The notes under the pieces were generated by a model, which saw only the letters and a program-made list of their open reading frames with translations, ran no database searches and was not told the origin of the DNA. The translations under genes were made by a program, and so were the position numbers. Source: Sphaerobacter thermophilus DSM 20745 (GTDB taxonomy: Bacteria; Chloroflexota; Chloroflexia; Thermomicrobiales; Thermomicrobiaceae). Taken from it: 64,000 nucleotides of DNA. Below are positions 1-64,000 of this stretch, one piece after another (position 1 is the stretch's first letter; every line of letters starts with the position of its first letter). The stretch spans positions 1,054,001 to 1,118,000 of the forward strand of contig NC_013524.1 in assembly GCF_000024985.1 (NCBI RefSeq), written 5' to 3'.

Positions 1-1
1 C

Positions 2-82
2 GTGGTCATCTTCGGCGGCGGCATCGTCGCCGAGCGGTGGCGGGACCGGGTCGGGCGTGACGGGGTGAGGCGAGAAGCGTGA
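2..82 (+). CDS. 3' end of an unidentified protein (partial)
   Basis: An open frame runs in from the left edge and stops at TGA 80-82. The visible tail reads VVIFGGGIVAERWRD and ends in GVREA. The hydrophobic stretch followed by a charged end resembles the last segment of a membrane protein, but about 26 residues are too few to name a family. The two other forward frames also lack early stops, so the frame choice rests only on residue composition. Confidence 0.3.
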   Translation: MVIFGGGIVAERWRDRVGRDGVRREA

Positions 83-87
83 AGGGG

Positions 88-107
88 CGTATTGCGTACT
101 GCGTATG
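88..107. repeat. GCGTATTGCGTACTGCGTAT repeat, single arm
   Basis: This is one arm of the same short repeat that forms large inverted repeats at 23867-23953 and 25421-25515. It sits between the 3' end of the first partial gene and the 3' end of the methyltransferase gene. No matching second arm is visible nearby, so it looks like a remnant copy. Confidence 0.5.
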
Positions 108-154
108 GTGTCGGCCCGTGTCCGGCGTGGGGCGGGACAGGCGGGTAACCGCCC

Positions 155-931
155 CTAGCGAGCGATGGCGATGAGGCGGAGACGGCGGTAGTCGGCGTAC
201 CAGGTGCCGTCGCGGTAGTGATCGGAGCGGAGGCGCTCCTCGACGGCGCGGATGACGGCGTCGCGTGCGTCGGCGGGGACGCCGGCGAGCAGGCGGTCGC
301 CGAACATGGTGAGCCAGAGGCGCAACCCGTCGGCGCCGCCGTCCAGCGGCGTCGGCCGGTCGATGAGGGCCATCCAGATCGGTTCCAGGCCATGGCGCTC
401 AAGCACCACCGCGTACTCGCCGATGCTCGGGAAGTACCACGGGGTTCGCACGGGAGTATGGCCGGCTGCCTCGACGGCGTCGGCCACGGCGTCCACGATG
501 ACCTTGACGTTTCCACGGCCGCCAAACTCGGCGACGAGCCGGCCACCTGGGCGGAGCGCGCGGCGAATGGAGGCCGCGGCGCCCTCGGCGTCGCTGATCC
601 AATGGAGCACGGCGTTGGAGAAGACGGCGTCGAACGGGTGTTCGGGGGCGAGGTGGGCAGCGTCGCCGACCTCGAAGGGGAGGTCCGGGTAGTTCGCGCG
701 GGCGTGTGCGATCATGGCCGGGTCGCGGTCGATGCTGGTAACATGCGCGCCGTGGTCGGCGATAGCGCGGGTCAGATGCCCGGTGCCGCAACCGAGGTCG
801 AGGATCCGTTCGCCCGGCTGGGGAGCGAGCAGGTCGATCAGGTCGCTGCCGTACTCCCAGATGAAGGCGAAGTGCGCATCGTAGCCCCGGGCGTCCCAGG
901 TCGGCTCGGGGTTGGTTTGCCGGGTCGTCAC
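155..931 (-). CDS. class I SAM-dependent methyltransferase
   Basis: Predicted 258-residue cytosolic methyltransferase. The SAM-binding motif I is ILDLGCGTGHLTRAI, followed by the acidic strand end SIDRDPAMIAHAR and motif-IV-like FDAVFSNAVLHWI, as in the UbiE/trans-aconitate methyltransferase group. The start chosen is GTG at 931 (VTTRQTNPEPTW), which has a GGAGG ribosome site six to seven bases upstream. A longer frame to 1030 exists but its extra N-terminus is arginine-rich and unlike the family. It is transcribed divergently from the dehydrogenase at 1117. The substrate cannot be read from the sequence; trans-aconitate or a small acid is one possibility. Confidence 0.85.
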   Translation of the reverse strand: MTTRQTNPEPTWDARGYDAHFAFIWEYGSDLIDLLAPQPGERILDLGCGTGHLTRAIADHGAHVTSIDRDPAMIAHARANYPDLPFEVGDAAHLAPEHPFDAVFSNAVLHWISDAEGAAASIRRALRPGGRLVAEFGGRGNVKVIVDAVADAVEAAGHTPVRTPWYFPSIGEYAVVLERHGLEPIWMALIDRPTPLDGGADGLRLWLTMFGDRLLAGVPADARDAVIRAVEERLRSDHYRDGTWYADYRRLRLIAIAR

Positions 932-1116
932 GTGTGGTCCTCCCTCGCTCCACGGGTCGATCGTCCGCGCGCAGTGTACCGCCATTCGGCGGTCCCGCGC
1001 GACCTTGCGCCGGGGTGGCGGAGCGCGCATAGTGCGGCCAGGATGCCGTGTCGTGATGCGTGGGGCACGCGGTGTGCCGCGCAGGAGCGGTGGGGAGCGA
1101 CGAAAGGAGGCGGATG

Positions 1117-2007
1117 ATGCGTTTGGGGTTCATCGGGCTCGGGAAGATGGGGAAGCCGATGACCCGCAACCTGCTGCGGGCCGGCTACGAGGTCACGATC
1201 CACAACCGGAGCCGCGCCGTCGTTGAGGAGTTGAGTGGGGAGGGGGCACGGCCGGCGACGTCGCCGCGGGAGGTCGCCGAAGCGGCCGACCTGGTGATCA
1301 CCTGCCTGCCGACCCCAGCCACGGTCGAGGAGGTCTACCTCGGCGAGGACGGCTTGATCCCGGCGGCGCGGGAGGGACAGATCCTGGTCGACTGCTCGAC
1401 CGTCGGCCCGGCATTGAGCCGGCAACTCTACGCCGCAGCGCAGGAGCGGGGTGCCGGATTCCTCGACGCCCCCGTCAGCGGCGGCCCGGCCGGAGCGGAG
1501 TCGGCGACGCTGACGATCATGGTGGGCGGCGACAAGGACGTGCTGGATCGGGCGATGCCGGTGCTCCAGGCGCTGGGGACAAACATCCACCACGTCGGCC
1601 CCTCCGGCTCCGGCACCGTGGTCAAGTTGGTCAACCAGTTGCTCGTCGGGATCAACATGGCTGCTGTGGCCGAGGCGGTCGTCTTCGGCGTGAAGGCGGG
1701 TGCCGACCCGCAGGCGCTGCTCGACGTGCTCCAGTCGAGCTTCGGCAGCAGCCGGATGCTGACGCGCGGGCTGCCCCTGATCATGGAGCGGCAGTTCGAA
1801 GGGGGCACGCCGATCAACCTGATTCTGAAAGACCTGGGCCTCATCCATGAGGTGGGGTCCGCGCTCGACGTGCGACTCATGCTCGGCGCGGTGGCGCAGG
1901 AGGCATTCAAGGAGGGCCGGGCGCTGGGCCTCGGTGACGAGGACATGGTGGCGCTGGTGAAGCCGCTCGAGCGGCTGGCCGGGGTGGAGGTGCGGCGAAC
2001 CCAGTGA
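1117..2007 (+). CDS. NAD(P)-dependent beta-hydroxyacid dehydrogenase (3-hydroxyisobutyrate dehydrogenase-like)
   Basis: A 296-residue enzyme of the 3-hydroxyisobutyrate / tartronate semialdehyde reductase family, expected to oxidise a short beta-hydroxyacid with NAD(P). The N-terminal Rossmann motif is GFIGLGKMGKPMTRNL. The substrate-loop signature DAPVSGGPAGAE and the conserved lysine region (VVKLVNQLLVG) are both present. AAAGGAGG at 1103-1110 lies six bases before ATG 1117; an adjacent ATG at 1114 is possible. The gene stands alone, so its pathway (valine degradation, glyoxylate or another) is not set by context. Confidence 0.88.
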   Translation: MRLGFIGLGKMGKPMTRNLLRAGYEVTIHNRSRAVVEELSGEGARPATSPREVAEAADLVITCLPTPATVEEVYLGEDGLIPAAREGQILVDCSTVGPALSRQLYAAAQERGAGFLDAPVSGGPAGAESATLTIMVGGDKDVLDRAMPVLQALGTNIHHVGPSGSGTVVKLVNQLLVGINMAAVAEAVVFGVKAGADPQALLDVLQSSFGSSRMLTRGLPLIMERQFEGGTPINLILKDLGLIHEVGSALDVRLMLGAVAQEAFKEGRALGLGDEDMVALVKPLERLAGVEVRRTQ

Positions 2008-2073
2008 CCGCTGGTCGGCGGTGGCCGTCGACCCTGGTGATCGGGCGCGCTGGTAGATACGAGGTGGTCAGCA

Positions 2074-3402
2074 ATGGTGGGCGTGGAAGTGGCGATCATC
2101 CTGGTGCTGCTAGGGATCAACGCGGTCCTGGCAGCTTCGGAGATCGCCATTGTGTCGGCGCGCAAGACACGCTTGCGCGCCCTGGCGGACGACGGCAACG
2201 AGGCGGCCGCGCAAGTCCTCGCCTTGAATGAGAACCCCAGCGCGTTCCTCGCCACCATCCAGGTGGGGATCACCCTCGCCGGCTTCTTCTCGTCGGCCGT
2301 GGGCGCGGTCAGCCTGGTGCAGCTCCTGGGTTCCTGGCTGGCGGACAGCGGGGTGCCGTTCATCCAGAGCAACGCGGACGGGCTGGCGCTGGTCGTCGTC
2401 ACCGCCGCGATCTCGTTCATCAGCATCATCTTCGGCGAGCTCGTCCCCAAGACGCTGGCTGTCCGACGGGCGGACACCCTGGCGCTCATCGTCGTGCGGC
2501 CGGTCCAATGGCTGGCGACGATGATGCGGCCGGTCGTGGCCCTGCTGACCGCCACGACCAACGTCATCCTGCGACTCCTCCGCGTGGAGAGCCGAGCCTC
2601 GCTCCCCGGCCTGACCGCCGACGAGTTACTCGCCATGCTGGAGACCGCAGAGGACGAGGGCCTCGTCGAGGCCGAGGAGGCCGAACTGATCGAGGAGGCG
2701 TTCCAGTTCGGCCAGACCACCGTCCGCAGCGTGATGGTCCCGCGGGTCGACGTGGTTGCACTGGAGGCATCGACCACGCTCGGTGAGGCGGTCGACCGCT
2801 TCTTCACGACCGGCTTCTCCCGCATCCCGGTCTACCAGGAGTCGCTGGATGCCATCGTCGGGATCCTCTACGTCAAGGACGTCTTCCGTATCCTCTGGAC
2901 CGACCCCGATGCGGCGAAGCGGCGCTGTGGGGAGGTCGTGCGACCGGCGTACTTCGTGCCGGACGCCAAGCCGATCGACGAGCTGCTGCGCGAGCTGCGC
3001 GCCCGGCACACGCACATGGCGATCTGCGTCGACGAGTTCGGCGGCACGGCCGGCCTGGTCACCCTGGAAGACCTGATCGAAGAGTTGGTCGGTGAGATCA
3101 CCGACGAGTTCGACCCGGGCTACGAGCCGTTCCGCGAGGTTGCCCCGGGGGTGCTGGAGGTCGACGGGCGCGTCTCGGTCGGGGACCTGCTCGACCGCCT
3201 CGAGCTCGAGCGGGAGGTGATCGGCCCGTTCGAGACGGAGTCGGTCGGCGGGTTGATCACCGACCGGCTGGGGCGCATCCCGGTCCAGGGGGACGCAGTC
3301 GTGACCGGGCCGCTGCGGCTCACTGTCCTCTCGATGACCGGACACCGCCCGGGCCGCGTGCGCGTCACCTTCACCGAAGAGCCGGAGGGGAACGGGCGGT
3401 AG
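2074..3402 (+). CDS. CNNM/CorC-type membrane protein (DUF21, CBS pair, CorC_HlyC)
   Basis: A 442-residue membrane protein. Residues about 1-190 form the DUF21 transmembrane domain (ASEIAIVSARKTRL, IIFGELVPKTLAV). A CBS pair follows at about 205-330 (MVPRVDVVAL, GFSRIPVYQ, ICVDEFGGTAGLVTLEDLIE). The C-terminus is a CorC_HlyC transporter-associated domain. The family is often called hemolysin-like but is now linked to magnesium or cobalt homeostasis. The start ATG 2074 lies 66 bases after the preceding gene on the same strand. No toxin function should be inferred from the older family name. Confidence 0.9.
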   Translation: MVGVEVAIILVLLGINAVLAASEIAIVSARKTRLRALADDGNEAAAQVLALNENPSAFLATIQVGITLAGFFSSAVGAVSLVQLLGSWLADSGVPFIQSNADGLALVVVTAAISFISIIFGELVPKTLAVRRADTLALIVVRPVQWLATMMRPVVALLTATTNVILRLLRVESRASLPGLTADELLAMLETAEDEGLVEAEEAELIEEAFQFGQTTVRSVMVPRVDVVALEASTTLGEAVDRFFTTGFSRIPVYQESLDAIVGILYVKDVFRILWTDPDAAKRRCGEVVRPAYFVPDAKPIDELLRELRARHTHMAICVDEFGGTAGLVTLEDLIEELVGEITDEFDPGYEPFREVAPGVLEVDGRVSVGDLLDRLELEREVIGPFETESVGGLITDRLGRIPVQGDAVVTGPLRLTVLSMTGHRPGRVRVTFTEEPEGNGR

Positions 3403-3453
3403 GGGTGAGGAGCGCCCGATGCTGGTGGTGCGACGGTTCCCACACCGTGGCAC

Positions 3454-3479
3454 GTGCCCGGGGGTTTACCCCCGGGCAC
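3454..3479. repeat. REP-like palindrome, copy 1
   Basis: A perfect inverted repeat has arms GTGCCCGGGGG (3454-3464) and CCCCCGGGCAC (3469-3479) around a TTTA loop. An identical copy lies at 51968-51993 and variants at 15926, 16028 and 48251. It follows the CorC-type gene. The rest of the 3403-3767 gap shows no coding signal. Confidence 0.8.
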
Positions 3480-3767
3480 CCACCCGGCGGGTGAGCTCCT
3501 AATACCCGCGTGTCATCCCTGTTCCCCGTACCCCCGCATCGCGGCGGGCTCCGCTTGCACCCGAACAGCCTGCGTGCGGGCATCAGATTCCCCCGAAGGT
3601 CGTGCCGTATCATGGTGACCATATCTCGTCACGCTGTGTGGTAGGCCGAGCCGCGCCGCATCGCACTCTCCGCCGTTCGGCGAGCTGCTACAATCCCACA
3701 TCGTCCCCTTGAGGCAAAGGGAGCGCATTGATGCCGGGCTGGAGCTGAGGAGAAGGGAGCGGACCCG

Positions 3768-4217
3768 ATGGGTCGGGCCGAACGGTCGGTCCTCATCATC
3801 GGCCTGGGAGTGCTCGGGCTTGTGGTCTTGGCCGTGGTAGCTGCACTGGCACTGGGCTCGACCGAGCCCACCCGGTTCCCCGAGGGCTCGCCCGAGGATG
3901 TCTTGCAGCGCTATCTGATTGCGGTCGAGGAGGGCCGGGCCGAGGAGGCGTACGACCACCTCTCCGCCCGGGCGCGGGAGGACATGAGCTTCCGCGATTT
4001 CTCCCGGTACGTGGCCACTGCCGGGCAGTACCCGTCCGAGCGGCGTGTGCGGATCGACCGGGCGGTGGGAGACGGCGACCGGGTGACGCTCTACCTGACG
4101 GTCGAGTTCTTCTACGGGTCAGGCATCGACTTCAACCGCTCGACATACGAGCGTCCGGTGCGCATGGTGCGGGAGGACGGCGTGTGGAAGGTCGACGAGC
4201 CGCTAACCGTGCTGTAA
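3768..4217 (+). CDS. membrane-anchored NTF2-like / DUF4878-like small protein
   Basis: A 149-residue protein with one N-terminal membrane segment (about residues 8-30, LIIGLGVLGLVVLAVVAA). A compact extracytoplasmic domain follows. Its pattern (SPEDVLQRYLIAVEEGRAEEAYDHLS early, VWKVDEP at the end) resembles the lumazine-binding-like DUF4878/NTF2 fold, in which a helix pair packs on a curved sheet. Function is unknown; such domains often bind small ligands or cell-wall components. It lies 61 bases before the next membrane gene and could be co-transcribed with it. Confidence 0.6.
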   Translation: MGRAERSVLIIGLGVLGLVVLAVVAALALGSTEPTRFPEGSPEDVLQRYLIAVEEGRAEEAYDHLSARAREDMSFRDFSRYVATAGQYPSERRVRIDRAVGDGDRVTLYLTVEFFYGSGIDFNRSTYERPVRMVREDGVWKVDEPLTVL

Positions 4218-4278
4218 CAGGCACGGTGCCCTGCATGGGCGGCGGTGCTCGGGCCGGGAACAGGTAGGGAGTGCCGAG

Positions 4279-5931
4279 GTGCAGATCGCACGGCGACTCT
4301 ACATCTACTTCATCGCGGCCGTGTCGCTCGCGATGCTCGCCGTGGGCCTGATGAACCTGCTGCGCATCGGGCTGGCGCAGATCGCCATCGCGCTGGGGTG
4401 GTCGGAGGTGATCCTCGAACCCGGCGAGGCGATCCGCCGTCAGGTCAGCCTCTGGGCCGCGGTGTCGATCGTCGCGCTGCCGGTCTGGCTGCTCCACTGG
4501 TGGCTGGCCGAGCGAGCAGCTTTGCGGCCGGACGCGGAGGGAGAGGCCGAGCGCGGCTCGACCGTGCGCGCGCTCTACGTGAGCGCGGTGCTGGCTGGAT
4601 CCTTCATCGCCTGGTTCTTCGCGGGAACCGCTCTCGTGCGGCGTCTGTTGGGGGAGGTGCTGGACGCGCCGGAGCCGACCGGTAGTCTCGCCGGCCCGCT
4701 GGCCCTCGTCTTGGTTTCCGCGAGCATCTGGGTCTACCATGCCGGGGTGCGACGGGGCGATGCTGCCGCGGTGGAGATGCGGGGCGCAGCCGCCTGGGCG
4801 CCGCGGCTCTACCGCTACGCGGCGGCCTTCATCGGAGCGCTCCAGCTCCTCTTTGAGCTGGGAACGCTCTTCCGGCTGATTATCGAGGTGCTGCTCCCGC
4901 AGGAGACGATCCTCCCGGCCGATACCTGGTGGCGCGGTCTCCTGGCCGCTGGAGTGGCGAGTGTGGTCGTGGGTCTGCTCGCCTGGGCCGGGCATTGGGG
5001 CGCCTCGCTGGAGTTACTTCGGCAGCCTGGGTGGCGCGGGCTGAGCGAGCGCGCGTCGGTCCTTCGGCGCGCGTACCTGTACGTGATGATCCTGGTCGGG
5101 GTGGTGGCGACGCTGGGCTTCACCGCGGTGTTCCTCAACGAGGCATTCGCGTGGGCCCTCGGGGTGGCACCGCGTCCGGCCGGTGACGCGCTCGCCCGGC
5201 GGCTGCTCGACCCGCTGGCGCGGGCGCTCCCCTTCGCCGCGGCCTGGGCCTACCACCGGCGGATTGTGCTGGCCGAGGCGGCCACGATGACCGAGGCGCC
5301 ACTGCAGGCATCTGTGCGCCGCATCTACACGTACGGTGTTGCCTTCGTCGGGCTCGGCTTCGGCAGTGTCGGGCTGGCGTACCTTCTGGGGTTGCTTCTG
5401 GACGCGGTGCTCGGGGGTACCCGCGTCGTGACGGCCCCACCCGACTGGTGGCGGCGGCAGGTGGCGCTGTTCGTCGCCCTGACGCTGGTCGGCACCGGTG
5501 CCTGGCTCTGGCACTGGTATACGGCGGCGCGGCGGGTCTCAGCCGACCCGGCCGGTGAGCGCGGCGCAACAACGCGCCGTGTCTACCTCTTCGCCACGCT
5601 GGCGGCGTCGCTAGTCGCGGTGCTGGTGAGCCTCGCCGTCACGCTCTACCGGATCCTGACCGTGCTCCTCGGGGTAGGGTCCGCCCGGGGAGTGGTGTCC
5701 GACGTCAGCGCCGCGCTCGGTGTCTTCGTGGTGGCGGCGGCACTGCTCGCCTACCACGGCATGGTCCTTCGGGACGACCTGCGCGAGCGCCGGGCGGAGG
5801 CGGTCGGCGAAAAGGTTCTTCCCCTGCTGCTGACCGGACCGCCCGACGCGGACCTGGCGGGCGTTCTCGACAACCTGCGGGACCACCTGCCCGAGGGGTA
5901 CACGTTGCGGCCCCGTATTGAGCGCGAGTAG
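4279..5931 (+). CDS. multi-repeat integral membrane protein (DUF5671-like)
   Basis: A 550-residue protein of about 15 predicted membrane segments, built from recurring modules. Each module opens with a motif like RRLYIYF, RLYRYAAAF, RAYLYVMI, RIYTYGVAF or RRVYLFAT. Several contain W-W-R followed by a segment ending in a WLLHWW-, WLWHWY- or WAGHWG-like motif. This pattern fits the DUF5671 family, whose function is unknown. The start is GTG 4279. A short cytosolic tail (GPPDADLAGVLDNLRDHLPEG) closes the protein. It follows the small anchored protein on the same strand. Confidence 0.7.
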   Translation: MQIARRLYIYFIAAVSLAMLAVGLMNLLRIGLAQIAIALGWSEVILEPGEAIRRQVSLWAAVSIVALPVWLLHWWLAERAALRPDAEGEAERGSTVRALYVSAVLAGSFIAWFFAGTALVRRLLGEVLDAPEPTGSLAGPLALVLVSASIWVYHAGVRRGDAAAVEMRGAAAWAPRLYRYAAAFIGALQLLFELGTLFRLIIEVLLPQETILPADTWWRGLLAAGVASVVVGLLAWAGHWGASLELLRQPGWRGLSERASVLRRAYLYVMILVGVVATLGFTAVFLNEAFAWALGVAPRPAGDALARRLLDPLARALPFAAAWAYHRRIVLAEAATMTEAPLQASVRRIYTYGVAFVGLGFGSVGLAYLLGLLLDAVLGGTRVVTAPPDWWRRQVALFVALTLVGTGAWLWHWYTAARRVSADPAGERGATTRRVYLFATLAASLVAVLVSLAVTLYRILTVLLGVGSARGVVSDVSAALGVFVVAAALLAYHGMVLRDDLRERRAEAVGEKVLPLLLTGPPDADLAGVLDNLRDHLPEGYTLRPRIERE

Positions 5932-6146
5932 CCGACACCGCTCGGCCGGCTACCGGTGCGGCTCCCTACGCGCGAACGCCTGGACCAGGTAATCGGCCTG
6001 GCGCCGGGCGCACCAACACCGGCCATCTCCAGATCACGGGATTACGCCGTGCGAATCACCTAGGGGGCATTCTCGATAGCGACTGGACGGTCTCAAGGCA
6101 GACGAAGCGCGGTGCTGTGCGCTGCGTAGCAGAGGCAGTGGCTCGC

Positions 6147-6177
6147 CCCCGCCCGGGTGCCGCCAACCCGGGCGGGG
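6147..6177. terminator. 12-bp GC hairpin between convergent genes
   Basis: CCCCGCCCGGGT (6147-6158) pairs perfectly with ACCCGGGCGGGG (6166-6177) over a 7-base loop, followed by ATTCTTAC. It lies in the 378-base gap between the repeated membrane protein (plus) and the stress operon (minus) and probably ends transcription, although the T tract is weak. No gene is supported elsewhere in 5932-6309. Confidence 0.5.
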
Positions 6178-6309
6178 ATTCTTACGACTTACCCGCCGCT
6201 ACCAGGGCGCGAATCGGGGTTCCTCACTAACGTCGAGAGTAACAGCATCACCGTCGTACGACGACGCACGGCGCTGCTCGGGCCACCGGGCTGCGGCGGG
6301 CCCGGCTTG

Positions 6310-6591
6310 TCAGTAGGGCCACTCCGGGTCGTCGTGGCGGGGCTTGCCCTGCTCGTCATAGGAACCCGGCTCCTGGCCGGTGGAGTGGACGCCCATCCCC
6401 TGGCCCGAGCCGAAGCCGCCAGCCGTCTTCCTGGTCGTCGGGTCGAGCAGGTCGTCCGGGTCGCGCTCTGCGGCGGCGCGGCGCTCCCGCACCTGGGTGA
6501 TCTCGTCGGCCTGCTGCCGGGTGATGCGCCCCTCGGCAACGAGCTGGTCCAGCTCGGCGTCCGACAGGGTCAGAAGCTGCTCTCGATCCAT
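6310..6591 (-). CDS. small hydrophilic protein, unknown function
   Basis: A 93-residue acidic protein. The N-terminus MDREQLLTLSDAELDQLVAE, continuing GRITRQQADEI, is a short helical segment resembling SHOCT-like or oligomerisation motifs. The rest is glycine-rich and probably disordered (GGFGSGQGMG) and ends in DDPEWPY. A GGAG site lies before ATG 6591. It is the last gene of a four-gene minus-strand cluster with the hibernation-factor-like and PRC-barrel genes, which suggests a stress-linked role; this is only contextual. Confidence 0.65.
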   Translation of the reverse strand: MDREQLLTLSDAELDQLVAEGRITRQQADEITQVRERRAAAERDPDDLLDPTTRKTAGGFGSGQGMGVHSTGQEPGSYDEQGKPRHDDPEWPY

Positions 6592-6622
6592 GATGCGTTC
6601 TCCTCTCCCGGGTGCCGTTGGG

Positions 6623-7084
6623 TTAGACCACCGGGAAGTCCATGCGGTCGATCTGGGTGGACGGCACATCGAGGATCAGCCGGTCCCCGAGGATGTCGTT
6701 GATCAGGTCGAAGGGGACATAGACGTCGAGCTTGCCGGGACGGTTAAGGATGAACCGGTCCCCCTCGACGGCGGCGACCTGGCCGATCGTCTCCCTGTCC
6801 GATCCCTCGACTGCCATGCCCGGTGTGGGCATGATCTCGCGGAACGGGGCGTAGAGGTCGGTCGTGGGCGGGCTCGAATTGGAGACCTCCCGGGCCTTGA
6901 GCATCAGCGTGACGACGCCGTTTGCCACCTCGCGCACGGCCGTGAAGGGCAACACACGCGGCGGCTCGAGGTCGCGCCGGATGAGGAACGCATCCTCTCC
7001 GACCCGCTCGACCCGGCCGACCGTCACGCGATCGGCGCCGACGACCTCCATGCCGGGCCTGATCTGCTCGCCGTTGATACTCAT
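6623..7084 (-). CDS. DUF2171 / PRC-barrel-like protein
   Basis: A 153-residue protein made of two similar halves. Each begins with a G-M-x-V-x-G-x-D-x-x-T-I/V-G-x-V pattern (GMEVVGADRVTVGRVERVG and GMAVEGSDRETIGQVAAVEG) and ends in a short beta segment (RVLPFTAVREV, VYVPFDLIND). This matches the DUF2171/PRC-barrel fold found in many stress-related bacterial proteins. ATG 7084 has GGGAGG upstream; a longer frame begins at 7096. It is the third gene of the operon. No enzymatic residues are visible. Confidence 0.75.
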   Translation of the reverse strand: MSINGEQIRPGMEVVGADRVTVGRVERVGEDAFLIRRDLEPPRVLPFTAVREVANGVVTLMLKAREVSNSSPPTTDLYAPFREIMPTPGMAVEGSDRETIGQVAAVEGDRFILNRPGKLDVYVPFDLINDILGDRLILDVPSTQIDRMDFPVV

Positions 7085-7121
7085 AGTTCCTCCCATCGGC
7101 CCTGCGTGCCGGGAGCGCCGC

Positions 7122-7424
7122 TTACTCCTGAGTGCGGCGCTTGCTCGACCCGCCTCCCATGCCCCCGCCGGTTGTGCCGCCAGCGGGGACGTTGGTCTGC
7201 CCCGGCGGGATCTTGTGGGCGGTGTGGCGCGGGTCGTGGCGGGGCGGGCGCTGTATGTCGCCGTGGCTGCGGTCCCGCCGCTCCCGGGTCAGCATCTCCC
7301 ACGCGGCCTGAGGGTCGGTCCGCAGGAGATCTTTGGCCGACACGACAGGGTTCTCGTCGAGCTGAGGGTTCTCCTTAGGAGGGTCCTCAGGGTGCTGCCA
7401 CGGATTCTTGATGTCATCCGACAT
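7122..7424 (-). CDS. small low-complexity protein, unknown
   Basis: A 100-residue hydrophilic protein. It begins MSDDIKNPWQHPEDPPKENP and ends in a glycine-rich basic tail (GGTTGGGMGGGSSKRR). No family is recognised. Its ATG at 7424 overlaps the stop of the upstream hibernation-factor-like gene by 11 bases, so the two are likely translationally coupled. Composition points to a disordered, perhaps nucleic-acid-binding or desiccation-related protein, but nothing in the sequence proves this. Confidence 0.6.
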   Translation of the reverse strand: MSDDIKNPWQHPEDPPKENPQLDENPVVSAKDLLRTDPQAAWEMLTRERRDRSHGDIQRPPRHDPRHTAHKIPPGQTNVPAGGTTGGGMGGGSSKRRTQE

Positions 7425-7824
7425 CGGCGTCCTCCGATCCCTGCTCGATCGTCCCCTGCTTCATCTCGCGCAGCCGGGCTTCACGCTCAGCCAGTCCCTC
7501 TGACTGCGCACGCCGGATCTCCGGCTCGCGCTGGAGGTCTGCAAGGTACCGATCCACCTGATCGTAGAGGTCGTGGAAGGCGCGGCGGATTGCGTAGCCC
7601 AGCGTATCGGCGTGCCCGTCGGCCGCGATCTGCTGCGTCGGCCCACGGAACAGCAGCCGTGCCCGATAGCTGTTGGTCTTGTCGTGGTAGTGCAATGCCA
7701 CGTCGAGCATCTTCAGGTCGTCGGCGGTGTTCGCGAACCGGCGCTCGAGCAGCCGCGCCTTCCGGCGGACCAGCGCCTGCGCCGTCTCCACATGGGCGGC
7801 GTTCCCATGGAACCGGTACTGCAT
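7414..7824 (-). CDS. HPF/RaiA-like ribosome-associated protein
   Basis: A 136-residue protein. The pattern RARLLFRGPTQQIAADGHAD followed by TLGYAIRRAFHDLYDQVDRYL is like the beta-strand/helix end of the S30EA/HPF fold. The first half (MQYRFHGNAAHVETAQALV, RRKARLLERRF) fits the first strand and helix. HPF proteins bind the small subunit and silence ribosomes under stress. The long C-terminal extension of the dimerising HPF type is absent; an acidic helical tail is present instead. First gene of the four-gene minus-strand operon. The family call is moderate. Confidence 0.55.
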   Translation of the reverse strand: MQYRFHGNAAHVETAQALVRRKARLLERRFANTADDLKMLDVALHYHDKTNSYRARLLFRGPTQQIAADGHADTLGYAIRRAFHDLYDQVDRYLADLQREPEIRRAQSEGLAEREARLREMKQGTIEQGSEDADVG

Positions 7825-8058
7825 CGTGGACCTCTTCTCGTGTGTCGGCGGGCGGGGGTTCCGCCTACCGTTCCCTCTCCGTAGACCGTAGGCGCGGCCC
7901 CGAGAGGTGCTGGGGGCGCCTCACCCTCATCCTGCCCGAGGAGTCGTGGAAAGTGCGCCCAATCCGGGCGAGGCGGCGTGACAACCTTGTGCCATGTGCG
8001 GTGGAACGCCCGTTGTTACGCAGTTGCAACGGTCCGCACGGCGGAAGCGTCGCCTCTG

Positions 8059-8249
8059 TTGCAAGTCGCCGCGTATCCTGCTCATAGCATCCAGGCGGCA
8101 CGACGTGGCTCGACACGCTGCCGTGGCCCCGGAAGGCACCACCAACCATCGTCGCACCGTGGGTGCCACAACTGGATGCCCCGCAAACGTGCAGGCCCTT
8201 CCCTTCCCGAGCCGCGCCACGGGCGTCCCCACCCGTGGCGCGGCTTTTT
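8059..8249 (+). ncRNA. candidate small RNA ending in an intrinsic terminator
   Basis: The gap 7825-8289 has no credible gene but contains a strong plus-strand terminator at 8210-8249. A possible promoter is TTGCAA (8059-8064) with TCATAG 17 bases on (8082-8087). The stretch between can form a hairpin at 8096-8125 (CGGCA...TGCCG with inner CGTG/CACG) and a GGCACC/GGTGCC pairing. The RNA would be about 155 bases. It does not match 6S, SRP, tmRNA or RNase P landmarks that I can see. The call rests on the orphan terminator. Confidence 0.35.
8210..8249 (+). terminator. rho-independent terminator with no upstream plus-strand ORF
   Basis: AGCCGCGCCACGGG (8210-8223) pairs with CCCGTGGCGCGGCT (8232-8245) over an 8-base loop, followed by TTTTT to 8249. 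The T tract exists only for plus-strand transcription; the flanking protein genes are both on the minus strand. Confidence 0.75.
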
Positions 8250-8289
8250 GGTCGGTTCGACTGTGGGATTCAGGTGTGCAGGGGCAGCG

Positions 8290-8868
8290 TCAATCCCGGG
8301 AGAACCCCCCGCGCCAGACCTCGAGCAGGGCGGCGAGGGCGTGGAGGGCGGCAATGGTGAGCATGTCGGTGCGGTCGCGGCGGCCGGCGGTGAGCAGGCT
8401 GATGGCCCCGGCGTGGCGGGCCGTGCCGGGGGAACGGAGCAGGTCGTCGATGACCGGGCCGAGTTCCTCCCCGGCCCGCACGCGCTGCGCGACTTCCGCC
8501 GGGAGCGGGAAGCGCTCGCTGCCACCGAAGGCGCGGACGCCCACACGGTCGATTGCGGCGGCCCAGGCGACGACGTAGAGCTTCCCGCCCGGTCCCTCGA
8601 CCACGCCCGACTCGATGCCCAGTCCGAGGTCCGCGTCGAGCGTCAGCCGCGCCTGCGCCGCCCTTCGGAGCGCGCCGCGGGCCGTCTCCTCGTCGCCCCG
8701 TGGCTGGGCCGGCACGCCCGACGGAACGTCCACCGCCTCCACCGTGGCGCGGAGGAAGTAGGCTGCAACCGCCCGCTCGACCGCCGCGTGCTTGGCGGGG
8801 TTGACCGACCCACCGGCGATCGTCACCGGTTCATCGGCGTGGAGACGCGGCCTGGGCTCGGACGTCAT
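8290..8868 (-). CDS. inosine/xanthosine triphosphatase (YjjX/DUF84 family)
   Basis: A 192-residue house-cleaning enzyme that would hydrolyse non-canonical purine nucleotides (ITP/XTP) to keep them out of nucleic acids. Family marks are the opening phosphate loop VTIAGGSVNPAKHAAVERAV, the SGVPAQPRGDEET region, the LGLGIESGVVE motif carrying the catalytic acid, and the C-terminal SLLTAGRRDRTDML. Length fits the family (about 170-190). It is a single gene reading away from the repeat-rich region at 9 kb. Confidence 0.85.
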   Translation of the reverse strand: MTSEPRPRLHADEPVTIAGGSVNPAKHAAVERAVAAYFLRATVEAVDVPSGVPAQPRGDEETARGALRRAAQARLTLDADLGLGIESGVVEGPGGKLYVVAWAAAIDRVGVRAFGGSERFPLPAEVAQRVRAGEELGPVIDDLLRSPGTARHAGAISLLTAGRRDRTDMLTIAALHALAALLEVWRGGFSRD

Positions 8869-8989
8869 GCGCTCCTCCTTCGTGCGGCCTGTTAGGGACG
8901 AGGGACGGCGGCCCGCCTATGCGTGCTGTGCCGAGTGTAATGGAAGTTGGCGAGGGGCGGGTGGTGTGATGGTCCCCATGGCGTGACAT

Positions 8990-9013
8990 GTGCCCGGGCG
9001 AGAGCCGCCGGGC
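8990..9013. repeat. degenerate REP-like palindrome
   Basis: GTGCCCGGGCGAGAGCCGCCGGGC is a decayed relative of the GTGCCCGGGG palindrome family (GCCCGG / CCGGGC arms). It lies upstream of the inosine triphosphatase gene and beside the 9131-9364 inverted-repeat element. Confidence 0.4.
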
Positions 9014-9130
9014 TAGGAATCCAAGCCCACTGAAGGGGCTGGGGATGTGATGCCCGGCCGAAAGTTGAACCAGTAACGCCGTGATGGAGCCATCACAGTC
9101 CCTCTAGTGGACTTACTCACATTGAGCTCG

Positions 9131-9364
9131 GGGGTAATGAAGTTTGACGAATTACCGGGATACAAGAGAGCCGCCGGGTTGTTTTCATCCTGAGCGGAGT
9201 CGGGGCGGCGGCCAGCCGCACCCGGCGACTCCGTCCGAGCCGAAGGATCTCGCCGGTGCGTGGCCGATCCGACGCGAGATCCCTCGCTGCGCTCAGGATG
9301 ACAGTCGCGCGGGAGCGGGTGGCTGGCGGTTACACCAAGCCAATTCGTCAAGCTTCATTACCCC
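9131..9364. mobile_element. 234-bp MITE-like element with 23-bp terminal inverted repeats
   Basis: The left end GGGGTAATGAAGTTTGACG (9131 on, 23 bases to 9153) is the inverted complement of 9342-9364 with one mismatch. The interior contains two inverted CATCCTGAGCG / CGCTCAGGATGA segments and no transposase. The right 170 bases recur at 16098-16270, and the left-end sequence recurs in degenerate form at 31407-31433. The right terminal repeat supplies the stop codon of the exporter permease gene. No target-site duplication could be established by eye. Confidence 0.6.
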
Positions 9365-10517
9365 GGGCACGAACCGGGCCTCGATGCGTACGTCGAGGCC
9401 ACCTGCAGCCCGCATCGCTACGCCGTCTCGCGCCGGAGCGTCGGGTACCGAGGACGACCATCAGCACGGCGAAGCCGGCCAGCACTGCCAGGTTCACCCA
9501 GAGGGCGGCGAGGCCGTCGCCGCGGATCATGACGCCGCGCAGTGCCTCCGCGGCGTAGGTCAGGGGCAGCGCGTGCGCCAGCCACTGGAGCGGCTCGGGC
9601 AACGAGTCGATCGGCCATAAGATCCCAGAGAGCAGTGCCTGCGGGACGATCACGAGTGGGATGAACTGGACGACCTGCAACTCGGTGCGGGCGAAGGTCG
9701 AGAGGAAGATGCCGAGGTTCACCGCGCCGAGGGTCAGGAGCAGCGTGAAGAGAAACACGAGCCCCAGATTACCGACGTAGTGGATGCGTAGCGCGTAGAC
9801 CGCGAAGAGGATGGTTACCGTCGCCTGGAGCGCGGCAAAGAGCGTGAAGCCCAGCATGTAGCCGAGCACGATCTCACCCCGGCCGAGCGGGGAGACGATC
9901 AGCCGCTCGATGCTCCCCTCGCTCCGCTCGCGCAGGAAGGAGACAGAGGTGAGCAGGAAGACGAAGAAGAAGACGAAGAAGCCGATGATGACCGGCGCCA
10001 GGTAGTCGAGTCGGTCGAACTCCGGTCCGCCGTGCAGGAAGCGGGGCGCGATCTGAATCGGCAGTCCGGCCGGGTTGACGGCGCGTACCACGGTCTCGGG
10101 CAGGGTGCGGGTGAGCGCTCCCATTACCGCGCTGGTCGTGCTGGGATCGGAGCCGTCGAGGGTGACGTCGATCTGCTGCGGCGGTCCACCCGGGCGGAGG
10201 CTAAGGTCCGCCGGGAGCGTCAGCACGGCATCGACCTCGCCACGGTCGAGCGCCGCTGTGGCCGCGGCGGCGTCCATCTCGCGCACGGTGAGCGAGTCGT
10301 CTTGCTGCAACCCGGTGACGATCTGGGCGGCGAGCGGGCTCTGGCCCTCGTTTACGATGGCCAGGCTTACCTGGCTCGCCCCATCGCCGCGGTAGATCCA
10401 GGCAAGGAGCGACAGCACCAGGACCGGCACGACGAACAGCAGGAAGAGGGTGCGCCGGTCGCGGCGGAACTGGTGGACGATGCGGGTTGCCAGGGCCAGG
10501 ATGCGGCGCAGGTTCAT
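9348..10517 (-). CDS. ABC-2 type transporter permease
   Basis: A 389-residue membrane component of an exporter. One N-terminal membrane segment (LFLLFVVPVLVLSLLAWI) is followed by a large extracytoplasmic domain (about 45-170). Five further segments follow, with the ABC-2 marks SFLRERSEGSIERLIVSPLG and PLTYAAEALRGVMIRGDG. Start ATG 10517 overlaps the ATPase stop by four bases. The C-terminal tail after VLGTRRSGARRR is basic, unlike the family, and its TGA lies in the terminal repeat of the 9131-9364 element, so the original end was probably replaced. Confidence 0.88.
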   Translation of the reverse strand: MNLRRILALATRIVHQFRRDRRTLFLLFVVPVLVLSLLAWIYRGDGASQVSLAIVNEGQSPLAAQIVTGLQQDDSLTVREMDAAAATAALDRGEVDAVLTLPADLSLRPGGPPQQIDVTLDGSDPSTTSAVMGALTRTLPETVVRAVNPAGLPIQIAPRFLHGGPEFDRLDYLAPVIIGFFVFFFVFLLTSVSFLRERSEGSIERLIVSPLGRGEIVLGYMLGFTLFAALQATVTILFAVYALRIHYVGNLGLVFLFTLLLTLGAVNLGIFLSTFARTELQVVQFIPLVIVPQALLSGILWPIDSLPEPLQWLAHALPLTYAAEALRGVMIRGDGLAALWVNLAVLAGFAVLMVVLGTRRSGARRRSDAGCRWPRRTHRGPVRARGNEA

Positions 10518-11260
10518 CGGACGCCTCCTTCCAGCAGGCTCCCGGCGCCCGCCGCGAGGGCGAGGAAGGCGTCCTCGAGATTCGCCTGATCGGTGATCTG
10601 GCGCAACTCTGAGGGGCTGCCGGTGGCGAGCAAGCGTCCCTCGCGGAGGAAGGCGAGATGGTCGCAGCGGTCGGCCTCGTCCATGACGTGGCTGGAGACG
10701 ATCAGGGTCCGGCCGGCGGCCGCCAGCCGGCGGAAGCGCTCCCAGAAGGCGCGGCGCAGCACCGGATCGAGCCCGACCGTGGGTTCGTCGAGGATGAGCA
10801 GGTCGGGCTCGTGGAGCAGGGCGCAGGCGAGGGACGCGCGCTGGCGCATGCCGCCGGAGAACGTATGCAGCGGGCTATCGAGCCGGTCGGCCAGTTCGAC
10901 CTCGGCGGCGATGGTCTCGACGCGCTCGCGGAGGCGCCGGTCGTTCAGTCCGTAGAGGGTGCCGAAGAAGGTCAGGTTCTCGCGGAGCGAGAGATCAGGG
11001 TAGAGCGCCGCGGACTGCGTCATGTAGCCGATGCGGGCGGCGTTGGCGCGGCTCGGCTGCCGCCGGCCGAAGACGCGGACCTGCCCCGTGCTCGCCCGCA
11101 GCGCCCCGGCGATCAGGCGGATGAGGGTGGTCTTGCCGGAGCCGCTCGGCCCCAGGAGGCCGTAGATGACGCCGCTGGGAACGTCGAGCGTGACGTCGAC
11201 AAGGGCGGTGATTGGGCCGAACCGCTTGCTGACGTTCTCGACCTCAACGATCGGTCCCAT
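10514..11260 (-). CDS. ABC transporter ATP-binding protein
   Basis: A 248-residue ATPase partner of the permease. Walker A is GPSGSGKT, the Q-loop is in YMTQSAALYPDLSLREN, the signature is FSGGMRQRASLA, Walker B is LLILDEPTVGLDP and the switch histidine is in IVSSHVMDEA. This is the exporter-type (DrrA/CcmA-like) class. ATG 11260 has GGAGGGAGGACCCG upstream; a longer in-frame opening to 11362 lies inside the TetR gene and is less likely. The gene overlaps the TetR stop by 17 bases, giving the order TetR, ATPase, permease in one transcript. The exported substrate may be a drug or lipid; this is unproven. Confidence 0.9.
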   Translation of the reverse strand: MGPIVEVENVSKRFGPITALVDVTLDVPSGVIYGLLGPSGSGKTTLIRLIAGALRASTGQVRVFGRRQPSRANAARIGYMTQSAALYPDLSLRENLTFFGTLYGLNDRRLRERVETIAAEVELADRLDSPLHTFSGGMRQRASLACALLHEPDLLILDEPTVGLDPVLRRAFWERFRRLAAAGRTLIVSSHVMDEADRCDHLAFLREGRLLATGSPSELRQITDQANLEDAFLALAAGAGSLLEGGVR

Positions 11261-11924
11261 CGGGTCCTCCCTCCGTGCCATCGCTCGGGAGCAGCCCACG
11301 TGTGAACAGTCCGGCCAGAGTGGCCGCCATGTCGGCATCGTCGACTGCCTGGAGGTCGTCATGCCCGACCACGTGCTTGCGCACGGCGTAGCCGAGGACG
11401 CTGCCGAGGAAGGCCTGCGCCGCCAGCCAGGGGTCGACCGGCCGGATCCGCCCGGCGGCGATCTGGCGCTCGAAGTAGGCGGCTAGCCCGCCGACGGGAT
11501 GGCGCGCGATCAGGTGCCCCAGGTGGCGGGCCACGTCGGGGAAGCGGATCGCCTCGGTCAGTCCCAGGCGCAGGATAGCGGCGTGCTCGGGTTGGCGGAC
11601 CGCGCCGAGGAGACCGTTCGCCAGACGCTCCAGCACCTGCTCGACCGGCAGCGCGTCTGCCTCCTCCAACGCGTCCCGTAGGGCCTGGAGCGGGGCGAAC
11701 TGGTCGAAGATCGCCTCGAAGAGGTCCTCCTTGCTGTCGTAGTACCAGTAGATCAGGCCGGCACTGATCCCGGCCTCTGCGGCGATGTCGCGGTTTGTGG
11801 CGCCGGTGAAGCCCTTCGTCGCGAAGACGCGGGCCGCGGCAAGCGCGATCTGGCGGCGGCGCTCCTCGAACTGCGGGCTGCGGGTGCGGTGCCGGCTGTC
11901 CCGTTGGTCGCGCGTCGACGTCAT
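11244..11924 (-). CDS. TetR-family transcriptional regulator of the exporter operon
   Basis: A 226-residue repressor. The N-terminal helix-turn-helix covers about residues 22-70 (IALAAARVFATKGFTGATNR, then EAGISAGLIYWYYDSKEDLF). The ligand-binding region is all-alpha. It is the first gene of the TetR-ATPase-permease operon. A palindrome TTGACTGATCAATCAA lies 17 bases upstream of its start and is a natural autoregulatory operator. The ligand is probably the exported compound. Confidence 0.92.
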   Translation of the reverse strand: MTSTRDQRDSRHRTRSPQFEERRRQIALAAARVFATKGFTGATNRDIAAEAGISAGLIYWYYDSKEDLFEAIFDQFAPLQALRDALEEADALPVEQVLERLANGLLGAVRQPEHAAILRLGLTEAIRFPDVARHLGHLIARHPVGGLAAYFERQIAAGRIRPVDPWLAAQAFLGSVLGYAVRKHVVGHDDLQAVDDADMAATLAGLFTRGLLPSDGTEGGPDGTDR

Positions 11925-11940
11925 CAGCCCTGCTCCTTGC

Positions 11941-11956
11941 TTGACTGATCAATCAA
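11941..11956. promoter_or_regulatory. TetR operator palindrome
   Basis: TTGACTGATCAATCAA is a 16-base imperfect palindrome (14 of 16 positions symmetric) centred on GATC, immediately upstream of the TetR gene. It is followed by a further TCAA half-repeat. Position and symmetry fit an autoregulatory operator. Confidence 0.6.
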
Positions 11957-12179
11957 TCAAAGTAAAGCGCACAGCACTGAGCCGCGCACCTGTCCGACTG
12001 GACGCAGGTCCTAATCAAGCGATTGCGAGCACACGATCGTCCCAATCTGACGTATCATGGGCGCCGACGCTGTGGGGGAACATGGCGTTTACACCTCGTG
12101 TATCGCTTCGGTACCGGCGGGCACGGTGGGACGTGGTGTGGACGTGCCCGCCCGGAGAAGGGGAGGCGTGGGGAACGTG

Positions 12180-13898
12180 ATGGAGAGACGGCGGCGGGCC
12201 AGGGGCGCGCTCGCGCTCCTGCTGGCAATGGTGATGGTGCTGACGGCAACAGGGGCGGGCGTCGGCGCGAGCCCGCCGGTCGCGGCAGAAGAGGCGGTGG
12301 GTGAGGTCCACACCTACGATCTGTCGCGGGAGGAAGAGTTGCTTGCCTGGCAGCCCGAGCCACCCGCCGACTACCAGAAGGTCTTCCCGCCGGACGAGCG
12401 GACGCACATCACCAACACCACGCAGAAGCCGTACTCGGCCGTGGCCCTGGTGGCGCTCTTCAACGACAAGGGCGAGTTCTACGCCTTCTGCAGCGGCACG
12501 TTCATCGCGGCGGATGTCGTGCTCACCGCGGCCCACTGCCTCTACGACAGCCAGGACGGCTGGGTCGCCAACGTGCTGATCCTCCCAGGCTACAACGCCG
12601 GCCAAGAGCCGTTCGGCCGCGCGCTGGCTTCCGCTGCCTGGGTGCCGCGGGGCTGGATCCAGAGTGGCGGGAACAGCCGGTATAACGACTACGGTCTCGT
12701 CAAGCTGCCGAACGACTCGCTGGGCAAGAAGACCGGCTGGTTCACGATCGGGGTGCTCTCGACCGAGTCGCTGAAGGACCCGAACTTCCAGCCACGGATG
12801 GCCGGCTACCCGGGCGACAAGCCGTTCGGCACGATGTGGCTCGGGGCGAAGGACGCCTTCACCGGGGTCGTCCGCGACCTGCTCTACTACGACATCGACA
12901 CATTCGGCGGCCAGAGCGGCTCCGCCGTCTGGCGCGCGTCCGACGGAGTGATCGTCGGCGTGCACGTCCACGCGACCTCCCTCTGGAACGAAGCATCGCG
13001 CATCACCGACGACTTCCTATACCTGCTCCGGCTCGGCTGCCGGCAGATGGGCTGCTCCTTCGACGCGATCGTTGAGAAGGAGCCGGTGGATACCCCGCCG
13101 GATGAGGACACGCCGGACAACGAGGCGCCCGTAGCGGGTGTGCGGCCGGTGTTCAATGAGCTGACCCCGCCGCCCTTCTCGGTTGTGGCGCCGGGCACGG
13201 TCCGCGTCGGCGCCCGCGCATCGTCCGACAGCGCCGTCACGTCGCTCCAGCTCACTGTCAACGGTCAAACGTTCACCGCCCAGGGTGAGCAAGTGCAGGC
13301 TGACGTCTCGCTGGCCTCCGGCGTCTACACGGTGCAAGCCACCGCGGTCGATGCCGATGGGGATGCGTTCCGCGCCATGTGGGACATCGTCGTCGCGGCC
13401 GACCCACGCGAGGGGCAGTGGTTCACCGCCAACGGGACGCCCAAGGCCGAGCAGATCAACGCCACCATGCGCTCGTTGGTGGAGGCCTTCCGCTGGCACC
13501 TCTACGGTCAGTCGTGGGACGGCGCCCCGCATCCTGACCTGCCCAGCCATGCGGCCTTCGCCGGGACGGCCAACCCGCCGGGGCCCTGGGTGCAGGGCAC
13601 GCAGTTCGACCGGGCGGCGACCGAGGCCACGCTGCGCAGCCTGGTGGAGGCGTTCCGCTGGCACTTCTGGGGCATCTCGTGGGATGGGGGGCCGCACTGC
13701 GACCTGCCGACGCATGTGAACTGTCAGGCGCCGCAGGGGCAGCAGGGGGTGAGCCCGTGGTTTGATGCGAACGGGGCGCCGATTCCGAGCGCGATCGAGG
13801 CGACGCTGCGGAGTCTGGTGGAAGCGTTCCGCTGGCACTTCTGGGAGTTCTCCTGGGACGGTGGCCACCATCCGGACCTCCCCACCCACGGGGCGTGA
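12180..13898 (+). CDS. secreted trypsin/V8-like serine protease with C-terminal W/H repeats (paralogue 1)
   Basis: A 572-residue exported protease. A signal peptide (MERRRRARG then ALALLLAMVMVL) precedes a chymotrypsin-fold domain with triad His119 (TAAHC), Asp170 (YNDYGLVKL) and Ser246 (GGQSGSAVW). An Ig-like domain follows at about 320-405 (PPFSVVAPGTVRVGA). The C-terminus holds three copies of a 40-50-residue repeat around ATLRSLVEAFRWHFW and SWDGG-H-DLPTH. The start is ATG 12180; an upstream frame reaches 12057 but would put arginine-rich residues before the signal peptide. A near-identical C-terminus occurs in the next gene. The repeats are not a family I recognise; cell-surface or polymer binding is a guess. 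Confidence 0.85.
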   Translation: MERRRRARGALALLLAMVMVLTATGAGVGASPPVAAEEAVGEVHTYDLSREEELLAWQPEPPADYQKVFPPDERTHITNTTQKPYSAVALVALFNDKGEFYAFCSGTFIAADVVLTAAHCLYDSQDGWVANVLILPGYNAGQEPFGRALASAAWVPRGWIQSGGNSRYNDYGLVKLPNDSLGKKTGWFTIGVLSTESLKDPNFQPRMAGYPGDKPFGTMWLGAKDAFTGVVRDLLYYDIDTFGGQSGSAVWRASDGVIVGVHVHATSLWNEASRITDDFLYLLRLGCRQMGCSFDAIVEKEPVDTPPDEDTPDNEAPVAGVRPVFNELTPPPFSVVAPGTVRVGARASSDSAVTSLQLTVNGQTFTAQGEQVQADVSLASGVYTVQATAVDADGDAFRAMWDIVVAADPREGQWFTANGTPKAEQINATMRSLVEAFRWHLYGQSWDGAPHPDLPSHAAFAGTANPPGPWVQGTQFDRAATEATLRSLVEAFRWHFWGISWDGGPHCDLPTHVNCQAPQGQQGVSPWFDANGAPIPSAIEATLRSLVEAFRWHFWEFSWDGGHHPDLPTHGA

Positions 13899-13963
13899 GG
13901 TGGCGGCGCGAGCCTGCACCAGGTTCGCCAACTAAGTCGCAGAGCAAGCGATGCGTCGACGTT

Positions 13964-13997
13964 GATACCCAACCTGGCATGTGCTGGGTTGGGTATC
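13964..13997. terminator. hairpin between the two protease genes
   Basis: GATACCCAACC (13964-13974) pairs perfectly with GGTTGGGTATC (13987-13997) over a 12-base loop, followed by TTATC. It probably ends the first protease transcript; the T tract is weak. Confidence 0.5.
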
Positions 13998-14112
13998 TTA
14001 TCACTGATACTGCTACTAGTGCAGTACGGCGTTAAATGCATGAGTGGCAGAATTGGTGTAAGATGTCGACAAGCGTTTTCGGGCTCATCGGTGACAGTGA
14101 GGAGGAGAAGGA

Positions 14113-15906
14113 ATGAGCGCGACGCAGCGGGGAGTCCCCCGCGCGGTAGTGGCGGTCCTTGTTTTCTTGATGGTGGTGGCTAGCTCCGTGCCGGCAGTCG
14201 CGAGTGACCCGGGAGCGGAAACGGATAGCCTCGAATGGCTCGGTACCGAGGGGGTGAAGCATCCGCCGGTCGGTCCCCCACCGCCGATGCCGGAGGAACC
14301 GTTTGGTTACGTGCACGAGCTCGGCCCGTTGCCGGCCGAACCACCATCGGGCGGTGGCTCCACGCCGCCGAACGACAAACAGGAACAGGGCGATTACCAG
14401 TATGTGTTCCCGCCTGATGAGCGGACGCGGGTAACACCCACCTACGACTTTCCAGCGTCCGCAGTGGTGTTCCTTGAACTCTATGATTCGCTAATGTTTG
14501 AGTTGGGTCAGTGTAGCGGCACCTTTATTGGTCCCGACGTCATCCTCACAGCGGCGCACTGTCTCTGGGATCCTATTTGGGGAGGATGGATCGGAAACGC
14601 GCGGGTCGTCCCAGGTAAGGACGGCTGGTCCGAGCCGCACGGCTATGAGTATGCAAGCTGGGCTTGGGTCCCATCCGGCTGGAGAAATAGTCTAGGTACG
14701 GATCCTGACTGGGATTGGGGTCTGCTCAAGCTGCCCACCCGAGCACTCGGAAATCGGGTGGGGTGGTTTCAAATCGGTGTCCTGTCTACCGCGTCCCTTC
14801 GGGACCCACAGTTTTACCCCACTATTGCCGGCTACCCGGCAGACAAGCCATATGGGACGATGTGGCTGTCTTTCAAGCAAGCGTTCCTCGGTGTTGAACC
14901 GTTCCTGCTCTATCACGACATCGATGTCTACGACGGGCAGAGTGGGGCAGCCGTCTGGCGACGAAGCGACGGCGTGATCGTCGGCGTCTTGATTGCTGAG
15001 GCTCCCGGACGATTCAACGTCGCGAGCCGTATTGACCGAGAATTCCTGGAACGTCTCCTAAACGCGTGCGGCCAGCTTGGATGCAGCATCTCTTACTTCG
15101 TCGAGTCGGCCGGCGGTAGCGGCGGTGGTGGCGGTGGCGGCAACGGCATCAAGCCCGTCTTCGACTCTCTCACGCCTGGGCCGTTTAGCGTCGTCGCTCC
15201 TGGACAGATCACCATTGGCGCGTCGGCTCACTCGGACAGCGCAGTCGTCTCGATGACCATGCTCATCGGCGACAGAGAGTTCAACAGTAACACGAACACC
15301 GTAAGTGCGCAGGTCGATCTCCCGCCTGGCGTGTACTCAGTCGCGGCGCAAGCGATTGATGCCGATGGGGATGCATTCCGGGCGATGTGGGACATCATCG
15401 TCTCAACGGACCCGGGTGAGGGGCAGTGGTTCACCGCCAACGGGACGCCCAAGGCCGAGCAGATCAACGCCACCATGCGCTCGTTGGTGGAGGCCTTCCG
15501 CTGGCACCTCTACGGTCAGTCGTGGGACGGCGCCCCGCATCCCGACCTGCCCAGCCATGCGTCCTTCGCCGGGACGGCCACCCCACCCGGCCCCTGGGTG
15601 CAGGGCACGCAGTTCGACCGGGCGGCGACCGAGGCGACGCTGCGCAGCCTGGTGGAGGCCTTCCGCTGGCACTTCTGGGGCATCTCGTGGGATGGGGGGC
15701 CGCACTGCGACCTGCCGACGCATGTGAACTGTCAGGCGCCGCAGGGGCAGCAGGGGGTGAGCCCGTGGTTTGATGCGAACGGGGCGCCGATTCCGGGTGC
15801 GATTGAGGCGACGCTGCGGAGTCTGGTGGAAGCGTTCCGCTGGCACTTCTGGGAGTTCTCCTGGGACGGTGGCCACCATCCGGACCTCCCCACCCACGGG
15901 GCATGA
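14113..15906 (+). CDS. secreted trypsin/V8-like serine protease with C-terminal W/H repeats (paralogue 2)
   Basis: A 597-residue paralogue of the preceding gene. The signal peptide reads AVVAVLVFLMVVASSVPAVAS, starting at ATG 14113 with GGAGGAGAAGG upstream. Triad: His149 (TAAHC), Asp201 (DWDWGLLKL), Ser277 (DGQSGAAVW). A glycine-rich linker (GGSGGGGGGG) leads to the Ig-like domain. The same three C-terminal repeats follow, differing from paralogue 1 by only three residues over about 160, while the protease domains are clearly diverged. The catalytic part also uses more A/T-ending codons than its neighbours. The pattern suggests tandem duplication with later gene conversion of the 3' end. Confidence 0.87.
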   Translation: MSATQRGVPRAVVAVLVFLMVVASSVPAVASDPGAETDSLEWLGTEGVKHPPVGPPPPMPEEPFGYVHELGPLPAEPPSGGGSTPPNDKQEQGDYQYVFPPDERTRVTPTYDFPASAVVFLELYDSLMFELGQCSGTFIGPDVILTAAHCLWDPIWGGWIGNARVVPGKDGWSEPHGYEYASWAWVPSGWRNSLGTDPDWDWGLLKLPTRALGNRVGWFQIGVLSTASLRDPQFYPTIAGYPADKPYGTMWLSFKQAFLGVEPFLLYHDIDVYDGQSGAAVWRRSDGVIVGVLIAEAPGRFNVASRIDREFLERLLNACGQLGCSISYFVESAGGSGGGGGGGNGIKPVFDSLTPGPFSVVAPGQITIGASAHSDSAVVSMTMLIGDREFNSNTNTVSAQVDLPPGVYSVAAQAIDADGDAFRAMWDIIVSTDPGEGQWFTANGTPKAEQINATMRSLVEAFRWHLYGQSWDGAPHPDLPSHASFAGTATPPGPWVQGTQFDRAATEATLRSLVEAFRWHFWGISWDGGPHCDLPTHVNCQAPQGQQGVSPWFDANGAPIPGAIEATLRSLVEAFRWHFWEFSWDGGHHPDLPTHGA

Positions 15907-15925
15907 TGGATCGATGACGGCCTGG

Positions 15926-15949
15926 GCCCGGGGGTGAAACCCCGGGCAC
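15926..15949. repeat. REP-like palindrome, copy 2
   Basis: GCCCGGGG (15926-15933) pairs with CCCCGGGC (15940-15947) in the context GGGTGAAACCCC, followed by AC. It is a variant of the palindrome at 3454-3479, just downstream of the second protease. Confidence 0.65.
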
Positions 15950-15999
15950 CGACCGGACGGTGGGCACCCAACGCCAGGGTGTTGGTCCTGGTCCGCCTC

Positions 16000-16020
16000 A
16001 GCCCGCTTTAGCGGGCTTTC
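16000..16020 (+). terminator. intrinsic terminator of the second protease gene
   Basis: AGCCCGC (16000-16006), loop TTTA, GCGGGCT (16011-16017), then TTCCTTGT. A short strong stem with a mixed T tract on the plus strand, about 95 bases after the protease stop codon. Confidence 0.5.
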
Positions 16021-16027
16021 CTTGTCA

Positions 16028-16052
16028 GCCCGGGGTCTTACCCCCGGGCACA
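16028..16052. repeat. REP-like palindrome, copy 3
   Basis: GCCCGGGG (16028-16035), loop TCTTA, then CCCCCGGGCA. It belongs to the GTGCCCGGGG family and lies next to the second copy of the dispersed repeat at 16098. Confidence 0.65.
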
Positions 16053-16097
16053 TGCCGACCGCGCGAACCTATGCGAGTCGCCTAACTCTACGGGCGG

Positions 16098-16270
16098 GCC
16101 GGGGGCGGGGCGGCGGCCCGCCGTCCCTGGCGACTCCGTCTGAGCCAAAGGGTCTCCCCACGGCGCGGTGGATCCGACGTGAGATCCTTCGCTTCGCTCA
16201 GGATGACAGGCGCGCGGGAGCGGGCGACTGGCGGGTACAACAAGCTAATTCGTCAAGATCCATAATCTCC
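16098..16270. repeat. truncated second copy of the 9131-9364 element
   Basis: About 170 bases match the right part of the 9131-9364 element in the same order: GGCGACTCCGTCTGAGCC, GATCCGACGTGAGATCCTTC, CTCAGGATGACAG, GCGCGGGAGCGGG, and a degenerate right end AATTCGTCAAGATCCATAAT (16247 on). The left terminal repeat is missing. It lies just past the 3' end of the betaine permease gene. Confidence 0.55.
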
Positions 16271-16334
16271 GGGCACGAGCCGATCGTGAACACCCACGCT
16301 CCGGATCGGCTGCCTGGGAGCGATACCGGGAGGC

Positions 16335-17195
16335 TCACGAGATCGAGCGCTCGTAACGCTTGGCAAAGCCCTGGGTGATGCGGTCGATGACGATGGCGAG
16401 GGCCACGATGGTGAGCCCGGCCTCGGCGCCGCGTCCGGGGTCGATGCGCTGGATCGCCATCAACACCTCGCTGCCGACGGTGGTCGTGCCGATCATGGAG
16501 GCGATTACGACCATTGCCAGCGCCATCATCGTCGTCTGGTTGACACCGGCCATGATCGTCGGTAGGGCCAGCGGGAGCTGGACGTCGAAGAGGATCTGCC
16601 GCGGCGTCGCGCCGTAGGCTTCGGCGGCCTCGATCGCTCCTTCGGTCACCGTGCGGATGCCCAGGCTCGTGAGTCGGATCATGGGGGGCATGGCGTAGAT
16701 CACCGTGGCCATGACCGCCGGAACCTTCCCCAGGCCGAAGAACATCAGCGCCGGGACGAGGTAGACGAAGCTCGGCATGGTCTGCGCGCCGTCGAGCAGC
16801 GGCCGCATGATGGTCTCCGCGCGGTCGCTGCGCGCGGCCAGGATGCCGAGCGGCAGACCGATGGCCACGGAGATGACCACTGAGGTGACGATGATCGAGA
16901 GGGTGAGCATGGCCAGGTGCCAGTAGCCGAACGCACCGACCATGACCATCAGGGCGACGAGCATCACGGTCGTCAGCTTGCTCCGAGTGCTGAGGGCGCC
17001 CGCCACGGCGACGAGGACGAGCATCACCGGCCAGGGGATCGCGGTGAAGGCGGACTCGACACGCAGCAGGATCCAGAGGGTGGCGGTCGAGATGGCGTCG
17101 AAGACGTCACCGAAGGTCACGAGCAGCCACGAAACCAGCCTGTTGACCCAGTTCGCGAGGGGGATGTCGATCTGCTCAGGAAACTCGTTCCACAT
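16335..17195 (-). CDS. proW: glycine betaine/proline ABC transporter permease
   Basis: A 286-residue inner-membrane permease of the ProW/OpuAB class. About seven segments are present, with the binding-protein-dependent transport motif EAAEAYGATPRQILFDVQLP (EAA loop, contacts the ATPase). It continues as LALPTIMAGVNQTTMMALAM, which is typical of betaine/choline permeases. It is the last gene of the binding protein, ATPase, permease operon; its start overlaps the ATPase stop by 20 bases. Likely role is uptake of betaine-type osmoprotectants. Confidence 0.9.
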   Translation of the reverse strand: MWNEFPEQIDIPLANWVNRLVSWLLVTFGDVFDAISTATLWILLRVESAFTAIPWPVMLVLVAVAGALSTRSKLTTVMLVALMVMVGAFGYWHLAMLTLSIIVTSVVISVAIGLPLGILAARSDRAETIMRPLLDGAQTMPSFVYLVPALMFFGLGKVPAVMATVIYAMPPMIRLTSLGIRTVTEGAIEAAEAYGATPRQILFDVQLPLALPTIMAGVNQTTMMALAMVVIASMIGTTTVGSEVLMAIQRIDPGRGAEAGLTIVALAIVIDRITQGFAKRYERSIS

Positions 17196-18447
17196 GCGTT
17201 GCTCCGTCCCGTGTGTTCGGCTGGCGTGCGTCGGGCGTCGATCCCTCGTCCGCTTCGATGTCGTCTGCCAGCGCCTTCAGGAGGGCGTTCTTGGTGATTT
17301 GCCCCACGAGCCGGCCCGCGTGATCGACCACGCCGAGCGGGTAGCGGGACTTGAGGGCCAGCGGGACGAGGTCGGGTAGCGGCGTGTCCTGCTCCGCCGT
17401 CACTGCCTGGCGGACCGCCGTCTCCCAGGCGCGCCGGTCGCCGTTACTGCTGATGCGCGACAGATCTTCGCTCGGGATCAGACCCCGCACCGTGCCGTTC
17501 CCGTTGATGACGAATGCACTGCGGGCGGATCGGGAATGCAGGTGCCGGCGCACGGCGTCGGTGTCGTCCGCGGCGCTGACGGTGGTGACATCGCGGTCCA
17601 TGATCTGCGCCGCGGTCAGGAAGCGACTGGCCGAGGCGCCCTCGACGAAGCTGGCGACGTAGGCGTCCGCCGGGTTAGTGATCAGCTCGTCCGGCGTGGC
17701 GATCTGGATGATCTGGCCGTCGCGCATCACCGCGATGCGGTCGCCGAGCGTGAGGGCCTCGTCCAGGTCGTGGGTGACGAGGATCGTGGTGAGCCCCGCC
17801 TCCTCCTGCATCGCGGCGAACTCCCGGCGGAGTTGCTTGCGGATCAGCGGGTCGAGCCCACTGAAGGGCTCGTCCATCAGCAGGAGGTCGGGGTTGTGCG
17901 CCAGGGCGCGAGCCAGTCCCACCCGCTGCTGCATTCCGCCACTGAGCGCCCGTGGCCGGTAGTCTTCCCAGCCCTTGAGCCCAACGCGCTCGATCGCGGC
18001 CCGCGCGGCCTGCTCGCGCTCTTCCTTGGGGACCCCGCGCGTCTTCAGCCCGTAGGCGGCGTTCTCCAGCACGGTCTTGTGGGGGAGGAGTCCGTAGTGC
18101 TGAAAGACCATCGCGGTCTTGTGGCGCCGGACCTCGCGCAGCTCGGCGTCGGAGAGCTGCGTGATGTCCTGGCCGTCGATGAAGATCTGTCCGCTGGAGG
18201 GCTCGACCAGGCGGATCAGGCAGCGCACCAGGGTCGACTTGCCGCTGCCCGACAGGCCCATGATGACGAAGAACTCGCCGCGTCGGACCGTGAAGCTGGC
18301 GTCACGGACTCCGACGACGGCGCCGGTCTGCTCCTGAATCTCGGCCTTGGTCGCACCCTGGGCGATAAGTTGGAGGGTGCGGTCGCGATCACCGCCGAAG
18401 ATCTTCGTTACCCGCCTGACGTCGAGGACGATGTCGTCGTGTTGCAT
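17176..18447 (-). CDS. proV: glycine betaine/proline ABC transporter ATP-binding protein with CBS pair
   Basis: A 423-residue ATPase. Walker A is GLSGSGKST, signature LSGGMQQRVGLARAL, Walker B LLLMDEPFSGLDP, switch histidine in LVTHDLDEAL. The N-terminal IAQGATKAEIQEQTGAVVGV and the C-terminal CBS pair (about 285-400, MDRDVTTVSAADDTDAVRRH onward) are typical of ProV/OpuAA, where the CBS domains sense ionic strength or cyclic-di-AMP. ATG 18447. Middle gene of the betaine operon, 119 bases after the binding-protein gene. Confidence 0.92.
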   Translation of the reverse strand: MQHDDIVLDVRRVTKIFGGDRDRTLQLIAQGATKAEIQEQTGAVVGVRDASFTVRRGEFFVIMGLSGSGKSTLVRCLIRLVEPSSGQIFIDGQDITQLSDAELREVRRHKTAMVFQHYGLLPHKTVLENAAYGLKTRGVPKEEREQAARAAIERVGLKGWEDYRPRALSGGMQQRVGLARALAHNPDLLLMDEPFSGLDPLIRKQLRREFAAMQEEAGLTTILVTHDLDEALTLGDRIAVMRDGQIIQIATPDELITNPADAYVASFVEGASASRFLTAAQIMDRDVTTVSAADDTDAVRRHLHSRSARSAFVINGNGTVRGLIPSEDLSRISSNGDRRAWETAVRQAVTAEQDTPLPDLVPLALKSRYPLGVVDHAGRLVGQITKNALLKALADDIEADEGSTPDARQPNTRDGATHVERVS

Positions 18448-18566
18448 GGGACTCTCCCCTCCATCGGTGCCGTGCGAACGCGGCCTGGACGGATGTCGTT
18501 GTGGAACGTGACGTGCCGGGAGGGGGCGAATTGACCGCCATCCCGTCCCGGCACTCCACCGCGCGC

Positions 18567-19673
18567 TTAGCTCGAGGCCAGTGCGTCCCGCACCTTGGCG
18601 GCGACGTCTTCAGGCACCCACTGGGTCCATTGCTCCTCGTACTCCTTCAGGAACCAGATGGCGGCTTCCTCAGGCTCCGCCTCGTTGTCGTGCATGTACA
18701 GGAGCGCGGCGCTCGTCTGGTCGAAGGTCGTCTCGTAGTTTTCGAGGAACTCCACTACGTCCGGTGCCTTCTCGGCGAACTCGGCATTGACGCCGATCCG
18801 CACCTGGACGTCGGGGTAGGCGCACGCCTCCTTGCCCTCGAGGATGTGCTCCCAGCACTCGTCGGAGTAGGGCGGCTCCTCGATCTTGGTCAGATCGAGC
18901 AGGCCGAAGATCCAGGTCGGGCCCCAGTAGTAGCCGAACCACGGCTCGCCCTTTTCGTACGCGGCCACGAGCGACGAGGCGAGCGCGGTTGCGGAGCCGG
19001 GCAGGAAGCGGTTGTAGTGCTCATCCAGGCCGTAGGCGGCGAACTTGGCAGCGTTGACCTGCTCGCACTCCCAGCCGGCGATGCAGTCGTAGAACCGACC
19101 CTTGCTCGGGTCCTCCGGATCCTGGAAGAGGTCCTTGTACTTCGGGAGGTCTTCGACCGACTTCAGGTCCGGAGCCATCGGCTCGATGCCGCGCTCGGGG
19201 TCACCCTCGATGACGTAGGTCGGCACGTAGAAACCCTGGACCGACTCGCCATAGTTGGTGCCAAGGTCAAGGATGGTGCCCTCTTCCACCGCCTCCAGGA
19301 ACGGCGGGTTCTGATCGGCCCAGAACTCGGTCGCGACGTGGACGTCGCCCCGGATCATCCCCTGCGTCAGCGGGACGGTCTCGCCGGGAACGCTCGTCGT
19401 CTCGTAGCCGTAACCGTGTTCGAGAATGAACTGCGCCACCCGGTTGTGGAAGTAGGCGCTGTCCCAGCCGAAGTCGGCGAAGACGATCGGGCCGTCGAGG
19501 TCTGATGAGCCGGGAGCGGTGTCGGATGGAGCCGGGGTACTGCCGGGGTCGCCCGTGTTGCCGGATGCGGTCGTCGGTTCCGAGTCGCTGCTTCCGCCGC
19601 ATGCGGCGAGCACGAGCGCGCCGATGAGGATGGCGATCGAGAGCAAACGCCGATGCCCTGTAAGCCCAGGCAT
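18567..19673 (-). CDS. glycine betaine/choline-type ABC substrate-binding lipoprotein
   Basis: A 368-residue lipoprotein. MPGLTGHRRLLSIAILIGAL leads to the lipobox LVLAAC, then a low-complexity S/T/P linker. The OpuAC-type domain opens IVFADFGWDSAYFHNRVAQF, and aromatic residues that could form a quaternary-ammonium cage are frequent (WFGYYWGPTW). ATG 19673 is chosen because it places the lipobox correctly; a longer frame reaches 19754. First gene of the betaine operon. The exact ligand (betaine, proline betaine, choline) is not determined. Confidence 0.9.
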   Translation of the reverse strand: MPGLTGHRRLLSIAILIGALVLAACGGSSDSEPTTASGNTGDPGSTPAPSDTAPGSSDLDGPIVFADFGWDSAYFHNRVAQFILEHGYGYETTSVPGETVPLTQGMIRGDVHVATEFWADQNPPFLEAVEEGTILDLGTNYGESVQGFYVPTYVIEGDPERGIEPMAPDLKSVEDLPKYKDLFQDPEDPSKGRFYDCIAGWECEQVNAAKFAAYGLDEHYNRFLPGSATALASSLVAAYEKGEPWFGYYWGPTWIFGLLDLTKIEEPPYSDECWEHILEGKEACAYPDVQVRIGVNAEFAEKAPDVVEFLENYETTFDQTSAALLYMHDNEAEPEEAAIWFLKEYEEQWTQWVPEDVAAKVRDALASS

Positions 19674-19777
19674 GCAAAATCCCTTCCTACATTCGACTGT
19701 CGATGCGGGACCTGGCGCCCATGGCCGGCTGCCACCAGCGTCAGCGCGGCGCATGGAACAGCGGCCACCTAAGAAAG

Positions 19778-19861
19778 GGGATGCTCGGATGCCGAGGCGC
19801 AGACTTGGGGGACCCCAGCGTGGCTACGGACGGCAGCCCGAGCACATGTCAGAAGCATCCC
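19778..19861 (-). promoter_or_regulatory. structured leader candidate upstream of the betaine operon
   Basis: On the minus strand, GGGATGCT (19861-19854) can pair with AGCATCCC (19785-19778). GCTCGG (19843-19838) can pair instead with CCGAGC (19788-19783). The two pairings share bases, so they exclude each other, and the downstream arm is followed by CCTTTCTT. This resembles a switchable leader. It matches no riboswitch class I recognise. The rest of 19674-20242 shows no supported gene. Confidence 0.3.
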
Positions 19862-20242
19862 AAGAGAGGCGGCCAACGGAGGCGCGGCGACTGTACATCG
19901 GCGGTCCCTGTCGCCGATGCACGTGGTATCGACCAGCAAGCCTCCTTGAGCCGTGAGAGACCCGCGGTGACACACCGGCCACGGCGATCGCGGCCGATGC
20001 GCCAATTCGTACAGAGCGTAGCAATCGATTCGCGGATGGTCAAGCGCCCTCTCCGTTGCACGGTGTCGAAGCTGCGCCGGGATGTATGCGCGGACTGACA
20101 ACATATCGGCGAGGGTGCGCGAACGAATCGGCTGACCGCCCTGCGGATGTGGGGCGGCTCCCACGCCTGCTTGGTCGTTCCCGCTAGAATTGCCGGGGCG
20201 CCCGCCGGTGGTGGCGCAGGCAGTAGGCGAGAGAGGGTGGCG

Positions 20243-21622
20243 ATGTTCCACGCCGAAAGGATGGCCGATTTCGCGCTCGGGTTGCGCTTCGACGACCTGC
20301 CGGACGCGGTGGTGGAGACCGCCGTGCGGGTCGTAGCCGATACCCTGGCGTGCGCGGTCGGAGCGATCGGCGAACCTGGCCCGGCGATCCTGCGACGCTA
20401 TGCAATTGAGCGCGGCGGGCGGCCGGAGGCGACGCTGCTCGGCGGAGAGGAGCGCGTGGATCTGCCGCTAGCGGCGCTGGTGAATGGGGCGCTGGCACGA
20501 GACCTGGACGCGAACGACCTCTACGCCGCGCCGCCGGGCCGGGATGCGGGACACTTCTCCGACGCCATCCCGGCAGTGCTGGCGGCGGCGGAAGCGGCCG
20601 GTGCGAGCGGTCGGGAGCTGCTCACAGCGGTCGTAGTGGCCTATGAGATCCAGGCCGCGCTGTCCGAGGCGTATCGCTGGATGGACCGGGGGCTCCACTC
20701 GGTCAGCCAGGTGGCCTGGGCCGTGCCGGCCGCGGCCGGGCGGCTGCTCGGGTTGAGCCGCGAGCAGATCGTCTCGGCGATCGGGCTGGCCGGGACAACC
20801 GGCGGGCTGATCCTCCAGTCATGGCTCAAGCCGTCGCTGGCGATCCCGATGGTGAAGGGGGGTGCGCCTGGCTTCGCTGGGCAGGCGGGCCTGCAGGCGG
20901 CGCTGCTGGCGCGCGCCGGGTTCACTGCGCCGCCGGATGCGCTGGAGACCTTGTTCGACCGCCTGCCGTCCGACGCCGACCCGACGCCGTTCGAACGGCT
21001 GGCTCCCCCCTACGCCTTCACGACGCCGCGCACCATGCTGAAGCGGTATCCGGCGCAGATCTACACCCAGGCGGCGGTGCAGGCCGCGGTCGAGCTCCAC
21101 CCAGAGGTCGGCAACGTCGACGATATCGCCGTGGCGACAGTGTACGGCCACCGCGGGGTAGCGGCCGGGGTGCAGGGCTCGGCGGCGGCGTACACGCCCG
21201 AGAGCCGGGCGACGGCCGACCACAGCACCCCCTTCGTCGTGGCTGTCGCGCTCCGGGACGGCGACCTCACCCCGGCGAGCTACCAGGGCGAGCCGTGGAA
21301 GGATCCGGCGCTGCGTGATCTGATGCAGCGGGTCGACCTCGTTATTGACCCGGCCTTCGAGCGGGCGCTGGTCGAGGAGGGGCGCTTCGGCTGCCGGCTG
21401 GTGGTGGAGATGCTCGACGGCCGGCGCCTGGAGGCGATGGTGGAGCAGCAGCGCGGTCACCCGGACAACCCGCTGTCTCGCGACGAGCTGCTGGCTAAGA
21501 TGCGCGGCTTCACCGACCCGGTGCTCGGCGACGGTGCTGCCGAGCGGCTGCTGGCCGCGGCCGAGGCCTTGCCGCAGGCTACCGGGGTGGACGCACTCAT
21601 CGCCGCCTGCCGCCCGGCGTAA
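20243..21622 (+). CDS. MmgE/PrpD family protein
   Basis: A 459-residue protein of the 2-methylcitrate dehydratase / cis-aconitate decarboxylase superfamily. Matches are the helical start DFALGLRFDDLPDAVVETAV, the ALVNGALARDLDANDLYA segment, and PMVKGGAPGFAGQAGLQAAL and KRYPAQIYTQAAVQAAVEL in the central region. The D-x-N-D segment replaces the usual D-[FY]-[ND]-D with related residues. Start ATG 20243 follows GAGAGAGGGTGG. It precedes an FAD monooxygenase by 33 bases, so a shared catabolic role is plausible; the substrate is unknown because the family is catalytically diverse. Confidence 0.85.
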   Translation: MFHAERMADFALGLRFDDLPDAVVETAVRVVADTLACAVGAIGEPGPAILRRYAIERGGRPEATLLGGEERVDLPLAALVNGALARDLDANDLYAAPPGRDAGHFSDAIPAVLAAAEAAGASGRELLTAVVVAYEIQAALSEAYRWMDRGLHSVSQVAWAVPAAAGRLLGLSREQIVSAIGLAGTTGGLILQSWLKPSLAIPMVKGGAPGFAGQAGLQAALLARAGFTAPPDALETLFDRLPSDADPTPFERLAPPYAFTTPRTMLKRYPAQIYTQAAVQAAVELHPEVGNVDDIAVATVYGHRGVAAGVQGSAAAYTPESRATADHSTPFVVAVALRDGDLTPASYQGEPWKDPALRDLMQRVDLVIDPAFERALVEEGRFGCRLVVEMLDGRRLEAMVEQQRGHPDNPLSRDELLAKMRGFTDPVLGDGAAERLLAAAEALPQATGVDALIAACRPA

Positions 21623-21655
21623 TCCCGGGGTGTGGGCGTGGGGAGAGAGGATCGC

Positions 21656-22789
21656 ATGCGGGTACTCATCGCCGGCGGCGGCATCAGTGGGCTGGTCACG
21701 GCGCGTGCGCTGTGCCTGCGCGGGTTCGACGTGACCGTCTTCGAGCGTCTGCCGGAGCTGCGCCCCGCCGGGGCCGGGATCATGCTGGCGGCCAACGCGA
21801 CGGCGGCACTGGGTGAACTGGGGCTGGTCGAGCCGATCGTGGCGGTCAGCAGCCCCCTCGTGTCGGTTGAGACCCGCTCCTGGCGCGGTGAACCCCTAAC
21901 GTACATCCCAAGTGCGGAGATCGACCGCCGCCTCGGTGCGCCGAGCGTCGGTATCCATCGGGCGGACTTGTTGCGGGTGCTCTTCGATGCGCTCGATCCG
22001 GGCGTGGTTCGCTTCGGCGCCGAGATCACCGGCTTCGACCAGGACCGGGACGGGGTGACGGTGCACCTGGCCTCGGGCGAGTCGGAGCGCGGTGACCTGT
22101 TGATCGGCGCCGATGGGATCCACTCGGCGGTGCGCGCCCGGCTGCTCGCCGATGGGCCGCCCCGCTACGCGGGCTACACCGCCTGGCGTGGCGTCACGAC
22201 CTGCGAGGCGGCGCCGCCGGGCGCGGCGATCGAGTTGCTGGGGCGGGGGGCTCGCTTCGGCATGGCGCCGGTCGGCGGCGGGCGTACCTACTGGTGGGCT
22301 ACGGCCAACGAACCGGCCGGGGAGATCGACCCGCCTGTGGGGCGCAAGGCAGATCTGGAGCAGCGCTTCGACGGGTGGTGGGAGCCGGTCCAGGCGTTGC
22401 TCGCCTCCACGCCGGAGTCCGAGATCCTGCGCAACGACATCCTGGACCGCGAGCCGGTGGACCGCTGGGGCGTCGGGCGGGTGACGCTTCTCGGCGACGC
22501 AGCCCACCCGATGACGCCCAACCTGGGCCAGGGTGCGTGTCAGGCGATCGAGGACGCGGTCGCGCTGGCGGCCGCCCTGGAGGGGAGCAGGGACATCGTC
22601 GCGGCGCTGCGCGCCTATGAGACGGCTCGCCAATCGCGCACCGCGCGGATCACGCGCCTGGCCCGGCGCATGGGTCAGGTGTTCCAGTGGGAGCATCCCA
22701 TCGCCTGCCGGCTGCGCGACACAGCACTGCGACTGACCCCGCCCACGCTGACGCGGCGTCAAGCCGAGGGGATGCTGCGCGGCGGGTGA
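21656..22789 (+). CDS. FAD-dependent aromatic-ring-type monooxygenase
   Basis: A 377-residue group A flavoprotein hydroxylase. The dinucleotide motif is LIAGGGISGLVTARAL, the DG motif is LLIGADGIHSAVRARL, and the second FAD motif is LLGDAAHPMTPNLGQGACQA. This set marks the 3-hydroxybenzoate 6-hydroxylase / salicylate hydroxylase / zeaxanthin-epoxidase-like group, which use NAD(P)H and oxygen. ATG 21656 has GGGAGAGAGG upstream. It is probably co-transcribed with the MmgE/PrpD gene and converges on the rhomboid gene with a 12-base gap. Confidence 0.88.
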   Translation: MRVLIAGGGISGLVTARALCLRGFDVTVFERLPELRPAGAGIMLAANATAALGELGLVEPIVAVSSPLVSVETRSWRGEPLTYIPSAEIDRRLGAPSVGIHRADLLRVLFDALDPGVVRFGAEITGFDQDRDGVTVHLASGESERGDLLIGADGIHSAVRARLLADGPPRYAGYTAWRGVTTCEAAPPGAAIELLGRGARFGMAPVGGGRTYWWATANEPAGEIDPPVGRKADLEQRFDGWWEPVQALLASTPESEILRNDILDREPVDRWGVGRVTLLGDAAHPMTPNLGQGACQAIEDAVALAAALEGSRDIVAALRAYETARQSRTARITRLARRMGQVFQWEHPIACRLRDTALRLTPPTLTRRQAEGMLRGG

Positions 22790-22801
22790 GGGCCGCTCCC
22801 G

Positions 22802-23767
22802 CTACCCCGTGAACATCGTCCCGGCAAGGCCGAGGGCGGCGAGGATCTGGGCGAGGGCAACGAGCTTGTTGGTGCGCGGGCCGGTGCCGAGGATGCCGCG
22901 CCGCCCGAGGAGGCGAGCCACGCCGTCGAGCAGGGCCAGCGCGACGACGCCCGCCCCGACGGTGAGGCGAGCCAGTGTCCCGGTCGCCGCCTCGCCGCCA
23001 GTAAAGAGCAGTTGGCTCCCCGCGAGCAGAACGGTGACCACCACCGCGACGAGCAGCCAGTTGCGGAACGAGCGGCTCCACCAGCGGCGCCCGCTCCAGT
23101 CGCCGAGGGATTGATCGCGCACCTCTCGGATCGTCCCGGTCGCGATCAGCCCGAAGACGAAGCCGCCGACGTGTGCCAGGAAGGCGACGTCGGACCCCGG
23201 CGCGATCGGCAACACCGAGATGGCACCCTGGATCACCTGCAGGAGGAACCAGAAGCCGATGAGGATGGCCGCCGAGACGCGGCCCAGCGTGATGAACGGG
23301 CCGAACGCGAGGAGGGTCCGGACCATGGCTCGCGGGAAGAGGAGGAGATACGCGGCCAGTACTCCCGCGATGGCACCGCTCGCGCCGACAAGCGGTTGGA
23401 TGGAATCGGGGAAGGCGACCGCGAAGACGATGTTGGCCACCACGCCGCTCGCCAGATAGAAGAGGGCGAAGGTGCCGTGTCCAAGCTGGTCCTCCACGTT
23501 GTCGCCGAACACCCAGAGGAAGAGCATGTTCCCCGCGATGTGGAGCAAGCCGCCGTGGAGAAAGAGTGACGTGACGAGCGTCACCAGGCCACGGCCGGCC
23601 CAGAACTCGTCAGGGATGAAGCCCCAGCGCTCGCCGAACGCCTGGACTTCCTCCGGCCCGAGTGAGACCTCCTGGGCGAAGACGGCGATGCAGACGGCGA
23701 TGATGGCGAGGGTGACCGCGGGGAAACGGCGTGCGCTGGGTTGCGGTTCGTCGGCGTAGGGTAGCAC
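22802..23767 (-). CDS. rhomboid-family intramembrane serine protease
   Basis: A 321-residue membrane protease. After HGGLLHIAGNMLFLWVFGDN (the conserved H-x-x-x-N loop) come the catalytic serine in VGASGAIAG and the histidine in AHVGGFVFG. Six core segments carry these, and about three further C-terminal segments follow a cytosolic linker (REVRDQSLGDWSGRRWW), making this longer than the simplest rhomboids. Start GTG 23767 has GGAGGAGATCG upstream. It would cleave membrane-spanning substrates; none is suggested by context. Confidence 0.9.
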   Translation of the reverse strand: MLPYADEPQPSARRFPAVTLAIIAVCIAVFAQEVSLGPEEVQAFGERWGFIPDEFWAGRGLVTLVTSLFLHGGLLHIAGNMLFLWVFGDNVEDQLGHGTFALFYLASGVVANIVFAVAFPDSIQPLVGASGAIAGVLAAYLLLFPRAMVRTLLAFGPFITLGRVSAAILIGFWFLLQVIQGAISVLPIAPGSDVAFLAHVGGFVFGLIATGTIREVRDQSLGDWSGRRWWSRSFRNWLLVAVVVTVLLAGSQLLFTGGEAATGTLARLTVGAGVVALALLDGVARLLGRRGILGTGPRTNKLVALAQILAALGLAGTMFTG

Positions 23768-23866
23768 CGATCTCCTCCAGAAGTTCCTCCGAGCCGCGGG
23801 CGGCGTCGGGTGCGGGTGGCACGTCCACGCGCCGCCGGAGCAAGGCGCGAGCCAGCAAGAGTACTA

Positions 23867-23953
23867 CGTACTGCGTATTGCGCATTCCGTTGCTCTCCCT
23901 TCTCCCACCAGGGGAGAGGGGAGAATAGGACGGAACACGCAACACGCATCACG
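23867..23953. repeat. GCGTATTGCG inverted repeat with inner hairpin, copy 2
   Basis: The left arm CGTACTGCGTATTGCGCATT (23867 on) pairs with the right arm ACGGAACACGCAACACGCAT (23930 on) at about 19 of 24 positions. The loop itself holds a CTCCCTTCTCCC / GGGGAGAGGGGAG stem. It lies in the gap between the divergent rhomboid and MFS genes. A related structure is at 25421-25515. No gene is seen in 23768-24114. Confidence 0.6.
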
Positions 23954-24114
23954 GATGACGCATCACGCGTCTCGCCGGGTGAACCGGTCGGAATGTTCGA
24001 CGTCCGCGCCGCGTTCAAAACTGTCACCTGCCTGGTTCAGGCAAGGCATGTTAGGATCCCTGCGGCGGACTGAACGAGACGCCACGCGAAGAACCATTCA
24101 AGGGGTGGGAGCTC

Positions 24115-25413
24115 ATGGGGAGAACCACGGTCCCCGGGCACGGCGATGCCGCGCGTGCCACGATGCCGGCTGGGACGTCGGTCTTACATTCGCTCCGCGC
24201 GTACCCGGGGTTTCGGATCCTCTTCGGCAGCACCCTCGGGACCAACTCCGCGTTCTGGATGTGGAACATCGCGGCCGGGTGGCTGGCGCTCGAGATGACC
24301 AACTCGCCGTTCTTCGTCGGCCTCACCGGGTTCCTCGGCGGCATCCCGACGCTCATCTTCTCCATCCCCGGCGGCGTGATCCTCGACCGCGTTGACCGGC
24401 GGCTCGTGCTGTTGCTGGCGCAGGGAATGGTGACGGTGGTCGCCTCCGTCGTGGCGCTGCTGTTGATGTTCGACCGGATGCTCCCCTGGCACCTGCTGAT
24501 CGCGGCTTTCCTCAACGGCACCGCAATGGCGTTCGTCTTCCCGACGCGCAACGCGCTTGTGGCCAACCTGGTTCCGGCGCACGACCTGGCGAATGCGGTC
24601 GCCTTGAACGCTGCCGGGCAGAATGCCACGCGGGTGGTCGGCCCGGCGCTGGCCGGCCCGTTGATCGCCTCGCTCGGTGTCGTCGGGACATTCTTCGCCT
24701 GCACCGCGTCGCAGGTCGCGGCCTTCGTCATCACCTTGAAGTTGCCTTCCGCACGGCCGTCGCCGTCGGCGGTTCGGCGGACGCTTTGGGGCAGCCTGAT
24801 CGAGGGCCTGTCGGTCATCTGGCGCAGCGAATACCTGACCGGGCTGATGATTCTCGCCGCGGTGCCGACGATGCTGGTGATGCCGTACTCGAACCTGCTG
24901 CCGGTCTTCGCCGAGCACGAGTTAGGGATCGGCGCCTCCGGCCTCGGCTTGCTTATGGCCGTCAACGGCGCGGGCGCGGTGCTCGCCTCGCTGCTTGTTG
25001 CGGGCTGGCGGCGGCTGACCGATCTCCCGGGGGTGCAGGTCTGGACGGCGGCCGGGTTTGCTACCGTCGTGCTGGCGTTCTCCTGGACGCCGTCGCCGCT
25101 GCTGGCGAGCGTGCTGACCTTCATGGCCGGCGCATTGAGCGCCATCTACCTGGCGGTCAACAACACCAAGATCCACCTCAGCGTTGACGACAGCGTGCGC
25201 GGCCGGGTCCTCGGGGTCTACCTGCTGACCTGGGGACTGCTGCCGGTGGGGACACTCCCGGCCGGGGCAATCGCGAACCGGTACGGCGCACCGGTCGCGA
25301 TGACGGTCCTTACCCTCCTGGCGCTCGCGCTGATCCTGCTGACCACGTTGCGGTTCCGCGCGCTCCTCCGGGGTGAGCCGCCACGCGTCGAGGCGGCCCG
25401 ACAGCGGGGATAG
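24115..25413 (+). CDS. MFS transporter (enterobactin-exporter-like, EntS/MFS_3)
   Basis: A 432-residue, 12-segment transporter. Features: SLRAYPGFRILFGSTLGTNS at the start, the loop motif GGVILDRVDRRLVL between segments 2 and 3, NLVPAHDLANAVALNAAGQN in the middle, and NNTKIHLSVDDSVRGRVLGV in the second half. The last two are characteristic of the DHA3/MFS_3 group (macrolide or siderophore efflux). ATG 24115 follows GGGAG. Flanked on both sides by GCGTATTGCG inverted repeats. Substrate unknown. Confidence 0.85.
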   Translation: MGRTTVPGHGDAARATMPAGTSVLHSLRAYPGFRILFGSTLGTNSAFWMWNIAAGWLALEMTNSPFFVGLTGFLGGIPTLIFSIPGGVILDRVDRRLVLLLAQGMVTVVASVVALLLMFDRMLPWHLLIAAFLNGTAMAFVFPTRNALVANLVPAHDLANAVALNAAGQNATRVVGPALAGPLIASLGVVGTFFACTASQVAAFVITLKLPSARPSPSAVRRTLWGSLIEGLSVIWRSEYLTGLMILAAVPTMLVMPYSNLLPVFAEHELGIGASGLGLLMAVNGAGAVLASLLVAGWRRLTDLPGVQVWTAAGFATVVLAFSWTPSPLLASVLTFMAGALSAIYLAVNNTKIHLSVDDSVRGRVLGVYLLTWGLLPVGTLPAGAIANRYGAPVAMTVLTLLALALILLTTLRFRALLRGEPPRVEAARQRG

Positions 25414-25420
25414 GATGAGG

Positions 25421-25515
25421 CGTGATGCGTGTTGCGTATTGCGTACTGCGTATTGCGTACTTCCCTAGCTCCCATCAGGAGAGTACGCAGTACGGATGAC
25501 GCATAACGCATGACG
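25421..25515. repeat. GCGTATTGCGTAC inverted repeat, copy 3
   Basis: A left arm of tandem TGCGTATTGCGTACTGCG units (25421-25460) faces a complementary right arm GTACGCAGTACGGATGACGC (25483 on), separated by 22 bases. It lies between two co-directional MFS genes; the remaining 25516-25635 holds no supported feature. Confidence 0.6.
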
Positions 25516-25635
25516 ACTGAAGCCCCTCCGCTGGCCATTTGGCCAGTGTGAGTGCCCCGGTCGGGTGCTATGCTTCCGTGGTTGCGAATGCCCTTCTGGC
25601 GCCCATCGATGCGCCTTCGGCCGGTGGAGTAGTCG

Positions 25636-26874
25636 ATGAAGCTGCCCTGGGTGCTCCAACACCCTCCACTCCGCGTGATCCTTGTGTTGACCGCCATGGC
25701 CGGAGTCGCGGTCGGCCTGGTGATCCCGTTCCTGACACTCACGGCGCGGGATCGCGGGGTCTCCCTGGACGCGATCGGCGTCATGGCGTCCAGCTACCTG
25801 ATCGCCCAGATGCTGCTCCAACTGCCGATGGGGGTCCTGTCGGACCGTATCGGCCGGAGGCTGCCGATCGCTCTCGGGCTGCTGGTGGAGGCGGGGGCGA
25901 CGGTCGGCTATATCACGGCCGACAGCGCGCTATCCTTCATCACGCTGCGCGTCGTGCAGGGGGTCGGCCTGGCGATGCTCTACCCGGCGCTGCGGGCCCT
26001 GATCGTCGATGTCACCCCGAACGAACGGCGCGGGCAGGCGTACGCCGGGTTCGGGGCAGCCTACAGCGCCGGGCTGCTCTTTGCCCCCATGCTCGGCGGC
26101 ATCGTGGCCGAAACGGTCGGGGTCAATGCACTCTTCCTGAGCGCCGCCGCTGTCGAGGTGCTGGTTGCGATCGGCGGGCTGGTGTTCCTGCAGGGTGACG
26201 CCGGTCCCCGCCCGGTCGTCGCGACCGGTGAGACGGAGCGCATCCCATTCCGGGCGCTGCTCGTCGCGCCGCTCATCGGGGCCTTCATTCTCTCCTTTGC
26301 CAGCCAGTTCCAGATCGGGCTCTTCTCCGGTATCTGGAGCATCTACCTGGCCGACATCGGAGCCAGCGATTTCGAGGTCGGGCTGTCGTTCAGCACCTTT
26401 TCGATCGCGTACCTGCTGATCGCTCCGGTCGGCGGACGGCTGGCGGATGCGGGCGCCCGTTGGCGGCGGCTGCTCGTCGCGAACCTGTTGATAAGCGGGA
26501 TCATCATCATCTACGGCCTTGTCCCGTCGGTGCCCGTCATCCTCTTGCTGGGGCTGGTGGAGGGGGCCATCGCCACGGTGCAGCAGCCGTCGCTCGACGC
26601 CTACCTCGCCTCGGTGTCGGACCCGCGGATCCAGGGACGCGTCCAGGGGGCGTTCACCACCATGGGCATGACCGGCGCGGCCGTGAGCGCCTTCCTCGGC
26701 TCGGTCCTCTATGGGATCGCCCCGGTGATCCCGTTCCTGACCGGCGGCGTGGTCCTCGGTCTCCTGACGGTTGTCGCCGTGCTCCGCTTCATCCGCCCGA
26801 CCGAGCTGAGTGGATACCGCCTGCAACCGGCGCCGGTCGCGGCCGTCGCCTCATCCGACACGGACGCGCGCTAA
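25636..26874 (+). CDS. MFS transporter (drug-efflux-like)
   Basis: A 412-residue, 12-segment transporter. The motif-A-like loop is GVLSDRIGRRLPIALGL; the second half has GGRLADAGARWRRLLVANLL and SLDAYLASVSDPRIQGRVQG, seen in multidrug MFS proteins. ATG 25636 with GGAG upstream. Co-directional with the MFS gene before it, but the long repeat between them argues for separate transcription. Substrate not inferable. Confidence 0.85.
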   Translation: MKLPWVLQHPPLRVILVLTAMAGVAVGLVIPFLTLTARDRGVSLDAIGVMASSYLIAQMLLQLPMGVLSDRIGRRLPIALGLLVEAGATVGYITADSALSFITLRVVQGVGLAMLYPALRALIVDVTPNERRGQAYAGFGAAYSAGLLFAPMLGGIVAETVGVNALFLSAAAVEVLVAIGGLVFLQGDAGPRPVVATGETERIPFRALLVAPLIGAFILSFASQFQIGLFSGIWSIYLADIGASDFEVGLSFSTFSIAYLLIAPVGGRLADAGARWRRLLVANLLISGIIIIYGLVPSVPVILLLGLVEGAIATVQQPSLDAYLASVSDPRIQGRVQGAFTTMGMTGAAVSAFLGSVLYGIAPVIPFLTGGVVLGLLTVVAVLRFIRPTELSGYRLQPAPVAAVASSDTDAR

Positions 26875-26958
26875 GGATGCGGTCCGCGCGTTCCCCGCGC
26901 TTCCCCGCGCTGATCGGTCACGCTTGCTGCCTCGCCCCGAGCATCACGTCACCAATTC

Positions 26959-26988
26959 TTGACTGATCGGTCCAATATCTGCTACCAT
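26959..26988 (+). promoter_or_regulatory. promoter and TetR operator of the TetR gene at 27018
   Basis: TTGACT (26959-26964) and TACCAT (26983-26988) are spaced by 18 bases and fit a sigma-70 promoter. The -35 box is embedded in TTGACTGATCGGTCCAA, whose core GACTGATCGGTC is a near-palindrome. The same sequence in inverted orientation (TTGGAACGATCAGTCC) precedes the MFS gene at 27673. Confidence 0.6.
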
Positions 26989-27017
26989 AGCCGCATCGAG
27001 GCGGACCGGGAGGTGGT

Positions 27018-27596
27018 ATGGCACGCACCAAGGAGTTCGATCCCGACGCGGCGCTGCAGGCGGCGATGGAGCTCTTCTGGGCGAAGGGATACGAGGCGAC
27101 ATCGGTCGCTGACCTTGTCGAGCACCTGGGGATCGGCCGCGGCAGCCTCTATGCCACGTTCGGCGACAAGCACCAGTTGTACCTGGCGGCACTCCGCCGG
27201 TATCAGGAGACGCAGCCCCCGGTCGTGGAGCTCCTATCGCAGCCGGGCCCGGTCTTGCCGGCGGTCCGCGCGCTGGTCGAACGCTATGCAGAAGAAGCGG
27301 CGTGCGACACGGAGCGTCGCGGCTGCATGCTGGTCAACGCCGTCACCGAGCGCCTGCCCGCCGACCGGCAGGTAGCGCGCGTGGTGGAGGCGGGCTGGGA
27401 TACGCTGGAAACCGCGCTGACCGCGGCGTTGATCCGGGCCCGGGCGCAGGGCGAACTATCCCCCGACAAGGACCCGCGGGCGCTCGCCCGCTTCCTGCTC
27501 GTTGTCCTTCAGGGCATCCGCGTCGTCGGCAAGGGTGAGGCGTCGGCTTCCCGCGTGCGCGACGCGGCGGCGCAGGCTTTCGCGATCCTCACGTAA
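27018..27596 (+). CDS. TetR-family transcriptional regulator
   Basis: A 192-residue repressor. The helix-turn-helix spans about residues 10-55 (AMELFWAKGYEATSVADLVE, GIGRGSLYATFGDKHQLYLA), typical of the AcrR/NemR-like group with a TetR_C_16-like end. A cysteine pair region (EEAACDTERRGCMLVNAVTE) matches NemR/YxaF-type regulators in which cysteines can sense electrophiles. Start ATG 27018 with GGGAGGTGGT. It precedes an MFS exporter and shares an operator motif with it, so it probably represses itself and the exporter. Confidence 0.9.
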   Translation: MARTKEFDPDAALQAAMELFWAKGYEATSVADLVEHLGIGRGSLYATFGDKHQLYLAALRRYQETQPPVVELLSQPGPVLPAVRALVERYAEEAACDTERRGCMLVNAVTERLPADRQVARVVEAGWDTLETALTAALIRARAQGELSPDKDPRALARFLLVVLQGIRVVGKGEASASRVRDAAAQAFAILT

Positions 27597-27639
27597 ATCC
27601 GTTTCCCCGGACACCGAACCGGGGCCCAGTGCGTCGTTA

Positions 27640-27660
27640 TATTGGAACGATCAGTCCAGA
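27640..27660. promoter_or_regulatory. TetR operator in front of the MFS exporter
   Basis: TTGGAACGATCAGTCCAG (in inverted orientation CTGGACTGATCGTTCCAA) matches the operator at 26959 in 14 of 16 core positions. It lies just before the ribosome site of the MFS gene, next to a TATATT element (27638-27643). Confidence 0.55.
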
Positions 27661-27672
27661 AAGGGAGGCCCG

Positions 27673-29169
27673 ATGTCCAGCGCTGAGCCACTCCGGAGCG
27701 TCGCCACCATTGACCGGAATGACCGGGAGCGGAGCGGTCCGTGCCGGAGCGGGCCCGCGGGCCGTCCCGGTGCCGCGTTCGCCCTGCTGGCCGCCGTCCA
27801 AGTCGCCCTGATCCTGGCCATCACGGTCATCACCGTGCCGCTGCCTGCGATCCAGCGCGACTTCGACCTGACCCGCGGCGAGCTGGCGCTGCTGGGCGCG
27901 GCGTACGGCCTGTCGTTCAGCGGCTTGCTCCTGCTGGGCGGCCGGCTCGCGGACATCACCGGTCGGCGTCGCGTCTTGCGGGTCGGTGCTGGGCTGTTTG
28001 GGCTGGCCTCGGTAGCGGCCGGGCTCGCCCCCGTGTTTCCCGCGTTGCTGGCCGCCCGGTTCCTGCAGGGGATTGGCGCTGCGCTCGCCGCACCGTCGGC
28101 CCTCGCCCTCCTCAGCGACGTGTTTTCCGATGTGGATCGCCGTACCCGAGCGGTCGCAGCCTGGGGCAGCCTCTCAGCGGTCGGTGCCGTGTCCGGGGTG
28201 CTGTTGTCCGGCGTGGCGGCGACCTGGGTGCCGTGGCGCTGGATCATCGCGTTCCCCGCCTGGGTTGCCGCACTTGCCGCCTTCACTGTGCCGCGGCTGC
28301 TGCCGAGCCCACCTCCCGTTCGCGGGCGGCTCGACGTGCTCGGCGCGCTCCTGGCGACCGGCGGGCTGACGGCGCTGAGCTACGGACTCGTCACCACTCT
28401 CGATCAGCCCTGGTCGGCGCCGGGCGTGGTCGGCCCCCTCGCCGGCGGTGTCGGGTTGCTCGGCGCGTTCATCGTCGCGGAGGCACGGGCACCGGCGCCG
28501 TTGCTGCCGCTCTCGTTCTTCACGTCGGTCCCCAGGATCGTCGCGCTGGCGGCGATCCTGGTCGCCTCCGGCGGCATCAGCACGAGTCTCTTCATCCTCT
28601 CGCTCTACTTCCAGCAGGTGCACGGGCGCTCACCCCTGCAGACCAGCACCCTGCTCCTGCCGTACGGGCTGGTCGCCATCGCCGGGCCGGTTGCGGGTCG
28701 CCTGATCCCGCGCGTCGGTGCGCCGATGGTCACGGTAGCCGGGCTCCTGGTCGCTGCGAGCGGCCTGCTCCTCCTGAGCCGGATGGATGTCGCGGCGGCG
28801 TACAGGGCACCCACGCTCGTGGGGCTCCTCCTGCTCCCGGTCGGCATCGGCCTGACCTTCGCGGGCGCCACCGTCGGGGCGCTCGTGGGCATCCTCGACC
28901 ATCAGGCGGGAGTGGCCGGCGGCATCGTCAACACCGCACTGGAGGCCGGCCCGACGATCGGCCTCGCGGCGCTGCTGTCGCTGGCCGGCGTCCAGACCGC
29001 CCACCTCAGCGAGCGCGGGCTTACCTCCGCTGCCGCCACCACTGGCGGATACGCCTTCGCCCTCATCGCCGCCGCGGTCGCGTTCACGCTCACAGCGGTC
29101 GCCACCGTCGCAGTGCACCGGGCCGCGCGGCATGCGAGCCGGGCCCGGTGCTCCGATCCCATAGGCTAG
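27673..29169 (+). CDS. MFS multidrug exporter, 14-segment (DHA2/EmrB-like)
   Basis: A 498-residue transporter with about 14 predicted segments. Marks: ITVITVPLPAIQRDFDLTRG, motif A GGRLADITGRRRVLRVGAGL, motif C-like AARFLQGIGAALAAPSALAL, and the TSTLLLPYGLVAIAGPVAGR region. Start ATG 27673 follows AAGGGAGG; a longer frame lies within the TetR gene. The preceding TetR gene and shared operator indicate inducible efflux. It is followed by an SDR gene 37 bases on that may be co-transcribed. Confidence 0.88.
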   Translation: MSSAEPLRSVATIDRNDRERSGPCRSGPAGRPGAAFALLAAVQVALILAITVITVPLPAIQRDFDLTRGELALLGAAYGLSFSGLLLLGGRLADITGRRRVLRVGAGLFGLASVAAGLAPVFPALLAARFLQGIGAALAAPSALALLSDVFSDVDRRTRAVAAWGSLSAVGAVSGVLLSGVAATWVPWRWIIAFPAWVAALAAFTVPRLLPSPPPVRGRLDVLGALLATGGLTALSYGLVTTLDQPWSAPGVVGPLAGGVGLLGAFIVAEARAPAPLLPLSFFTSVPRIVALAAILVASGGISTSLFILSLYFQQVHGRSPLQTSTLLLPYGLVAIAGPVAGRLIPRVGAPMVTVAGLLVAASGLLLLSRMDVAAAYRAPTLVGLLLLPVGIGLTFAGATVGALVGILDHQAGVAGGIVNTALEAGPTIGLAALLSLAGVQTAHLSERGLTSAAATTGGYAFALIAAAVAFTLTAVATVAVHRAARHASRARCSDPIG

Positions 29170-29206
29170 CGGTTCGATGCGATGCAAGAAGGAGGACACA
29201 TTGCCG

Positions 29207-29980
29207 ATGCACGACCCTCACGTCAGGCGCTTCGCTGGTCAGGTCGCGCTCGTCACCGGCGGCGGCTCCGGTATCGGCCGCGCCACCGCCCTGGCCTTCG
29301 CCCGCGAGGGAGCCACGGTGGTGGTTTCGGGACGCAACCCGGCTGCGCTCGCCGAGACTGCCCGCATGATCGACGAGGCAGAGGGACACGGCGACGCCGT
29401 CGTCGCCGATGTCACCCGCGGGCCGGACGTGGCACGACTGATCGAGACGATCGTGGAGCGGTACGGCCGGCTCCACATCGCCGTCAACAGTGCGGGCATC
29501 CTCGGTCCACTCGGCCCGGTCGCGACCCTCGACGAGGATGCCTGGACGGCTGTGCCGGCCACCAACCTGACCGGCGTGTGGCTGTCGATGAAGCATGAGA
29601 TCGCCCACATGCGAGACTACGGAGGCGGCGTGATCATCAACATCGCCTCCAACGTCGGCGCCCACCTGCGGGTCCCCGGCATGGCTGCCTATGCCGCCAC
29701 GAAGGCCGCCGTCAGTACGCTGACGCGTGCCGCGGCACGGGAGTACATCGGCGACGGCATCCGCATCAATGCCGTCAGTCCTGGCCCCGTGGCCGCGCCG
29801 ATGTCGCGGCTCCCGGGCGAGACGGACCGCGAGCGCGACGAGCGGGTGGCGCAGCTCCTGCCGATCGGCCGGGTCGGGCAGCCCGACGAGATCGCTGCCG
29901 CGGTGCTGTGGTTGGCGTCGCCGGAGTCGAGTTTCGTTGTCGGGCAGGATCTGGTGATCGACGGCGGCGCGACCGCCTAA
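29207..29980 (+). CDS. short-chain dehydrogenase/reductase
   Basis: A 257-residue classical SDR. The cofactor motif is VTGGGSGIGRATAL, the structural motif VNSAGILGPLG, the catalytic serine region NIASNVGAHL and the YxxxK pair YAATK. The C-terminus is VGQDLVIDGGATA. The start is ATG 29207; an in-frame ATG at 29177 and a TTG at 29201 nearer the GGAGG are alternatives. With the upstream TetR and exporter it may form a stress-response cluster, detoxifying a carbonyl compound; this is inference. Confidence 0.88.
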   Translation: MHDPHVRRFAGQVALVTGGGSGIGRATALAFAREGATVVVSGRNPAALAETARMIDEAEGHGDAVVADVTRGPDVARLIETIVERYGRLHIAVNSAGILGPLGPVATLDEDAWTAVPATNLTGVWLSMKHEIAHMRDYGGGVIINIASNVGAHLRVPGMAAYAATKAAVSTLTRAAAREYIGDGIRINAVSPGPVAAPMSRLPGETDRERDERVAQLLPIGRVGQPDEIAAAVLWLASPESSFVVGQDLVIDGGATA

Positions 29981-30014
29981 CTGAACGCGCCGGTCTGGTC
30001 CCAGCAGCCGCTCC

Positions 30015-31250
30015 TCACCCTGCCTCGGCCTGGGCCGGTTGGCCTGCCTCCGCGGGGACGGGGGCGACCGCGAGGGCCAGGACCGGGAAGACCAGTGCTG
30101 AGATCAGCGCGGCGGTGATCAGGGCCGCGCTCGTGGCCGACACGATGAGGCCGAGCGTCTGCCCAAGCTGGGCGGCGACGACGATGAAGGAGAGCGACGT
30201 GGCCTGCAGCAGGCCGAGGCTCACCGCTTGACGGGTTCCGACCAGCCGCACATAGAGGAGCGCGGGTAACCCGCGTGCCAGCAGCAGTCCGCCGAGGAAG
30301 ATCGGCACCCGGAGAAGCGCGACTGGTGTCTCCAGCAGCGCATCCAGGTCGAACTGCAGCCCAGTGGTGATCCAGAAGAAGGGGACGAAGATCCCGTAGC
30401 CGATGGCGTTGAGCTTGGTCCGTTCCCGCTCGTTCAGGATCGTCGCATCGCGGTCGACCTGCCGCACGATGGCGCCCGCCACGAAGGTACCAAGGATCCC
30501 GGAGAACCCGAGCCGGAGCGCCACCGCGCCGAGTATGGCCAGGAGCGCGAACATGGCGCGGATCCCGATCTGCGCGGACGTGTCCTGAAGCTTGCGGGTG
30601 AAGGGGCCAATGCGGTGCATGCGCCGGGCCTGGCCAAGCGTGGCGAAGACGGCCAGGGAGAAGACCGTGAAGAGCCCCAGCATTACGAGGTGGCTGGCCA
30701 CCGCGGGCGTCGCGCTGGAGAAAAAGACCGACAGCAGCAGCACCGGCACGAACTCCCCGACCGATGCGGCCGCGAGCGCCAGTTGGCCGTACGGCGTTCG
30801 GTCGTACCCGGCATCCTTGATCATCGGGAGCACGATGCCGAGCGAGGTCGACGCCAGGATGATGGCGATCAGCGCGCCGTCCCGCACCACGCCGATGCCC
30901 TGGAGTCCCAGACCGAACAGGAGAGCGAGGGCCAGCGACGCGATGAAACCGCCACCGACCATGCGTGCAATCGGGCCGCGCAGGGTGGCGAGGTCGATTT
31001 CCAGCCCACCGAGGAAGAGGAGGATGCTTAGTCCCAGCAGGGAGAGGACGTAGATCGGCAGATCGACCTCGATCCAGCCGAGGACTGACGGGCCGAGGAT
31101 GATCCCGGCCACGATCTCCAGCACGGCAGAGGGAAGGGGCAGGCGGCGCACGAAGTGGACAGCGAGCGGCACGATGACGGCGAGGGCAGCCACCTCGGCG
31201 ATGCCGCTGAAGCCGATGTCGGGCAATGTGTCCGCGGCGAGCAGGAGCAT
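30015..31250 (-). CDS. monovalent cation:proton antiporter (CPA2/KefB-like)
   Basis: A 411-residue protein with about 12-13 segments and no C-terminal nucleotide-binding domain. Family features: LEIVAGIILGPSVLGWIEVD, ILLFLGGLEIDLATLRG, ILASTSLGIVLPMIKDAG and the unwound-helix region LRLGFSGILGTFVAGAIVRQ. ATG 31250 with GGAGCGG is preferred over an arginine-rich extension to 31337. It converges on the SDR gene with 34 bases between. Probably a Na+ or K+/H+ antiporter. Confidence 0.88.
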   Translation of the reverse strand: MLLLAADTLPDIGFSGIAEVAALAVIVPLAVHFVRRLPLPSAVLEIVAGIILGPSVLGWIEVDLPIYVLSLLGLSILLFLGGLEIDLATLRGPIARMVGGGFIASLALALLFGLGLQGIGVVRDGALIAIILASTSLGIVLPMIKDAGYDRTPYGQLALAAASVGEFVPVLLLSVFFSSATPAVASHLVMLGLFTVFSLAVFATLGQARRMHRIGPFTRKLQDTSAQIGIRAMFALLAILGAVALRLGFSGILGTFVAGAIVRQVDRDATILNERERTKLNAIGYGIFVPFFWITTGLQFDLDALLETPVALLRVPIFLGGLLLARGLPALLYVRLVGTRQAVSLGLLQATSLSFIVVAAQLGQTLGLIVSATSAALITAALISALVFPVLALAVAPVPAEAGQPAQAEAG

Positions 31251-31406
31251 GGCCGCTCCACCGGTCGCGCAGTTGTCCGTGCCGACGGAGAACCAGGACG
31301 ACGCTCGCCGTCCTCGGTTGGACCTCCATCGTAGCATCTCGCATGCCCAGCCCGGCGCCGCGGAACCTGACCATACTGTTAGAGTGTCTCAGCGGTGGAG
31401 CCTGGG

Positions 31407-31433
31407 ATGGAGTTTGACGCATTACCGTGCTAC
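31407..31433. repeat. remnant of the left end of the 9131-9364 element
   Basis: This 27-base stretch (containing AGTTTGACGCATTACC) matches 23 of 27 positions with the left end of the 9131 element (AGTTTGACGAATTACC). It lies in the gap 31251-31492 between two minus-strand genes, which otherwise holds nothing I can support. Confidence 0.4.
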
Positions 31434-31492
31434 TCCGGAGCCGAGAACGCGGAATTGAACTATCCACGCATCGTTGCTCCTGTCTCACGCGG

Positions 31493-31741
31493 TCACTCAA
31501 GTGCCTGGCGCATCTCCTCGAACTCCTCGCGGGAGATCTCGCCGCGAGCAAAGCGCTCGCGCAGGATCTGGAGCGCCGGGTCGCGGGCGTCACCGCCGGG
31601 GGTGCGGTCGGGGCCACGCGTGGTGCCCAGCCGTAGCAACCATACGATCAGCAGGACGATGCCGACGATCGCGAGCACCCACAACGCCATCATGATGAGC
31701 CCCCACCAGGGCCAGACACCGAATCCATTCCAGTGCATCAT
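31493..31741 (-). CDS. SHOCT-domain small membrane protein
   Basis: An 82-residue protein. One strongly hydrophobic segment (WWGLIMMALWVLAIVGIVLL) is followed by a short linker and a C-terminal SHOCT motif (ALQILRERFARGEISREEFE). SHOCT domains are short oligomerisation modules common at the ends of small membrane proteins. Function unknown. Confidence 0.85.
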   Translation of the reverse strand: MMHWNGFGVWPWWGLIMMALWVLAIVGIVLLIVWLLRLGTTRGPDRTPGGDARDPALQILRERFARGEISREEFEEMRQALE

Positions 31742-31987
31742 CGCCGTGTCTCCGCTCGATCACGCCGGGTTGTCTGGGTTCACCCTGGACCGCTGACCGT
31801 CACATCGGCGCGGGAAGCGGCGTCGTGTTCGTCACAATGCCGTCACAGGTCTATGGCCGTCTGGCCGCGTGCCTGACAACGTTCGTCGTGAACCGGGATT
31901 GGGTGTCTCTTGGGTTGGGTGGCCCGTGGCCTCGGTGCCGCGCAGTCACGACACGCCGATGACGCCTCACCGTGGCGTGCCGACGCC

Positions 31988-33256
31988 TTACGCCCGGCGG
32001 GACAACTCGGTCGGGGCGGCTGTCTCGACCAGACGGCGGCGGGCGGGGAGCATCGTCAGGACCGCCAACGCGGAGATGCCCGCGAGCGCCCCGAAGACCG
32101 ATGCGTAGTCGCCCGTCTGTGTGTAGAGGAACCCGGCAGCGACCGGAGCGGCGCCGCGCGCGGCGGTGAAGAAGAGCGCGACGATGCTGCTGATCGTGCC
32201 GTAGTGGGCGGAGCCGTAGTAGTCGGCGATCAGCGCGGCGCGGGCGGGGGTGATCGCCCCGAACCCGGCGCCGAACAGGATGACGAACAGGATGACGCCA
32301 GCCGTGCTCCGGGTCAGCAGCAGCACGACGATCGACACCGCCTGGAGCAGGAAGATCGACGCCGTGACGTGCCGGCGTTCCCAGCGGTCGCCGAGCGGTG
32401 TGAAGATCAACCGGCCGGGGAGCGCCAGCAGCCCGATCGCTCCCGCGACGGTGGCGGCAAACCCGGCTCCATGGCCGCGTGCGATCAGGTAGGGGATGAG
32501 GTGCACGGTCACAGCGGTGTTGGCGAACATGGTCAGGAAGAAGGAGGCGATGATCCACCAGAGGGTCGGATCGCGCAGTGCCTCGCGCGGGGTGATGCTC
32601 GGCTGGACGGGCGTCGGGCTTGCGACCGGGCCGACCGGTGCGCCGTCCGGCGCGAGCCCGAGGTCTGCCGGGTGCCGGCGCAGCAGGAGCGCGTGCGGGG
32701 CGATGGTGCCCACACCGAGGATGACGGCGAGGATCACCAGGGCCTCGCGCCAGCCATAGCGCCCGACAAGCCACGCCGCGAGCGGGATGTAGATGACGCT
32801 GGCGAACCCGGCGACGAAGGTGAGGATCGTCAGCGCCCGCGCCCGGCCGCGGACGAACCAGGTGGCGATGACGGCGAAGGCGGGTTCATAGAGCACCGCG
32901 GCCATGGCAAGCCCGATCCCGGCCCAGATCAGGTAGAAGGCGGTCACGCTCTCGACACGCGACCAGGCGAAGACCAGCATCGTGGCCGCGATTGACCCGA
33001 CCGTCATCAGCAGCCGAGGGCCGTGCCGGTCGAGCCAGCGACCCACGGGCAGCGCGGCGATGCCGGAGAGGAGCAGCGCCAGCGAGAAGGCGCCGGTGAT
33101 TTGTTCCGTGCTCCAGCCGAGATCCTGGCGTAGCGGTGTGATGAAGACGCTGAAGCCGTAGTAGAGCACGCCCCAGGAGGTGATCTCCGTGAACGACAGG
33201 GCCAGCACCAGGATCCAACCATAGTAGATACGACGCGGCCAGGAGATCATCCGCAT
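31988..33256 (-). CDS. MFS transporter (oxalate/formate-antiporter-like, OFA family)
   Basis: A 422-residue, 12-segment transporter. The start RRIYYGWILVLALSFTEITS, the segment LPVGRWLDRHGPRLLMTVG, and FGAITPARAALIADYYGSAH in the second half are typical of the monocarboxylate/OFA group. These often exchange carboxylates; the presence of a formate dehydrogenase 6 kb away is noted, but nothing links them directly. The 246-base gap downstream (31742-31987) shows no gene. Confidence 0.82.
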   Translation of the reverse strand: MRMISWPRRIYYGWILVLALSFTEITSWGVLYYGFSVFITPLRQDLGWSTEQITGAFSLALLLSGIAALPVGRWLDRHGPRLLMTVGSIAATMLVFAWSRVESVTAFYLIWAGIGLAMAAVLYEPAFAVIATWFVRGRARALTILTFVAGFASVIYIPLAAWLVGRYGWREALVILAVILGVGTIAPHALLLRRHPADLGLAPDGAPVGPVASPTPVQPSITPREALRDPTLWWIIASFFLTMFANTAVTVHLIPYLIARGHGAGFAATVAGAIGLLALPGRLIFTPLGDRWERRHVTASIFLLQAVSIVVLLLTRSTAGVILFVILFGAGFGAITPARAALIADYYGSAHYGTISSIVALFFTAARGAAPVAAGFLYTQTGDYASVFGALAGISALAVLTMLPARRRLVETAAPTELSRRA

Positions 33257-33477
33257 CCCGTGCGCCCCTATCTATTCGGGCGCCCCGTCGTCTGACGAGT
33301 CAGCCATCCTGCGGTACACGCGCATGATAGCGCAGGGGTGCAGGAGTGTGCTGAGCAGTATTCAGGGTGCCTGTTGGTGGCCGGTGCCGTTCCGACGCGG
33401 CGGCGAAAGAGGCACATGCGCACCGTGGCGCGCTACACTGCCGGTGATGAAAGCCGGCCGGCGATGGGAGTTGAGGC

Positions 33478-33903
33478 GTGGAGAAGCGTCTGCGTGTCTT
33501 GTTCGTTTGCACCCACAACAGTGCCCGGTCGCAGATGGCTGAGGGGCTGCTGCGGGCGATGGCCGGGGTGCGGGTGGCCGCGTTCAGCGCGGGCACCGAG
33601 GCGACGCGTGTCCGCCCGCTGGCGATCGAGGCGATGGCCGAGTTGGGCATCGACATCTCCGGCCAGGAGTCGAAGACGCTGGATCGCTTCCTGGCTGAGC
33701 CGTTCGACTACGTGATCACGGTCTGCGACCAGGCTAACGAGGCGTGCCCCTTCTTCCCGGGCGCCGCGCGGCGCCTGCACTGGTCCTTCCCCGACCCCGC
33801 GGCCGCGACCGGGACCGACGCGGAGCGGCTGGCGGTCTACCGCGAGGTGCGGGACGCTATCCAGGAGCGGATCGCGCGGGAACTGCTGCCCCGGTTGGCG
33901 TAG
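33478..33903 (+). CDS. arsC: arsenate reductase, thioredoxin-coupled type
   Basis: A 141-residue enzyme of the low-molecular-weight phosphatase fold that reduces arsenate to arsenite. The P-loop is CTHNSARS with Cys11. The two further redox cysteines are Cys83 and Cys90 in TVCDQANEACPFFPG, spaced as in the Staphylococcus enzyme (Cys10/82/89), and DPAAATGTDAE gives the general acid region. GTG 33478 has GGAG upstream. No arsenite pump or ArsR is adjacent. Confidence 0.88.
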   Translation: MEKRLRVLFVCTHNSARSQMAEGLLRAMAGVRVAAFSAGTEATRVRPLAIEAMAELGIDISGQESKTLDRFLAEPFDYVITVCDQANEACPFFPGAARRLHWSFPDPAAATGTDAERLAVYREVRDAIQERIARELLPRLA

Positions 33904-34099
33904 GGTCCCTGGCGCGGTCACGGCGCTCGGCTGCTGCGATCCCGGTGGCGGTACCGCGCGGGTGCTGCGGTGTGCGACAATCGGGAGAGGTCGCGGCGGG
34001 GAATGCGGTTTCGGCCGGCGGAGACCGGCTGGACCGTATGCGACCCGACTGTGCGATGATGATGGCCCTGGATCACGACGTAGCGAACAGGGGAGGAGC

Positions 34100-35068
34100 A
34101 TGGTAACTCTCGACGACGTTACCAGCGCGCGGCGAGTCCTCGCCGGCCGGATCCACCGGACGCCGCTGATCGGCAGCACGGAGATCGGGCGGCGTGTCGG
34201 TGCGCCGGTCTACTTCAAGCTGGAGAACCTGCAGAAGACCGGCTCGTTCAAGGTCCGCGGGGTGCTGAACAAGATCGCCGCGCTCGGGCCCGAGGAGCGG
34301 GCGCGCGGGCTTCTGGCCGCATCGGCCGGGAACCATGCGCAGGCGCTCGCCTGGGCCGCCACTGCCGAGGGCGTGGCGTCGACGGTCGTCATGCCCGCCG
34401 ACGCGCCCCGGACCAAGGTGCAGGCAACGCAGCAGTACGGTGCCACGGTTGTCATCGAGCAGGACCGCATGAAGCTCTTCAGCCGTGCTGATGAGTTGAC
34501 CAAGGAGCGCGGTCTGACGTTTGTCCCCCCATTCGACGATCCCCTCGTGATCGCGGGCCAGGGCACGGTCGGGCTGGAGATCCTGGAGGACCTGCCTGAG
34601 GTCGGCACCGTGGTCGTCCCGATCGGTGGGGGCGGCCTGATCGCCGGCGTCGCGGTGGCGATTAAGGGCCAGCGGCCCAACGCGAAGATCATCGGGGTCG
34701 AACCGGAGGGTGCACCGAAGATGTGGCGTGCGCGTCAGGCGGGCCACACGGTGAAGCTGGATCGGATCGACACCATCGCAGACGGGCTGGCGGCGCCGTT
34801 CGCGGGCGAGTTGACCTTCTCCCTGGTGCAACGCTACGTGGACGACCTGGTGCTGGTGTCGGACGATGAGATTCGCCAGGCGATGTTCCTCCTGCTGGAG
34901 CGATGCAAGGTGCTGGCCGAGCCGGCTGGGGCGGCGGCGCTGGCTGCGCTGCTGACCGGCAAGGCCTCGGTGGCGCCCGATGCGCCGGTCGTGGCGATCG
35001 TCAGCGGGGGTAACACCGACGTGGCGAGCCTGAGCACGCTGCTGCAGGGCGTCACGCCGGGCGAGTAG
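34100..35068 (+). CDS. threonine/serine dehydratase (catabolic, PLP-dependent)
   Basis: A 322-residue fold-type II PLP enzyme. The lysine that binds PLP is in KTGSFKVRG, the phosphate-binding glycine loop is PIGGGGLIAGV, and ASAGNHAQALAW is the substrate loop. It lacks a C-terminal ACT-like regulatory domain, so it matches the short catabolic threonine ammonia-lyase or serine racemase type. Expected product from threonine is 2-oxobutyrate. ATG 34100 has GGGAGGAGC. It is followed 48 bases later by an alcohol dehydrogenase on the same strand. Confidence 0.88.
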   Translation: MVTLDDVTSARRVLAGRIHRTPLIGSTEIGRRVGAPVYFKLENLQKTGSFKVRGVLNKIAALGPEERARGLLAASAGNHAQALAWAATAEGVASTVVMPADAPRTKVQATQQYGATVVIEQDRMKLFSRADELTKERGLTFVPPFDDPLVIAGQGTVGLEILEDLPEVGTVVVPIGGGGLIAGVAVAIKGQRPNAKIIGVEPEGAPKMWRARQAGHTVKLDRIDTIADGLAAPFAGELTFSLVQRYVDDLVLVSDDEIRQAMFLLLERCKVLAEPAGAAALAALLTGKASVAPDAPVVAIVSGGNTDVASLSTLLQGVTPGE

Positions 35069-35115
35069 CGCCTGCGCCTGACGCCTGGAGCGGCGTTTGG
35101 GACAGGAGCTGGGCC

Positions 35116-36195
35116 ATGCGGATCAAAGCAGCGGTGTTGTGGGAGCGGCGCACGCCGTTGCGGGTGGAGGATGTCGAGATCGCAGACCCGGCGCCGGGTG
35201 AGGCGCGGGTCAAGATCCTGGCGAGTGGCGTCTGCCACTCCGACCTGCACCACATCCGCCGGGAGACGGCGTTTGTGCCGCCGCTGGTGCTGGGGCACGA
35301 GGGTGCTGGCGTGGTCGAGTCGGTCGGCGAGGGCGTGACGCGCGTGCAGCCCGGCGACCGCGTCATCATCGCCTTCGGCCAGAAGTGCGGGACGTGCTAC
35401 TTCTGCCTGCGCGGCGAGCACCACTTGTGCGCCGCGCCGGGGCCGAGCAACGTTCGGCTGCGACACGGAGACCAGGTGTTGACCCCGTTGCTGGCGGTCG
35501 GCAGCTTCGCCGAGTACGCCAACGTGGACGCCCGCAACCTGGTGAAGATCCCCGACGAGATGCCGATCGACCGCGCCGCGCTCATCGCCTGCGGGGTGAC
35601 CACTGGCCTGGGGGCGGTGATCAAGACGGCGCGGGTGGAGCCCGGCTCGAACGTGGCGGTAATCGGCGTCGGCGGGGTCGGGTTGAACGTCGTGCAGGGT
35701 GCAGCGCTGGCCGGTGCGACGCGGGTCATCGCCATCGATCTCGTCGACCGCAAACTGGAGATGGCGCGCGAGTTCGGCGCGACCCACACGATCAATCCCA
35801 ATCGGGAAGACCCGATCGAGGCGGTGCGGAGCCTGACCGGCGGCTGGGGCGTCGACTACGCCTTCGAGGTGATCGGGCACCCGGCCACGATCCGGCAGGC
35901 GTACGACATGACGCGCAAGGGCGGCAAGGCGGTGGTCGTCGGGCTGGCGGACGGGGCCGACGAGGTGTCGATCCCGGCCCAGGACCTCATGCGCTCCGGG
36001 AAGTCGCTGGTGGGCTGCTTCTACGGGTCGGTGTCGCCCTATCAGGACATCCCGCGCTACGTGGACCTGTATCTGAACCGGCGGATCAAGCTCGACGAAC
36101 TGATCAGCCGCCGCTTCGCGCTCGACGAGATCAACGAGGCCATCCGCGCCCTCGACGCGGGCGAGGTCGCGCGCGGGGTGATCGTGTTCGAGTGA
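35116..36195 (+). CDS. zinc-dependent alcohol dehydrogenase
   Basis: A 359-residue medium-chain dehydrogenase. The catalytic zinc site has Cys (SGVCHSDLH) and GHEGAGVVESVGEGV. The structural zinc lobe is CGTCYFCLRGEHHLC. The Rossmann motif is VIGVGGVGLNVVQGA. The pattern resembles class III / NDMA-dependent and acyl-type alcohol dehydrogenases. ATG 35116 follows GGAG. Possibly co-transcribed with the dehydratase; its substrate is not defined by sequence. Confidence 0.9.
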   Translation: MRIKAAVLWERRTPLRVEDVEIADPAPGEARVKILASGVCHSDLHHIRRETAFVPPLVLGHEGAGVVESVGEGVTRVQPGDRVIIAFGQKCGTCYFCLRGEHHLCAAPGPSNVRLRHGDQVLTPLLAVGSFAEYANVDARNLVKIPDEMPIDRAALIACGVTTGLGAVIKTARVEPGSNVAVIGVGGVGLNVVQGAALAGATRVIAIDLVDRKLEMAREFGATHTINPNREDPIEAVRSLTGGWGVDYAFEVIGHPATIRQAYDMTRKGGKAVVVGLADGADEVSIPAQDLMRSGKSLVGCFYGSVSPYQDIPRYVDLYLNRRIKLDELISRRFALDEINEAIRALDAGEVARGVIVFE

Positions 36196-36254
36196 GAATC
36201 GCGCCTGCCGATGGCGCGCCGCATCGCGGCGGACTCATCGTACCGATCACCGCC

Positions 36255-36285
36255 ATGTCATCCTGCGCGAAGCGCAGGATGACAT
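36255..36285. repeat. 14-bp perfect hairpin of the CATCCTGCGC family
   Basis: ATGTCATCCTGCGC (36255-36268) pairs perfectly with GCGCAGGATGACAT (36272-36285) over a 3-base loop. It resembles the CATCCTGAGCG segments in the 9131 element. Its position after the alcohol dehydrogenase suggests it also works as a terminator. Confidence 0.6.
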
Positions 36286-36353
36286 AATGGTAGCTTCGTA
36301 TCGGATGCCCGGGCGTACGCGCGCCACCTCGTGGGAATGGCCCTCACTCCCGG

Positions 36354-36379
36354 CCCCTCTCCCAATTTTTGGAGAGGGG
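36354..36379. repeat. CCCCTCTCC hairpin downstream of the AOR gene
   Basis: CCCCTCTCC (36354-36362) pairs with GGAGAGGGG (36371-36379) over an AATTTTT-containing loop. A longer relative is at 49537-49588 and another inside 23891-23923. Placed between convergent operons, it may serve as a bidirectional terminator. Confidence 0.5.
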
Positions 36380-36402
36380 TGTTTCGTGCAGGGCTGCGCG
36401 GG

Positions 36403-38193
36403 TCAGAGCAGATCGGTGAGGCCGAGGCGGGTGAGGTGTGCCTCGGGGATGCGGCCGTCGGCGTCCCAGCCGCGGACACGGTAGTAGGCGTCGATCAGGT
36501 GTGTCAGCCGCTCGTGGGTCAGGCCGGCCTCCCCGGTGAGGACCCGGTCGGGCAGGCGGTCGTCGGCGCGGGTCCACCCCTCGCGGATGTTGAAGAGCTT
36601 CTTCAGGTTGTTGATGCGCTCACCCGCCACGCGGAGGTCGTCGCCGGTAGTGGGCACGCCGGTGACCATCGTGTACAGCTCCGCCGCCTCGGCGTAGAGG
36701 TCGTCGAAGCAGTGGCGGAGGAACTTGCAGATGGTGAGCGAGTCGAGCACCGCGGCCTGGTCCTCGGCGGCAGCGGCGGCCTCGGCGCGGGCCTGCGCTT
36801 CGGCGTCGGGGTCAAGCCGGTCGGAGAAGTCGATGTCGTACGCGGATGAGCGGTTGTGGCATGCCCCGCGGGTGGCGACGGCCAGGCCGAGCGCTAGCGT
36901 CGGGAGCTTGCGCGGGTCGTAGCCGGGCATCTCCAGCCCCTTGACGTGCATGGCCCAGGCCTCAGACCCCTGACCGATGCGCTCGGCCGCGCGGCGCGAT
37001 CCCTCAGCGAGCAGGTCGCCGATGCCCTGGCGCCGGCCGATCGCCTCGATGGTGCGGAGAAGCGAATCGGCGTCGCCGAAGCGGGGGAACTCGTGCTCGG
37101 GGTAGCCCAGATCCACACCGCGCTCGGCGCACTCCATGGCCCAGGCGACCGTGGCGCCGGTGGTGATGGCGTCCATGCCGAGGTCATCGCACAGCGCCGC
37201 GGCGCGGAGCACGGCGTTGGGGTCGTCGACGCCGCAGAGGGAGCCGAGCGCGAAGAGGGATTCATACTCAAGGCGGACCGTGCGCTCGGAGCCGCCGTCG
37301 CGGGTGCGGTAGTGGTGTTCGCAACCGATGGTGCAGGCCGCGCAGGCGTGCTTGTCAGTCCGGTGCTCCAGGAACAGGGTCTCCCCGCTGATCGCCTCGG
37401 CGCCTGCGAACTCACCCTGCTGGAAGTTCCGGGTCGGCAGCACCCCGATACGGTTGAAGAAGGCGAGGTTGGCGGCGGTGCCCAGTTCGCGGTACTTGGC
37501 GGTGCCGGGGCCGAGGCTGCGGGCGGCCAGGTCGCGCGCAGCCCGCGCCAGACCCGCCGGATCGGCCACGGTCGGCAGGCCACTGCCGCGCACCGCGATC
37601 GCTTTGAGACGCTTGCTGCCCATGACTGCGCCGCCGCCGGTCCTGCCCGCGAGGCGCCCGTCGTTGCTGATCGCGGCGTAGCGCACGCCGCGCTCACCCG
37701 CCTCGCCGATGGCCGCGACACGGAAGCCGCTGCCGAGCGCGGCACGGACCGACTCGGCCGTCTCGTCCGGCGTCCGTCCGAGCAGATCCATCGCGGGGCG
37801 GACCTCGACCCGGCCGTCGTCCACCACGAGCAGGGACCACCCGGTGGCCTTGCCGGTGATGACCAGGGCGTCGAATCCGGTGCGCTTCAAGGCGATGGCG
37901 AGGTAGCTGGAGGAGAGGCTGTCGCCGATCATGCCCGTCTGCGGCGACTTGGTGACGACGGCGACCTTGCTGGCGGTAGTGATACCGGTGCCGATGAAGG
38001 GGCTGGTGGCGAAGATCAGCGGGTTCTCGGGTGCCAGCGGGTCGACGCCGGGCGGCGCCCAACGGTAGAGGAGCAGACTGGCGAGCCCCACGCCGCCGAT
38101 CACCCGGATCGACACCTCCTCCGGGATCGGGTGCTCGGCGACCGACCCGGTGTCAAGGTCGATGTGCAGGTACCGGCCGTGGACGCCGTGCAT
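36403..38193 (-). CDS. aor: tungsten-dependent aldehyde:ferredoxin oxidoreductase
   Basis: A 596-residue enzyme that oxidises aldehydes to carboxylates with ferredoxin. Cluster cysteines are Cys284, Cys287 and Cys291 (HACAACTIGCEH) and Cys489 (TICKF), close to the Pyrococcus AOR positions 288/291/295/494. N-terminal pterin-binding features include GVGLASLLLYRWAPPGVDPL and FIGTGITTASKVAVVTKSPQ. ATG 38193 has GGGAGG; an in-frame GTG at 38214 is less likely. It follows a MoaD-like gene by four bases. The neighbouring tungstate uptake system supports tungsten as the metal. Confidence 0.93.
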   Translation of the reverse strand: MHGVHGRYLHIDLDTGSVAEHPIPEEVSIRVIGGVGLASLLLYRWAPPGVDPLAPENPLIFATSPFIGTGITTASKVAVVTKSPQTGMIGDSLSSSYLAIALKRTGFDALVITGKATGWSLLVVDDGRVEVRPAMDLLGRTPDETAESVRAALGSGFRVAAIGEAGERGVRYAAISNDGRLAGRTGGGAVMGSKRLKAIAVRGSGLPTVADPAGLARAARDLAARSLGPGTAKYRELGTAANLAFFNRIGVLPTRNFQQGEFAGAEAISGETLFLEHRTDKHACAACTIGCEHHYRTRDGGSERTVRLEYESLFALGSLCGVDDPNAVLRAAALCDDLGMDAITTGATVAWAMECAERGVDLGYPEHEFPRFGDADSLLRTIEAIGRRQGIGDLLAEGSRRAAERIGQGSEAWAMHVKGLEMPGYDPRKLPTLALGLAVATRGACHNRSSAYDIDFSDRLDPDAEAQARAEAAAAAEDQAAVLDSLTICKFLRHCFDDLYAEAAELYTMVTGVPTTGDDLRVAGERINNLKKLFNIREGWTRADDRLPDRVLTGEAGLTHERLTHLIDAYYRVRGWDADGRIPEAHLTRLGLTDLL

Positions 38194-38197
38194 GGCA

Positions 38198-38479
38198 TCA
38201 ACCTCCCGCGACACTGGAGACGAGGAGGACCGACGACCCGGGCGCGACCGGGAAGGTCGGATCGCGGCTGAAGCGGTCGTTGACCACGAACATGTACCCC
38301 TCGGTCAGCCAGCCGGTCCGTGGGTCGATCACCCGCTCGGCCAGGGCCGGACAGGCGTCCAGCAGCGCGCGGCTCAACGCCCCCAGTGTTTCCCCGGCGA
38401 CCGCGATCGTCTTCCTCCCCGCCAGCAGGCGAGGAACGCCGAAAAGTTCGACGTGGACCGTGGTTGCTGCCTGGTGCAT
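38198..38479 (-). CDS. MoaD/ThiS-family sulfur carrier protein
   Basis: A 93-residue beta-grasp protein. The sequence VELFGVPRLLAGRKTIAV, the GYMFVVND segment and the diglycine end VAGG fit MoaD, which donates sulfur to make molybdopterin. Start ATG 38479 (MHQAATTVHVELF). The AOR gene begins four bases after its stop, and its ribosome site is inside this gene, so the two are coupled. It probably serves the pterin cofactor of AOR or formate dehydrogenase. Confidence 0.85.
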   Translation of the reverse strand: MHQAATTVHVELFGVPRLLAGRKTIAVAGETLGALSRALLDACPALAERVIDPRTGWLTEGYMFVVNDRFSRDPTFPVAPGSSVLLVSSVAGG

Positions 38480-38693
38480 CGGAATCCTCAGTTCTCCGCC
38501 ACCCGACTTCTGGTGTGACCTGTGGCTCCGCGCATGTCTACTATGGGAACCGCCCCGGCGAGCAATCCCGATCATCCCGGGTGGGGTAGGCACTCCTGAT
38601 CCGACGCTGCCCTGCTCGGCCTTGCACCCTCCACTCTAGCAGATCGGTGTGAGCCCTGCCGGTTCCTCGTCCCGCTGGCGGCACCGATGGAAA

Positions 38694-38737
38694 TTGTGAT
38701 GCGTATCACGGAATATGTTGACAGGATGTGCTATTAT
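38694..38737 (+). promoter_or_regulatory. class II CRP/FNR-type promoter of the formate dehydrogenase operon
   Basis: TTGTGATGCGTATCACGG contains the perfect dyad GTGAT-N4-ATCAC centred at 38702.5. TATTAT at 38732-38737 is a good -10 box. The implied start site 38744 puts the dyad exactly at -41.5, the position used by CRP/FNR activators at class II promoters. No good -35 is present, consistent with activator dependence. The 322-base divergent gap 38480-38801 holds nothing else obvious. Confidence 0.6.
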
Positions 38738-38801
38738 GGTGCACACGACGCAGATTCGATCGACCAGCACGGGTGCCGCTTCGCCATCGAGGAGGAGGAC
38801 C

Positions 38802-41800
38802 ATGCTGGAAGCACGGCTCTCTCGTCGGAACCTACTGCGTGTCATGGCAGGTGCGGCGGCGGGCACCGCAGTGGGTGGACTGGCTGGGCTGGGAGCTGAC
38901 ATCCGGCCGGCGGTCGTCCGAGCGCAGCAGTTGCGGATCCGGGAGGCCAAGGCCTACCCGAGCGTCTGCCCGTACTGCGCGGTCGGCTGTGACACCATCG
39001 TCCACGTCGTCGATGGGCAGATCGTCAACATCGAGGGCGACGTCAACAGCCCGATTAACCAGGGCAACCTCTGCCCCAAGGGAGCAGCGACCTTCCAGCT
39101 CCACGTCAACCCGAACCGCCTGACGAAGGTTCTCCATCGCAGGCCGGGTGCGACCTCCTGGGAAGAGATGGACCTCGAGGAGGCCATGGACCGGGTTGCC
39201 GAGTTGGTCAAGAAGACGCGAGACGAGACCTTCGTCGAGCGGCTACCGGACGGCAAGCTGGTCAACCACACGCTGGGCATCTTCTCGCTCGGCGGGGCCA
39301 CGATGGACAACGAGTGGAACCACATCCACCAGAAGCTTTTGCGCGGTCTGGGTGTGGTTGCCATCGAGAACCAGGCGCGGATATGACACAGCTCGAGTGT
39401 CCCCGGTCTGGGGGTACGACTCGGGCGCGGCGCCGCCACCACGTTTCCGGGTAGCCTTGCCAACTCGGACTGCATCCTGATCGAGGGCTCCAACATGGCC
39501 GAGTGCCACCCGGTGGCTTTCCGCTGGGTCACGCAGGCCAAACTCAGGGGAGCCAAGGTCATCCACGCCGACCCGCGCTTCACCCGCACCACGGCGATGG
39601 CCGACATCCATGCGCCGATCCGCGCGGGGACCGACATCGCCTTCCTCGGCGGGCTGATCAACTACGTCATCAACAGTGAGCGTTGGAACACCGACCCGTT
39701 CTTCAAGGAGTACGTGGTCAACTACACCAACGCCGCGACCATCATCAACGACGACTTTAAGGACACCGAGGACGACGACGCTGCTGGCGTCTTCTCCGGC
39801 CTGATCGAGTACACCGGTGACCCGCTCAACGGCTTCGTCGCGCAGTACGACAACACGACCTGGCAGTACCGGCGCACGGCCGTTGGGGACCAGGGGCGCT
39901 CGGGCAGCACGGCCCAGTCCGGTGAGCAGGAAGTGGAATCCGGGCAACCGGACGCGGAGTCGCAGGAGGTGCCGTCTGGCCCGCCGTTTGACCCGCTCGT
40001 GCGTGCGCTCCTGCCGCCGCCGGCGGAGACCGACCCGACGCTGGAGCACCCGCGCTGCGTCTTCCAGATCCTGAAGCGGCACTTCAGCCGCTACACGCCG
40101 GAGATGGTTGCGGAGGTCACAGGCTGCCCGCCGGAGACATTCATCCAGGTGGCCGAGACGCTGCTGGAGAACTCGGGGGCCGACAAAACGACCGCGATCG
40201 TCTACGCTCTGGGCTGGACGCAGCACACCTACGGCCCGCAGATGATCGGTGCGGCGGCGATCCTGCAGCTCCTACTCGGCAACATCGGGCGGCCGGGTGG
40301 AGGGATCCTGGCCCTGCGCGGCCACGCCACGATCCAGGGCAGCACCGACATCCCGACGCTGTACCACAGCATCCACGGCTACATGCCGGCGCCCTCGGCG
40401 CTGAAGCAGCACGACACCCTGACCGATTACCTCAAGACCGAGACGCTGCCGACCGGGTACTGGGCCAACACGCCCAAGTTCATGGTCAGCTACCTCAAGT
40501 CGATGTACGGCGACGCCGCCACACCGGAGAACGACTTTGGCTACGACTGGCACCCGAAGATCAGTGGTGACCACTCGCACATGCCGATGATGGTCGCCAT
40601 GATGGAGGGCAAGGTCAAAGGCATGTTCGCCATGGGCCAGAACCCGGCGGTCGGTGGCCAGAACGCTCGGCTGCAGCGGAAGGCCCTGGCGAAGCTGGAA
40701 TGGCTGGTGGTCAAGGACAACTTCGAAACCGAGACCGCTGCTTTCTGGTACAACTCGCCGGAGGTCAAGAGCGGCGAGCTGCGGCCGGAGGACATTCAGA
40801 CCGAGGTGTTCCTCTTCCCATCGGCCCAGGTCGGCGAGATGGACGGTAGCTTCACCAATACCCAGCGCCTGGTCAAGTGGCACCACCGTGCCGCCGATCC
40901 GCCGGGTGACTGCCGCTCCGACGTCTGGTTCACCTACCACCTGGGCAAGCGGCTCAAGGCCCTGTATGCCGATAGCGACCTGCCGCGTGACCAGGGTATC
41001 AAGAATCTCGTCTGGGACTACGAGCCGGACGAGCCGCCGGCGGACTCCCGGATCAAGGATGAGCCGGACGTCGAGAAGATCCTCAAGGAGATCAATGGCT
41101 ACTACACGGAGACCGGCGAGCACCTGAAGAGCTTCGCCGATCTCAAGGACGACGGCTCGACCACCTGCGCCTCCTGGATCTACTGCGGCATCTTCCCGGA
41201 GCCGGGGCAGAACCGTGCCGCCAACCGGGAGCCGGACCCGCCGGGCACCGTCGGAGCCCACCTCAACTGGGGCTACGCCTGGCCGGCCAACCGCCGCATC
41301 CTCTACAACCGTGCCTCGGCCCGGCCCGACGGCCAGCCCTGGAGTGAGGCCAAGAAGTGGATCTGGTGGGACGAGGAGCAGGGGCAGTGGACCGGCTACG
41401 ACGTGCCGGACTTCGCGGCGACGAAGGCGCCCGATACCCCGGCCGACCCGAACGGCATCGGGCTCGACGCCCACTCCGGCACGGACCCCTTCATCATGAA
41501 GGCGGATGGTAAGGGATGGCTCTTCGCCCCGACCGGCATGGTGGACGGCCCGCTCCCGACCCACTACGAGCCGGCCGAGTCGCCCGTGCGTAACCCGCTC
41601 TACCGGCAGCAGACCAATCCGGTGCTCAAGCGGTGGGACCGGGAGGACAACCGGATCATCGAGCCGGAGGATCCCGAGTTCCCGTATGTCCTCACCACTT
41701 ACCGGCTCACCGAGCACCACCTGTCGGGTGTAATGAGCCGCTGGCTGCCGTGGTTGGCCGAGCTGCAGCCGGAGTTGTTCGTCGAGCTGAGTCCCGAGCT

Positions 41801-42068
41801 GGCCAGCGAGAAGGGCATCAACAACCTCGACTGGGTGCGTATCCGCACCCCGCGGGGCGAGATCCGCGCCAAGGCGCTGGTGACCCGCCGCATGCGGCCG
41901 ATGCAGGTGGCTGGGAAGACGATCCACCACGTCGGCTTGCCGTGGCACTGGGGCTACCAGGGGATCGTGACCGGCGACGTGACGAATGATCTCTCGGCAC
42001 TCGTCGGTGACCCGAACGTGTCGATCCACGAGGCCAAGGCGTTCGTCTGCAACGTGGAGAAGGCATGA
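38802..42068 (+). CDS. fdhA: formate dehydrogenase alpha subunit, selenocysteine-containing, Tat-exported
   Basis: A 1,088-residue molybdopterin enzyme oxidising formate to CO2. The frame is interrupted by TGA 39384-39386, but the reading frame resumes exactly (NQARI-U-HSSSVPG...GSNMAECHP). The TGA is therefore selenocysteine at residue 195 (E. coli FdnG has 196). A SECIS hairpin follows. Start ATG 38802 has GGAGGAGGAC. The twin-arginine signal is LSRRNLLRVMAG. [4Fe-4S] cysteines are in CPYCAVGC and NLCPKG. The C-terminal pterin-binding region is at about 950-1080 (TTYRLTEHHLSGVMSRWLPW). An acidic low-complexity insert lies at about 360-400. Automatic annotation would split it into two genes at 39386. 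Confidence 0.93.
39384..39426 (+). promoter_or_regulatory. UGA selenocysteine codon and bacterial SECIS hairpin
   Basis: After TGA 39384-39386 come GCTCGAG (39391-39397), TGT, CCCC, the apical loop GGTCTG (39405-39410), GGGG, TACGA, and CTCGGGC (39420-39426). The outer stem pairs at all 7 positions (one G-T) and the inner at 4. The loop begins 18 bases after TGA, as in E. coli fdhF, and has the same GGUCUG sequence that SelB recognises. The small TGT internal bulge is also typical. Confidence 0.9.
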
Positions 42069-42916
42069 TGGCTGAGCCAATGGGATTCTTCACCGACACC
42101 ACCGTCTGCATTGGCTGCAAGGCCTGCGAGGTCGCCTGCAAGGAGTGGAACCAGCTTCCCGCCGAGTCCGGAGGGGCCAACACCCTCAGCGGTGAGAGCT
42201 ATGACAACACACGGCGGCTGAGTGGCACCACCTGGCGCCACGTCCGGTTCATCGAGCAGTTCAATGAGGACCGCTCGCAGGGCCGCTGGCTGATGATGAG
42301 CGACGTCTGCAAGCACTGTGTCCAGGCCGGCTGCCTCGAGGTCTGCCCGACCGGCGCGATTATCCGCACCGAGTTCGACACCGTGGTGATCCAGGCGGAC
42401 GTCTGCAACGGGTGCCGGGCCTGCATCAGCGCCTGCCCGTTCGGGGTGATCGATATCAACCCGATCACCGGGACGGCGATGAAGTGCACGCTCTGCTACG
42501 ACCGGATGCAGGCGGGGATGATCCCCGCTTGTGCCCAGGCCTGTCCGACCCAGTCGATCCAGTTCGGGCCGATCTCGGAACTGCGCCAGCGCGCTGAGGA
42601 GCGGGTGCGGCAGCTCCATGAAGCGGGGCAGACCGACGCCTACATCTACGGCGACGAGTCGATCCTCGGCGGGCTCAATTCCTTCTACCTCCTGGTGGAC
42701 GAGCCCGAGGTCTACGGCCTGCCCTCCAATCCGCAGCTCCCGAGCCGCAACCTGGTACCGTCGGCTACCCTCTCGGCTGCCGGTGCGGCGGCCATGGGGC
42801 TGCTCGGGCTCGTGAGCCTGCGCAAGCGGCGCATGGACCGCCTGGCCGCGGAGCGCCGAGCCGAGCGCGAGGAGAGCGCGGAGCCGGTAGAGGGAGGGGA
42901 GGAAGGCGATGCCTGA
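42065..42916 (+). CDS. fdhB: formate dehydrogenase beta subunit, four [4Fe-4S] clusters
   Basis: A 283-residue electron-transfer subunit. Sixteen cluster cysteines occur in four groups: CIGCKACEVAC, CKHCVQAGCLEVC, CNGCRACISAC and CTLC...CAQAC. A membrane segment near residues 230-245 (LSAAGAAAMGLLGLVSL) and a charged C-terminal tail are present. It would carry electrons from the alpha subunit to the membrane anchor. The start ATG 42065 overlaps the alpha stop (ATGA); a second ATG at 42068 is possible. Confidence 0.95.
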   Translation: MMAEPMGFFTDTTVCIGCKACEVACKEWNQLPAESGGANTLSGESYDNTRRLSGTTWRHVRFIEQFNEDRSQGRWLMMSDVCKHCVQAGCLEVCPTGAIIRTEFDTVVIQADVCNGCRACISACPFGVIDINPITGTAMKCTLCYDRMQAGMIPACAQACPTQSIQFGPISELRQRAEERVRQLHEAGQTDAYIYGDESILGGLNSFYLLVDEPEVYGLPSNPQLPSRNLVPSATLSAAGAAAMGLLGLVSLRKRRMDRLAAERRAEREESAEPVEGGEEGDA

Positions 42917-43802
42917 CACCTTCTTCACCCAGGCGCCGCACTGGCAGTGGTGGATCATCTTCTACTTCTTCATCGGCGGCATCGGCGGTGGCAGCTACGC
43001 GATCGCGGCCATGCTCCACCTGTTCGGCGAGCCGGAGGATCGGCCCATCTCTCGGCTGGGCTACTACATCGCCCTTCCGGCCATCATCATCAGCGGCATC
43101 CTGCTCACGCTCGACCTGACGCGGCCGGAGCGGTTCTGGCACATGCTGGTCCAGTCGAACACCTGGACTCCCGCCTTCAAGTACTGGTCGCCGATGTCGG
43201 TCGGCTCGTGGGGCATAACGTTCTTCGGCCTGTTCGCTTTCCTGTCAACTGTCGGGGCGCTGGCCGAGACCCGGCGCCTGCCATGGCGGGGGCTGGCTGC
43301 GCTAAACCAGGGGCTGCTCGGCAATGTCATCAACGTCCTCGGGGCGTTGTTCGGCTTCTTCGTCGCCGGGTATACCGGGGTGCTGCTCTCGGTGACGAAC
43401 CGACCGCTCTGGGCGGATACCTGGCTGCTTGGTCTACTCTTCCTCGTGTCCGGCTTCTCCACGGCGGCTGCGCTACTCTACCTGGCCGGGCGGCGCCGGG
43501 CTCATCCGGAGAGCCTGCGCTGGCTGTCACAGATGGATACCTGGGCGTTGATCCTTGAACTCATCGTCCTTGCCCTGGTCGTCGTCTCGGTCGGCAGCGT
43601 GGTCGCTCGGGAAGTGCTGTTCAACATGTGGGGCGTGCTGCTCCTGGTCGGGGTCGTGCTCGTGGGCATCCTGATCCCGCTGTTGCTCCACTGGAGACCC
43701 CGGCTCCTCGGTCCTGCCAGCCCGGTCGGTGCCGCCGCGCTCGTCCTCGTCGGCGGCTTCATCCTCCGGGTCGTCATGTTGCTGTCGTCGGAGGCGGTGT
43801 AA
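42909..43802 (+). CDS. NrfD/PsrC-family membrane subunit of formate dehydrogenase
   Basis: A 297-residue membrane protein with about eight segments (IFYFFIGGIGGGSYAIAAML at the start, LTLDLTRPERFWHMLVQSN, GFFVAGYTGVLLSVTNRPLW). This is the NrfD/PsrC quinone-reacting subunit rather than the haem-b FdnI type, so electrons probably enter the quinone pool without haem. It overlaps the beta gene by eight bases. A lipoprotein gene follows directly. Confidence 0.92.
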   Translation: MPDTFFTQAPHWQWWIIFYFFIGGIGGGSYAIAAMLHLFGEPEDRPISRLGYYIALPAIIISGILLTLDLTRPERFWHMLVQSNTWTPAFKYWSPMSVGSWGITFFGLFAFLSTVGALAETRRLPWRGLAALNQGLLGNVINVLGALFGFFVAGYTGVLLSVTNRPLWADTWLLGLLFLVSGFSTAAALLYLAGRRRAHPESLRWLSQMDTWALILELIVLALVVVSVGSVVAREVLFNMWGVLLLVGVVLVGILIPLLLHWRPRLLGPASPVGAAALVLVGGFILRVVMLLSSEAV

Positions 43803-43803
43803 C

Positions 43804-44028
43804 ATGGCGCGTCGGGCACTCAGGGTATGCGGTCGATACCTGCTGACGCTCGTCCTGGTCGCCTTCCTGCTCGCGGCCTGCGGGCCGGAGGCGAAGCGGA
43901 CGCGGGCTGGTGGACCGGGTGCCGACATCGGCAACCGGAAGGAGACGGTGGAGCTGCACGGCGAGGTGCGAGGCGAACGGAGCATCTACGCTGACACACC
44001 GCTGAAGGTGCCGGGCCAGCAGGAGTGA
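43804..44028 (+). CDS. small lipoprotein encoded in the formate dehydrogenase operon
   Basis: A 74-residue protein. MARRALRVCGRYLLTLVL leads to the lipobox LLAAC, then a hydrophilic tail (GADIGNRKETVELHG...KVPGQQE). The ATG is one base past the NrfD stop, so it is almost certainly co-transcribed. I do not recognise a family; it may be a small membrane-tethered accessory of the exported complex. Confidence 0.75.
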   Translation: MARRALRVCGRYLLTLVLVAFLLAACGPEAKRTRAGGPGADIGNRKETVELHGEVRGERSIYADTPLKVPGQQE

Positions 44029-44119
44029 TCCACGCCGACGCGGCGGTGTCTCCGCCACCGCGGGTCGGCGGCGCACAGAATTCGACGGCGGCTTGCGAGA
44101 CGGCGAGAAGTGAGGCCGG

Positions 44120-44983
44120 ATGGCGGACAAGACGATAGTTGACGGGGCACTTGGGCAACTCGACGCCGTGGCGCGTGACTACCCGGAGTGGCGGCCTTGG
44201 CTGGCACTCTACGCTGACGCGCTCCGCGCCAGCCTCGAGCCGCTGTGGGAGAACGCCGTGCCGGAGCCGGCTCCCGACCGGCCGTCCGGAACGCCGCTCC
44301 TCCACGGCACGGTGGTATTGCTCGATCCCACCCCGGTGAGCGGCTGGCTTCAGCACCTCACGGAGCGGTTGGCTGAGGCCGGGACGCCGGACCTCGCGGA
44401 AGCGGCCGACCGCGTGGTGGGGCTTGATCCCCTCCGGCTCTTGCAGGCGGCAGTAGCGACCGACACTCAGGCCATCCAGCAGCTCGCGGCTGAGGTCGGG
44501 GTTCCGGATGAGCGGCTGGCTGCCATCGGCAACCTCGCCGCGCTTCCTTTCCTCCAGGCATGCGGTCGACGTCTCGGCGATGGGCTTCCCGTGCCCTGGG
44601 CACGCGGCTTCTGCCCGATCTGCGGTGCCTGGCCGGCGGCCGCTGAGCGGCGTGGGCTGGCCCGCGAGCGGCGCCTGCGCTGCGGTCGCTGCGGAGCCGA
44701 TTGGGCCGCCATCGCCTTCTGGTGCCCCTACTGCGAGCATGGCCAGCACCGGGAGCTGGGTTCGCTCGTGCCCGAGGAGGACGGTGAGGCTCGCCAGGTG
44801 GACATCTGCCGCCGTTGCCAGGGCTACGTCAAGAGCATCGCCACGCTGCGCGGCTGGTCCCCTGCCGAGGTGCCGGTCATCGACCTCGCCACTGCTGATC
44901 TCGACGTGGCTGCCGTCGAGCAGGGCTACCGCCGCCCGGCGGGCGCCGGCTACCCGCTCCGACTCCAGTTGGTGGCAGTGTGA
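44120..44983 (+). CDS. fdhE: formate dehydrogenase accessory protein FdhE
   Basis: A 287-residue cytosolic zinc/iron-binding chaperone. The second half carries four CxxC pairs (FCPICGAW, RCGRCGADW, WCPYCEHG, ICRRCQGY), the FdhE signature. FdhE checks folding and cofactor loading of exported formate dehydrogenases before Tat transport. ATG 44120. It follows the lipoprotein by 91 bases and precedes a small unknown gene by 22 bases. FdhD, the sulfurtransferase usually also needed, is not in this window. Confidence 0.93.
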   Translation: MADKTIVDGALGQLDAVARDYPEWRPWLALYADALRASLEPLWENAVPEPAPDRPSGTPLLHGTVVLLDPTPVSGWLQHLTERLAEAGTPDLAEAADRVVGLDPLRLLQAAVATDTQAIQQLAAEVGVPDERLAAIGNLAALPFLQACGRRLGDGLPVPWARGFCPICGAWPAAAERRGLARERRLRCGRCGADWAAIAFWCPYCEHGQHRELGSLVPEEDGEARQVDICRRCQGYVKSIATLRGWSPAEVPVIDLATADLDVAAVEQGYRRPAGAGYPLRLQLVAV

Positions 44984-45005
44984 GCGAGGCAGGAGCACCG
45001 TCATC

Positions 45006-45368
45006 GTGAAGACACCGAACGAGGCCACGATCACGGAGCAACCGCGTCCGGCCGCGGTCTGCCGTCGCCTTCTGGCGGCTCTGGAGGCGACCGAGGGCCG
45101 GCGTCGTAAGCGGAAGCGCAACACAGCGCCCGACGCGCTCGGCCTGGCGATTAAGCGCGAGCTGTTCGAGGCGGTTATCGAGGCAGATCCCGACCCCGAT
45201 GACTTCGAGGCGTGGCTGCTGGCCTACTGCCAGCGGTTCGGGCTGTCTTCGGGACCGGTGCGGGCGATGGCGCTGGACGTCCTCGACGAGTACCGCCTGG
45301 CGCTTGCGTCTGAGAACCTCTGGGGCTGGCTCGACCGCGGCGCCCCGTCGGACGACGCGCGCCAATGA
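45006..45368 (+). CDS. small helical protein between FdhE and ModE, unknown
   Basis: A 120-residue basic-then-acidic protein (RRRKRKRNTAPDALGLAIKR, EADPDPDDFEAWLLAYCQRF). No family recognised. Start GTG 45006 is chosen because the frame is open far upstream through fdhE and only the part after 45006 is non-redundant; the spacing to GGAG (about 10-12 bases) is long. The tight position suggests a formate dehydrogenase or metal-homeostasis accessory. Helical content is likely; cysteine is limited to two residues. Confidence 0.65.
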   Translation: MKTPNEATITEQPRPAAVCRRLLAALEATEGRRRKRKRNTAPDALGLAIKRELFEAVIEADPDPDDFEAWLLAYCQRFGLSSGPVRAMALDVLDEYRLALASENLWGWLDRGAPSDDARQ

Positions 45369-45422
45369 GCCCGGAGAGTGCCTTGCGATAGGGGGTGGCG
45401 GGAGCGTGAGGAGAACGATAGC

Positions 45423-45833
45423 GTGACTGAGCAGGCACCGGTGGAGATCCGGGTCAAGTGCTGGGCCGAGCGGGATGGTGCGCTGGTGCTGAGCGACTGG
45501 CGAATCGAACTGCTGGCCGCAGTCGAGAAGCACGGCTCGCTCAGTGCCGCGGCGGAGGAATTTGCGGTAGCATACCGCGTGGCCTGGGGAAAGATCCGGG
45601 AGATGGAGGACGGCCTGGGCGTGAAGCTGCTCCACGGTCGGAGCGGCGGCGCCGGTGGCGGCGGCAGCGCCCTGACCCCGGCTGGGCGGGCCCTGGTGGA
45701 GCGCTACCAGCGCTTCCGCGCCGGCCTCGACGAGCTGGTTGCGCGGCGGTTCGCCGAGGTGCTGGGCGACCTCTCTTTTTTGAGCGAGCGTTATGATGTA
45801 AATAGCCGAACGGCTGGAAGTCAGGGAGAGTGA
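45423..45833 (+). CDS. ModE-like winged-helix regulator
   Basis: A 136-residue protein with the ModE/LysR-like N-terminal DNA-binding domain. The match is WRIELLAAVEKHGSLSAAAE, continuing YRVAWGKIREMEDGLGVKLL and a glycine-rich wing (GGAGGGGSALTPAG). The C-terminal molybdate-binding (TOBE/Mop) domains of full-length ModE are absent, as in one-domain ModE homologues. Start GTG 45423 with GGAG upstream. It sits directly before the tungstate transporter and its stop overlaps a possible GTG start of tupA, so it probably controls that operon in response to oxyanion. Confidence 0.87.
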   Translation: MTEQAPVEIRVKCWAERDGALVLSDWRIELLAAVEKHGSLSAAAEEFAVAYRVAWGKIREMEDGLGVKLLHGRSGGAGGGGSALTPAGRALVERYQRFRAGLDELVARRFAEVLGDLSFLSERYDVNSRTAGSQGE

Positions 45834-45838
45834 GCGGG

Positions 45839-46804
45839 ATGCTGCGGCGCTGGTTGGTCGTCTTCCTGGTGGTCCTGCTGGCTGCCTGCGGATCCTCGAA
45901 CGGCGCCGAGTCCACGGCAGGACAGGCCCAGACAACCGCTGAGCCTACTGCTGGTCAGACGGAGACCGCCGCCGAGGCGACTCCCGGTCAGGCGGAGGCG
46001 ACCCCACAGCAGCTAGGGGGACGGCTGCGGCTGGCGACGACCACCTCGACAGAGGACTCAGGGCTGCTCGACGCGATCCTGCCTGACTTTGAGCAGCGTT
46101 ACGGCGCAACGGTCGATGTCATCGCGGTCGGGACTGGGCAAGCGCTCAAGCTGGGTGAGAACGGCGATGCCGACGTTGTGCTCGTCCACGCCCGCGCCCA
46201 GGAGGACGCCTTCGTCGAGGCAGGCTACGGCTTGTACCGCCGTGATGTGATGCAGAACGACTTCATCATCGTGGGGCCGCCGGATGATCCGGCCGGCGTT
46301 CGCGAAGCTGCTGACGCTGCGGACGCATTCACCCGCATCGCCGAAGCCGAGGCGCTCTTCGTCTCCCGTGGGGACGAGTCGGGGACGCACACGCGCGAGC
46401 GCCAGATCTGGGAAAAGGCCGGAATCACGCCCGACCCGGCCAGCGGCTGGTACCAATCGCTCGGGCAGGGGATGGGCGAGACGCTAATCACGGCCAACGA
46501 GCAGCAGGCCTACACCCTGGCCGACCGCGGCACTTACCTGTCTATGCGCGACCGGCTGCCCGACCTCACCATCGTTTTCGGTGGTGAGACCGTCGCCGAG
46601 AACCCTGACCCCTCGCTGAGTAACCCTTACGGTGTGATTCCGGTGAACCCGGAACGGCACGACGGCATCCGCGCTGATCTGGCGGAGGCGTTCGTCGAGT
46701 GGATCACCTCACCGGAGGTGCAGGAGATGATCGCGAACTTCGGCCAGGACGAGTACGGACAGCCGCTCTTCTACCCACTGGCGACGCCGGAGGGGCAATC
46801 GTAG
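45839..46804 (+). CDS. tupA: tungstate ABC transporter substrate-binding lipoprotein
   Basis: A 321-residue lipoprotein. Lipobox LLAAC in MLRRWLVVFLVVLLAACGSS, then an A/T/E-rich linker with three repeats like TAGQ(A/T)(Q/E)T. The binding domain begins RLATTTSTEDSGLLDAILP; the TTTS motif is the oxyanion site typical of TupA. Further marks are SRGDESGTHTRE and NPYGVIPVNP. ATG 45839 is preferred because GGGAG is ten bases upstream; GTG 45830 overlaps the previous stop. It delivers tungstate for AOR and formate dehydrogenase. Confidence 0.9.
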   Translation: MLRRWLVVFLVVLLAACGSSNGAESTAGQAQTTAEPTAGQTETAAEATPGQAEATPQQLGGRLRLATTTSTEDSGLLDAILPDFEQRYGATVDVIAVGTGQALKLGENGDADVVLVHARAQEDAFVEAGYGLYRRDVMQNDFIIVGPPDDPAGVREAADAADAFTRIAEAEALFVSRGDESGTHTRERQIWEKAGITPDPASGWYQSLGQGMGETLITANEQQAYTLADRGTYLSMRDRLPDLTIVFGGETVAENPDPSLSNPYGVIPVNPERHDGIRADLAEAFVEWITSPEVQEMIANFGQDEYGQPLFYPLATPEGQS

Positions 46805-46805
46805 G

Positions 46806-47510
46806 ATGGATGACATCCTCGGCGGACTCGTTGGGGCACTCCGTCTCCTCCTCAGCGGCGATCCGGACATCTGGAGTATCGTGCTGCTGACCCTGCGGGT
46901 ATCCGGGATCGCGCTGCTGATCAGCGCGGTGATCGGCGTGCCGATCGGCGCGTGGCTGGCGTTCCGCTCGTTCCCCGGCCACCGCTTCGTAACGACGCTG
47001 ATCTACACCGGGATGGGTATGCCGCCGGTCGTGGCCGGGCTGGCGGTCTACCTCCTGCTCTCCCGCTCGGGCCCGCTGGGGATGCTCGGCTGGCTGTTTA
47101 CCCCGCGGGCGATGGTGACGGCGCAGGTGCTCATCAGCCTGCCGCTCGTCATCGGGCTCACGACGTCGGCGGTCGAGGGGGTGGTGCCCGAGTTGCGGCT
47201 GCAGCTCAAGGCCCTGGGGGCGACCGAGCGGCAGATCGTGCAGGCGATCCTCTGGGAAGCGCGGGCCGGGATGCTGGTCGCGCTCGTGGCCGGGTTCGGC
47301 AGCATCATCTCGGAGGTGGGCGCGGTCATGCTGGTCGGCGGGAACATCGAGCGCTCGACGCGGGTGCTGACGACTGCGGTCGTCCTCGAGACGCGCAAGG
47401 GCGCCTTCGACCAGGCGCTGGCGCTCGGTGTCATCCTGGTCGCCCTGACGTTCTTCCTGAACGCGCTGGCGCTGCGCCTGCGCGGCTACCTGGCACACGC
47501 GCGAGGATGA
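46806..47510 (+). CDS. tupB: tungstate ABC transporter permease
   Basis: A 234-residue permease with about five to six segments. The binding-protein-dependent transport motif is LKALGATERQIVQAILWEAR (the EAA-like ATPase-contact loop), and GMGMPPVVAGLAVYLLLSRS fits TupB. It starts one base after the tupA stop and overlaps tupC by four bases. Confidence 0.9.
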   Translation: MDDILGGLVGALRLLLSGDPDIWSIVLLTLRVSGIALLISAVIGVPIGAWLAFRSFPGHRFVTTLIYTGMGMPPVVAGLAVYLLLSRSGPLGMLGWLFTPRAMVTAQVLISLPLVIGLTTSAVEGVVPELRLQLKALGATERQIVQAILWEARAGMLVALVAGFGSIISEVGAVMLVGGNIERSTRVLTTAVVLETRKGAFDQALALGVILVALTFFLNALALRLRGYLAHARG

Positions 47511-48229
47511 GCACGCTGTACGCACTGGAGCATGTCACCGTGCGCTACGGCGCGCGGACGGTGTTGTCGATCGACCACCTGGAGATCCCGGCCGGCGAGT
47601 TCCTGGCGGTCGTCGGCCCGAGCGGCGCGGGGAAGTCGACGTTGCTCCGGCTCCTGTGTTTCCTCGAACGACCGACGACCGGGACCGTGCGCTACGACGG
47701 CCGGACGTGGCCCGACGGCGCGCCGCTCGATGTCCGGCGCGAAGTAACGCTGGTGTTCCAACGGCCCCTGCTCCTCGACGGCACGGTCGAGCAGAACGTT
47801 GCCTACGGTTTGCGGCTGCGCGGCGAACCGGCCGATGAGCGCGTCGCCGCGACGCTGGAGCTACTCGGTCTGTCCCACCTCGCACGGGCGCGCGCCCGCA
47901 CCCTCTCCGGCGGCGAACTGCAGCGGGTGGCGCTCGGCCGGGCGCTCGTCCTGCGGCCGCGGGTGCTGCTGCTGGACGAGCCGACCGCGAACCTCGATCC
48001 GCACAATGTCGCGCTGATCGAGGAGGCTATCGTTGCCTTGCACCGCGAGTACGGCACGACCGTCGTGATCGTCACCCACAACCTCCACCAGGCCCGGCGC
48101 CTCGCCCCCCGCACGGCCGTGCTGCTCGACGGCCACCTCGTGGAGGACGGCCCGACCGACGTCCTGCTCGAAGGCCGCGGCACCGACCCCCGCACCCGCG
48201 CGTTCGTGAGCGGGGAGATGGTGTACTGA
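47507..48229 (+). CDS. tupC: tungstate ABC transporter ATP-binding protein
   Basis: A 240-residue ATPase. Walker A is GPSGAGKST, the Q loop VFQRPLLLDGT, the signature TLSGGELQRVALGRAL, Walker B VLLLDEPTANLDP and the switch histidine VIVTHNLHQA. ATG 47507 overlaps the tupB stop (ATGA). Last gene of the ModE-TupABC operon; a REP-like repeat follows. Confidence 0.9.
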   Translation: MSTLYALEHVTVRYGARTVLSIDHLEIPAGEFLAVVGPSGAGKSTLLRLLCFLERPTTGTVRYDGRTWPDGAPLDVRREVTLVFQRPLLLDGTVEQNVAYGLRLRGEPADERVAATLELLGLSHLARARARTLSGGELQRVALGRALVLRPRVLLLDEPTANLDPHNVALIEEAIVALHREYGTTVVIVTHNLHQARRLAPRTAVLLDGHLVEDGPTDVLLEGRGTDPRTRAFVSGEMVY

Positions 48230-48250
48230 GGGGTCGCTCCGTTCAGTTAG

Positions 48251-48287
48251 GTGCCCCGGGCACACCGATGGGGTAAACCCCGGGCAT
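48251..48287. repeat. REP-like palindrome, copy 4 (diverged)
   Basis: GTGCCCCGGG (48251-48260) and CCCCGGGCAT (48278-48287) are arms of the GTGCCCGGGG family with a longer loop. It sits between the convergent tupC and threonine-synthase-like genes. Confidence 0.55.
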
Positions 48288-48355
48288 CAGCGACGGCGCA
48301 GACATCCTGAATCCACCTATGCCGGTTACCGGACGCGTATGCCGTCCCCGGCGGC

Positions 48356-49480
48356 TCATCCAAGGAGCGCGGCCACCATGTCTGGCGCCGCCTTCAGGCC
48401 GGAGCCGGTCAGAAGTACGACGACCTCTCCTTCCGGGATCGGGTGCCCGCGCCGGACCGCCTGGCGGAAGGCGGCTGCGCCGACGGCCGCGGTCGGCTCG
48501 ACGTAGAGCCCCTGGCCCCAGAGTTCGCGCAGCGCCGCGACGATCTCCTCTTCCGGCACGGCCTCGGCCCAGCCGCCGGTCTCGCGGACGGCGGCGAGCA
48601 TCTGGCGCGGCCGGGCCGGGGCGCCGATGCGCGTCCCCTCGGCGATGGTGTCGCCCGGAGTGATCGGCGTCACTTCGGTGCTGGCCTGGACGGCGGCGAC
48701 GAGCGGAGCACAGGCGGCGGGTTGGGCGGCGACGAGCGCCGGGGCCGGGCCAGGAAGGGCCGTTGTAGCGCGCCAGGCGCCGATCAGGGCGCTCCCGCCT
48801 CCGGTCGGGATGAAGCAGGCGGCCGGGAGCTGTTGCCCCAACTGCTCCCAGACCTCCAGCAACCACGTCTTCACGCCCTCGACGAAGACGGGGTGCCAGT
48901 TGTGGCTGGCGTAGAAGGCGGACGGATCGTCCGCCGCGGCCTGTTGCGCGGCGGCGGCGACCGCCTCCCGGTTGCCCTCCACCGGGACGACGGTGGCGCC
49001 GTAGGCACGCGACTGGACCAGCTTGCCGGGAGAGGCGCTGGCGGGGGCGTAGACGGTGCAGGCGAGCCCGGCCGCGGCGCTGTAGCCGGCCATCGCCGCG
49101 GCAGCGTTGCCCGAGGAGTCGACGATGATCCGCTGGCGCCCGAGCCGCCGCAGGTGGGCGACCAGCACTGCCGCGCCCCGGTCCTTGAACGAGCCGGTCG
49201 GCAGCAGCCCGTCCAGCTTGAACAAGACCCTGCGGCCGAGCAGAGTGCCCGGCACCAGCGGTGTCATCCCCTCGCCGAGCGGGCGAGCCGCCTCCAGCGG
49301 CACCGGCAGGATCGCACGGTAGCGCCAGAGGCCGGGTGCGTCAGGGTCGATGGCTGCCGGGGCGAGCCGGTCCGGCCCGGTGATCCCGAAGGCTCCGCCG
49401 CAGGCCGGACAGCGCCACGCTGCGGTATCCAACGGCTCCTCGTGCCCGCACGCCTCACACACCATCCGCCAGTCGCTCAT
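48356..49480 (-). CDS. threonine synthase-like PLP enzyme with N-terminal zinc ribbon
   Basis: A 374-residue fold-type II PLP enzyme. A zinc-ribbon-like start (CEACGHEE...RCPACGGAF) is followed by the PLP lysine in PTGSFKDRG, SSGNAAAAMAGYSAAAGL and the phosphate loop PTGGGSALIGAW. This architecture matches threonine synthase homologues of the archaeal type, and some related enzymes act on cysteate or diaminobutyrate. ATG 49480 has GGAGGAGGCAGG. It stands alone, so threonine biosynthesis is a reasonable but unproven role. Confidence 0.82.
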   Translation of the reverse strand: MSDWRMVCEACGHEEPLDTAAWRCPACGGAFGITGPDRLAPAAIDPDAPGLWRYRAILPVPLEAARPLGEGMTPLVPGTLLGRRVLFKLDGLLPTGSFKDRGAAVLVAHLRRLGRQRIIVDSSGNAAAAMAGYSAAAGLACTVYAPASASPGKLVQSRAYGATVVPVEGNREAVAAAAQQAAADDPSAFYASHNWHPVFVEGVKTWLLEVWEQLGQQLPAACFIPTGGGSALIGAWRATTALPGPAPALVAAQPAACAPLVAAVQASTEVTPITPGDTIAEGTRIGAPARPRQMLAAVRETGGWAEAVPEEEIVAALRELWGQGLYVEPTAAVGAAAFRQAVRRGHPIPEGEVVVLLTGSGLKAAPDMVAALLG

Positions 49481-49536
49481 CCCTGCCTCCTCCTGGGTGT
49501 CGCGGTTGTTGGGGGTCATGATACTGGAGAGGGCAG

Positions 49537-49588
49537 CCCTCACCCCCTAGCCCCCTCTCCCGACTTGGGAGAGGGGCCGGGGGTGGGG
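49537..49588. terminator. long CCCCTCTCCC hairpin after the metal-ATPase gene
   Basis: CCCCTCTCCC (49552-49561) pairs with GGGAGAGGGG (49567-49576) over GACTT. An outer CCTCACCCCC / GGGGGTGGGG pairing extends the structure. It lies just past the 3' end of the minus-strand ATPase and resembles 36354-36379; probable terminator and repeat-family member. Confidence 0.5.
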
Positions 49589-49596
49589 CCGTCGCT

Positions 49597-51510
49597 TCAC
49601 GCCCGCATCAGGCGCATGGCGTTGAGGATGACCAGGAGGACCGACGCCTGGTGGACGAACATGCCGCCCGCCATGTGGACCTCGCCGGCCAGGACGCCGG
49701 CAAGCAAACCGGCCACGGTGAGCAGGGCGATCGCGACGTTCTGCCGGATGTTGCGGAGCGTGGCGCGCGAGAGCCGGATCGCCTCGGGGATCTTGAGCAG
49801 GTCGTCGGCCATCAGGGCGATGTCCGCCGTCTCGATGGCTACGTCGGTGCCGGCCGCGCCCATCGCGATGCCGATGTCTGCCGCGGCCAGCGCGGGTGCG
49901 TCGTTGATCCCGTCGCCCACCATGGCGACCACCGCGCCCTCTCGGCGCATCTGCTTGACCCGCTCCAGCTTCTGCTCCGGCAGCAGCGATGCGTGGACCT
50001 CGTCGATCCCGACCTCGCGGGCGATCGCCTCGGCCGTCGGCCGGTCGTCGCCGGTGAGCATCGCGATCCGCTGGATGCCGGTCGCACGCAGCCGGCGGAC
50101 CATCTCCGGCGCGGCGTCCCGGAGAGTATCGGCGATGCCGAGCACGCCAATGGTCTCCCCATCGCGCGCGACCAGCACTGCCGTCTTGCCTTCCGACGTG
50201 AGCCGGGCCAGGTGGTCGTGTGCCTCGGGCGGGACGGCAACGTCGAGGATCGCCATGAGATCGGGCGTGCCGACCGCGACCGTGTGTCCGTCGTGGGTCG
50301 CCCAGACACCCCGGCCGGGGTAGGTCTCGAACGCGTCGGGCTGCGGCACCGGGCCGAACGCGGCAGCGGCAGAGACGATCGGCCGGGCCAGCGGGTGCTC
50401 GGACCCCGCCTCGGCGATGGCGGCCCAGCGGAGGAGGCTTTCCTCGGCGTCAGCAGCGGCGATCGATGCGCCCGACCCCGCAGGGACGAGCGCGGGCCGG
50501 AGCGCGACGACATCGGTCAGGCGCGGCTTGCCCTCCGTCAGCGTGCCGGTCTTGTCGAGCGCCAGCGCCGAGATCTTACCGGCCGTCTCCAGGTGCTCGC
50601 CCCCCTTGATCAGGATGCCCCGCTGCGCTGCGCGGCCGATCCCGGCCACGATCGACACCGGTGTCGAAATGACCAGTGCGCCGGGGCAGCCGATGACCAG
50701 CAGCGTCAGCGCCAGTTCCACGTTGCGCGAGACGAGGTAGGCGACGGCGGCCAGGCCGATGATCGCCGGCGTGTACCAGCGGGCGAAGCGCTCGATGAAT
50801 CGCTGGGTCGGCGCCTTTTCCTCCTGGGCCTCCTCGACCCGGTGGATGATCCGCGCCAGCGTCGTGTCGGCGCCGATGCCGGTCGCCCGGACCCAGAGCA
50901 GACCGTTCTGCGACACCGTCCCCGCGTAGACCGGGTCGCCTGCGGTCTTCTCGGCCGGTAGTGGCTCCCCGGTGATGGCGCTCTCGTCGACCGCTGCCCG
51001 GCCGTCGAGCACCTCGCCGTCCACCGGGATGCGCGCCCCCGGCTTGACCAGCACTGTCTCCCCGGGCACGACGTCGCCGGGGTCGACTTCGACCTCCTGT
51101 CCGTCGCGCAGTACCAGGGCAGTGGTCGGCGCCAGGTCGAGCAGGCGTCCCAACGCCTGCCGTGTCCGGCTCAGTGTGCGCGCCTCGAGATAGGCGCCGA
51201 GCATGAAGAGAAACGTGACCGCGGCCGCTTCCCAGTACTCGCCGATGACGATGGCCCCGGTAGCAGCGATCGTCACCAGCAACTCGATCGTGACCTGCCG
51301 CTGGCGAAGGCCGCGGGCGGCCCGGAGTGCGATGTCTCCACCGGCCACGACCGCCGCCGCGACCATCAGGGCGTGACCCGTCGTCTCCAATGCGGCCACC
51401 CGCCCGAGCATCAGCGACGCGACGATGAGCACGCCGCTGAGCACGGTGAGCACGAACCGGCGTGTGGCCGGGTTGGCAAGCCATGCGAATCGCTGCGTGA
51501 TCATCTCCAT
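49597..51510 (-). CDS. heavy-metal P1B-type ATPase with CPG motif
   Basis: A 637-residue metal-export pump. No N-terminal metal-binding domain; it starts with membrane segments. The intramembrane motif is GCPGALVISTP (Cys275) rather than the usual CPC. The phosphorylation site is DKTGT at Asp319, and GDGIND and TGE (AITGEPLPAEK) are also present. The HP locus (SEHPLARPI) is present. The closest matches in motif arrangement are zinc/cadmium/lead exporters (CadA/ZntA class). It overlaps the HMA gene upstream by one base, and that small protein probably delivers metal. Specificity (Zn, Cd, Pb, Co) is open. Confidence 0.88.
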   Translation of the reverse strand: MEMITQRFAWLANPATRRFVLTVLSGVLIVASLMLGRVAALETTGHALMVAAAVVAGGDIALRAARGLRQRQVTIELLVTIAATGAIVIGEYWEAAAVTFLFMLGAYLEARTLSRTRQALGRLLDLAPTTALVLRDGQEVEVDPGDVVPGETVLVKPGARIPVDGEVLDGRAAVDESAITGEPLPAEKTAGDPVYAGTVSQNGLLWVRATGIGADTTLARIIHRVEEAQEEKAPTQRFIERFARWYTPAIIGLAAVAYLVSRNVELALTLLVIGCPGALVISTPVSIVAGIGRAAQRGILIKGGEHLETAGKISALALDKTGTLTEGKPRLTDVVALRPALVPAGSGASIAAADAEESLLRWAAIAEAGSEHPLARPIVSAAAAFGPVPQPDAFETYPGRGVWATHDGHTVAVGTPDLMAILDVAVPPEAHDHLARLTSEGKTAVLVARDGETIGVLGIADTLRDAAPEMVRRLRATGIQRIAMLTGDDRPTAEAIAREVGIDEVHASLLPEQKLERVKQMRREGAVVAMVGDGINDAPALAAADIGIAMGAAGTDVAIETADIALMADDLLKIPEAIRLSRATLRNIRQNVAIALLTVAGLLAGVLAGEVHMAGGMFVHQASVLLVILNAMRLMRA

Positions 51511-51737
51511 CAGAATGCCGTTACCTTCGCCTCGTAGCCGGTGGCTCGAATCGCCTTGACCAGATCGTCACCGCTGACGCGCGTCGGGTCGTGGTGGACC
51601 TCGATCCGCCCCGTCGTGAAGTGGACCTTGGCCTTCTCCACCCCGTCGAGCGCGGTCAGCGCCTTCTCGATCTTGGCGACGCAGGACGGGCAGTTCAGCT
51701 CCTGGCTGCGCAGCAGCGTCTTCTTGGTGGCGTTCAT
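51510..51737 (-). CDS. HMA-domain metal chaperone
   Basis: A 75-residue ferredoxin-fold heavy-metal-associated protein. The metal site is NCPSC, an unusual form of the CxxC motif (copper chaperones often have MxCxxC). ATG 51737 has GGGAGGACAGACAA. It overlaps the ATPase gene (TGATGG), and together they separate the chaperone domain that other P1B ATPases carry at the N-terminus. An FNR-type box lies upstream. Confidence 0.88.
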   Translation of the reverse strand: MNATKKTLLRSQELNCPSCVAKIEKALTALDGVEKAKVHFTTGRIEVHHDPTRVSGDDLVKAIRATGYEAKVTAF

Positions 51738-51784
51738 TTGTCTGTCCTCCCGCGCGGGGGAATCAACTCCCCGCGCCGGTCTCT

Positions 51785-51826
51785 ACCGTAGGGGAGACGG
51801 TCGGAAGGCTGAATGATCCGGATCAA
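51785..51826 (-). promoter_or_regulatory. FNR-type box and -10 of the HMA/P-ATPase operon
   Basis: On the minus strand TTGATCCGGATCAT (51826-51813) matches TTGAT-N4-ATCAA in 9 of 10 defined bases, centred at 51819.5. TACGGT (51790-51785) can serve as -10, giving a start at 51778 and placing the box exactly at -41.5, as in class II activation. Confidence 0.55.
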
Positions 51827-51967
51827 TTAGCCGCAGGGGATTGGGGGGAGTGGTCCGGTGGGGGCTCTGGGATTGAGAGCCGCCGGGTTGACACGACGAA
51901 GCCTCCTGCAGCGGGCTGGGGCGGGGCAGAACTTACAGACCTGCGTTGAGTGCCCACCGCTCGGTCC

Positions 51968-51993
51968 GTGCCCGGGGGTTTACCCCCGGGCAC
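51968..51993. repeat. REP-like palindrome, copy 5
   Basis: It is identical to 3454-3479: arms GTGCCCGGGGG and CCCCCGGGCAC around TTTA. It lies in the 51838-52091 gap between the metal-ATPase promoter and the CRP/FNR gene, where I see no other feature. Confidence 0.8.
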
Positions 51994-52091
51994 GCGCCCC
52001 GGCGCGGAGATCTTCACATCACCCACCCCAGACCAAGACAGCGGTTTGGGATGGTTCCACCACCCGGCACGATACTGGCACTCCTGGGGAA

Positions 52092-52850
52092 CTATCGAAC
52101 CGCGTGCGCTTCCGCGAACTTTGCCAGGCCGGCGGGGTCGGTGATGGCGACCCAGCGGCGGCCGCTTCGGATCAGTCCGGCGCGGCGGAATTCGCTCAGC
52201 ACCCGCGAGGCGGTTTCGGTGGTGGTGCCGGTCATCTCGGCGAGGTCCTGTCGTGAGAGGGGCATCTGGATCAGCAGGCCGTGCTCGCTCTCCTCGCCCA
52301 GCCGGTCGGCCAGCTTGAGGAGTGTCGCCGCCAGCCGTGCTTCGACCGGGTGCGCGCTCAGGTGCTCGATCACCTCGTGCGCGTCGCGCAGGCGCTCGGC
52401 GACGATCTCCAGCGTCGCCAGGGCCACGGTCGGATAGGCGCGGAGAATTTCTGCGAACTGGTCGGCATCGACGCTGAGGAGGCAGCAGGCGGTCTGCGCC
52501 TCTGCGGTGTTGGGGTACTCGCGGTCGCCGAGGGTGGCGAGGCTGCCGAAGAAATCGCCCGGTGTGAGGATGTCGAGCAGGACGTTCTGCCCGGCCGGGG
52601 TGGGGCGAACCAGTTTCACCTTGCCGACGGCGACGACGTAGAGGCGCGTGGCGGGCTCCCCGGCGAGGTAGACCGTTTCTCCCGGCTGGTAGCCTCGCTC
52701 ACTGAAGTGCAGGCTGATGCGGTCGATCTCGGCGGGAGGCAGCCCGGCGAAGAACGGGGTCTGGCGCAGGATCTGGCGCTGGAGGTCGAGTGTGCAGAGC
52801 TGCGGTTCGATCTCCTCCAGGTCGAGTGGGGTGCGGCGACGGTCGGCCAC
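52092..52850 (-). CDS. CRP/FNR-family transcriptional regulator
   Basis: A 252-residue regulator. The cyclic-nucleotide-binding-like domain (about 25-140, TPFFAGLPPAEIDRISLHF, PGDFFGSLATLGD) is followed by a dimer helix and an HTH_Crp domain (SRQDLAEMTGTTTETASRVL). The recognition helix carries ETASR, the FNR-type E-xx-SR signature that contacts TTGAT. FNR's N-terminal iron-sulfur cysteine set is absent (one Cys in QLCTL). It may sense redox, NO, CO or another signal; ligand unknown. GTG 52850 with GGGAGGG is chosen. The nearby box at 51813-51826 is a likely target. Confidence 0.9.
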   Translation of the reverse strand: MADRRRTPLDLEEIEPQLCTLDLQRQILRQTPFFAGLPPAEIDRISLHFSERGYQPGETVYLAGEPATRLYVVAVGKVKLVRPTPAGQNVLLDILTPGDFFGSLATLGDREYPNTAEAQTACCLLSVDADQFAEILRAYPTVALATLEIVAERLRDAHEVIEHLSAHPVEARLAATLLKLADRLGEESEHGLLIQMPLSRQDLAEMTGTTTETASRVLSEFRRAGLIRSGRRWVAITDPAGLAKFAEAHAVR

Positions 52851-52957
52851 GGCGCGCCCTCCCTTCTGTACCTGAGGATACCACGCGTGTGATTGACACC
52901 GGTCGGAACCGGTCCGTAGCATGGCCGCGATTACCGGCCGAGGGAAAGGGAGGCGAA

Positions 52958-54199
52958 GTGGCTGAGACGAGACCGGAGATCGACGGGGAACGGTTGCTCG
53001 GGGACCTGGAGGCGTTGGCCCGTATCGGCGCGACGCCGCAGGGGGGTGTCAACCGCATCGCTTTCTCGCCGGCCGACCTGGAAGCGCGGCAGTGGGTGGA
53101 GGAGGCGATGCGCGCGGCCGGGATGGAGGTGCACCGCGACCCGGCCGGGAACACCATCGGTACCTATCCGGGGCGCGAGCCGGGTCTGGCGCCGATCGCG
53201 CTCGGTTCGCACACCGACACGGTGCCCAACGGCGGGCGGTACGACGGGGCGCTCGGGGTGATTGCGGCGCTGGCGAGCGTGCGGGCGCTGCACGCGGCGG
53301 GGCAGCGGCTGCGTCACCCGGTGGAGGTGATCAACTTCGTCGCCGAGGAGGCGACGATGGGCGGCGGCACCTTTGGCAGCCGGGCGATGGCGGGGCTGTT
53401 CGACCCGGCGTCGATCCACCATGAGGCGGTGGACGGCCGCCCAGTGGCCGAGCACCTGCGGTCGGCCGGGATCGACCCGGAGGCGGTCGCTACCGCAGCC
53501 CGGCCGGCGGGCAGCCTGGCGGCGTACGTGGAGCTCCACATCGAGCAGGGGGGTGTGCTCGATAAGGCCGGGGTGCCGGTCGGCGTCGTCGAGGGGATCG
53601 TCGGCATCCGGCGCTACACCGCGGTGTTCGAGGGGGAGGCGAACCACGCGGGCACGACGCCGATGGATGGGCGGCGCGACGCGCTCGTCATGGCCGCGCC
53701 CTTCGTGCTGGCGGTGCGGGAGATCGCCGTCGCCCACGGCATTGTGGGCACGGTCGGGACGCTGCGGGTCAGCCCCGGCGCATCCAACGTCATCCCCGGC
53801 CGGGTGGAGCTGACCGCGGAGATCCGCGGGCTGGACGAGGCGACGCTCGACGCAGCGGAGGCGGCGCTGCAGGCGCGGGCGGAGGCGGACGGCGCGGCCT
53901 TCGCGCGGATATCGGCCAAGGAGCCCGTCGTGTCCGACCCGGCGGTCGTGGCGGCGGTCGAGACGGCCTGCCGCGACCTTGGACTGGCCTACCGGCGCAT
54001 GCCGAGCGGGGCGGGGCACGACGCGATGTGCATGGCGGCGATTACCCGCCAGGGGATGATCTTCGTGCCGAGCCGACGCGGGATCAGCCACTCGCCGGAG
54101 GAGTACACCGCGCCGGAGGACTGCGTGACCGGTGCGCGGGTGTTGCTCGGCACGCTGCTCGCGCTCGACGCCGCGCTCGACTCCACCGGGGAGGGCTAG
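52958..54199 (+). CDS. M20-family amidohydrolase (N-carbamoyl-L-amino acid hydrolase / allantoate amidohydrolase type)
   Basis: A 413-residue metal-dependent hydrolase. Metal-binding residues are in LGSHTDTVPNGGRYDGALGV and VAEEATMGGGTFGSRAMAGL; the dimer region is PMDGRRDAL, and C-terminal SGAGHDAMCM and ISHSPEEYTA match the family. Products would be amino acid or ureidoglycolate with ammonia and CO2. GTG 52958 has AAAGGGAGG. Single gene; substrate undetermined. Confidence 0.87.
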   Translation: MAETRPEIDGERLLGDLEALARIGATPQGGVNRIAFSPADLEARQWVEEAMRAAGMEVHRDPAGNTIGTYPGREPGLAPIALGSHTDTVPNGGRYDGALGVIAALASVRALHAAGQRLRHPVEVINFVAEEATMGGGTFGSRAMAGLFDPASIHHEAVDGRPVAEHLRSAGIDPEAVATAARPAGSLAAYVELHIEQGGVLDKAGVPVGVVEGIVGIRRYTAVFEGEANHAGTTPMDGRRDALVMAAPFVLAVREIAVAHGIVGTVGTLRVSPGASNVIPGRVELTAEIRGLDEATLDAAEAALQARAEADGAAFARISAKEPVVSDPAVVAAVETACRDLGLAYRRMPSGAGHDAMCMAAITRQGMIFVPSRRGISHSPEEYTAPEDCVTGARVLLGTLLALDAALDSTGEG

Positions 54200-54309
54200 C
54201 ACAGCCGCGATCATCCATTGCGCCGCGCGCGGCGTAGTGCCGGTAAGGGCCGTTCGGGGGCGCGGCAAGGCGGAACAGTGCCGCGCCCCGCTCGAGACGG
54301 GGAGGGCCG

Positions 54310-55665
54310 GTGCTGCGGGGCTGGCTGGCTGAAACCGCGCGTCGCGCACCGCGCGGCGATGCGATCACGCGCGGCTGGGCGGTGGTGACCGGCGGCAGCG
54401 CCGGTCGCTTGCTTCTGGGCTTCGTCTCCAGTGTGCTGCTGGCCCGCGCGCTCGGCCCGGCCGGGCTCGGCGTCTTCAGCGTCCTCGGCGCCGTGACCCT
54501 GCTGGCCGGAGCGGTGGCCGACTTCGGGGTGAGCAACGCGGCTGTGCGCCGCATCGCTGCCGTCTGGCCGGCCGACCGACCGGCTGCCGTTGCAAGGGGT
54601 CAGGCCTTCTTCTGGGTCCGGATGGTGCTGGCGCTGGCGACGGCTGCCCTGGTGGGGCTGCTGGCCGCTGGGCCAATCGGGGCTTCGCTGCACCTGCCGC
54701 GCGACGCCACGCTCATCTGGCTGGCGGTGCTGGGTGTGCCGGCGACGGCGTTGAGCGGCGCGGTGACCGTGCTGCTCCAGGCCACGGGGCGCTTCGGGCG
54801 ACTCTCGCTGGTGTTCCTCTTCAATGCCGGGTTGACGACACTGCTGGCAGCGGCGCTGTGGCTGCTCGGCTGGCTGACGGTGGGGACCGCGCTCGGCGTT
54901 CTGGGCATCGGCACCTCGCTGGCATCGTTCGTGGTGGCCCGGCGCCTCCTGGGACCGGGCTGGCCGCTGCGCCTCCCCGGGTGGGCGACGCTGTGGGTGG
55001 AAGCGCGGCACCTGCTCGGCTTCGGGGTGTGGCTCTGGCTGGCGAGCCTGTTCGGGCTCGCAGCGGCACGGCTCGACCTGCTACTGGTCAACCGCTGGGT
55101 CGACCCGACGGCCGTCGGCACGTATGCGCTGGCGACCAACCTGGCGAGCAAGGTGGAGATCGTCAACCACAGCCTGTACACCGTGTTGCTGCCGGTGGCG
55201 GCGACGCTGCGCGGGCGCCCGGCTGTCCGCCGCTACGTACGGGACAGCCTGCTGCGCGCTTCGGCCGCCGGGCTCGCGCTGGTACCGGCCGTGGCGCTGG
55301 CTCGTCCGGCGATCGTGCTCGTGTACGGCGCGGACTACGGCGGAGCGGCGCCCCTCCTTCAGGGACTGCTGATCGTGACGCTGCTCGAGATCGTCGCGAC
55401 GCCGCTACTGCTCCTGACCATCACCGCCGACCGGCCGCGAGTGTTTGCCGGAGCCGAGGGGCTGCGCGCCGCCGTGCTCCTGGGTGTCGGAGCCTGGCTG
55501 ATCCCGGTTTTCGGACCGGGCGGGGCTATCGCCGCCCGGTTGATCGCCCGGGCGGTGTCGGTGGCGGTGGCGCTCGCTCTGCTGGCGCGGCGTGGGTCGG
55601 CACTGGTGCCGGATAGCGCTGGCCCGGCGCCTATGCCCGGTCGTGGGGAGGGCACGGGCACCTAG
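54310..55665 (+). CDS. polysaccharide/lipid-oligosaccharide flippase (MATE-like, Wzx family)
   Basis: A 451-residue protein with about 12-14 segments (GWAVVTGGSAGRLLLGFVSS at the start, a conserved loop GPAGLGVFSVLGA, and the central NRWVDPTAVGTYALATN). It would move undecaprenyl-linked sugars across the membrane. GTG 54310 has GGGAGGG. Its 3' end overlaps the convergent glycosyltransferase gene by 35 bases, which suggests a polysaccharide-related pair. Confidence 0.82.
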   Translation: MLRGWLAETARRAPRGDAITRGWAVVTGGSAGRLLLGFVSSVLLARALGPAGLGVFSVLGAVTLLAGAVADFGVSNAAVRRIAAVWPADRPAAVARGQAFFWVRMVLALATAALVGLLAAGPIGASLHLPRDATLIWLAVLGVPATALSGAVTVLLQATGRFGRLSLVFLFNAGLTTLLAAALWLLGWLTVGTALGVLGIGTSLASFVVARRLLGPGWPLRLPGWATLWVEARHLLGFGVWLWLASLFGLAAARLDLLLVNRWVDPTAVGTYALATNLASKVEIVNHSLYTVLLPVAATLRGRPAVRRYVRDSLLRASAAGLALVPAVALARPAIVLVYGADYGGAAPLLQGLLIVTLLEIVATPLLLLTITADRPRVFAGAEGLRAAVLLGVGAWLIPVFGPGGAIAARLIARAVSVAVALALLARRGSALVPDSAGPAPMPGRGEGTGT

Positions 55666-56776
55666 GGGTCTGGTAGAGCTTCTCCAAGGCGGCAACGGTG
55701 TGCGCCATCGTGTAGCGCGACGCCACGGCCTCCAGGGCTGCGCGACGCATGGCGTGGCGTTGTGCCGGGTCGGCGAGCACGTCGCGCAGCGCGGCCGCCA
55801 GCGCGGCCGGGTGTCCCGGCGGCACCGTGCGCGCCGCCGGCCCAAGGTCGGGCAGCATCCCGACGGCGGTCCCCACGACCGGCAGTCCGCACGCGGCAGC
55901 TTCCAGCACCACCATCGCCTGGGCCTCGTAGCGCGATGACAGCACGAGCAGATCGGCCGCGCGGTAGAGCGCGGGCAGGCAGTCGTGCGCGACGGCACCG
56001 CGGAACGTGATCCGGTCCCCGATTCCGAGCCTGGCTCCCAGCGCGTCGAGGTCGCTCCGCAGCGGGCCTTCCCCAACGATGTCCAGGTGGAGGCCGGGGA
56101 AGGACCGCGTCAAGAGAGAGCAGGCGCGGAGCAGTGTCGCCTGATCCTTGACCGGCACCAGCGAGGCGACATGGAGCAGGCGGGGTCCGTCGCTCCGGCT
56201 CGGGGTCGCGGCCGGGGTGAAGAGCTCGGTGTCGACCCCGAGCGGCAGCAGCGTGGGCCTCCGGTGCGGGACGTGTCGCGCTGCGAGGTGCGCCAGCGTG
56301 GTCGACCCGGCGGTGACATGGGTCGCGCGTCGCAGTGCCACCCGGGCCAGCCAGCGGTTGAGCCGGCTCGCCTGACCACCGTACCCGATGTCCCGCAGGT
56401 GTACCAGTTCACCCCCGGCGAGTGAGACGACGGTCGGGATGCCCAGCCGGTGCCCGGCGGCGACGGCGACGAAGCCCGGCTCATCCGCCCAGAGGGCGTG
56501 CAGCACGTCGAACGGCTCGGTGTGGTGCGCTCGCACCACGGTGGCCATGGCGCGGCGCAACAGGGGCAGCCGCGCCGCACCGCGGGCGTTGCCGCCTCCA
56601 ATGGGAAAGACCGCAGCCTGATCTACAACATACGGGCGAGCCGCGAAGGGGTAGCGCAGCGGGAAGACCCGCACGTCGTGCCGGGCCGCGAGGGCACGGA
56701 CGAGCGTCAGCAGCACTGGGATCGCCCAGTCTCGATCGCTGGCACTGAATGCTGGAAGGATCAGCCCGATCTTCAT
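55631..56776 (-). CDS. GT4-family glycosyltransferase
   Basis: A 381-residue GT-B fold enzyme. The N-terminal domain begins MKIGLILPAFSASDRDWAIP; the second domain has LLHVASLVPVKDQATLLRAC and the nucleotide-sugar loop SRYEAQAMVVLEAAACGLPV (EX7E-type glutamates). ATG 56776 with GGGAG. The tail overlaps the flippase gene by 35 bases on the opposite strand. The 147 bases upstream (56777-56923) show nothing. Confidence 0.88.
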   Translation of the reverse strand: MKIGLILPAFSASDRDWAIPVLLTLVRALAARHDVRVFPLRYPFAARPYVVDQAAVFPIGGGNARGAARLPLLRRAMATVVRAHHTEPFDVLHALWADEPGFVAVAAGHRLGIPTVVSLAGGELVHLRDIGYGGQASRLNRWLARVALRRATHVTAGSTTLAHLAARHVPHRRPTLLPLGVDTELFTPAATPSRSDGPRLLHVASLVPVKDQATLLRACSLLTRSFPGLHLDIVGEGPLRSDLDALGARLGIGDRITFRGAVAHDCLPALYRAADLLVLSSRYEAQAMVVLEAAACGLPVVGTAVGMLPDLGPAARTVPPGHPAALAAALRDVLADPAQRHAMRRAALEAVASRYTMAHTVAALEKLYQTPRCPCPPHDRA

Positions 56777-56923
56777 CCATCCCCGCTCCCCTGCGTGTGG
56801 GGCGCGCCCCGACGTGGACGTCCGGGGTTCCGTCCATTGCCGGGATCGCGCCCCACCGGTATACGTGCGAGGCAGCGGGATGGACGGGGGGCGGGGACAG
56901 CTCAGGCGTGGTGCGCGGTGGGA

Positions 56924-58201
56924 TCACTCGGGTGGTGGCGGGAACAGATCCAGACCGAAGCTGTCGGCATCCGGCCACTCCAGTTCCGGCCAGTCCTGTC
57001 CCTCGGGTGGGTAGCGCAGGGTGATCCGTACCTTGCCGTCGGGGCCCTCGACGTAGGGCCGGAAGATCAGCGGCTCCGGACCCTCCATCACCTCCAGTTC
57101 GTCCAGGAACCGGCTGGTGAAGCGGGCCAGACCGCCGAGCACGAGCGTGAATGCAACGGCCTCGCGCTCGTTCAACGGTCGCGCCTCAAGCGTCCCTGTG
57201 GTTACCCGGTGGAATGCCGGGATCATGAGTTGGTTGGCGAGCTTGAGCCTGCGCGCCTGGATCCACTCGACATAGGTGGGGTCGACCTCGTCGGGTGTCT
57301 CGTAGAAGCAGATGAGACTGTCACGGATGAGGTCCGCGGGATTGGAGCCGGGAACGGTGCCGGGCGGCAGCATGTCTCGGACCAGCTCGCGGACGGCCTC
57401 GGGTGGCAGGTCGTCCAACGGTGCGCCGAGCTGGCGCATGAAGGCGATGGCTTCATCCACCATGTCGTCGTCCGCCATCGCTGCCTGACCTGCGTTCATC
57501 ATGGCCTCCAGGTCGTCCATGGCGAAGTAGCAGGCGACGCCCGTCATCACCCCGGCACCGCCGAGCACACTGGCGTAGACGCGCTCGACCCCCGGCGCGG
57601 GGCCGTACTCACCGAGGTCGATGGCGACAGGTGGGAAGTCGGGGAGGAGCTCCCAGGGGGCTTGCCGGGCGCAGCGCGCGGCGGCCTGATAGAGCGGGGG
57701 GAGGACGCGCTCCGCGATGTCCCACGTGAAGGGCTCCGGCGGTCCCTGGCTCAGGTCAGCGTCCATGGCGTCCGAGAGCGCGGCGTAGGCGTCCTCGAAT
57801 CGGGGCAGATGCGCCGCCAGCTCCACCGGGACATCGGCTGGAGCGAGCAGGGACCGGGCAGCCGCTGCCAGCTCCGGATCGTCGACGACCACCTTCGCCG
57901 GGCGGCCGCGCTGCGGTGTGCGGCCGCTCAGGGGCTGGTTCGGGGAGTGCATCGCCTCCACCAGCACGTCCAGCGCCTGGCTGCGCCCGGCGTCGGTCGT
58001 CTCCTTCGGGCTGATCAACCGGCTCGCACGGACGTAGCCGGTTGCAGCATCGACCCAGATCGCGACGAACGGCTGCAGCGTCTCTCCGCCTTCGCGGAAC
58101 CAGACGCCGAGTGGCCGGACGCCACCCTCGATGACCAGGCTCGGTTGACGGGCGAGTTGTGTCAGGCGCTTGATGGTGGCGGGCTGCTTGGACTGTGGCA
58201 C
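56924..58201 (-). CDS. protein of unknown function (DUF6930-like region)
   Basis: A 425-residue mainly helical, acidic protein. An N-terminal region (LVIEGGVRPLGVWFREGGET, VAIWVDAATGYVRAS) leads to RPAKVVVDDPELAAAARSLL, which resembles DUF6930-type sequences. A proline-rich C-terminus ends FGLDLFPPPPE. No catalytic motif is recognised. Start GTG 58201. It is separated by 167 bases from the signalling receptor upstream and may be independent. Confidence 0.5.
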   Translation of the reverse strand: MPQSKQPATIKRLTQLARQPSLVIEGGVRPLGVWFREGGETLQPFVAIWVDAATGYVRASRLISPKETTDAGRSQALDVLVEAMHSPNQPLSGRTPQRGRPAKVVVDDPELAAAARSLLAPADVPVELAAHLPRFEDAYAALSDAMDADLSQGPPEPFTWDIAERVLPPLYQAAARCARQAPWELLPDFPPVAIDLGEYGPAPGVERVYASVLGGAGVMTGVACYFAMDDLEAMMNAGQAAMADDDMVDEAIAFMRQLGAPLDDLPPEAVRELVRDMLPPGTVPGSNPADLIRDSLICFYETPDEVDPTYVEWIQARRLKLANQLMIPAFHRVTTGTLEARPLNEREAVAFTLVLGGLARFTSRFLDELEVMEGPEPLIFRPYVEGPDGKVRITLRYPPEGQDWPELEWPDADSFGLDLFPPPPE

Positions 58202-58368
58202 TGGAGAGCCTCACTTCCTGATTCGGATGGCGGATGAGGGTGGCCCAAGGGGATACGCAACTGGCCGCGACGGAGCGGGGACGGCAGCGCGCCATTGCGC
58301 CGCATGTCCATCATGCGTGCGGAATCCGTGCCGCGCAACCCGAACGTGCAGGTGATCCGCGTGAGGAA

Positions 58369-61300
58369 TCAGCTGGCGTAGAGGGACCAGGATCGCGGAA
58401 CTGTGGGCCGCGCGGCCTTGTGGCGGTACATGCGCTGGTCGGCCACGGTGATCAGCTCGACCGGCCGGTCACCGTCGGCAGGGTACGCAGCCGCGCCGAG
58501 CGAGATCGACGGTAACGGCAGCGTCCGGCCGTTTGCCTCGAACGTGCCGGAGGCGATGGCCTCAATCAGACGGTCGCCGAAGCGCACGGCCTCGGCCTGG
58601 TCCATCCCGGGGAGGATGATGGCGAACTCATCGCCGCCGCAGCGTGCGACCGTGTCCTGGCGGCGGCACTCATGCCGCAGCGTCGCGGCGATCGCGCGCA
58701 GGGCGGCGTCGCCCGTGATGTGGCCGTGCGTGTCGTTGGTGGCCTTTAGCCCGTCGACGTCGATCATGATGACGGCCAGCGGTTCATCGTTCGCCTTCGC
58801 GGCGTTGAGCGCCTCCTCCAGCCGCTCGTAGAGCGTCCGGTGGTTCGCGACGCCGGTCAGGCTGTCGAGCATGGCACTGCGCTTGACCTGATCGTGCAGT
58901 TGCGCCACCTCGATGACCTGCGCCAGTTGCTGGGCGATGATCGTCAGGAGCGCCTCGTCGTTCTCGGTGAAGACGCCCACGCGGCGGCTCTCGAGGCTGA
59001 TCACCCCGATGGTACGACCGTCAATCGCGAGCGGCACCGCCAGCGCCGAGCGCATCGGCGAAGTCGCCATGCTCATGGTACGAACGTCGTTGTGGGTATC
59101 GGCGACACGCGCCGGCGTCTGGTAGCGCGCCACCCAGCCGACCAGCCCCTGACCGGCAGGGACGCGGACCCCGGTGACGGCACCCGGTCCCGGCGTCTGT
59201 CCGAGGAGGTCGCCCGTCTCCGGATCGACCAGGTAGAGCTCCAGGTGGCCGACGCCGATCTCGCGTCGGAGGAGGTCGGTGACGTCGGTGATGAAGGCGC
59301 TGAGGTCGGTTACACCACCGATCATCTGAGCGACCTTGTAGACGATGTGCATTGCCCGGGCGTCGACCGCGGTGATGCGCCCGGCCATCGGGTCGCGGTT
59401 CGGCAGTACCACCGGGGAGACGTTCTGCTGGGGATGCTCCGGCCAGTCGCCCCGGTCGAGCGTCCGCAGGAAGGCGGCAACGACGCGCGGGTTGAACTGG
59501 GTGCCGCTGCAGCGCAGGATCTCAGCCCGTGCCGGTTCGCGCCCCGGAGCCTTGCGGTACGGCCGGTCGGTCGTCATGGTGTCGTAGGTGTCCGCGACGG
59601 CGATGATCGCTGCCCCGAGCGGGATGTCGTCGCCGCTCAACCCATCGGGGTACCCGCTGCCGTCGTACCACTCATGGTGGTGCCGCACGAGGGGCACCAG
59701 CGGCATCAGGGCGAGGTTGTCCGCAAGGATCTTCGCCCCAAGGGCCGCGTGCTCCATGATGAGTGCGCGCTCGTCGGGGTCGAGGCGCCCGGGCTTCTGC
59801 AGCACCAGGTCGGGCACGCCGATCTTGCCGATGTCGTGCAACAGGCCGGCCAGCTCGATCGTCTCGACCTCAAGCTGCGGCAGACCCAGCTCGACGGCGA
59901 TGGCGCGGGCGTAGGCCGCCACGCGCTCCGAGTGGCCGCGCGTGTAGGAATCCTTGGCGTCGACCGTCGCCGCCAGCGTACGGATACCGGAGAGGTAGAG
60001 ATCGCGCATGCGGCCGTAGAGCTGAGCGTTCTCGGTCGCGATGGCGAGCTGGTTGGCGACGGTGCTCAGCAGCGCCTGGTCCTCGCTGGTGTAGGGGAGA
60101 TCCACCCGCTTCGGGCCCAACGTGAGCAACGCCACAGCCTGACCCTTGTTGATCAACGGGACGATCAAGGCTTCGTCGGCCGGATCCACGTCCAGGTTCT
60201 GCACCGGACCTTCCGCCTCCTGCACGGCCTCCACCACCGAGTGGTGCGGGCCGAGGGTCTGGTCTTCCGGGTCAGGCTCAATGCCGACCCAGGTCCAGAG
60301 GTGGTAGGAGCGCATTGCCGGGTCGTAGAGGTAGAGCCGGACGTGGGTGGCGCCCATCGTCTGGGAGATCAACTGCACAGTGGAGTCGGCCAGCTCATCC
60401 GGATCCAGGATGCCGTTCATGCGCTGGCTGAACTCCAGGAGTTGCTGTCGGTAGTCGTAGCTGCGGCGGTCGAAGAGCCGGTCAATCTGGCGCTGCACCG
60501 CGTGGCGCAGGCGATCGCCACCGAGGGCGAAGACGGCGCTCATGATCGCCACAGCGACGACGCTGCTGGCGCCGGTCTGGTCCTTGGCGAACAGGGTGGC
60601 CGCGAAGAGGAGCAGCGCGTAGGCGCCGGTGATGAGTGCCACCAGGGTCGAGTAGACCACCCCGCGCCGGATGTAGAGCCGCAAGTCCATGATCTGGTAG
60701 CGCAGGATGGCGTAAGCGAAGGAAGCGGGGAGCAAGATGAGTGCGTGGAGGGTCACCTCAGGCGACACGATGTCCCGGCCGAGTACCAGCCGAGGGATCA
60801 GACTCAACGTGAGGAACGGGGCAACGGCGATCACGCTCCCCAGCATGACGATTCGGAGTTGGACTCGCTCCCGTCCAGCCCTTGACTTCCACCAGCTATA
60901 CAGAAAAGCGGTCGCTGCTATGGCGAGACAAGCGCCGTAGTACGCATAGAAAATCGGTTGCAGTTGGAAATAGACATTGGAATTCACCGCCGTCGTAGCG
61001 ACGAACAGGGCCGATACCGGCAGAGATGAAATCGGAACCACACTCGGCGAAACGCTCCGTCCACCGACGAACACACGTCGGTTGACGGGGAAAACAAGCG
61101 AAAGGTAGGCGACGCTGCTCAGAGCTAACGGCAAGAAGATCCCATGGAGCACCAGCGCCGGCCGCCATTGCCAGTATCCGGCGACACTTACGATGATCTC
61201 AATGGCGCCGGCATAACAGACCAGGGCAAGCGCGAAGGGCGCTGTCCCTCGCCCGTAGAGGAAGGCTATCAACCCCAGGAGGACCGCACTCGCGCTGATA

Positions 61301-61710
61301 ATGGCAAAGGAAACGCGGTTCGGTGCGCGCGTGGCCGCATCTGCGACAAACGGCTCCGTTCCTGCTGCAGGTTGGATCTCTACGCGCGACGACTGCTCGA
61401 TGGCCAGCGCTTCGGATGGCTCCCCAGTCGTCAGCCCGGTCCCGTCAACCCCGATCACGCTGTCGCCGGGCTGGATGGGAAGTTCCGATGCGGGACTGAT
61501 CGGAGAAACCCGTGTCACGCGCCATTCACTGGTGGTCGTGTCCCAGGCAACGGACAGACCAAGCCGGGGCGGCTCCGACGTGTTCCACATCACGAGGAAC
61601 AGCACGATGAGGTACGCGGAGAGACAACCGCCCGCGATCCAAAGCCGGTGCCTGAGGTTGAAATTCACGATGGCTGTGCCCACCTTGTCGCGGCTCGGTG
61701 TCCACTTCAC
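58369..61710 (-). CDS. ComP-like membrane receptor with GAF, HD-GYP, GAF and GGDEF output
   Basis: A 1,113-residue receptor. Order: TM1 (about 24-43), an extracytoplasmic PDZ-like domain (about 50-120, VSPISPASELPIQPGDSVIG), about seven more segments to residue 400 (LPASFAYAILRYQIMDLRLY, typical of ComP-like receptors), GAF1 (about 430-570), HD-GYP with HDIGK at 625-629 and GSGYPDGL, GAF2 (about 790-930), and GGDEF at 1025-1029. Both cyclic-di-GMP synthesis and degradation motifs look intact. Start GTG 61710, three bases after the prenyltransferase-like gene. The N-terminal coding part has lower GC than the rest. The usual ComP kinase domain is replaced by the cyclic-di-GMP modules. Confidence 0.9.
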   Translation of the reverse strand: MKWTPSRDKVGTAIVNFNLRHRLWIAGGCLSAYLIVLFLVMWNTSEPPRLGLSVAWDTTTSEWRVTRVSPISPASELPIQPGDSVIGVDGTGLTTGEPSEALAIEQSSRVEIQPAAGTEPFVADAATRAPNRVSFAIISASAVLLGLIAFLYGRGTAPFALALVCYAGAIEIIVSVAGYWQWRPALVLHGIFLPLALSSVAYLSLVFPVNRRVFVGGRSVSPSVVPISSLPVSALFVATTAVNSNVYFQLQPIFYAYYGACLAIAATAFLYSWWKSRAGRERVQLRIVMLGSVIAVAPFLTLSLIPRLVLGRDIVSPEVTLHALILLPASFAYAILRYQIMDLRLYIRRGVVYSTLVALITGAYALLLFAATLFAKDQTGASSVVAVAIMSAVFALGGDRLRHAVQRQIDRLFDRRSYDYRQQLLEFSQRMNGILDPDELADSTVQLISQTMGATHVRLYLYDPAMRSYHLWTWVGIEPDPEDQTLGPHHSVVEAVQEAEGPVQNLDVDPADEALIVPLINKGQAVALLTLGPKRVDLPYTSEDQALLSTVANQLAIATENAQLYGRMRDLYLSGIRTLAATVDAKDSYTRGHSERVAAYARAIAVELGLPQLEVETIELAGLLHDIGKIGVPDLVLQKPGRLDPDERALIMEHAALGAKILADNLALMPLVPLVRHHHEWYDGSGYPDGLSGDDIPLGAAIIAVADTYDTMTTDRPYRKAPGREPARAEILRCSGTQFNPRVVAAFLRTLDRGDWPEHPQQNVSPVVLPNRDPMAGRITAVDARAMHIVYKVAQMIGGVTDLSAFITDVTDLLRREIGVGHLELYLVDPETGDLLGQTPGPGAVTGVRVPAGQGLVGWVARYQTPARVADTHNDVRTMSMATSPMRSALAVPLAIDGRTIGVISLESRRVGVFTENDEALLTIIAQQLAQVIEVAQLHDQVKRSAMLDSLTGVANHRTLYERLEEALNAAKANDEPLAVIMIDVDGLKATNDTHGHITGDAALRAIAATLRHECRRQDTVARCGGDEFAIILPGMDQAEAVRFGDRLIEAIASGTFEANGRTLPLPSISLGAAAYPADGDRPVELITVADQRMYRHKAARPTVPRSWSLYAS

Positions 61711-61713
61711 GGG

Positions 61714-62616
61714 TCAGCCTACCAGTTCTCGGAGCTCACTAATGCACTGCCCTCGTTGTGCGAGGCGCTCCAGTGCGTCCAGTGCCGCTTGTCGTTCAAG
61801 ACCAATGACGACCTGGGTGAATGCGAGCGCGGCCTGCCCCTGATCCTCCCCGGTCAGTACGCCGGGAATGGTTCGAGCAGCATTGCTGCCATCCTGGAAG
61901 GCCCGAACCACTGTGCGCTTCTGCAGGCGGACGTCGCTCTTGGTAATCGTATCCAAAGCGTCCTGTGCGTCGTTAGCCAACTGCCCCATCGTGCCCAAAT
62001 GGCGTCCAAACTCCGCATAGATATCCAGAAGTTCCGTGTTCTCGGTCCCGCACATGGCTCCGAGACGACAGGCGACTGCGCCAAGTTCGCCTGCTTTGCT
62101 CCTGGCAATCTCAAATGCCTTATTCACGTCGACCGAAGCGAGACCCTCACTAGCTAGATCCATGTGTTGGCCCGCCGCAGCTTTCAGCGCGTACTGGGAG
62201 AGCGTTCGACAGAAGTCCGGCACGCGATGCGCGGGGATCTCGGTGCCACCGAGCCTAGCCAGACACTCTTGGGCTAGCATCAAGAGCGCGCTAGCCACGT
62301 TGGCAGCCTGACCTAGACTGGAGGCCGTGACCACCGCCGAAGCGTCACCATCCTCGATCTCATCGAAGAGATCGGCCGCAGCAACAAAAAGCTCCACTGC
62401 TGCCGCTACTCGAGCGGTCGCGGCCTGTGCACCTCCCGCTGCCCGCGACGCTGCACATACCAACATTACCCAGCGCGGGGACGGTGCTCCCCCCAAAACC
62501 TTTCCGGGCTGGCGGAGCGGCAGGTAAAGCAGATCGCGGAACGAATCCGGCCCGGAGTTCTCATCAATGGCGGTCCGAATCTCTTGACCGACCAGTGAGA
62601 AAAGCTCCGGGCACAT
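61714..62616 (-). CDS. ComQ-like isoprenyl transferase (polyprenyl synthetase family)
   Basis: A 300-residue all-helical protein with the trans-isoprenyl synthase landmarks in weakened form: the first Asp-rich motif D-E-I-E-D (85-89, in LFDEIEDGD), the GQHMDL helix (149-154), Lys174 in SKAGELGAVACRLGAMC, and the second motif N-D-A-Q-D (215-219, in GQLANDAQD). DEIED/NDxxD rather than DDxxD/DDxxD is the pattern expected of ComQ-type enzymes that prenylate a peptide. ATG 62616 with a weak ribosome site; 38 bases after the peptide gene. Predicted to attach a prenyl group to the peptide tryptophan. A general prenyl diphosphate synthase is the alternative. Confidence 0.8.
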   Translation of the reverse strand: MCPELFSLVGQEIRTAIDENSGPDSFRDLLYLPLRQPGKVLGGAPSPRWVMLVCAASRAAGGAQAATARVAAAVELFVAAADLFDEIEDGDASAVVTASSLGQAANVASALLMLAQECLARLGGTEIPAHRVPDFCRTLSQYALKAAAGQHMDLASEGLASVDVNKAFEIARSKAGELGAVACRLGAMCGTENTELLDIYAEFGRHLGTMGQLANDAQDALDTITKSDVRLQKRTVVRAFQDGSNAARTIPGVLTGEDQGQAALAFTQVVIGLERQAALDALERLAQRGQCISELRELVG

Positions 62617-62654
62617 ACGATCTCGTTTCTTAGAGCGCGTTCACTACAGGGGGG

Positions 62655-62864
62655 CTATGCCCACCACCCCAACGTCCCGATCGGGGCGGCGTTGAACTTG
62701 GGGCCGCTGGCGAGCTGCAGGCAGAGCTTGCTCAGCGCCGCATGCTCAGCAGCACCCAGGCGGTACTCGCTCAGCGCCGCCGCCGAATCCTCGATCGCAC
62801 GGGCACGGAACTCTGCGTCGGTGAAAAGACGTCGCACGACAGTCTCAACGGTTCGTAGATCCAC
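62655..62864 (-). CDS. candidate pheromone/RiPP precursor peptide ending in GWWA
   Basis: A 69-residue peptide. The first 45 residues (VETVVRRLFTDAEFRARAIE, then DSAAALSEYRLGAAEHAALS) look like the helical leader of Nif11/Franean-type RiPP precursors and of ComX. The C-terminus is GPKFNAAPIGTLGWWA with Trp67 and Trp68. ComX precursors are 50-75 residues with a C-terminal-proximal tryptophan modified by ComQ. Start GTG 62864 has AAGGGAGGT five bases upstream. It is first of the three-gene operon with the prenyltransferase and receptor. No other function is apparent. Confidence 0.75.
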   Translation of the reverse strand: MDLRTVETVVRRLFTDAEFRARAIEDSAAALSEYRLGAAEHAALSKLCLQLASGPKFNAAPIGTLGWWA

Positions 62865-62887
62865 GGTAACCTCCCTTGAACCAAAGC

Positions 62888-62933
62888 GGATACGTTGCCC
62901 CTATTGTACCGTATCCAACCCAACTGTACGCAA
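62888..62933 (-). promoter_or_regulatory. promoter and dyad of the signalling operon
   Basis: TACAAT (62908-62903) is a good -10 on the minus strand, with TTGCGT (62933-62928) 19 bases upstream. GGATACG (62888-62894) and its inverted complement CGTATCC (62910-62916) form a 7-bp perfect dyad with 15-base spacer, spanning the -10 and predicted start (about 62896). The placement suggests a repressor or feedback operator. Confidence 0.5.
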
Positions 62934-63180
62934 GACTTTCCCAGCCTGCCTACTACCAAAAGGTCATCTCCGCGGCGGGGAGGATTGTCTGACCTGATCA
63001 ATTGCCGCGCCGGCTGTGCGCTGCGGCGCATGTGGGCCGACATGCGTCACGGCTCATCGCTCACTCCCTGCCCCTCCCCCAGTCGCGAAACGTGGAGAAG
63101 GACGCGACGACCGATATGTACAACGCACCACGCATGCCGGAAGATGAGGTGTGTATGGCGCTTGAGGGGTGATGTGGGAT

Positions 63181-64000
63181 TCAGAACCCCGCCGTCTCTG
63201 GGCGCTGGTAGGCGATCAGGCGCTGCAGCACCTGCAGTTCCCACGGGTGCCGGTACCACCGGAGGTGGTAGCGCCAGGCGCTGACGGCCCGCAGCAGCCA
63301 GCGCCAGCGGCGACGCAGCCGGGCATCGGTGATCGTGGGGTAGTAGGCGTTCAGCACGCGCTCGAAGTCATGCACCTGACGTCGCAGGGGGTCGTCGAGC
63401 CAGGGCATGTGCGCGCTGCGGCGCTGGGCGAACTCCTGCCACTCGGGACTGATCCATTCATCCAGCGTCTCGGGGAAGCGGAAGCCGCTCACCTTGGCTT
63501 GCTCGTACAGTTCTCCGGCCAGCGGCACCGGGGTGTACATGTAGAAGATGATCTCGGCGTCCGGGTTGACGCGCTTGACGGTGCGGATGAAGTCGAGCGT
63601 CTGGCGCACGTCCGCTTCCGGGTCGGGTGGGTTGCCGAGGACGAAGGAGAACTCGGGCACGATGCCGTAGCGGCGCATCTTCTCGGCGATGGCGAGGGTC
63701 TTCTCGGTCGAGGCGCTCTTGCCCTTGTTCATGCGCTGTAGCGTCTCATCGGATCCGGACTCGGCGCCGAGGAAGACCATGCGCAGGCCCGAGTCGCGCA
63801 TGAGTTCCCAGGTGCAGTCGGAGTACTTCCACAGCGTGTCGATGCGCCCCTCGCCCCACCAGGCGATGCCGAGGCTCCGGATCCGCTCGGCGAACTCGGC
63901 GGTGCGCGCCTCGTGGACGAAGAAGTTGTTGTCGTAGAACTCGACGGCGTCGACGCCCCATTCCTCCACCAGCCGGCTGGCGACCGACGCGGTGCGCTCG
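63181..64000 (-). CDS. B12-binding-type radical SAM protein (5' end outside window)
   Basis: The C-terminal 270 or so residues of a radical SAM enzyme. Features: GVDAVEFYDNNFFVHEARTA (the strand after the cluster motif), GLRMVFLGAESGSDETLQRM, and EFSFVLGNPPDPEADVRQTL. This is the pattern of B12-binding-domain radical SAM proteins. The CxxxCxxC cluster and cobalamin domain would lie beyond the window. The sequence continues through to 64000 with ERTASVASRLVEE. It precedes the signalling operon by about 316 bases on the same strand; whether it belongs to it is unclear. The gap 62934-63180 has no gene. Confidence 0.85.
   Translation of the reverse strand, partial: ERTASVASRLVEEWGVDAVEFYDNNFFVHEARTAEFAERIRSLGIAWWGEGRIDTLWKYSDCTWELMRDSGLRMVFLGAESGSDETLQRMNKGKSASTEKTLAIAEKMRRYGIVPEFSFVLGNPPDPEADVRQTLDFIRTVKRVNPDAEIIFYMYTPVPLAGELYEQAKVSGFRFPETLDEWISPEWQEFAQRRSAHMPWLDDPLRRQVHDFERVLNAYYPTITDARLRRRWRWLLRAVSAWRYHLRWYRHPWELQVLQRLIAYQRPETAGF

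Follow-up and report, generated by a model that had tools for sequence, protein, structure and literature searches.

A putative prenyl-peptide sensing operon with a predicted cyclic-di-GMP output in Sphaerobacter thermophilus

Closest described systems

Judged by gene arrangement, and without a comparison of PalQ sequences, the described system nearest to the operon reported here is PalX-PalQ-PalP of Paenibacillus. PalX, an NHLP precursor with a C-terminal tryptophan, is prenylated by PalQ in vitro, and a histidine kinase gene adjoins (PMC10853753). The system of Paenibacillus alvei shares with our operon a precursor, in our case only probably of NHLP type, with a tryptophan at or near the C-terminus, a trans-IDS-like tryptophan prenyltransferase and a clustered receptor gene (PMC10853753). 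However, the literature describes PalP as a histidine kinase while the output of the Sphaerobacter receptor is HD-GYP plus GGDEF, and PalQ needs the tryptophan exactly at the C-terminus, whereas the Sphaerobacter peptide has one residue after it.

The operon also resembles comQXPA of Bacillus in its ComQ-type enzyme of the same clade, the tryptophan third from the peptide end (W67 in our precursor), the TM1-PDZ-multi-TM receptor sensor and the divergence of enzyme, peptide tail and sensor (PMC4008528, PMC5331326, PMC9620489). It differs in having the peptide gene first, a probable NHLP-type leader and a predicted c-di-GMP output, and in lying outside Firmicutes; with no ComX Pfam match, no histidine kinase and no ComA, it is not a strict member of comQXPA. 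The comQXPA-like loci of Desulfosporosinus are similar in their X-Q-P order, same-clade enzyme, homologous sensor and matching peptide profile (hhalign E 1e-6 against the peptides studied here), but their receptors are kinase-type and are followed by a response-regulator-like gene.

Quorum signals read directly by a c-di-GMP enzyme are known from BDSF-RpfR and the AI-2-dCACHE diguanylate cyclase (PMC8846402), which resemble our reading of the operon. Their receptors sense a fatty acid and AI-2 through PAS9 or dCACHE, whereas the signal proposed here is a ribosomal prenyl-peptide and the sensor is ComP-type. The 2022 review of c-di-GMP inputs lists these two kinds of signal for the two quorum-sensing receptors with direct evidence in c-di-GMP networks (PMC8846402), and no receptor that links a peptide to c-di-GMP is named in it. 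A 2014 census reported no comQXPA-type loci outside Firmicutes, and in the literature searched we found no description of ComQ/ComP-type communication in Chloroflexota. An earlier sequence-only reading of the locus had known of no described system with such wiring.

Operon structure

The window, i.e. the whole stretch of DNA analysed, is 64,000 nucleotides long. The operon comprises the genes for a peptide precursor (X), a ComQ/PalQ-like prenyltransferase (Q) and a P-like receptor (Table 1). The sequence-only reading had proposed these three genes with gaps of 38 bases (X-Q) and 3 bases (Q-receptor), and both genes and gaps held in the ORF call and Pfam searches. The start codon of X is GTG, with a Shine-Dalgarno-like AGGGAGG ahead of it (62870-62876). 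Past the receptor lie genes for a DUF6930 protein and a glycosyltransferase, and no ComA response regulator follows. No Rfam matches were found across 50-64 kb of the window. The three-gene set is complete in a second Sphaerobacter species, and this, together with the wide family described below, rules out an oddity specific to the window.

The inverted repeat in front of the operon, GGATACG-N15-CGTATCC, is present in a single copy in the whole genome, is also kept in Sphaerobacter sp. Bu17, and could serve as an operator. It flanks a -10-like TACAAT (62903-62908). Calling this a -10-like box is our own reading of the conserved segment; the promoter/terminator scan gave no consensus match at the operon start.

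Table 1. Positions of the operon features in the window
Feature	Position	Strand	Basis or remark
Peptide precursor (X) gene	62655-62864	−	69 aa, ORF call
ComQ/PalQ-like prenyltransferase (Q) gene	61714-62616	−	300 aa, ORF call
Receptor (P-like) gene	58369-61710	−	1113 aa, Pfam and sensor HMM
Inverted repeat GGATACG-N15-CGTATCC	62888-62916		In front of operon, possible operator
Q FARM D85/D89 (DEIED)	62350-62364	−	Residue test
Q pseudo-SARM Q212-x-x-N215-D216 (Q-L-A-N-D)	61969-61983	−	Residue test
Whole membrane sensor	60481-61710	−	TM1, PDZ, 8-9 further TM helices
Extracytoplasmic PDZ domain, TM1-TM2 interval, residues 46-124	61339-61575	−	PF00595, 0.0017
GAF domain 1, residues 436-561	60028-60405	−	Pfam
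HD-GYP domain, residues 580-742	59485-59973	−	Pfam 3e-34, motifs intact
GAF domain 2, residues 801-934	58909-59310	−	Pfam
GGDEF domain, residues 946-1100	58411-58875	−	Pfam 1e-38, motifs intact

The prenyltransferase

Pfam (PF00348, polyprenyl_synt, 1e-16) and NCBIfam label Q only as a polyprenyl synthetase. This favours a rival explanation in which Q is an ordinary isoprenyl diphosphate synthase, the small ORF and the c-di-GMP receptor share its operon by chance, and no peptide is prenylated. Several results speak against it. ComQ requires D1 and D5 of the first motif plus an N/G-D pseudo-second motif, and changing its N to D greatly lowers geranylation (PMC5331326). Q passes these ComQ-type residue criteria, and that of a glutamine shortly before the pseudo-motif (D85, D89, Q212, N215 and D216), with N-D in place of D-D, and the same genome has a separate housekeeping synthase carrying Q-V-Q-D-D. 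In a tree of 49 proteins, Bacillus safensis ComQ among them, Q groups with Bacillus ComQ while the housekeeping IPPS falls outside (branch support 95/88). The N-D motif and the tree position rule out a housekeeping identity for Q. Moreover, a small ORF with a tryptophan in its last eight residues adjoins 29 of 32 ComQ-like genes, compared with 29 of 135 control genes (p 3e-13). We consider this rival very unlikely.

The AlphaFold model of Q (pLDDT 92) predicts a trans-prenyltransferase fold, with Ord1 among the fold matches. Q is probably a ComQ/PalQ-like tryptophan prenyltransferase rather than an ordinary isoprenyl synthase, in line with the ComQ-like label of the sequence-only reading; the active-site residues and the tree uphold this, and the prenylation of a peptide is inferred.

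The peptide precursor

X consists of a probable NHLP-type leader (about residues 1-47) followed by a variable tail ending in GTLGWWA. The tryptophan pair noticed earlier at the end of the peptide held in part, as W67 and W68 (codons at 62661-62666) are followed by A69. The last tryptophan is thus second from the end and not at the very C-terminus, where it is found in the peptide of locus L038, which terminates in GGW. The leader is likely to be of the NHLP / Franean1_4349 type, but its matches to NF038399 (3e-9, 37 bits) and PF14407 (3e-6, 28 bits) both stay under the curated cut-offs of 40 and 48 bits. The ComX domain PF05952 gave no match in X at E <= 1; it matched the ComX of both Bacillus safensis and Natronobacillus. 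Comparison of the X-family leaders with the Bacillus ComX leader by hhalign gave an E of 0.025 and a probability of 2 %, based on only two sequences.

In an alignment of 20 homologous precursors W68 is the sole invariant column, so the near-terminal tryptophan is conserved, and X is under purifying selection (dN 0.13, dS 0.72). A chance small ORF is ruled out by the conservation, the dN/dS values and the adjacency statistics.

The receptor

The sensor HMM, built from Chloroflexota sequences alone, recovers ComP of Bacillus safensis (5e-22) and Lysinibacillus (about 5e-30 to 5e-33) as well as Desulfosporosinus receptors (down to 8e-57). The TM1-PDZ-multi-TM layout is also present, and on this profile evidence the sensor is homologous to Bacillus ComP. 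The HMM has a single match in its own genome, adjoining Q, and the tree distances of Q and sensor correlate (r 0.91). The PF00595 score of the PDZ domain is weak, but AlphaFold predicts a beta domain at residues 52-124, a fold search of the sensor recovered PDZ domains, and the PDZ of ComP has the same placement (PMC9620489). A PDB fold search with the whole sensor found no close match; PDZ domains and generic 7TM proteins apart, nothing useful was recovered. We propose the PDZ as a possible site for the peptide C-terminus; binding is inferred and rests on no experiment.

Pfam identified no HisKA or HATPase histidine-kinase domain in the receptor. The kinase output is replaced by HD-GYP, with HDIGK (625-629) and HHEWYDGSGYP (678-688), and by GGDEF, with GGDEF (1025-1029) and the I-site RRQD (1016-1019; RRQD-x5-GGDEF); the motifs are intact and catalysis is inferred from them. 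The sensor HMM and Pfam thus bear out the earlier description of a ComP-like receptor ending in HD-GYP and GGDEF instead of a kinase. The HD-GYP motifs of locus L038 are off consensus (HDIAK, HHEWYNGSGYP).

A second rival accepts a real prenyl-peptide pheromone but takes the receptor's main role to be sensing c-di-GMP or acting as a scaffold, or has HD-GYP and GGDEF answer GAF ligands, so that the peptide barely affects c-di-GMP directly. The two GAF domains speak for it, and GGDEF and HD-GYP domains are known in degenerate or allosteric forms. However, none of the catalytic or I-site motifs is broken, and no other segment is as well conserved between the two Sphaerobacter species as HD-GYP (96 % identity). 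GAF1 may moreover be a transmission part, because histidine-kinase homologues, too, have GAF-like regions placed between their sensor and their kinase. This rival appears unlikely.

Divergence between two Sphaerobacter species

Besides HD-GYP, the leader (87 %) and the last TM helices (84 %) are similar between the two species, and flanking genes show 69-90 % identity. Identity falls to 53 % in the peptide tail, 47 % in Q, 43 % in TM2-6 and 28 % in TM1+PDZ. Enzyme, peptide tail and PDZ/TM sensor may therefore diverge like Bacillus pherotypes, a pattern drawn from one genome pair only. Recombination or old alleles could also explain the divergence, because dS is raised as well in Q and TM1+PDZ (1.8-1.9).

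These data bear on a third rival, in which the product is a prenylated RiPP with another job (for example antimicrobial or membrane-active) and the receptor responds to stress from peptides or on the envelope rather than to a pheromone. NHLP leaders typically occur in RiPP natural products, signalling rests on no experiment, and PalX is not known to have a demonstrated signalling role (PMC10853753). On the other hand, the three-gene set contains no transporter, immunity or protease genes, the sensor is homologous to the known pheromone receptor ComP and almost confined to ComQ-like neighbourhoods, and enzyme, tail and sensor diverge jointly in a pherotype-like manner. We regard this rival, too, as unlikely.

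Distribution and output swaps

A ComQ-like enzyme is present in about 27 of 400 Chloroflexota genomes, and the X-Q-P neighbourhood recurs. The three genes co-occur widely in relatives, where the sequence-only reading had proposed to look for them, and all of its predictions at sequence level that were open to a test held. Its view of the peptide-first order as a deviation needs refining, as this order is usual in Chloroflexota and Desulfosporosinus; the partial likeness to the comQXPA gene order held in part, the arrangement being nearer to PalX-PalQ-PalP.

Most Chloroflexota X-Q-P systems end in histidine kinases. Receptors ending in HD-GYP were found at five sampled loci, those of the two Sphaerobacter species and of three other lineages, which keep HD-GYP alone without GGDEF. 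The Q tree rules out a single origin of the c-di-GMP output (p-AU 9e-7). On the sensor tree, 3 output changes are required, at least 2 of them forced, and we therefore limit the claim to more than one change.

Proposed mechanism

We consider the operon likely to be a prenyl-peptide quorum-sensing or self-sensing set in which the histidine kinase was swapped for a c-di-GMP module. Gene content, homologies, active-site residues, co-occurrence and output swaps are established; prenylation, export, sensing and catalysis are inferred, with no experiment. X would dock on Q through its NHLP-type leader, and Q, like ComQ and PalQ, would use a prenyl diphosphate to prenylate W67 or W68 (C10-C20). After removal of the leader, the lipidated tail would be exported by a route for which the operon has no gene, and be bound by the extracytoplasmic PDZ and neighbouring TM helices. 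The signal would run through the final TM helices and GAF1 and reach HD-GYP, perhaps also GAF2-GGDEF, altering c-di-GMP. Phosphotransfer and a response regulator would be unnecessary, and the earlier suggestion that the same input acts on c-di-GMP without a response regulator is supported by sequence, its biochemistry being inferred. Since the three other lineages keep HD-GYP alone, what the receptors most likely have in common is hydrolysis of c-di-GMP under ligand control. A separate signal could enter through the GAF domains.

We also consider a bolder reading likely: a ribosomally made, prenylated peptide pheromone would be sensed by a ComP-type PDZ/multi-TM receptor whose own domains synthesise or break down c-di-GMP, without kinase or response regulator, and this would have arisen more than once in an undescribed Chloroflexota-wide X-Q-P family that swaps output modules (NarL-type kinase, HisKA kinase, hybrid kinase, HD-GYP, HD-GYP+GGDEF). 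If true, it would provide, in the literature searched, the first case of a peptide pheromone with a direct c-di-GMP read-out, and would extend ComQ/ComP-type communication from Firmicutes to Chloroflexota. It would also supply a set of naturally swapped outputs behind one sensor, with which receptor modularity and the recognition of prenyl-peptides (PDZ and C-terminus) could be tested directly. Sphaerobacter thermophilus is a heat-loving soil bacterium with a cultivated type strain.

Gene set and enzyme

The genome holding the window has two replicons and 3,993,764 bp in total; the published genome of the Sphaerobacter thermophilus type strain S 6022 is also 3,993,764 bp (PMC3035262). The sequence-only reading had claimed three genes spaced by 38 (X-Q) and 3 (Q-receptor) bases, which held. 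Its peptide ending in a tryptophan pair held only partly, as an alanine follows the pair. The leader of X is of the NHLP/Franean1_4349 RiPP type, with a match slightly below the curated cut-offs. The claimed receptor output of HD-GYP and GGDEF without a histidine kinase also held: the Pfam search found no kinase domain, and the motifs of HD-GYP (HDIGK, HHEWYDGSGYP) and GGDEF are intact, as is the RxxD inhibitory site of GGDEF.

Features of the X-Q-P locus (window positions) and of other loci (positions within the named locus)
Feature	Position	Strand	Basis
X, 69-aa peptide gene, ends GTLGWWA	62655-62864	−	ORF
Q, 300-aa polyprenyl-synthetase-like gene	61714-62616	−	ORF, Pfam polyprenyl_synt
Receptor, 1113 aa: weak PDZ, two GAF, HD-GYP, GGDEF	58369-61710	−	Pfam
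Perfect inverted repeat GGATACG-N15-CGTATCC around -10-like TACAAT	62888-62916		Conserved in Bu17
Polysaccharide flippase-like and glycosyltransferase genes	54310-56776		
Soluble paralogue GAF-GAF-HD-GYP-GAF-GGDEF, resembling the receptor output half	L198 (own genome, first replicon) 495-3224		
ComQ-like gene split by apparent IS3-type transposase ORF, receptor retained	L208 (G322) 5451-6212		
ComP-like receptor without adjoining ComQ-like gene	L190 (G114) 5941-8271		
ComP-like receptor without adjoining ComQ-like gene	L210 (G731) 3026-5431		
ComQ-like enzyme reading through from peptide-like N-terminus	L036 (G056) 6510-7895		
ComQ-like enzyme reading through from peptide-like N-terminus	L196 (G056) 4562-5842		

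Mutagenesis of ComQ, set against FPP/GGPP synthases, showed that it needs Asp at positions one and five of its first motif and that its pseudo-second motif begins with N (or G)-D, where changing N to D cuts activity drastically (PMC5331326). A Gln closely upstream is part of Trp recognition (2026 review, PMC13290415). Q carries D85, D89, Q212, N215 and D216 at these sites, and the S. thermophilus housekeeping synthase reads Q-V-Q-D-D at the equivalent motif. In a tree of 49 proteins the N-D enzymes, including Q and Bacillus safensis ComQ, formed one group against the housekeeping synthases (support 95/88). The AlphaFold model of Q (pLDDT 92) has a trans-prenyltransferase fold, and its fold matches include Ord1, a Trp farnesyltransferase.

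Recurrence of the neighbourhood

A search of related genomes, proposed in the sequence-only reading, showed that the three-gene set recurs across Chloroflexota. The genome-collection scan gave 45 named loci, and a family profile found ComQ-like enzymes in some 27 of 400 Chloroflexota genomes. This is a minimum, since no more than five candidates were scored in each genome; genome sampling was partial. The peptide-first order does differ from Bacillus, as had been noted, but peptide, enzyme, receptor is the commonest order at related loci. A small ORF with Trp within its last 8 residues adjoins 29 of the 32 N-D enzyme loci versus 29 of 135 control genes (p 3e-13); at the other three the Trp lies 11 or 12 residues from the peptide end. 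Unconserved tryptophans would have refuted the initial proposal; the near-terminal Trp is the sole invariant column in 20 aligned precursors. A 2014 census listed no comQXPA-like loci beyond Firmicutes (PMC4008528), and no later report in Chloroflexota was found in the open-access literature. Within that literature, the Chloroflexota-wide X-Q-P family appears to be undescribed.

Five loci (L163, L165, L166, L168 and L170) combine X-Q-P with large HisKA receptors, without an obvious adjoining response regulator, and their peptides have Trp-rich tails (e.g. MWWWHP). The read-through enzymes of L036 and L196 could be precursor-enzyme fusions. A second enzyme group with a synthase-like D-D second motif (L040, L041, L045, L049, L070, L071, L195, L053) lies beside kinase receptors, and peptide-like ORFs are often adjacent as well; this group may have a different chemistry from the N-D enzymes.

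Receptor sensor

In the Bacillus ComP model, which has ten TM helices, a PDZ domain lies between helices 1 and 2 (PMC9620489). The sensor in the window follows this plan, with TM1, PDZ (residues 46-124) and then eight or nine TM helices. A profile built from Chloroflexota sensors alone matched ComP of B. safensis (5e-22) and of Lysinibacillus (roughly 5e-30 to 5e-33); Desulfosporosinus receptors gave values as low as 8e-57. In the S. thermophilus genome the only match of this profile is the gene adjoining Q. In another Chloroflexota class an enzyme gene adjoins 11 of the 12 strong matches, and one of these enzyme genes is seemingly broken by a transposase insertion. Enzyme and sensor distances are correlated (r 0.91).

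The strain with the split enzyme gene (L208) might be signal-blind or eavesdropping, and the receptors of L190 and L210 are conceivably orphan listeners.

S. thermophilus and Sphaerobacter sp. Bu17, the second species with an intact set, share low identity in TM1+PDZ (28%), TM2-6 (43%), Q (47%) and the peptide tail (53%), and higher identity in the leader (87%), last TM helices (84%), HD-GYP (96%) and GGDEF (75%); flanking genes show 69-90%. dN tracks this profile, from 0.97 in TM1+PDZ to 0.03 in HD-GYP. The diverging parts are those that would be expected to produce and contact the signal, a pherotype-like signature resting on one species pair; in Bacillus, pherotype diversification is accompanied by striking ComQXPA polymorphism (PMC4408185). 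Recombination remains a possible cause, because dS is raised in the same segments. A third Sphaerobacter genome (G112) has a near-identical receptor on a contig that stops before X and Q.

Output swaps

Among relatives the output is a NarL-type kinase accompanied by a response regulator, an orphan HisKA kinase, a hybrid kinase or, in L038/G530, G395 and G329, HD-GYP alone. The enzyme tree requires four changes of output, of which supported branches force at least three, and the sensor tree requires three, of which at least two are forced; a single c-di-GMP-output clade was rejected on the enzyme tree (p-AU 9e-7). The c-di-GMP wiring was therefore gained, or lost, more than once. The soluble paralogue at L198, which includes the GAF-HD-GYP-GAF-GGDEF arrangement, shares 47% identity with the output module over about 560 residues and plausibly represents its donor family. 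A c-di-GMP network exists in S. thermophilus, whose genome encodes a PilZ protein as well as nine proteins with GGDEF.

Proposed working and known systems

The gene set, homologies, residues, recurrence and output swaps are shown; the working is inferred. By analogy with PalQ on PalX (PMC10853753), Q would prenylate X at W67 or W68. The tail would be cut from the leader and exit the cell, and the receptor PDZ would bind its C-terminus, for which there are no binding data. HD-GYP, perhaps also GGDEF, would then alter c-di-GMP, catalysis too being inferred. Other lineages retain HD-GYP alone, which makes hydrolysis the more probable common output.

X-Q-P resembles comQXPA in its mode of working but fails strict membership, as Pfam ComX, a kinase and ComA were not found at the locus. 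The likeness to PalXQP is likewise in mode of working, drawn without a PalQ sequence comparison. As receptors that pass a quorum signal directly to c-di-GMP, a 2022 review names BDSF-RpfR and a dCACHE cyclase that senses AI-2, but none for a peptide (PMC8846402). Because of this likeness, the failed strict membership and the lack of a peptide receptor in that review, we consider X-Q-P to be a probable c-di-GMP variant of comQXPA/PalXQP-like systems, with its chemistry inferred.

Upstream repeat and neighbouring genes

The inverted repeat is kept in Bu17 and is the single copy in the 4 Mb genome, which makes it a possible dedicated operator for the operon. The flippase-like and glycosyltransferase genes adjoin the operon and also lie near that of Bu17 (L032), and might link it to surface polysaccharide, which is unproven.
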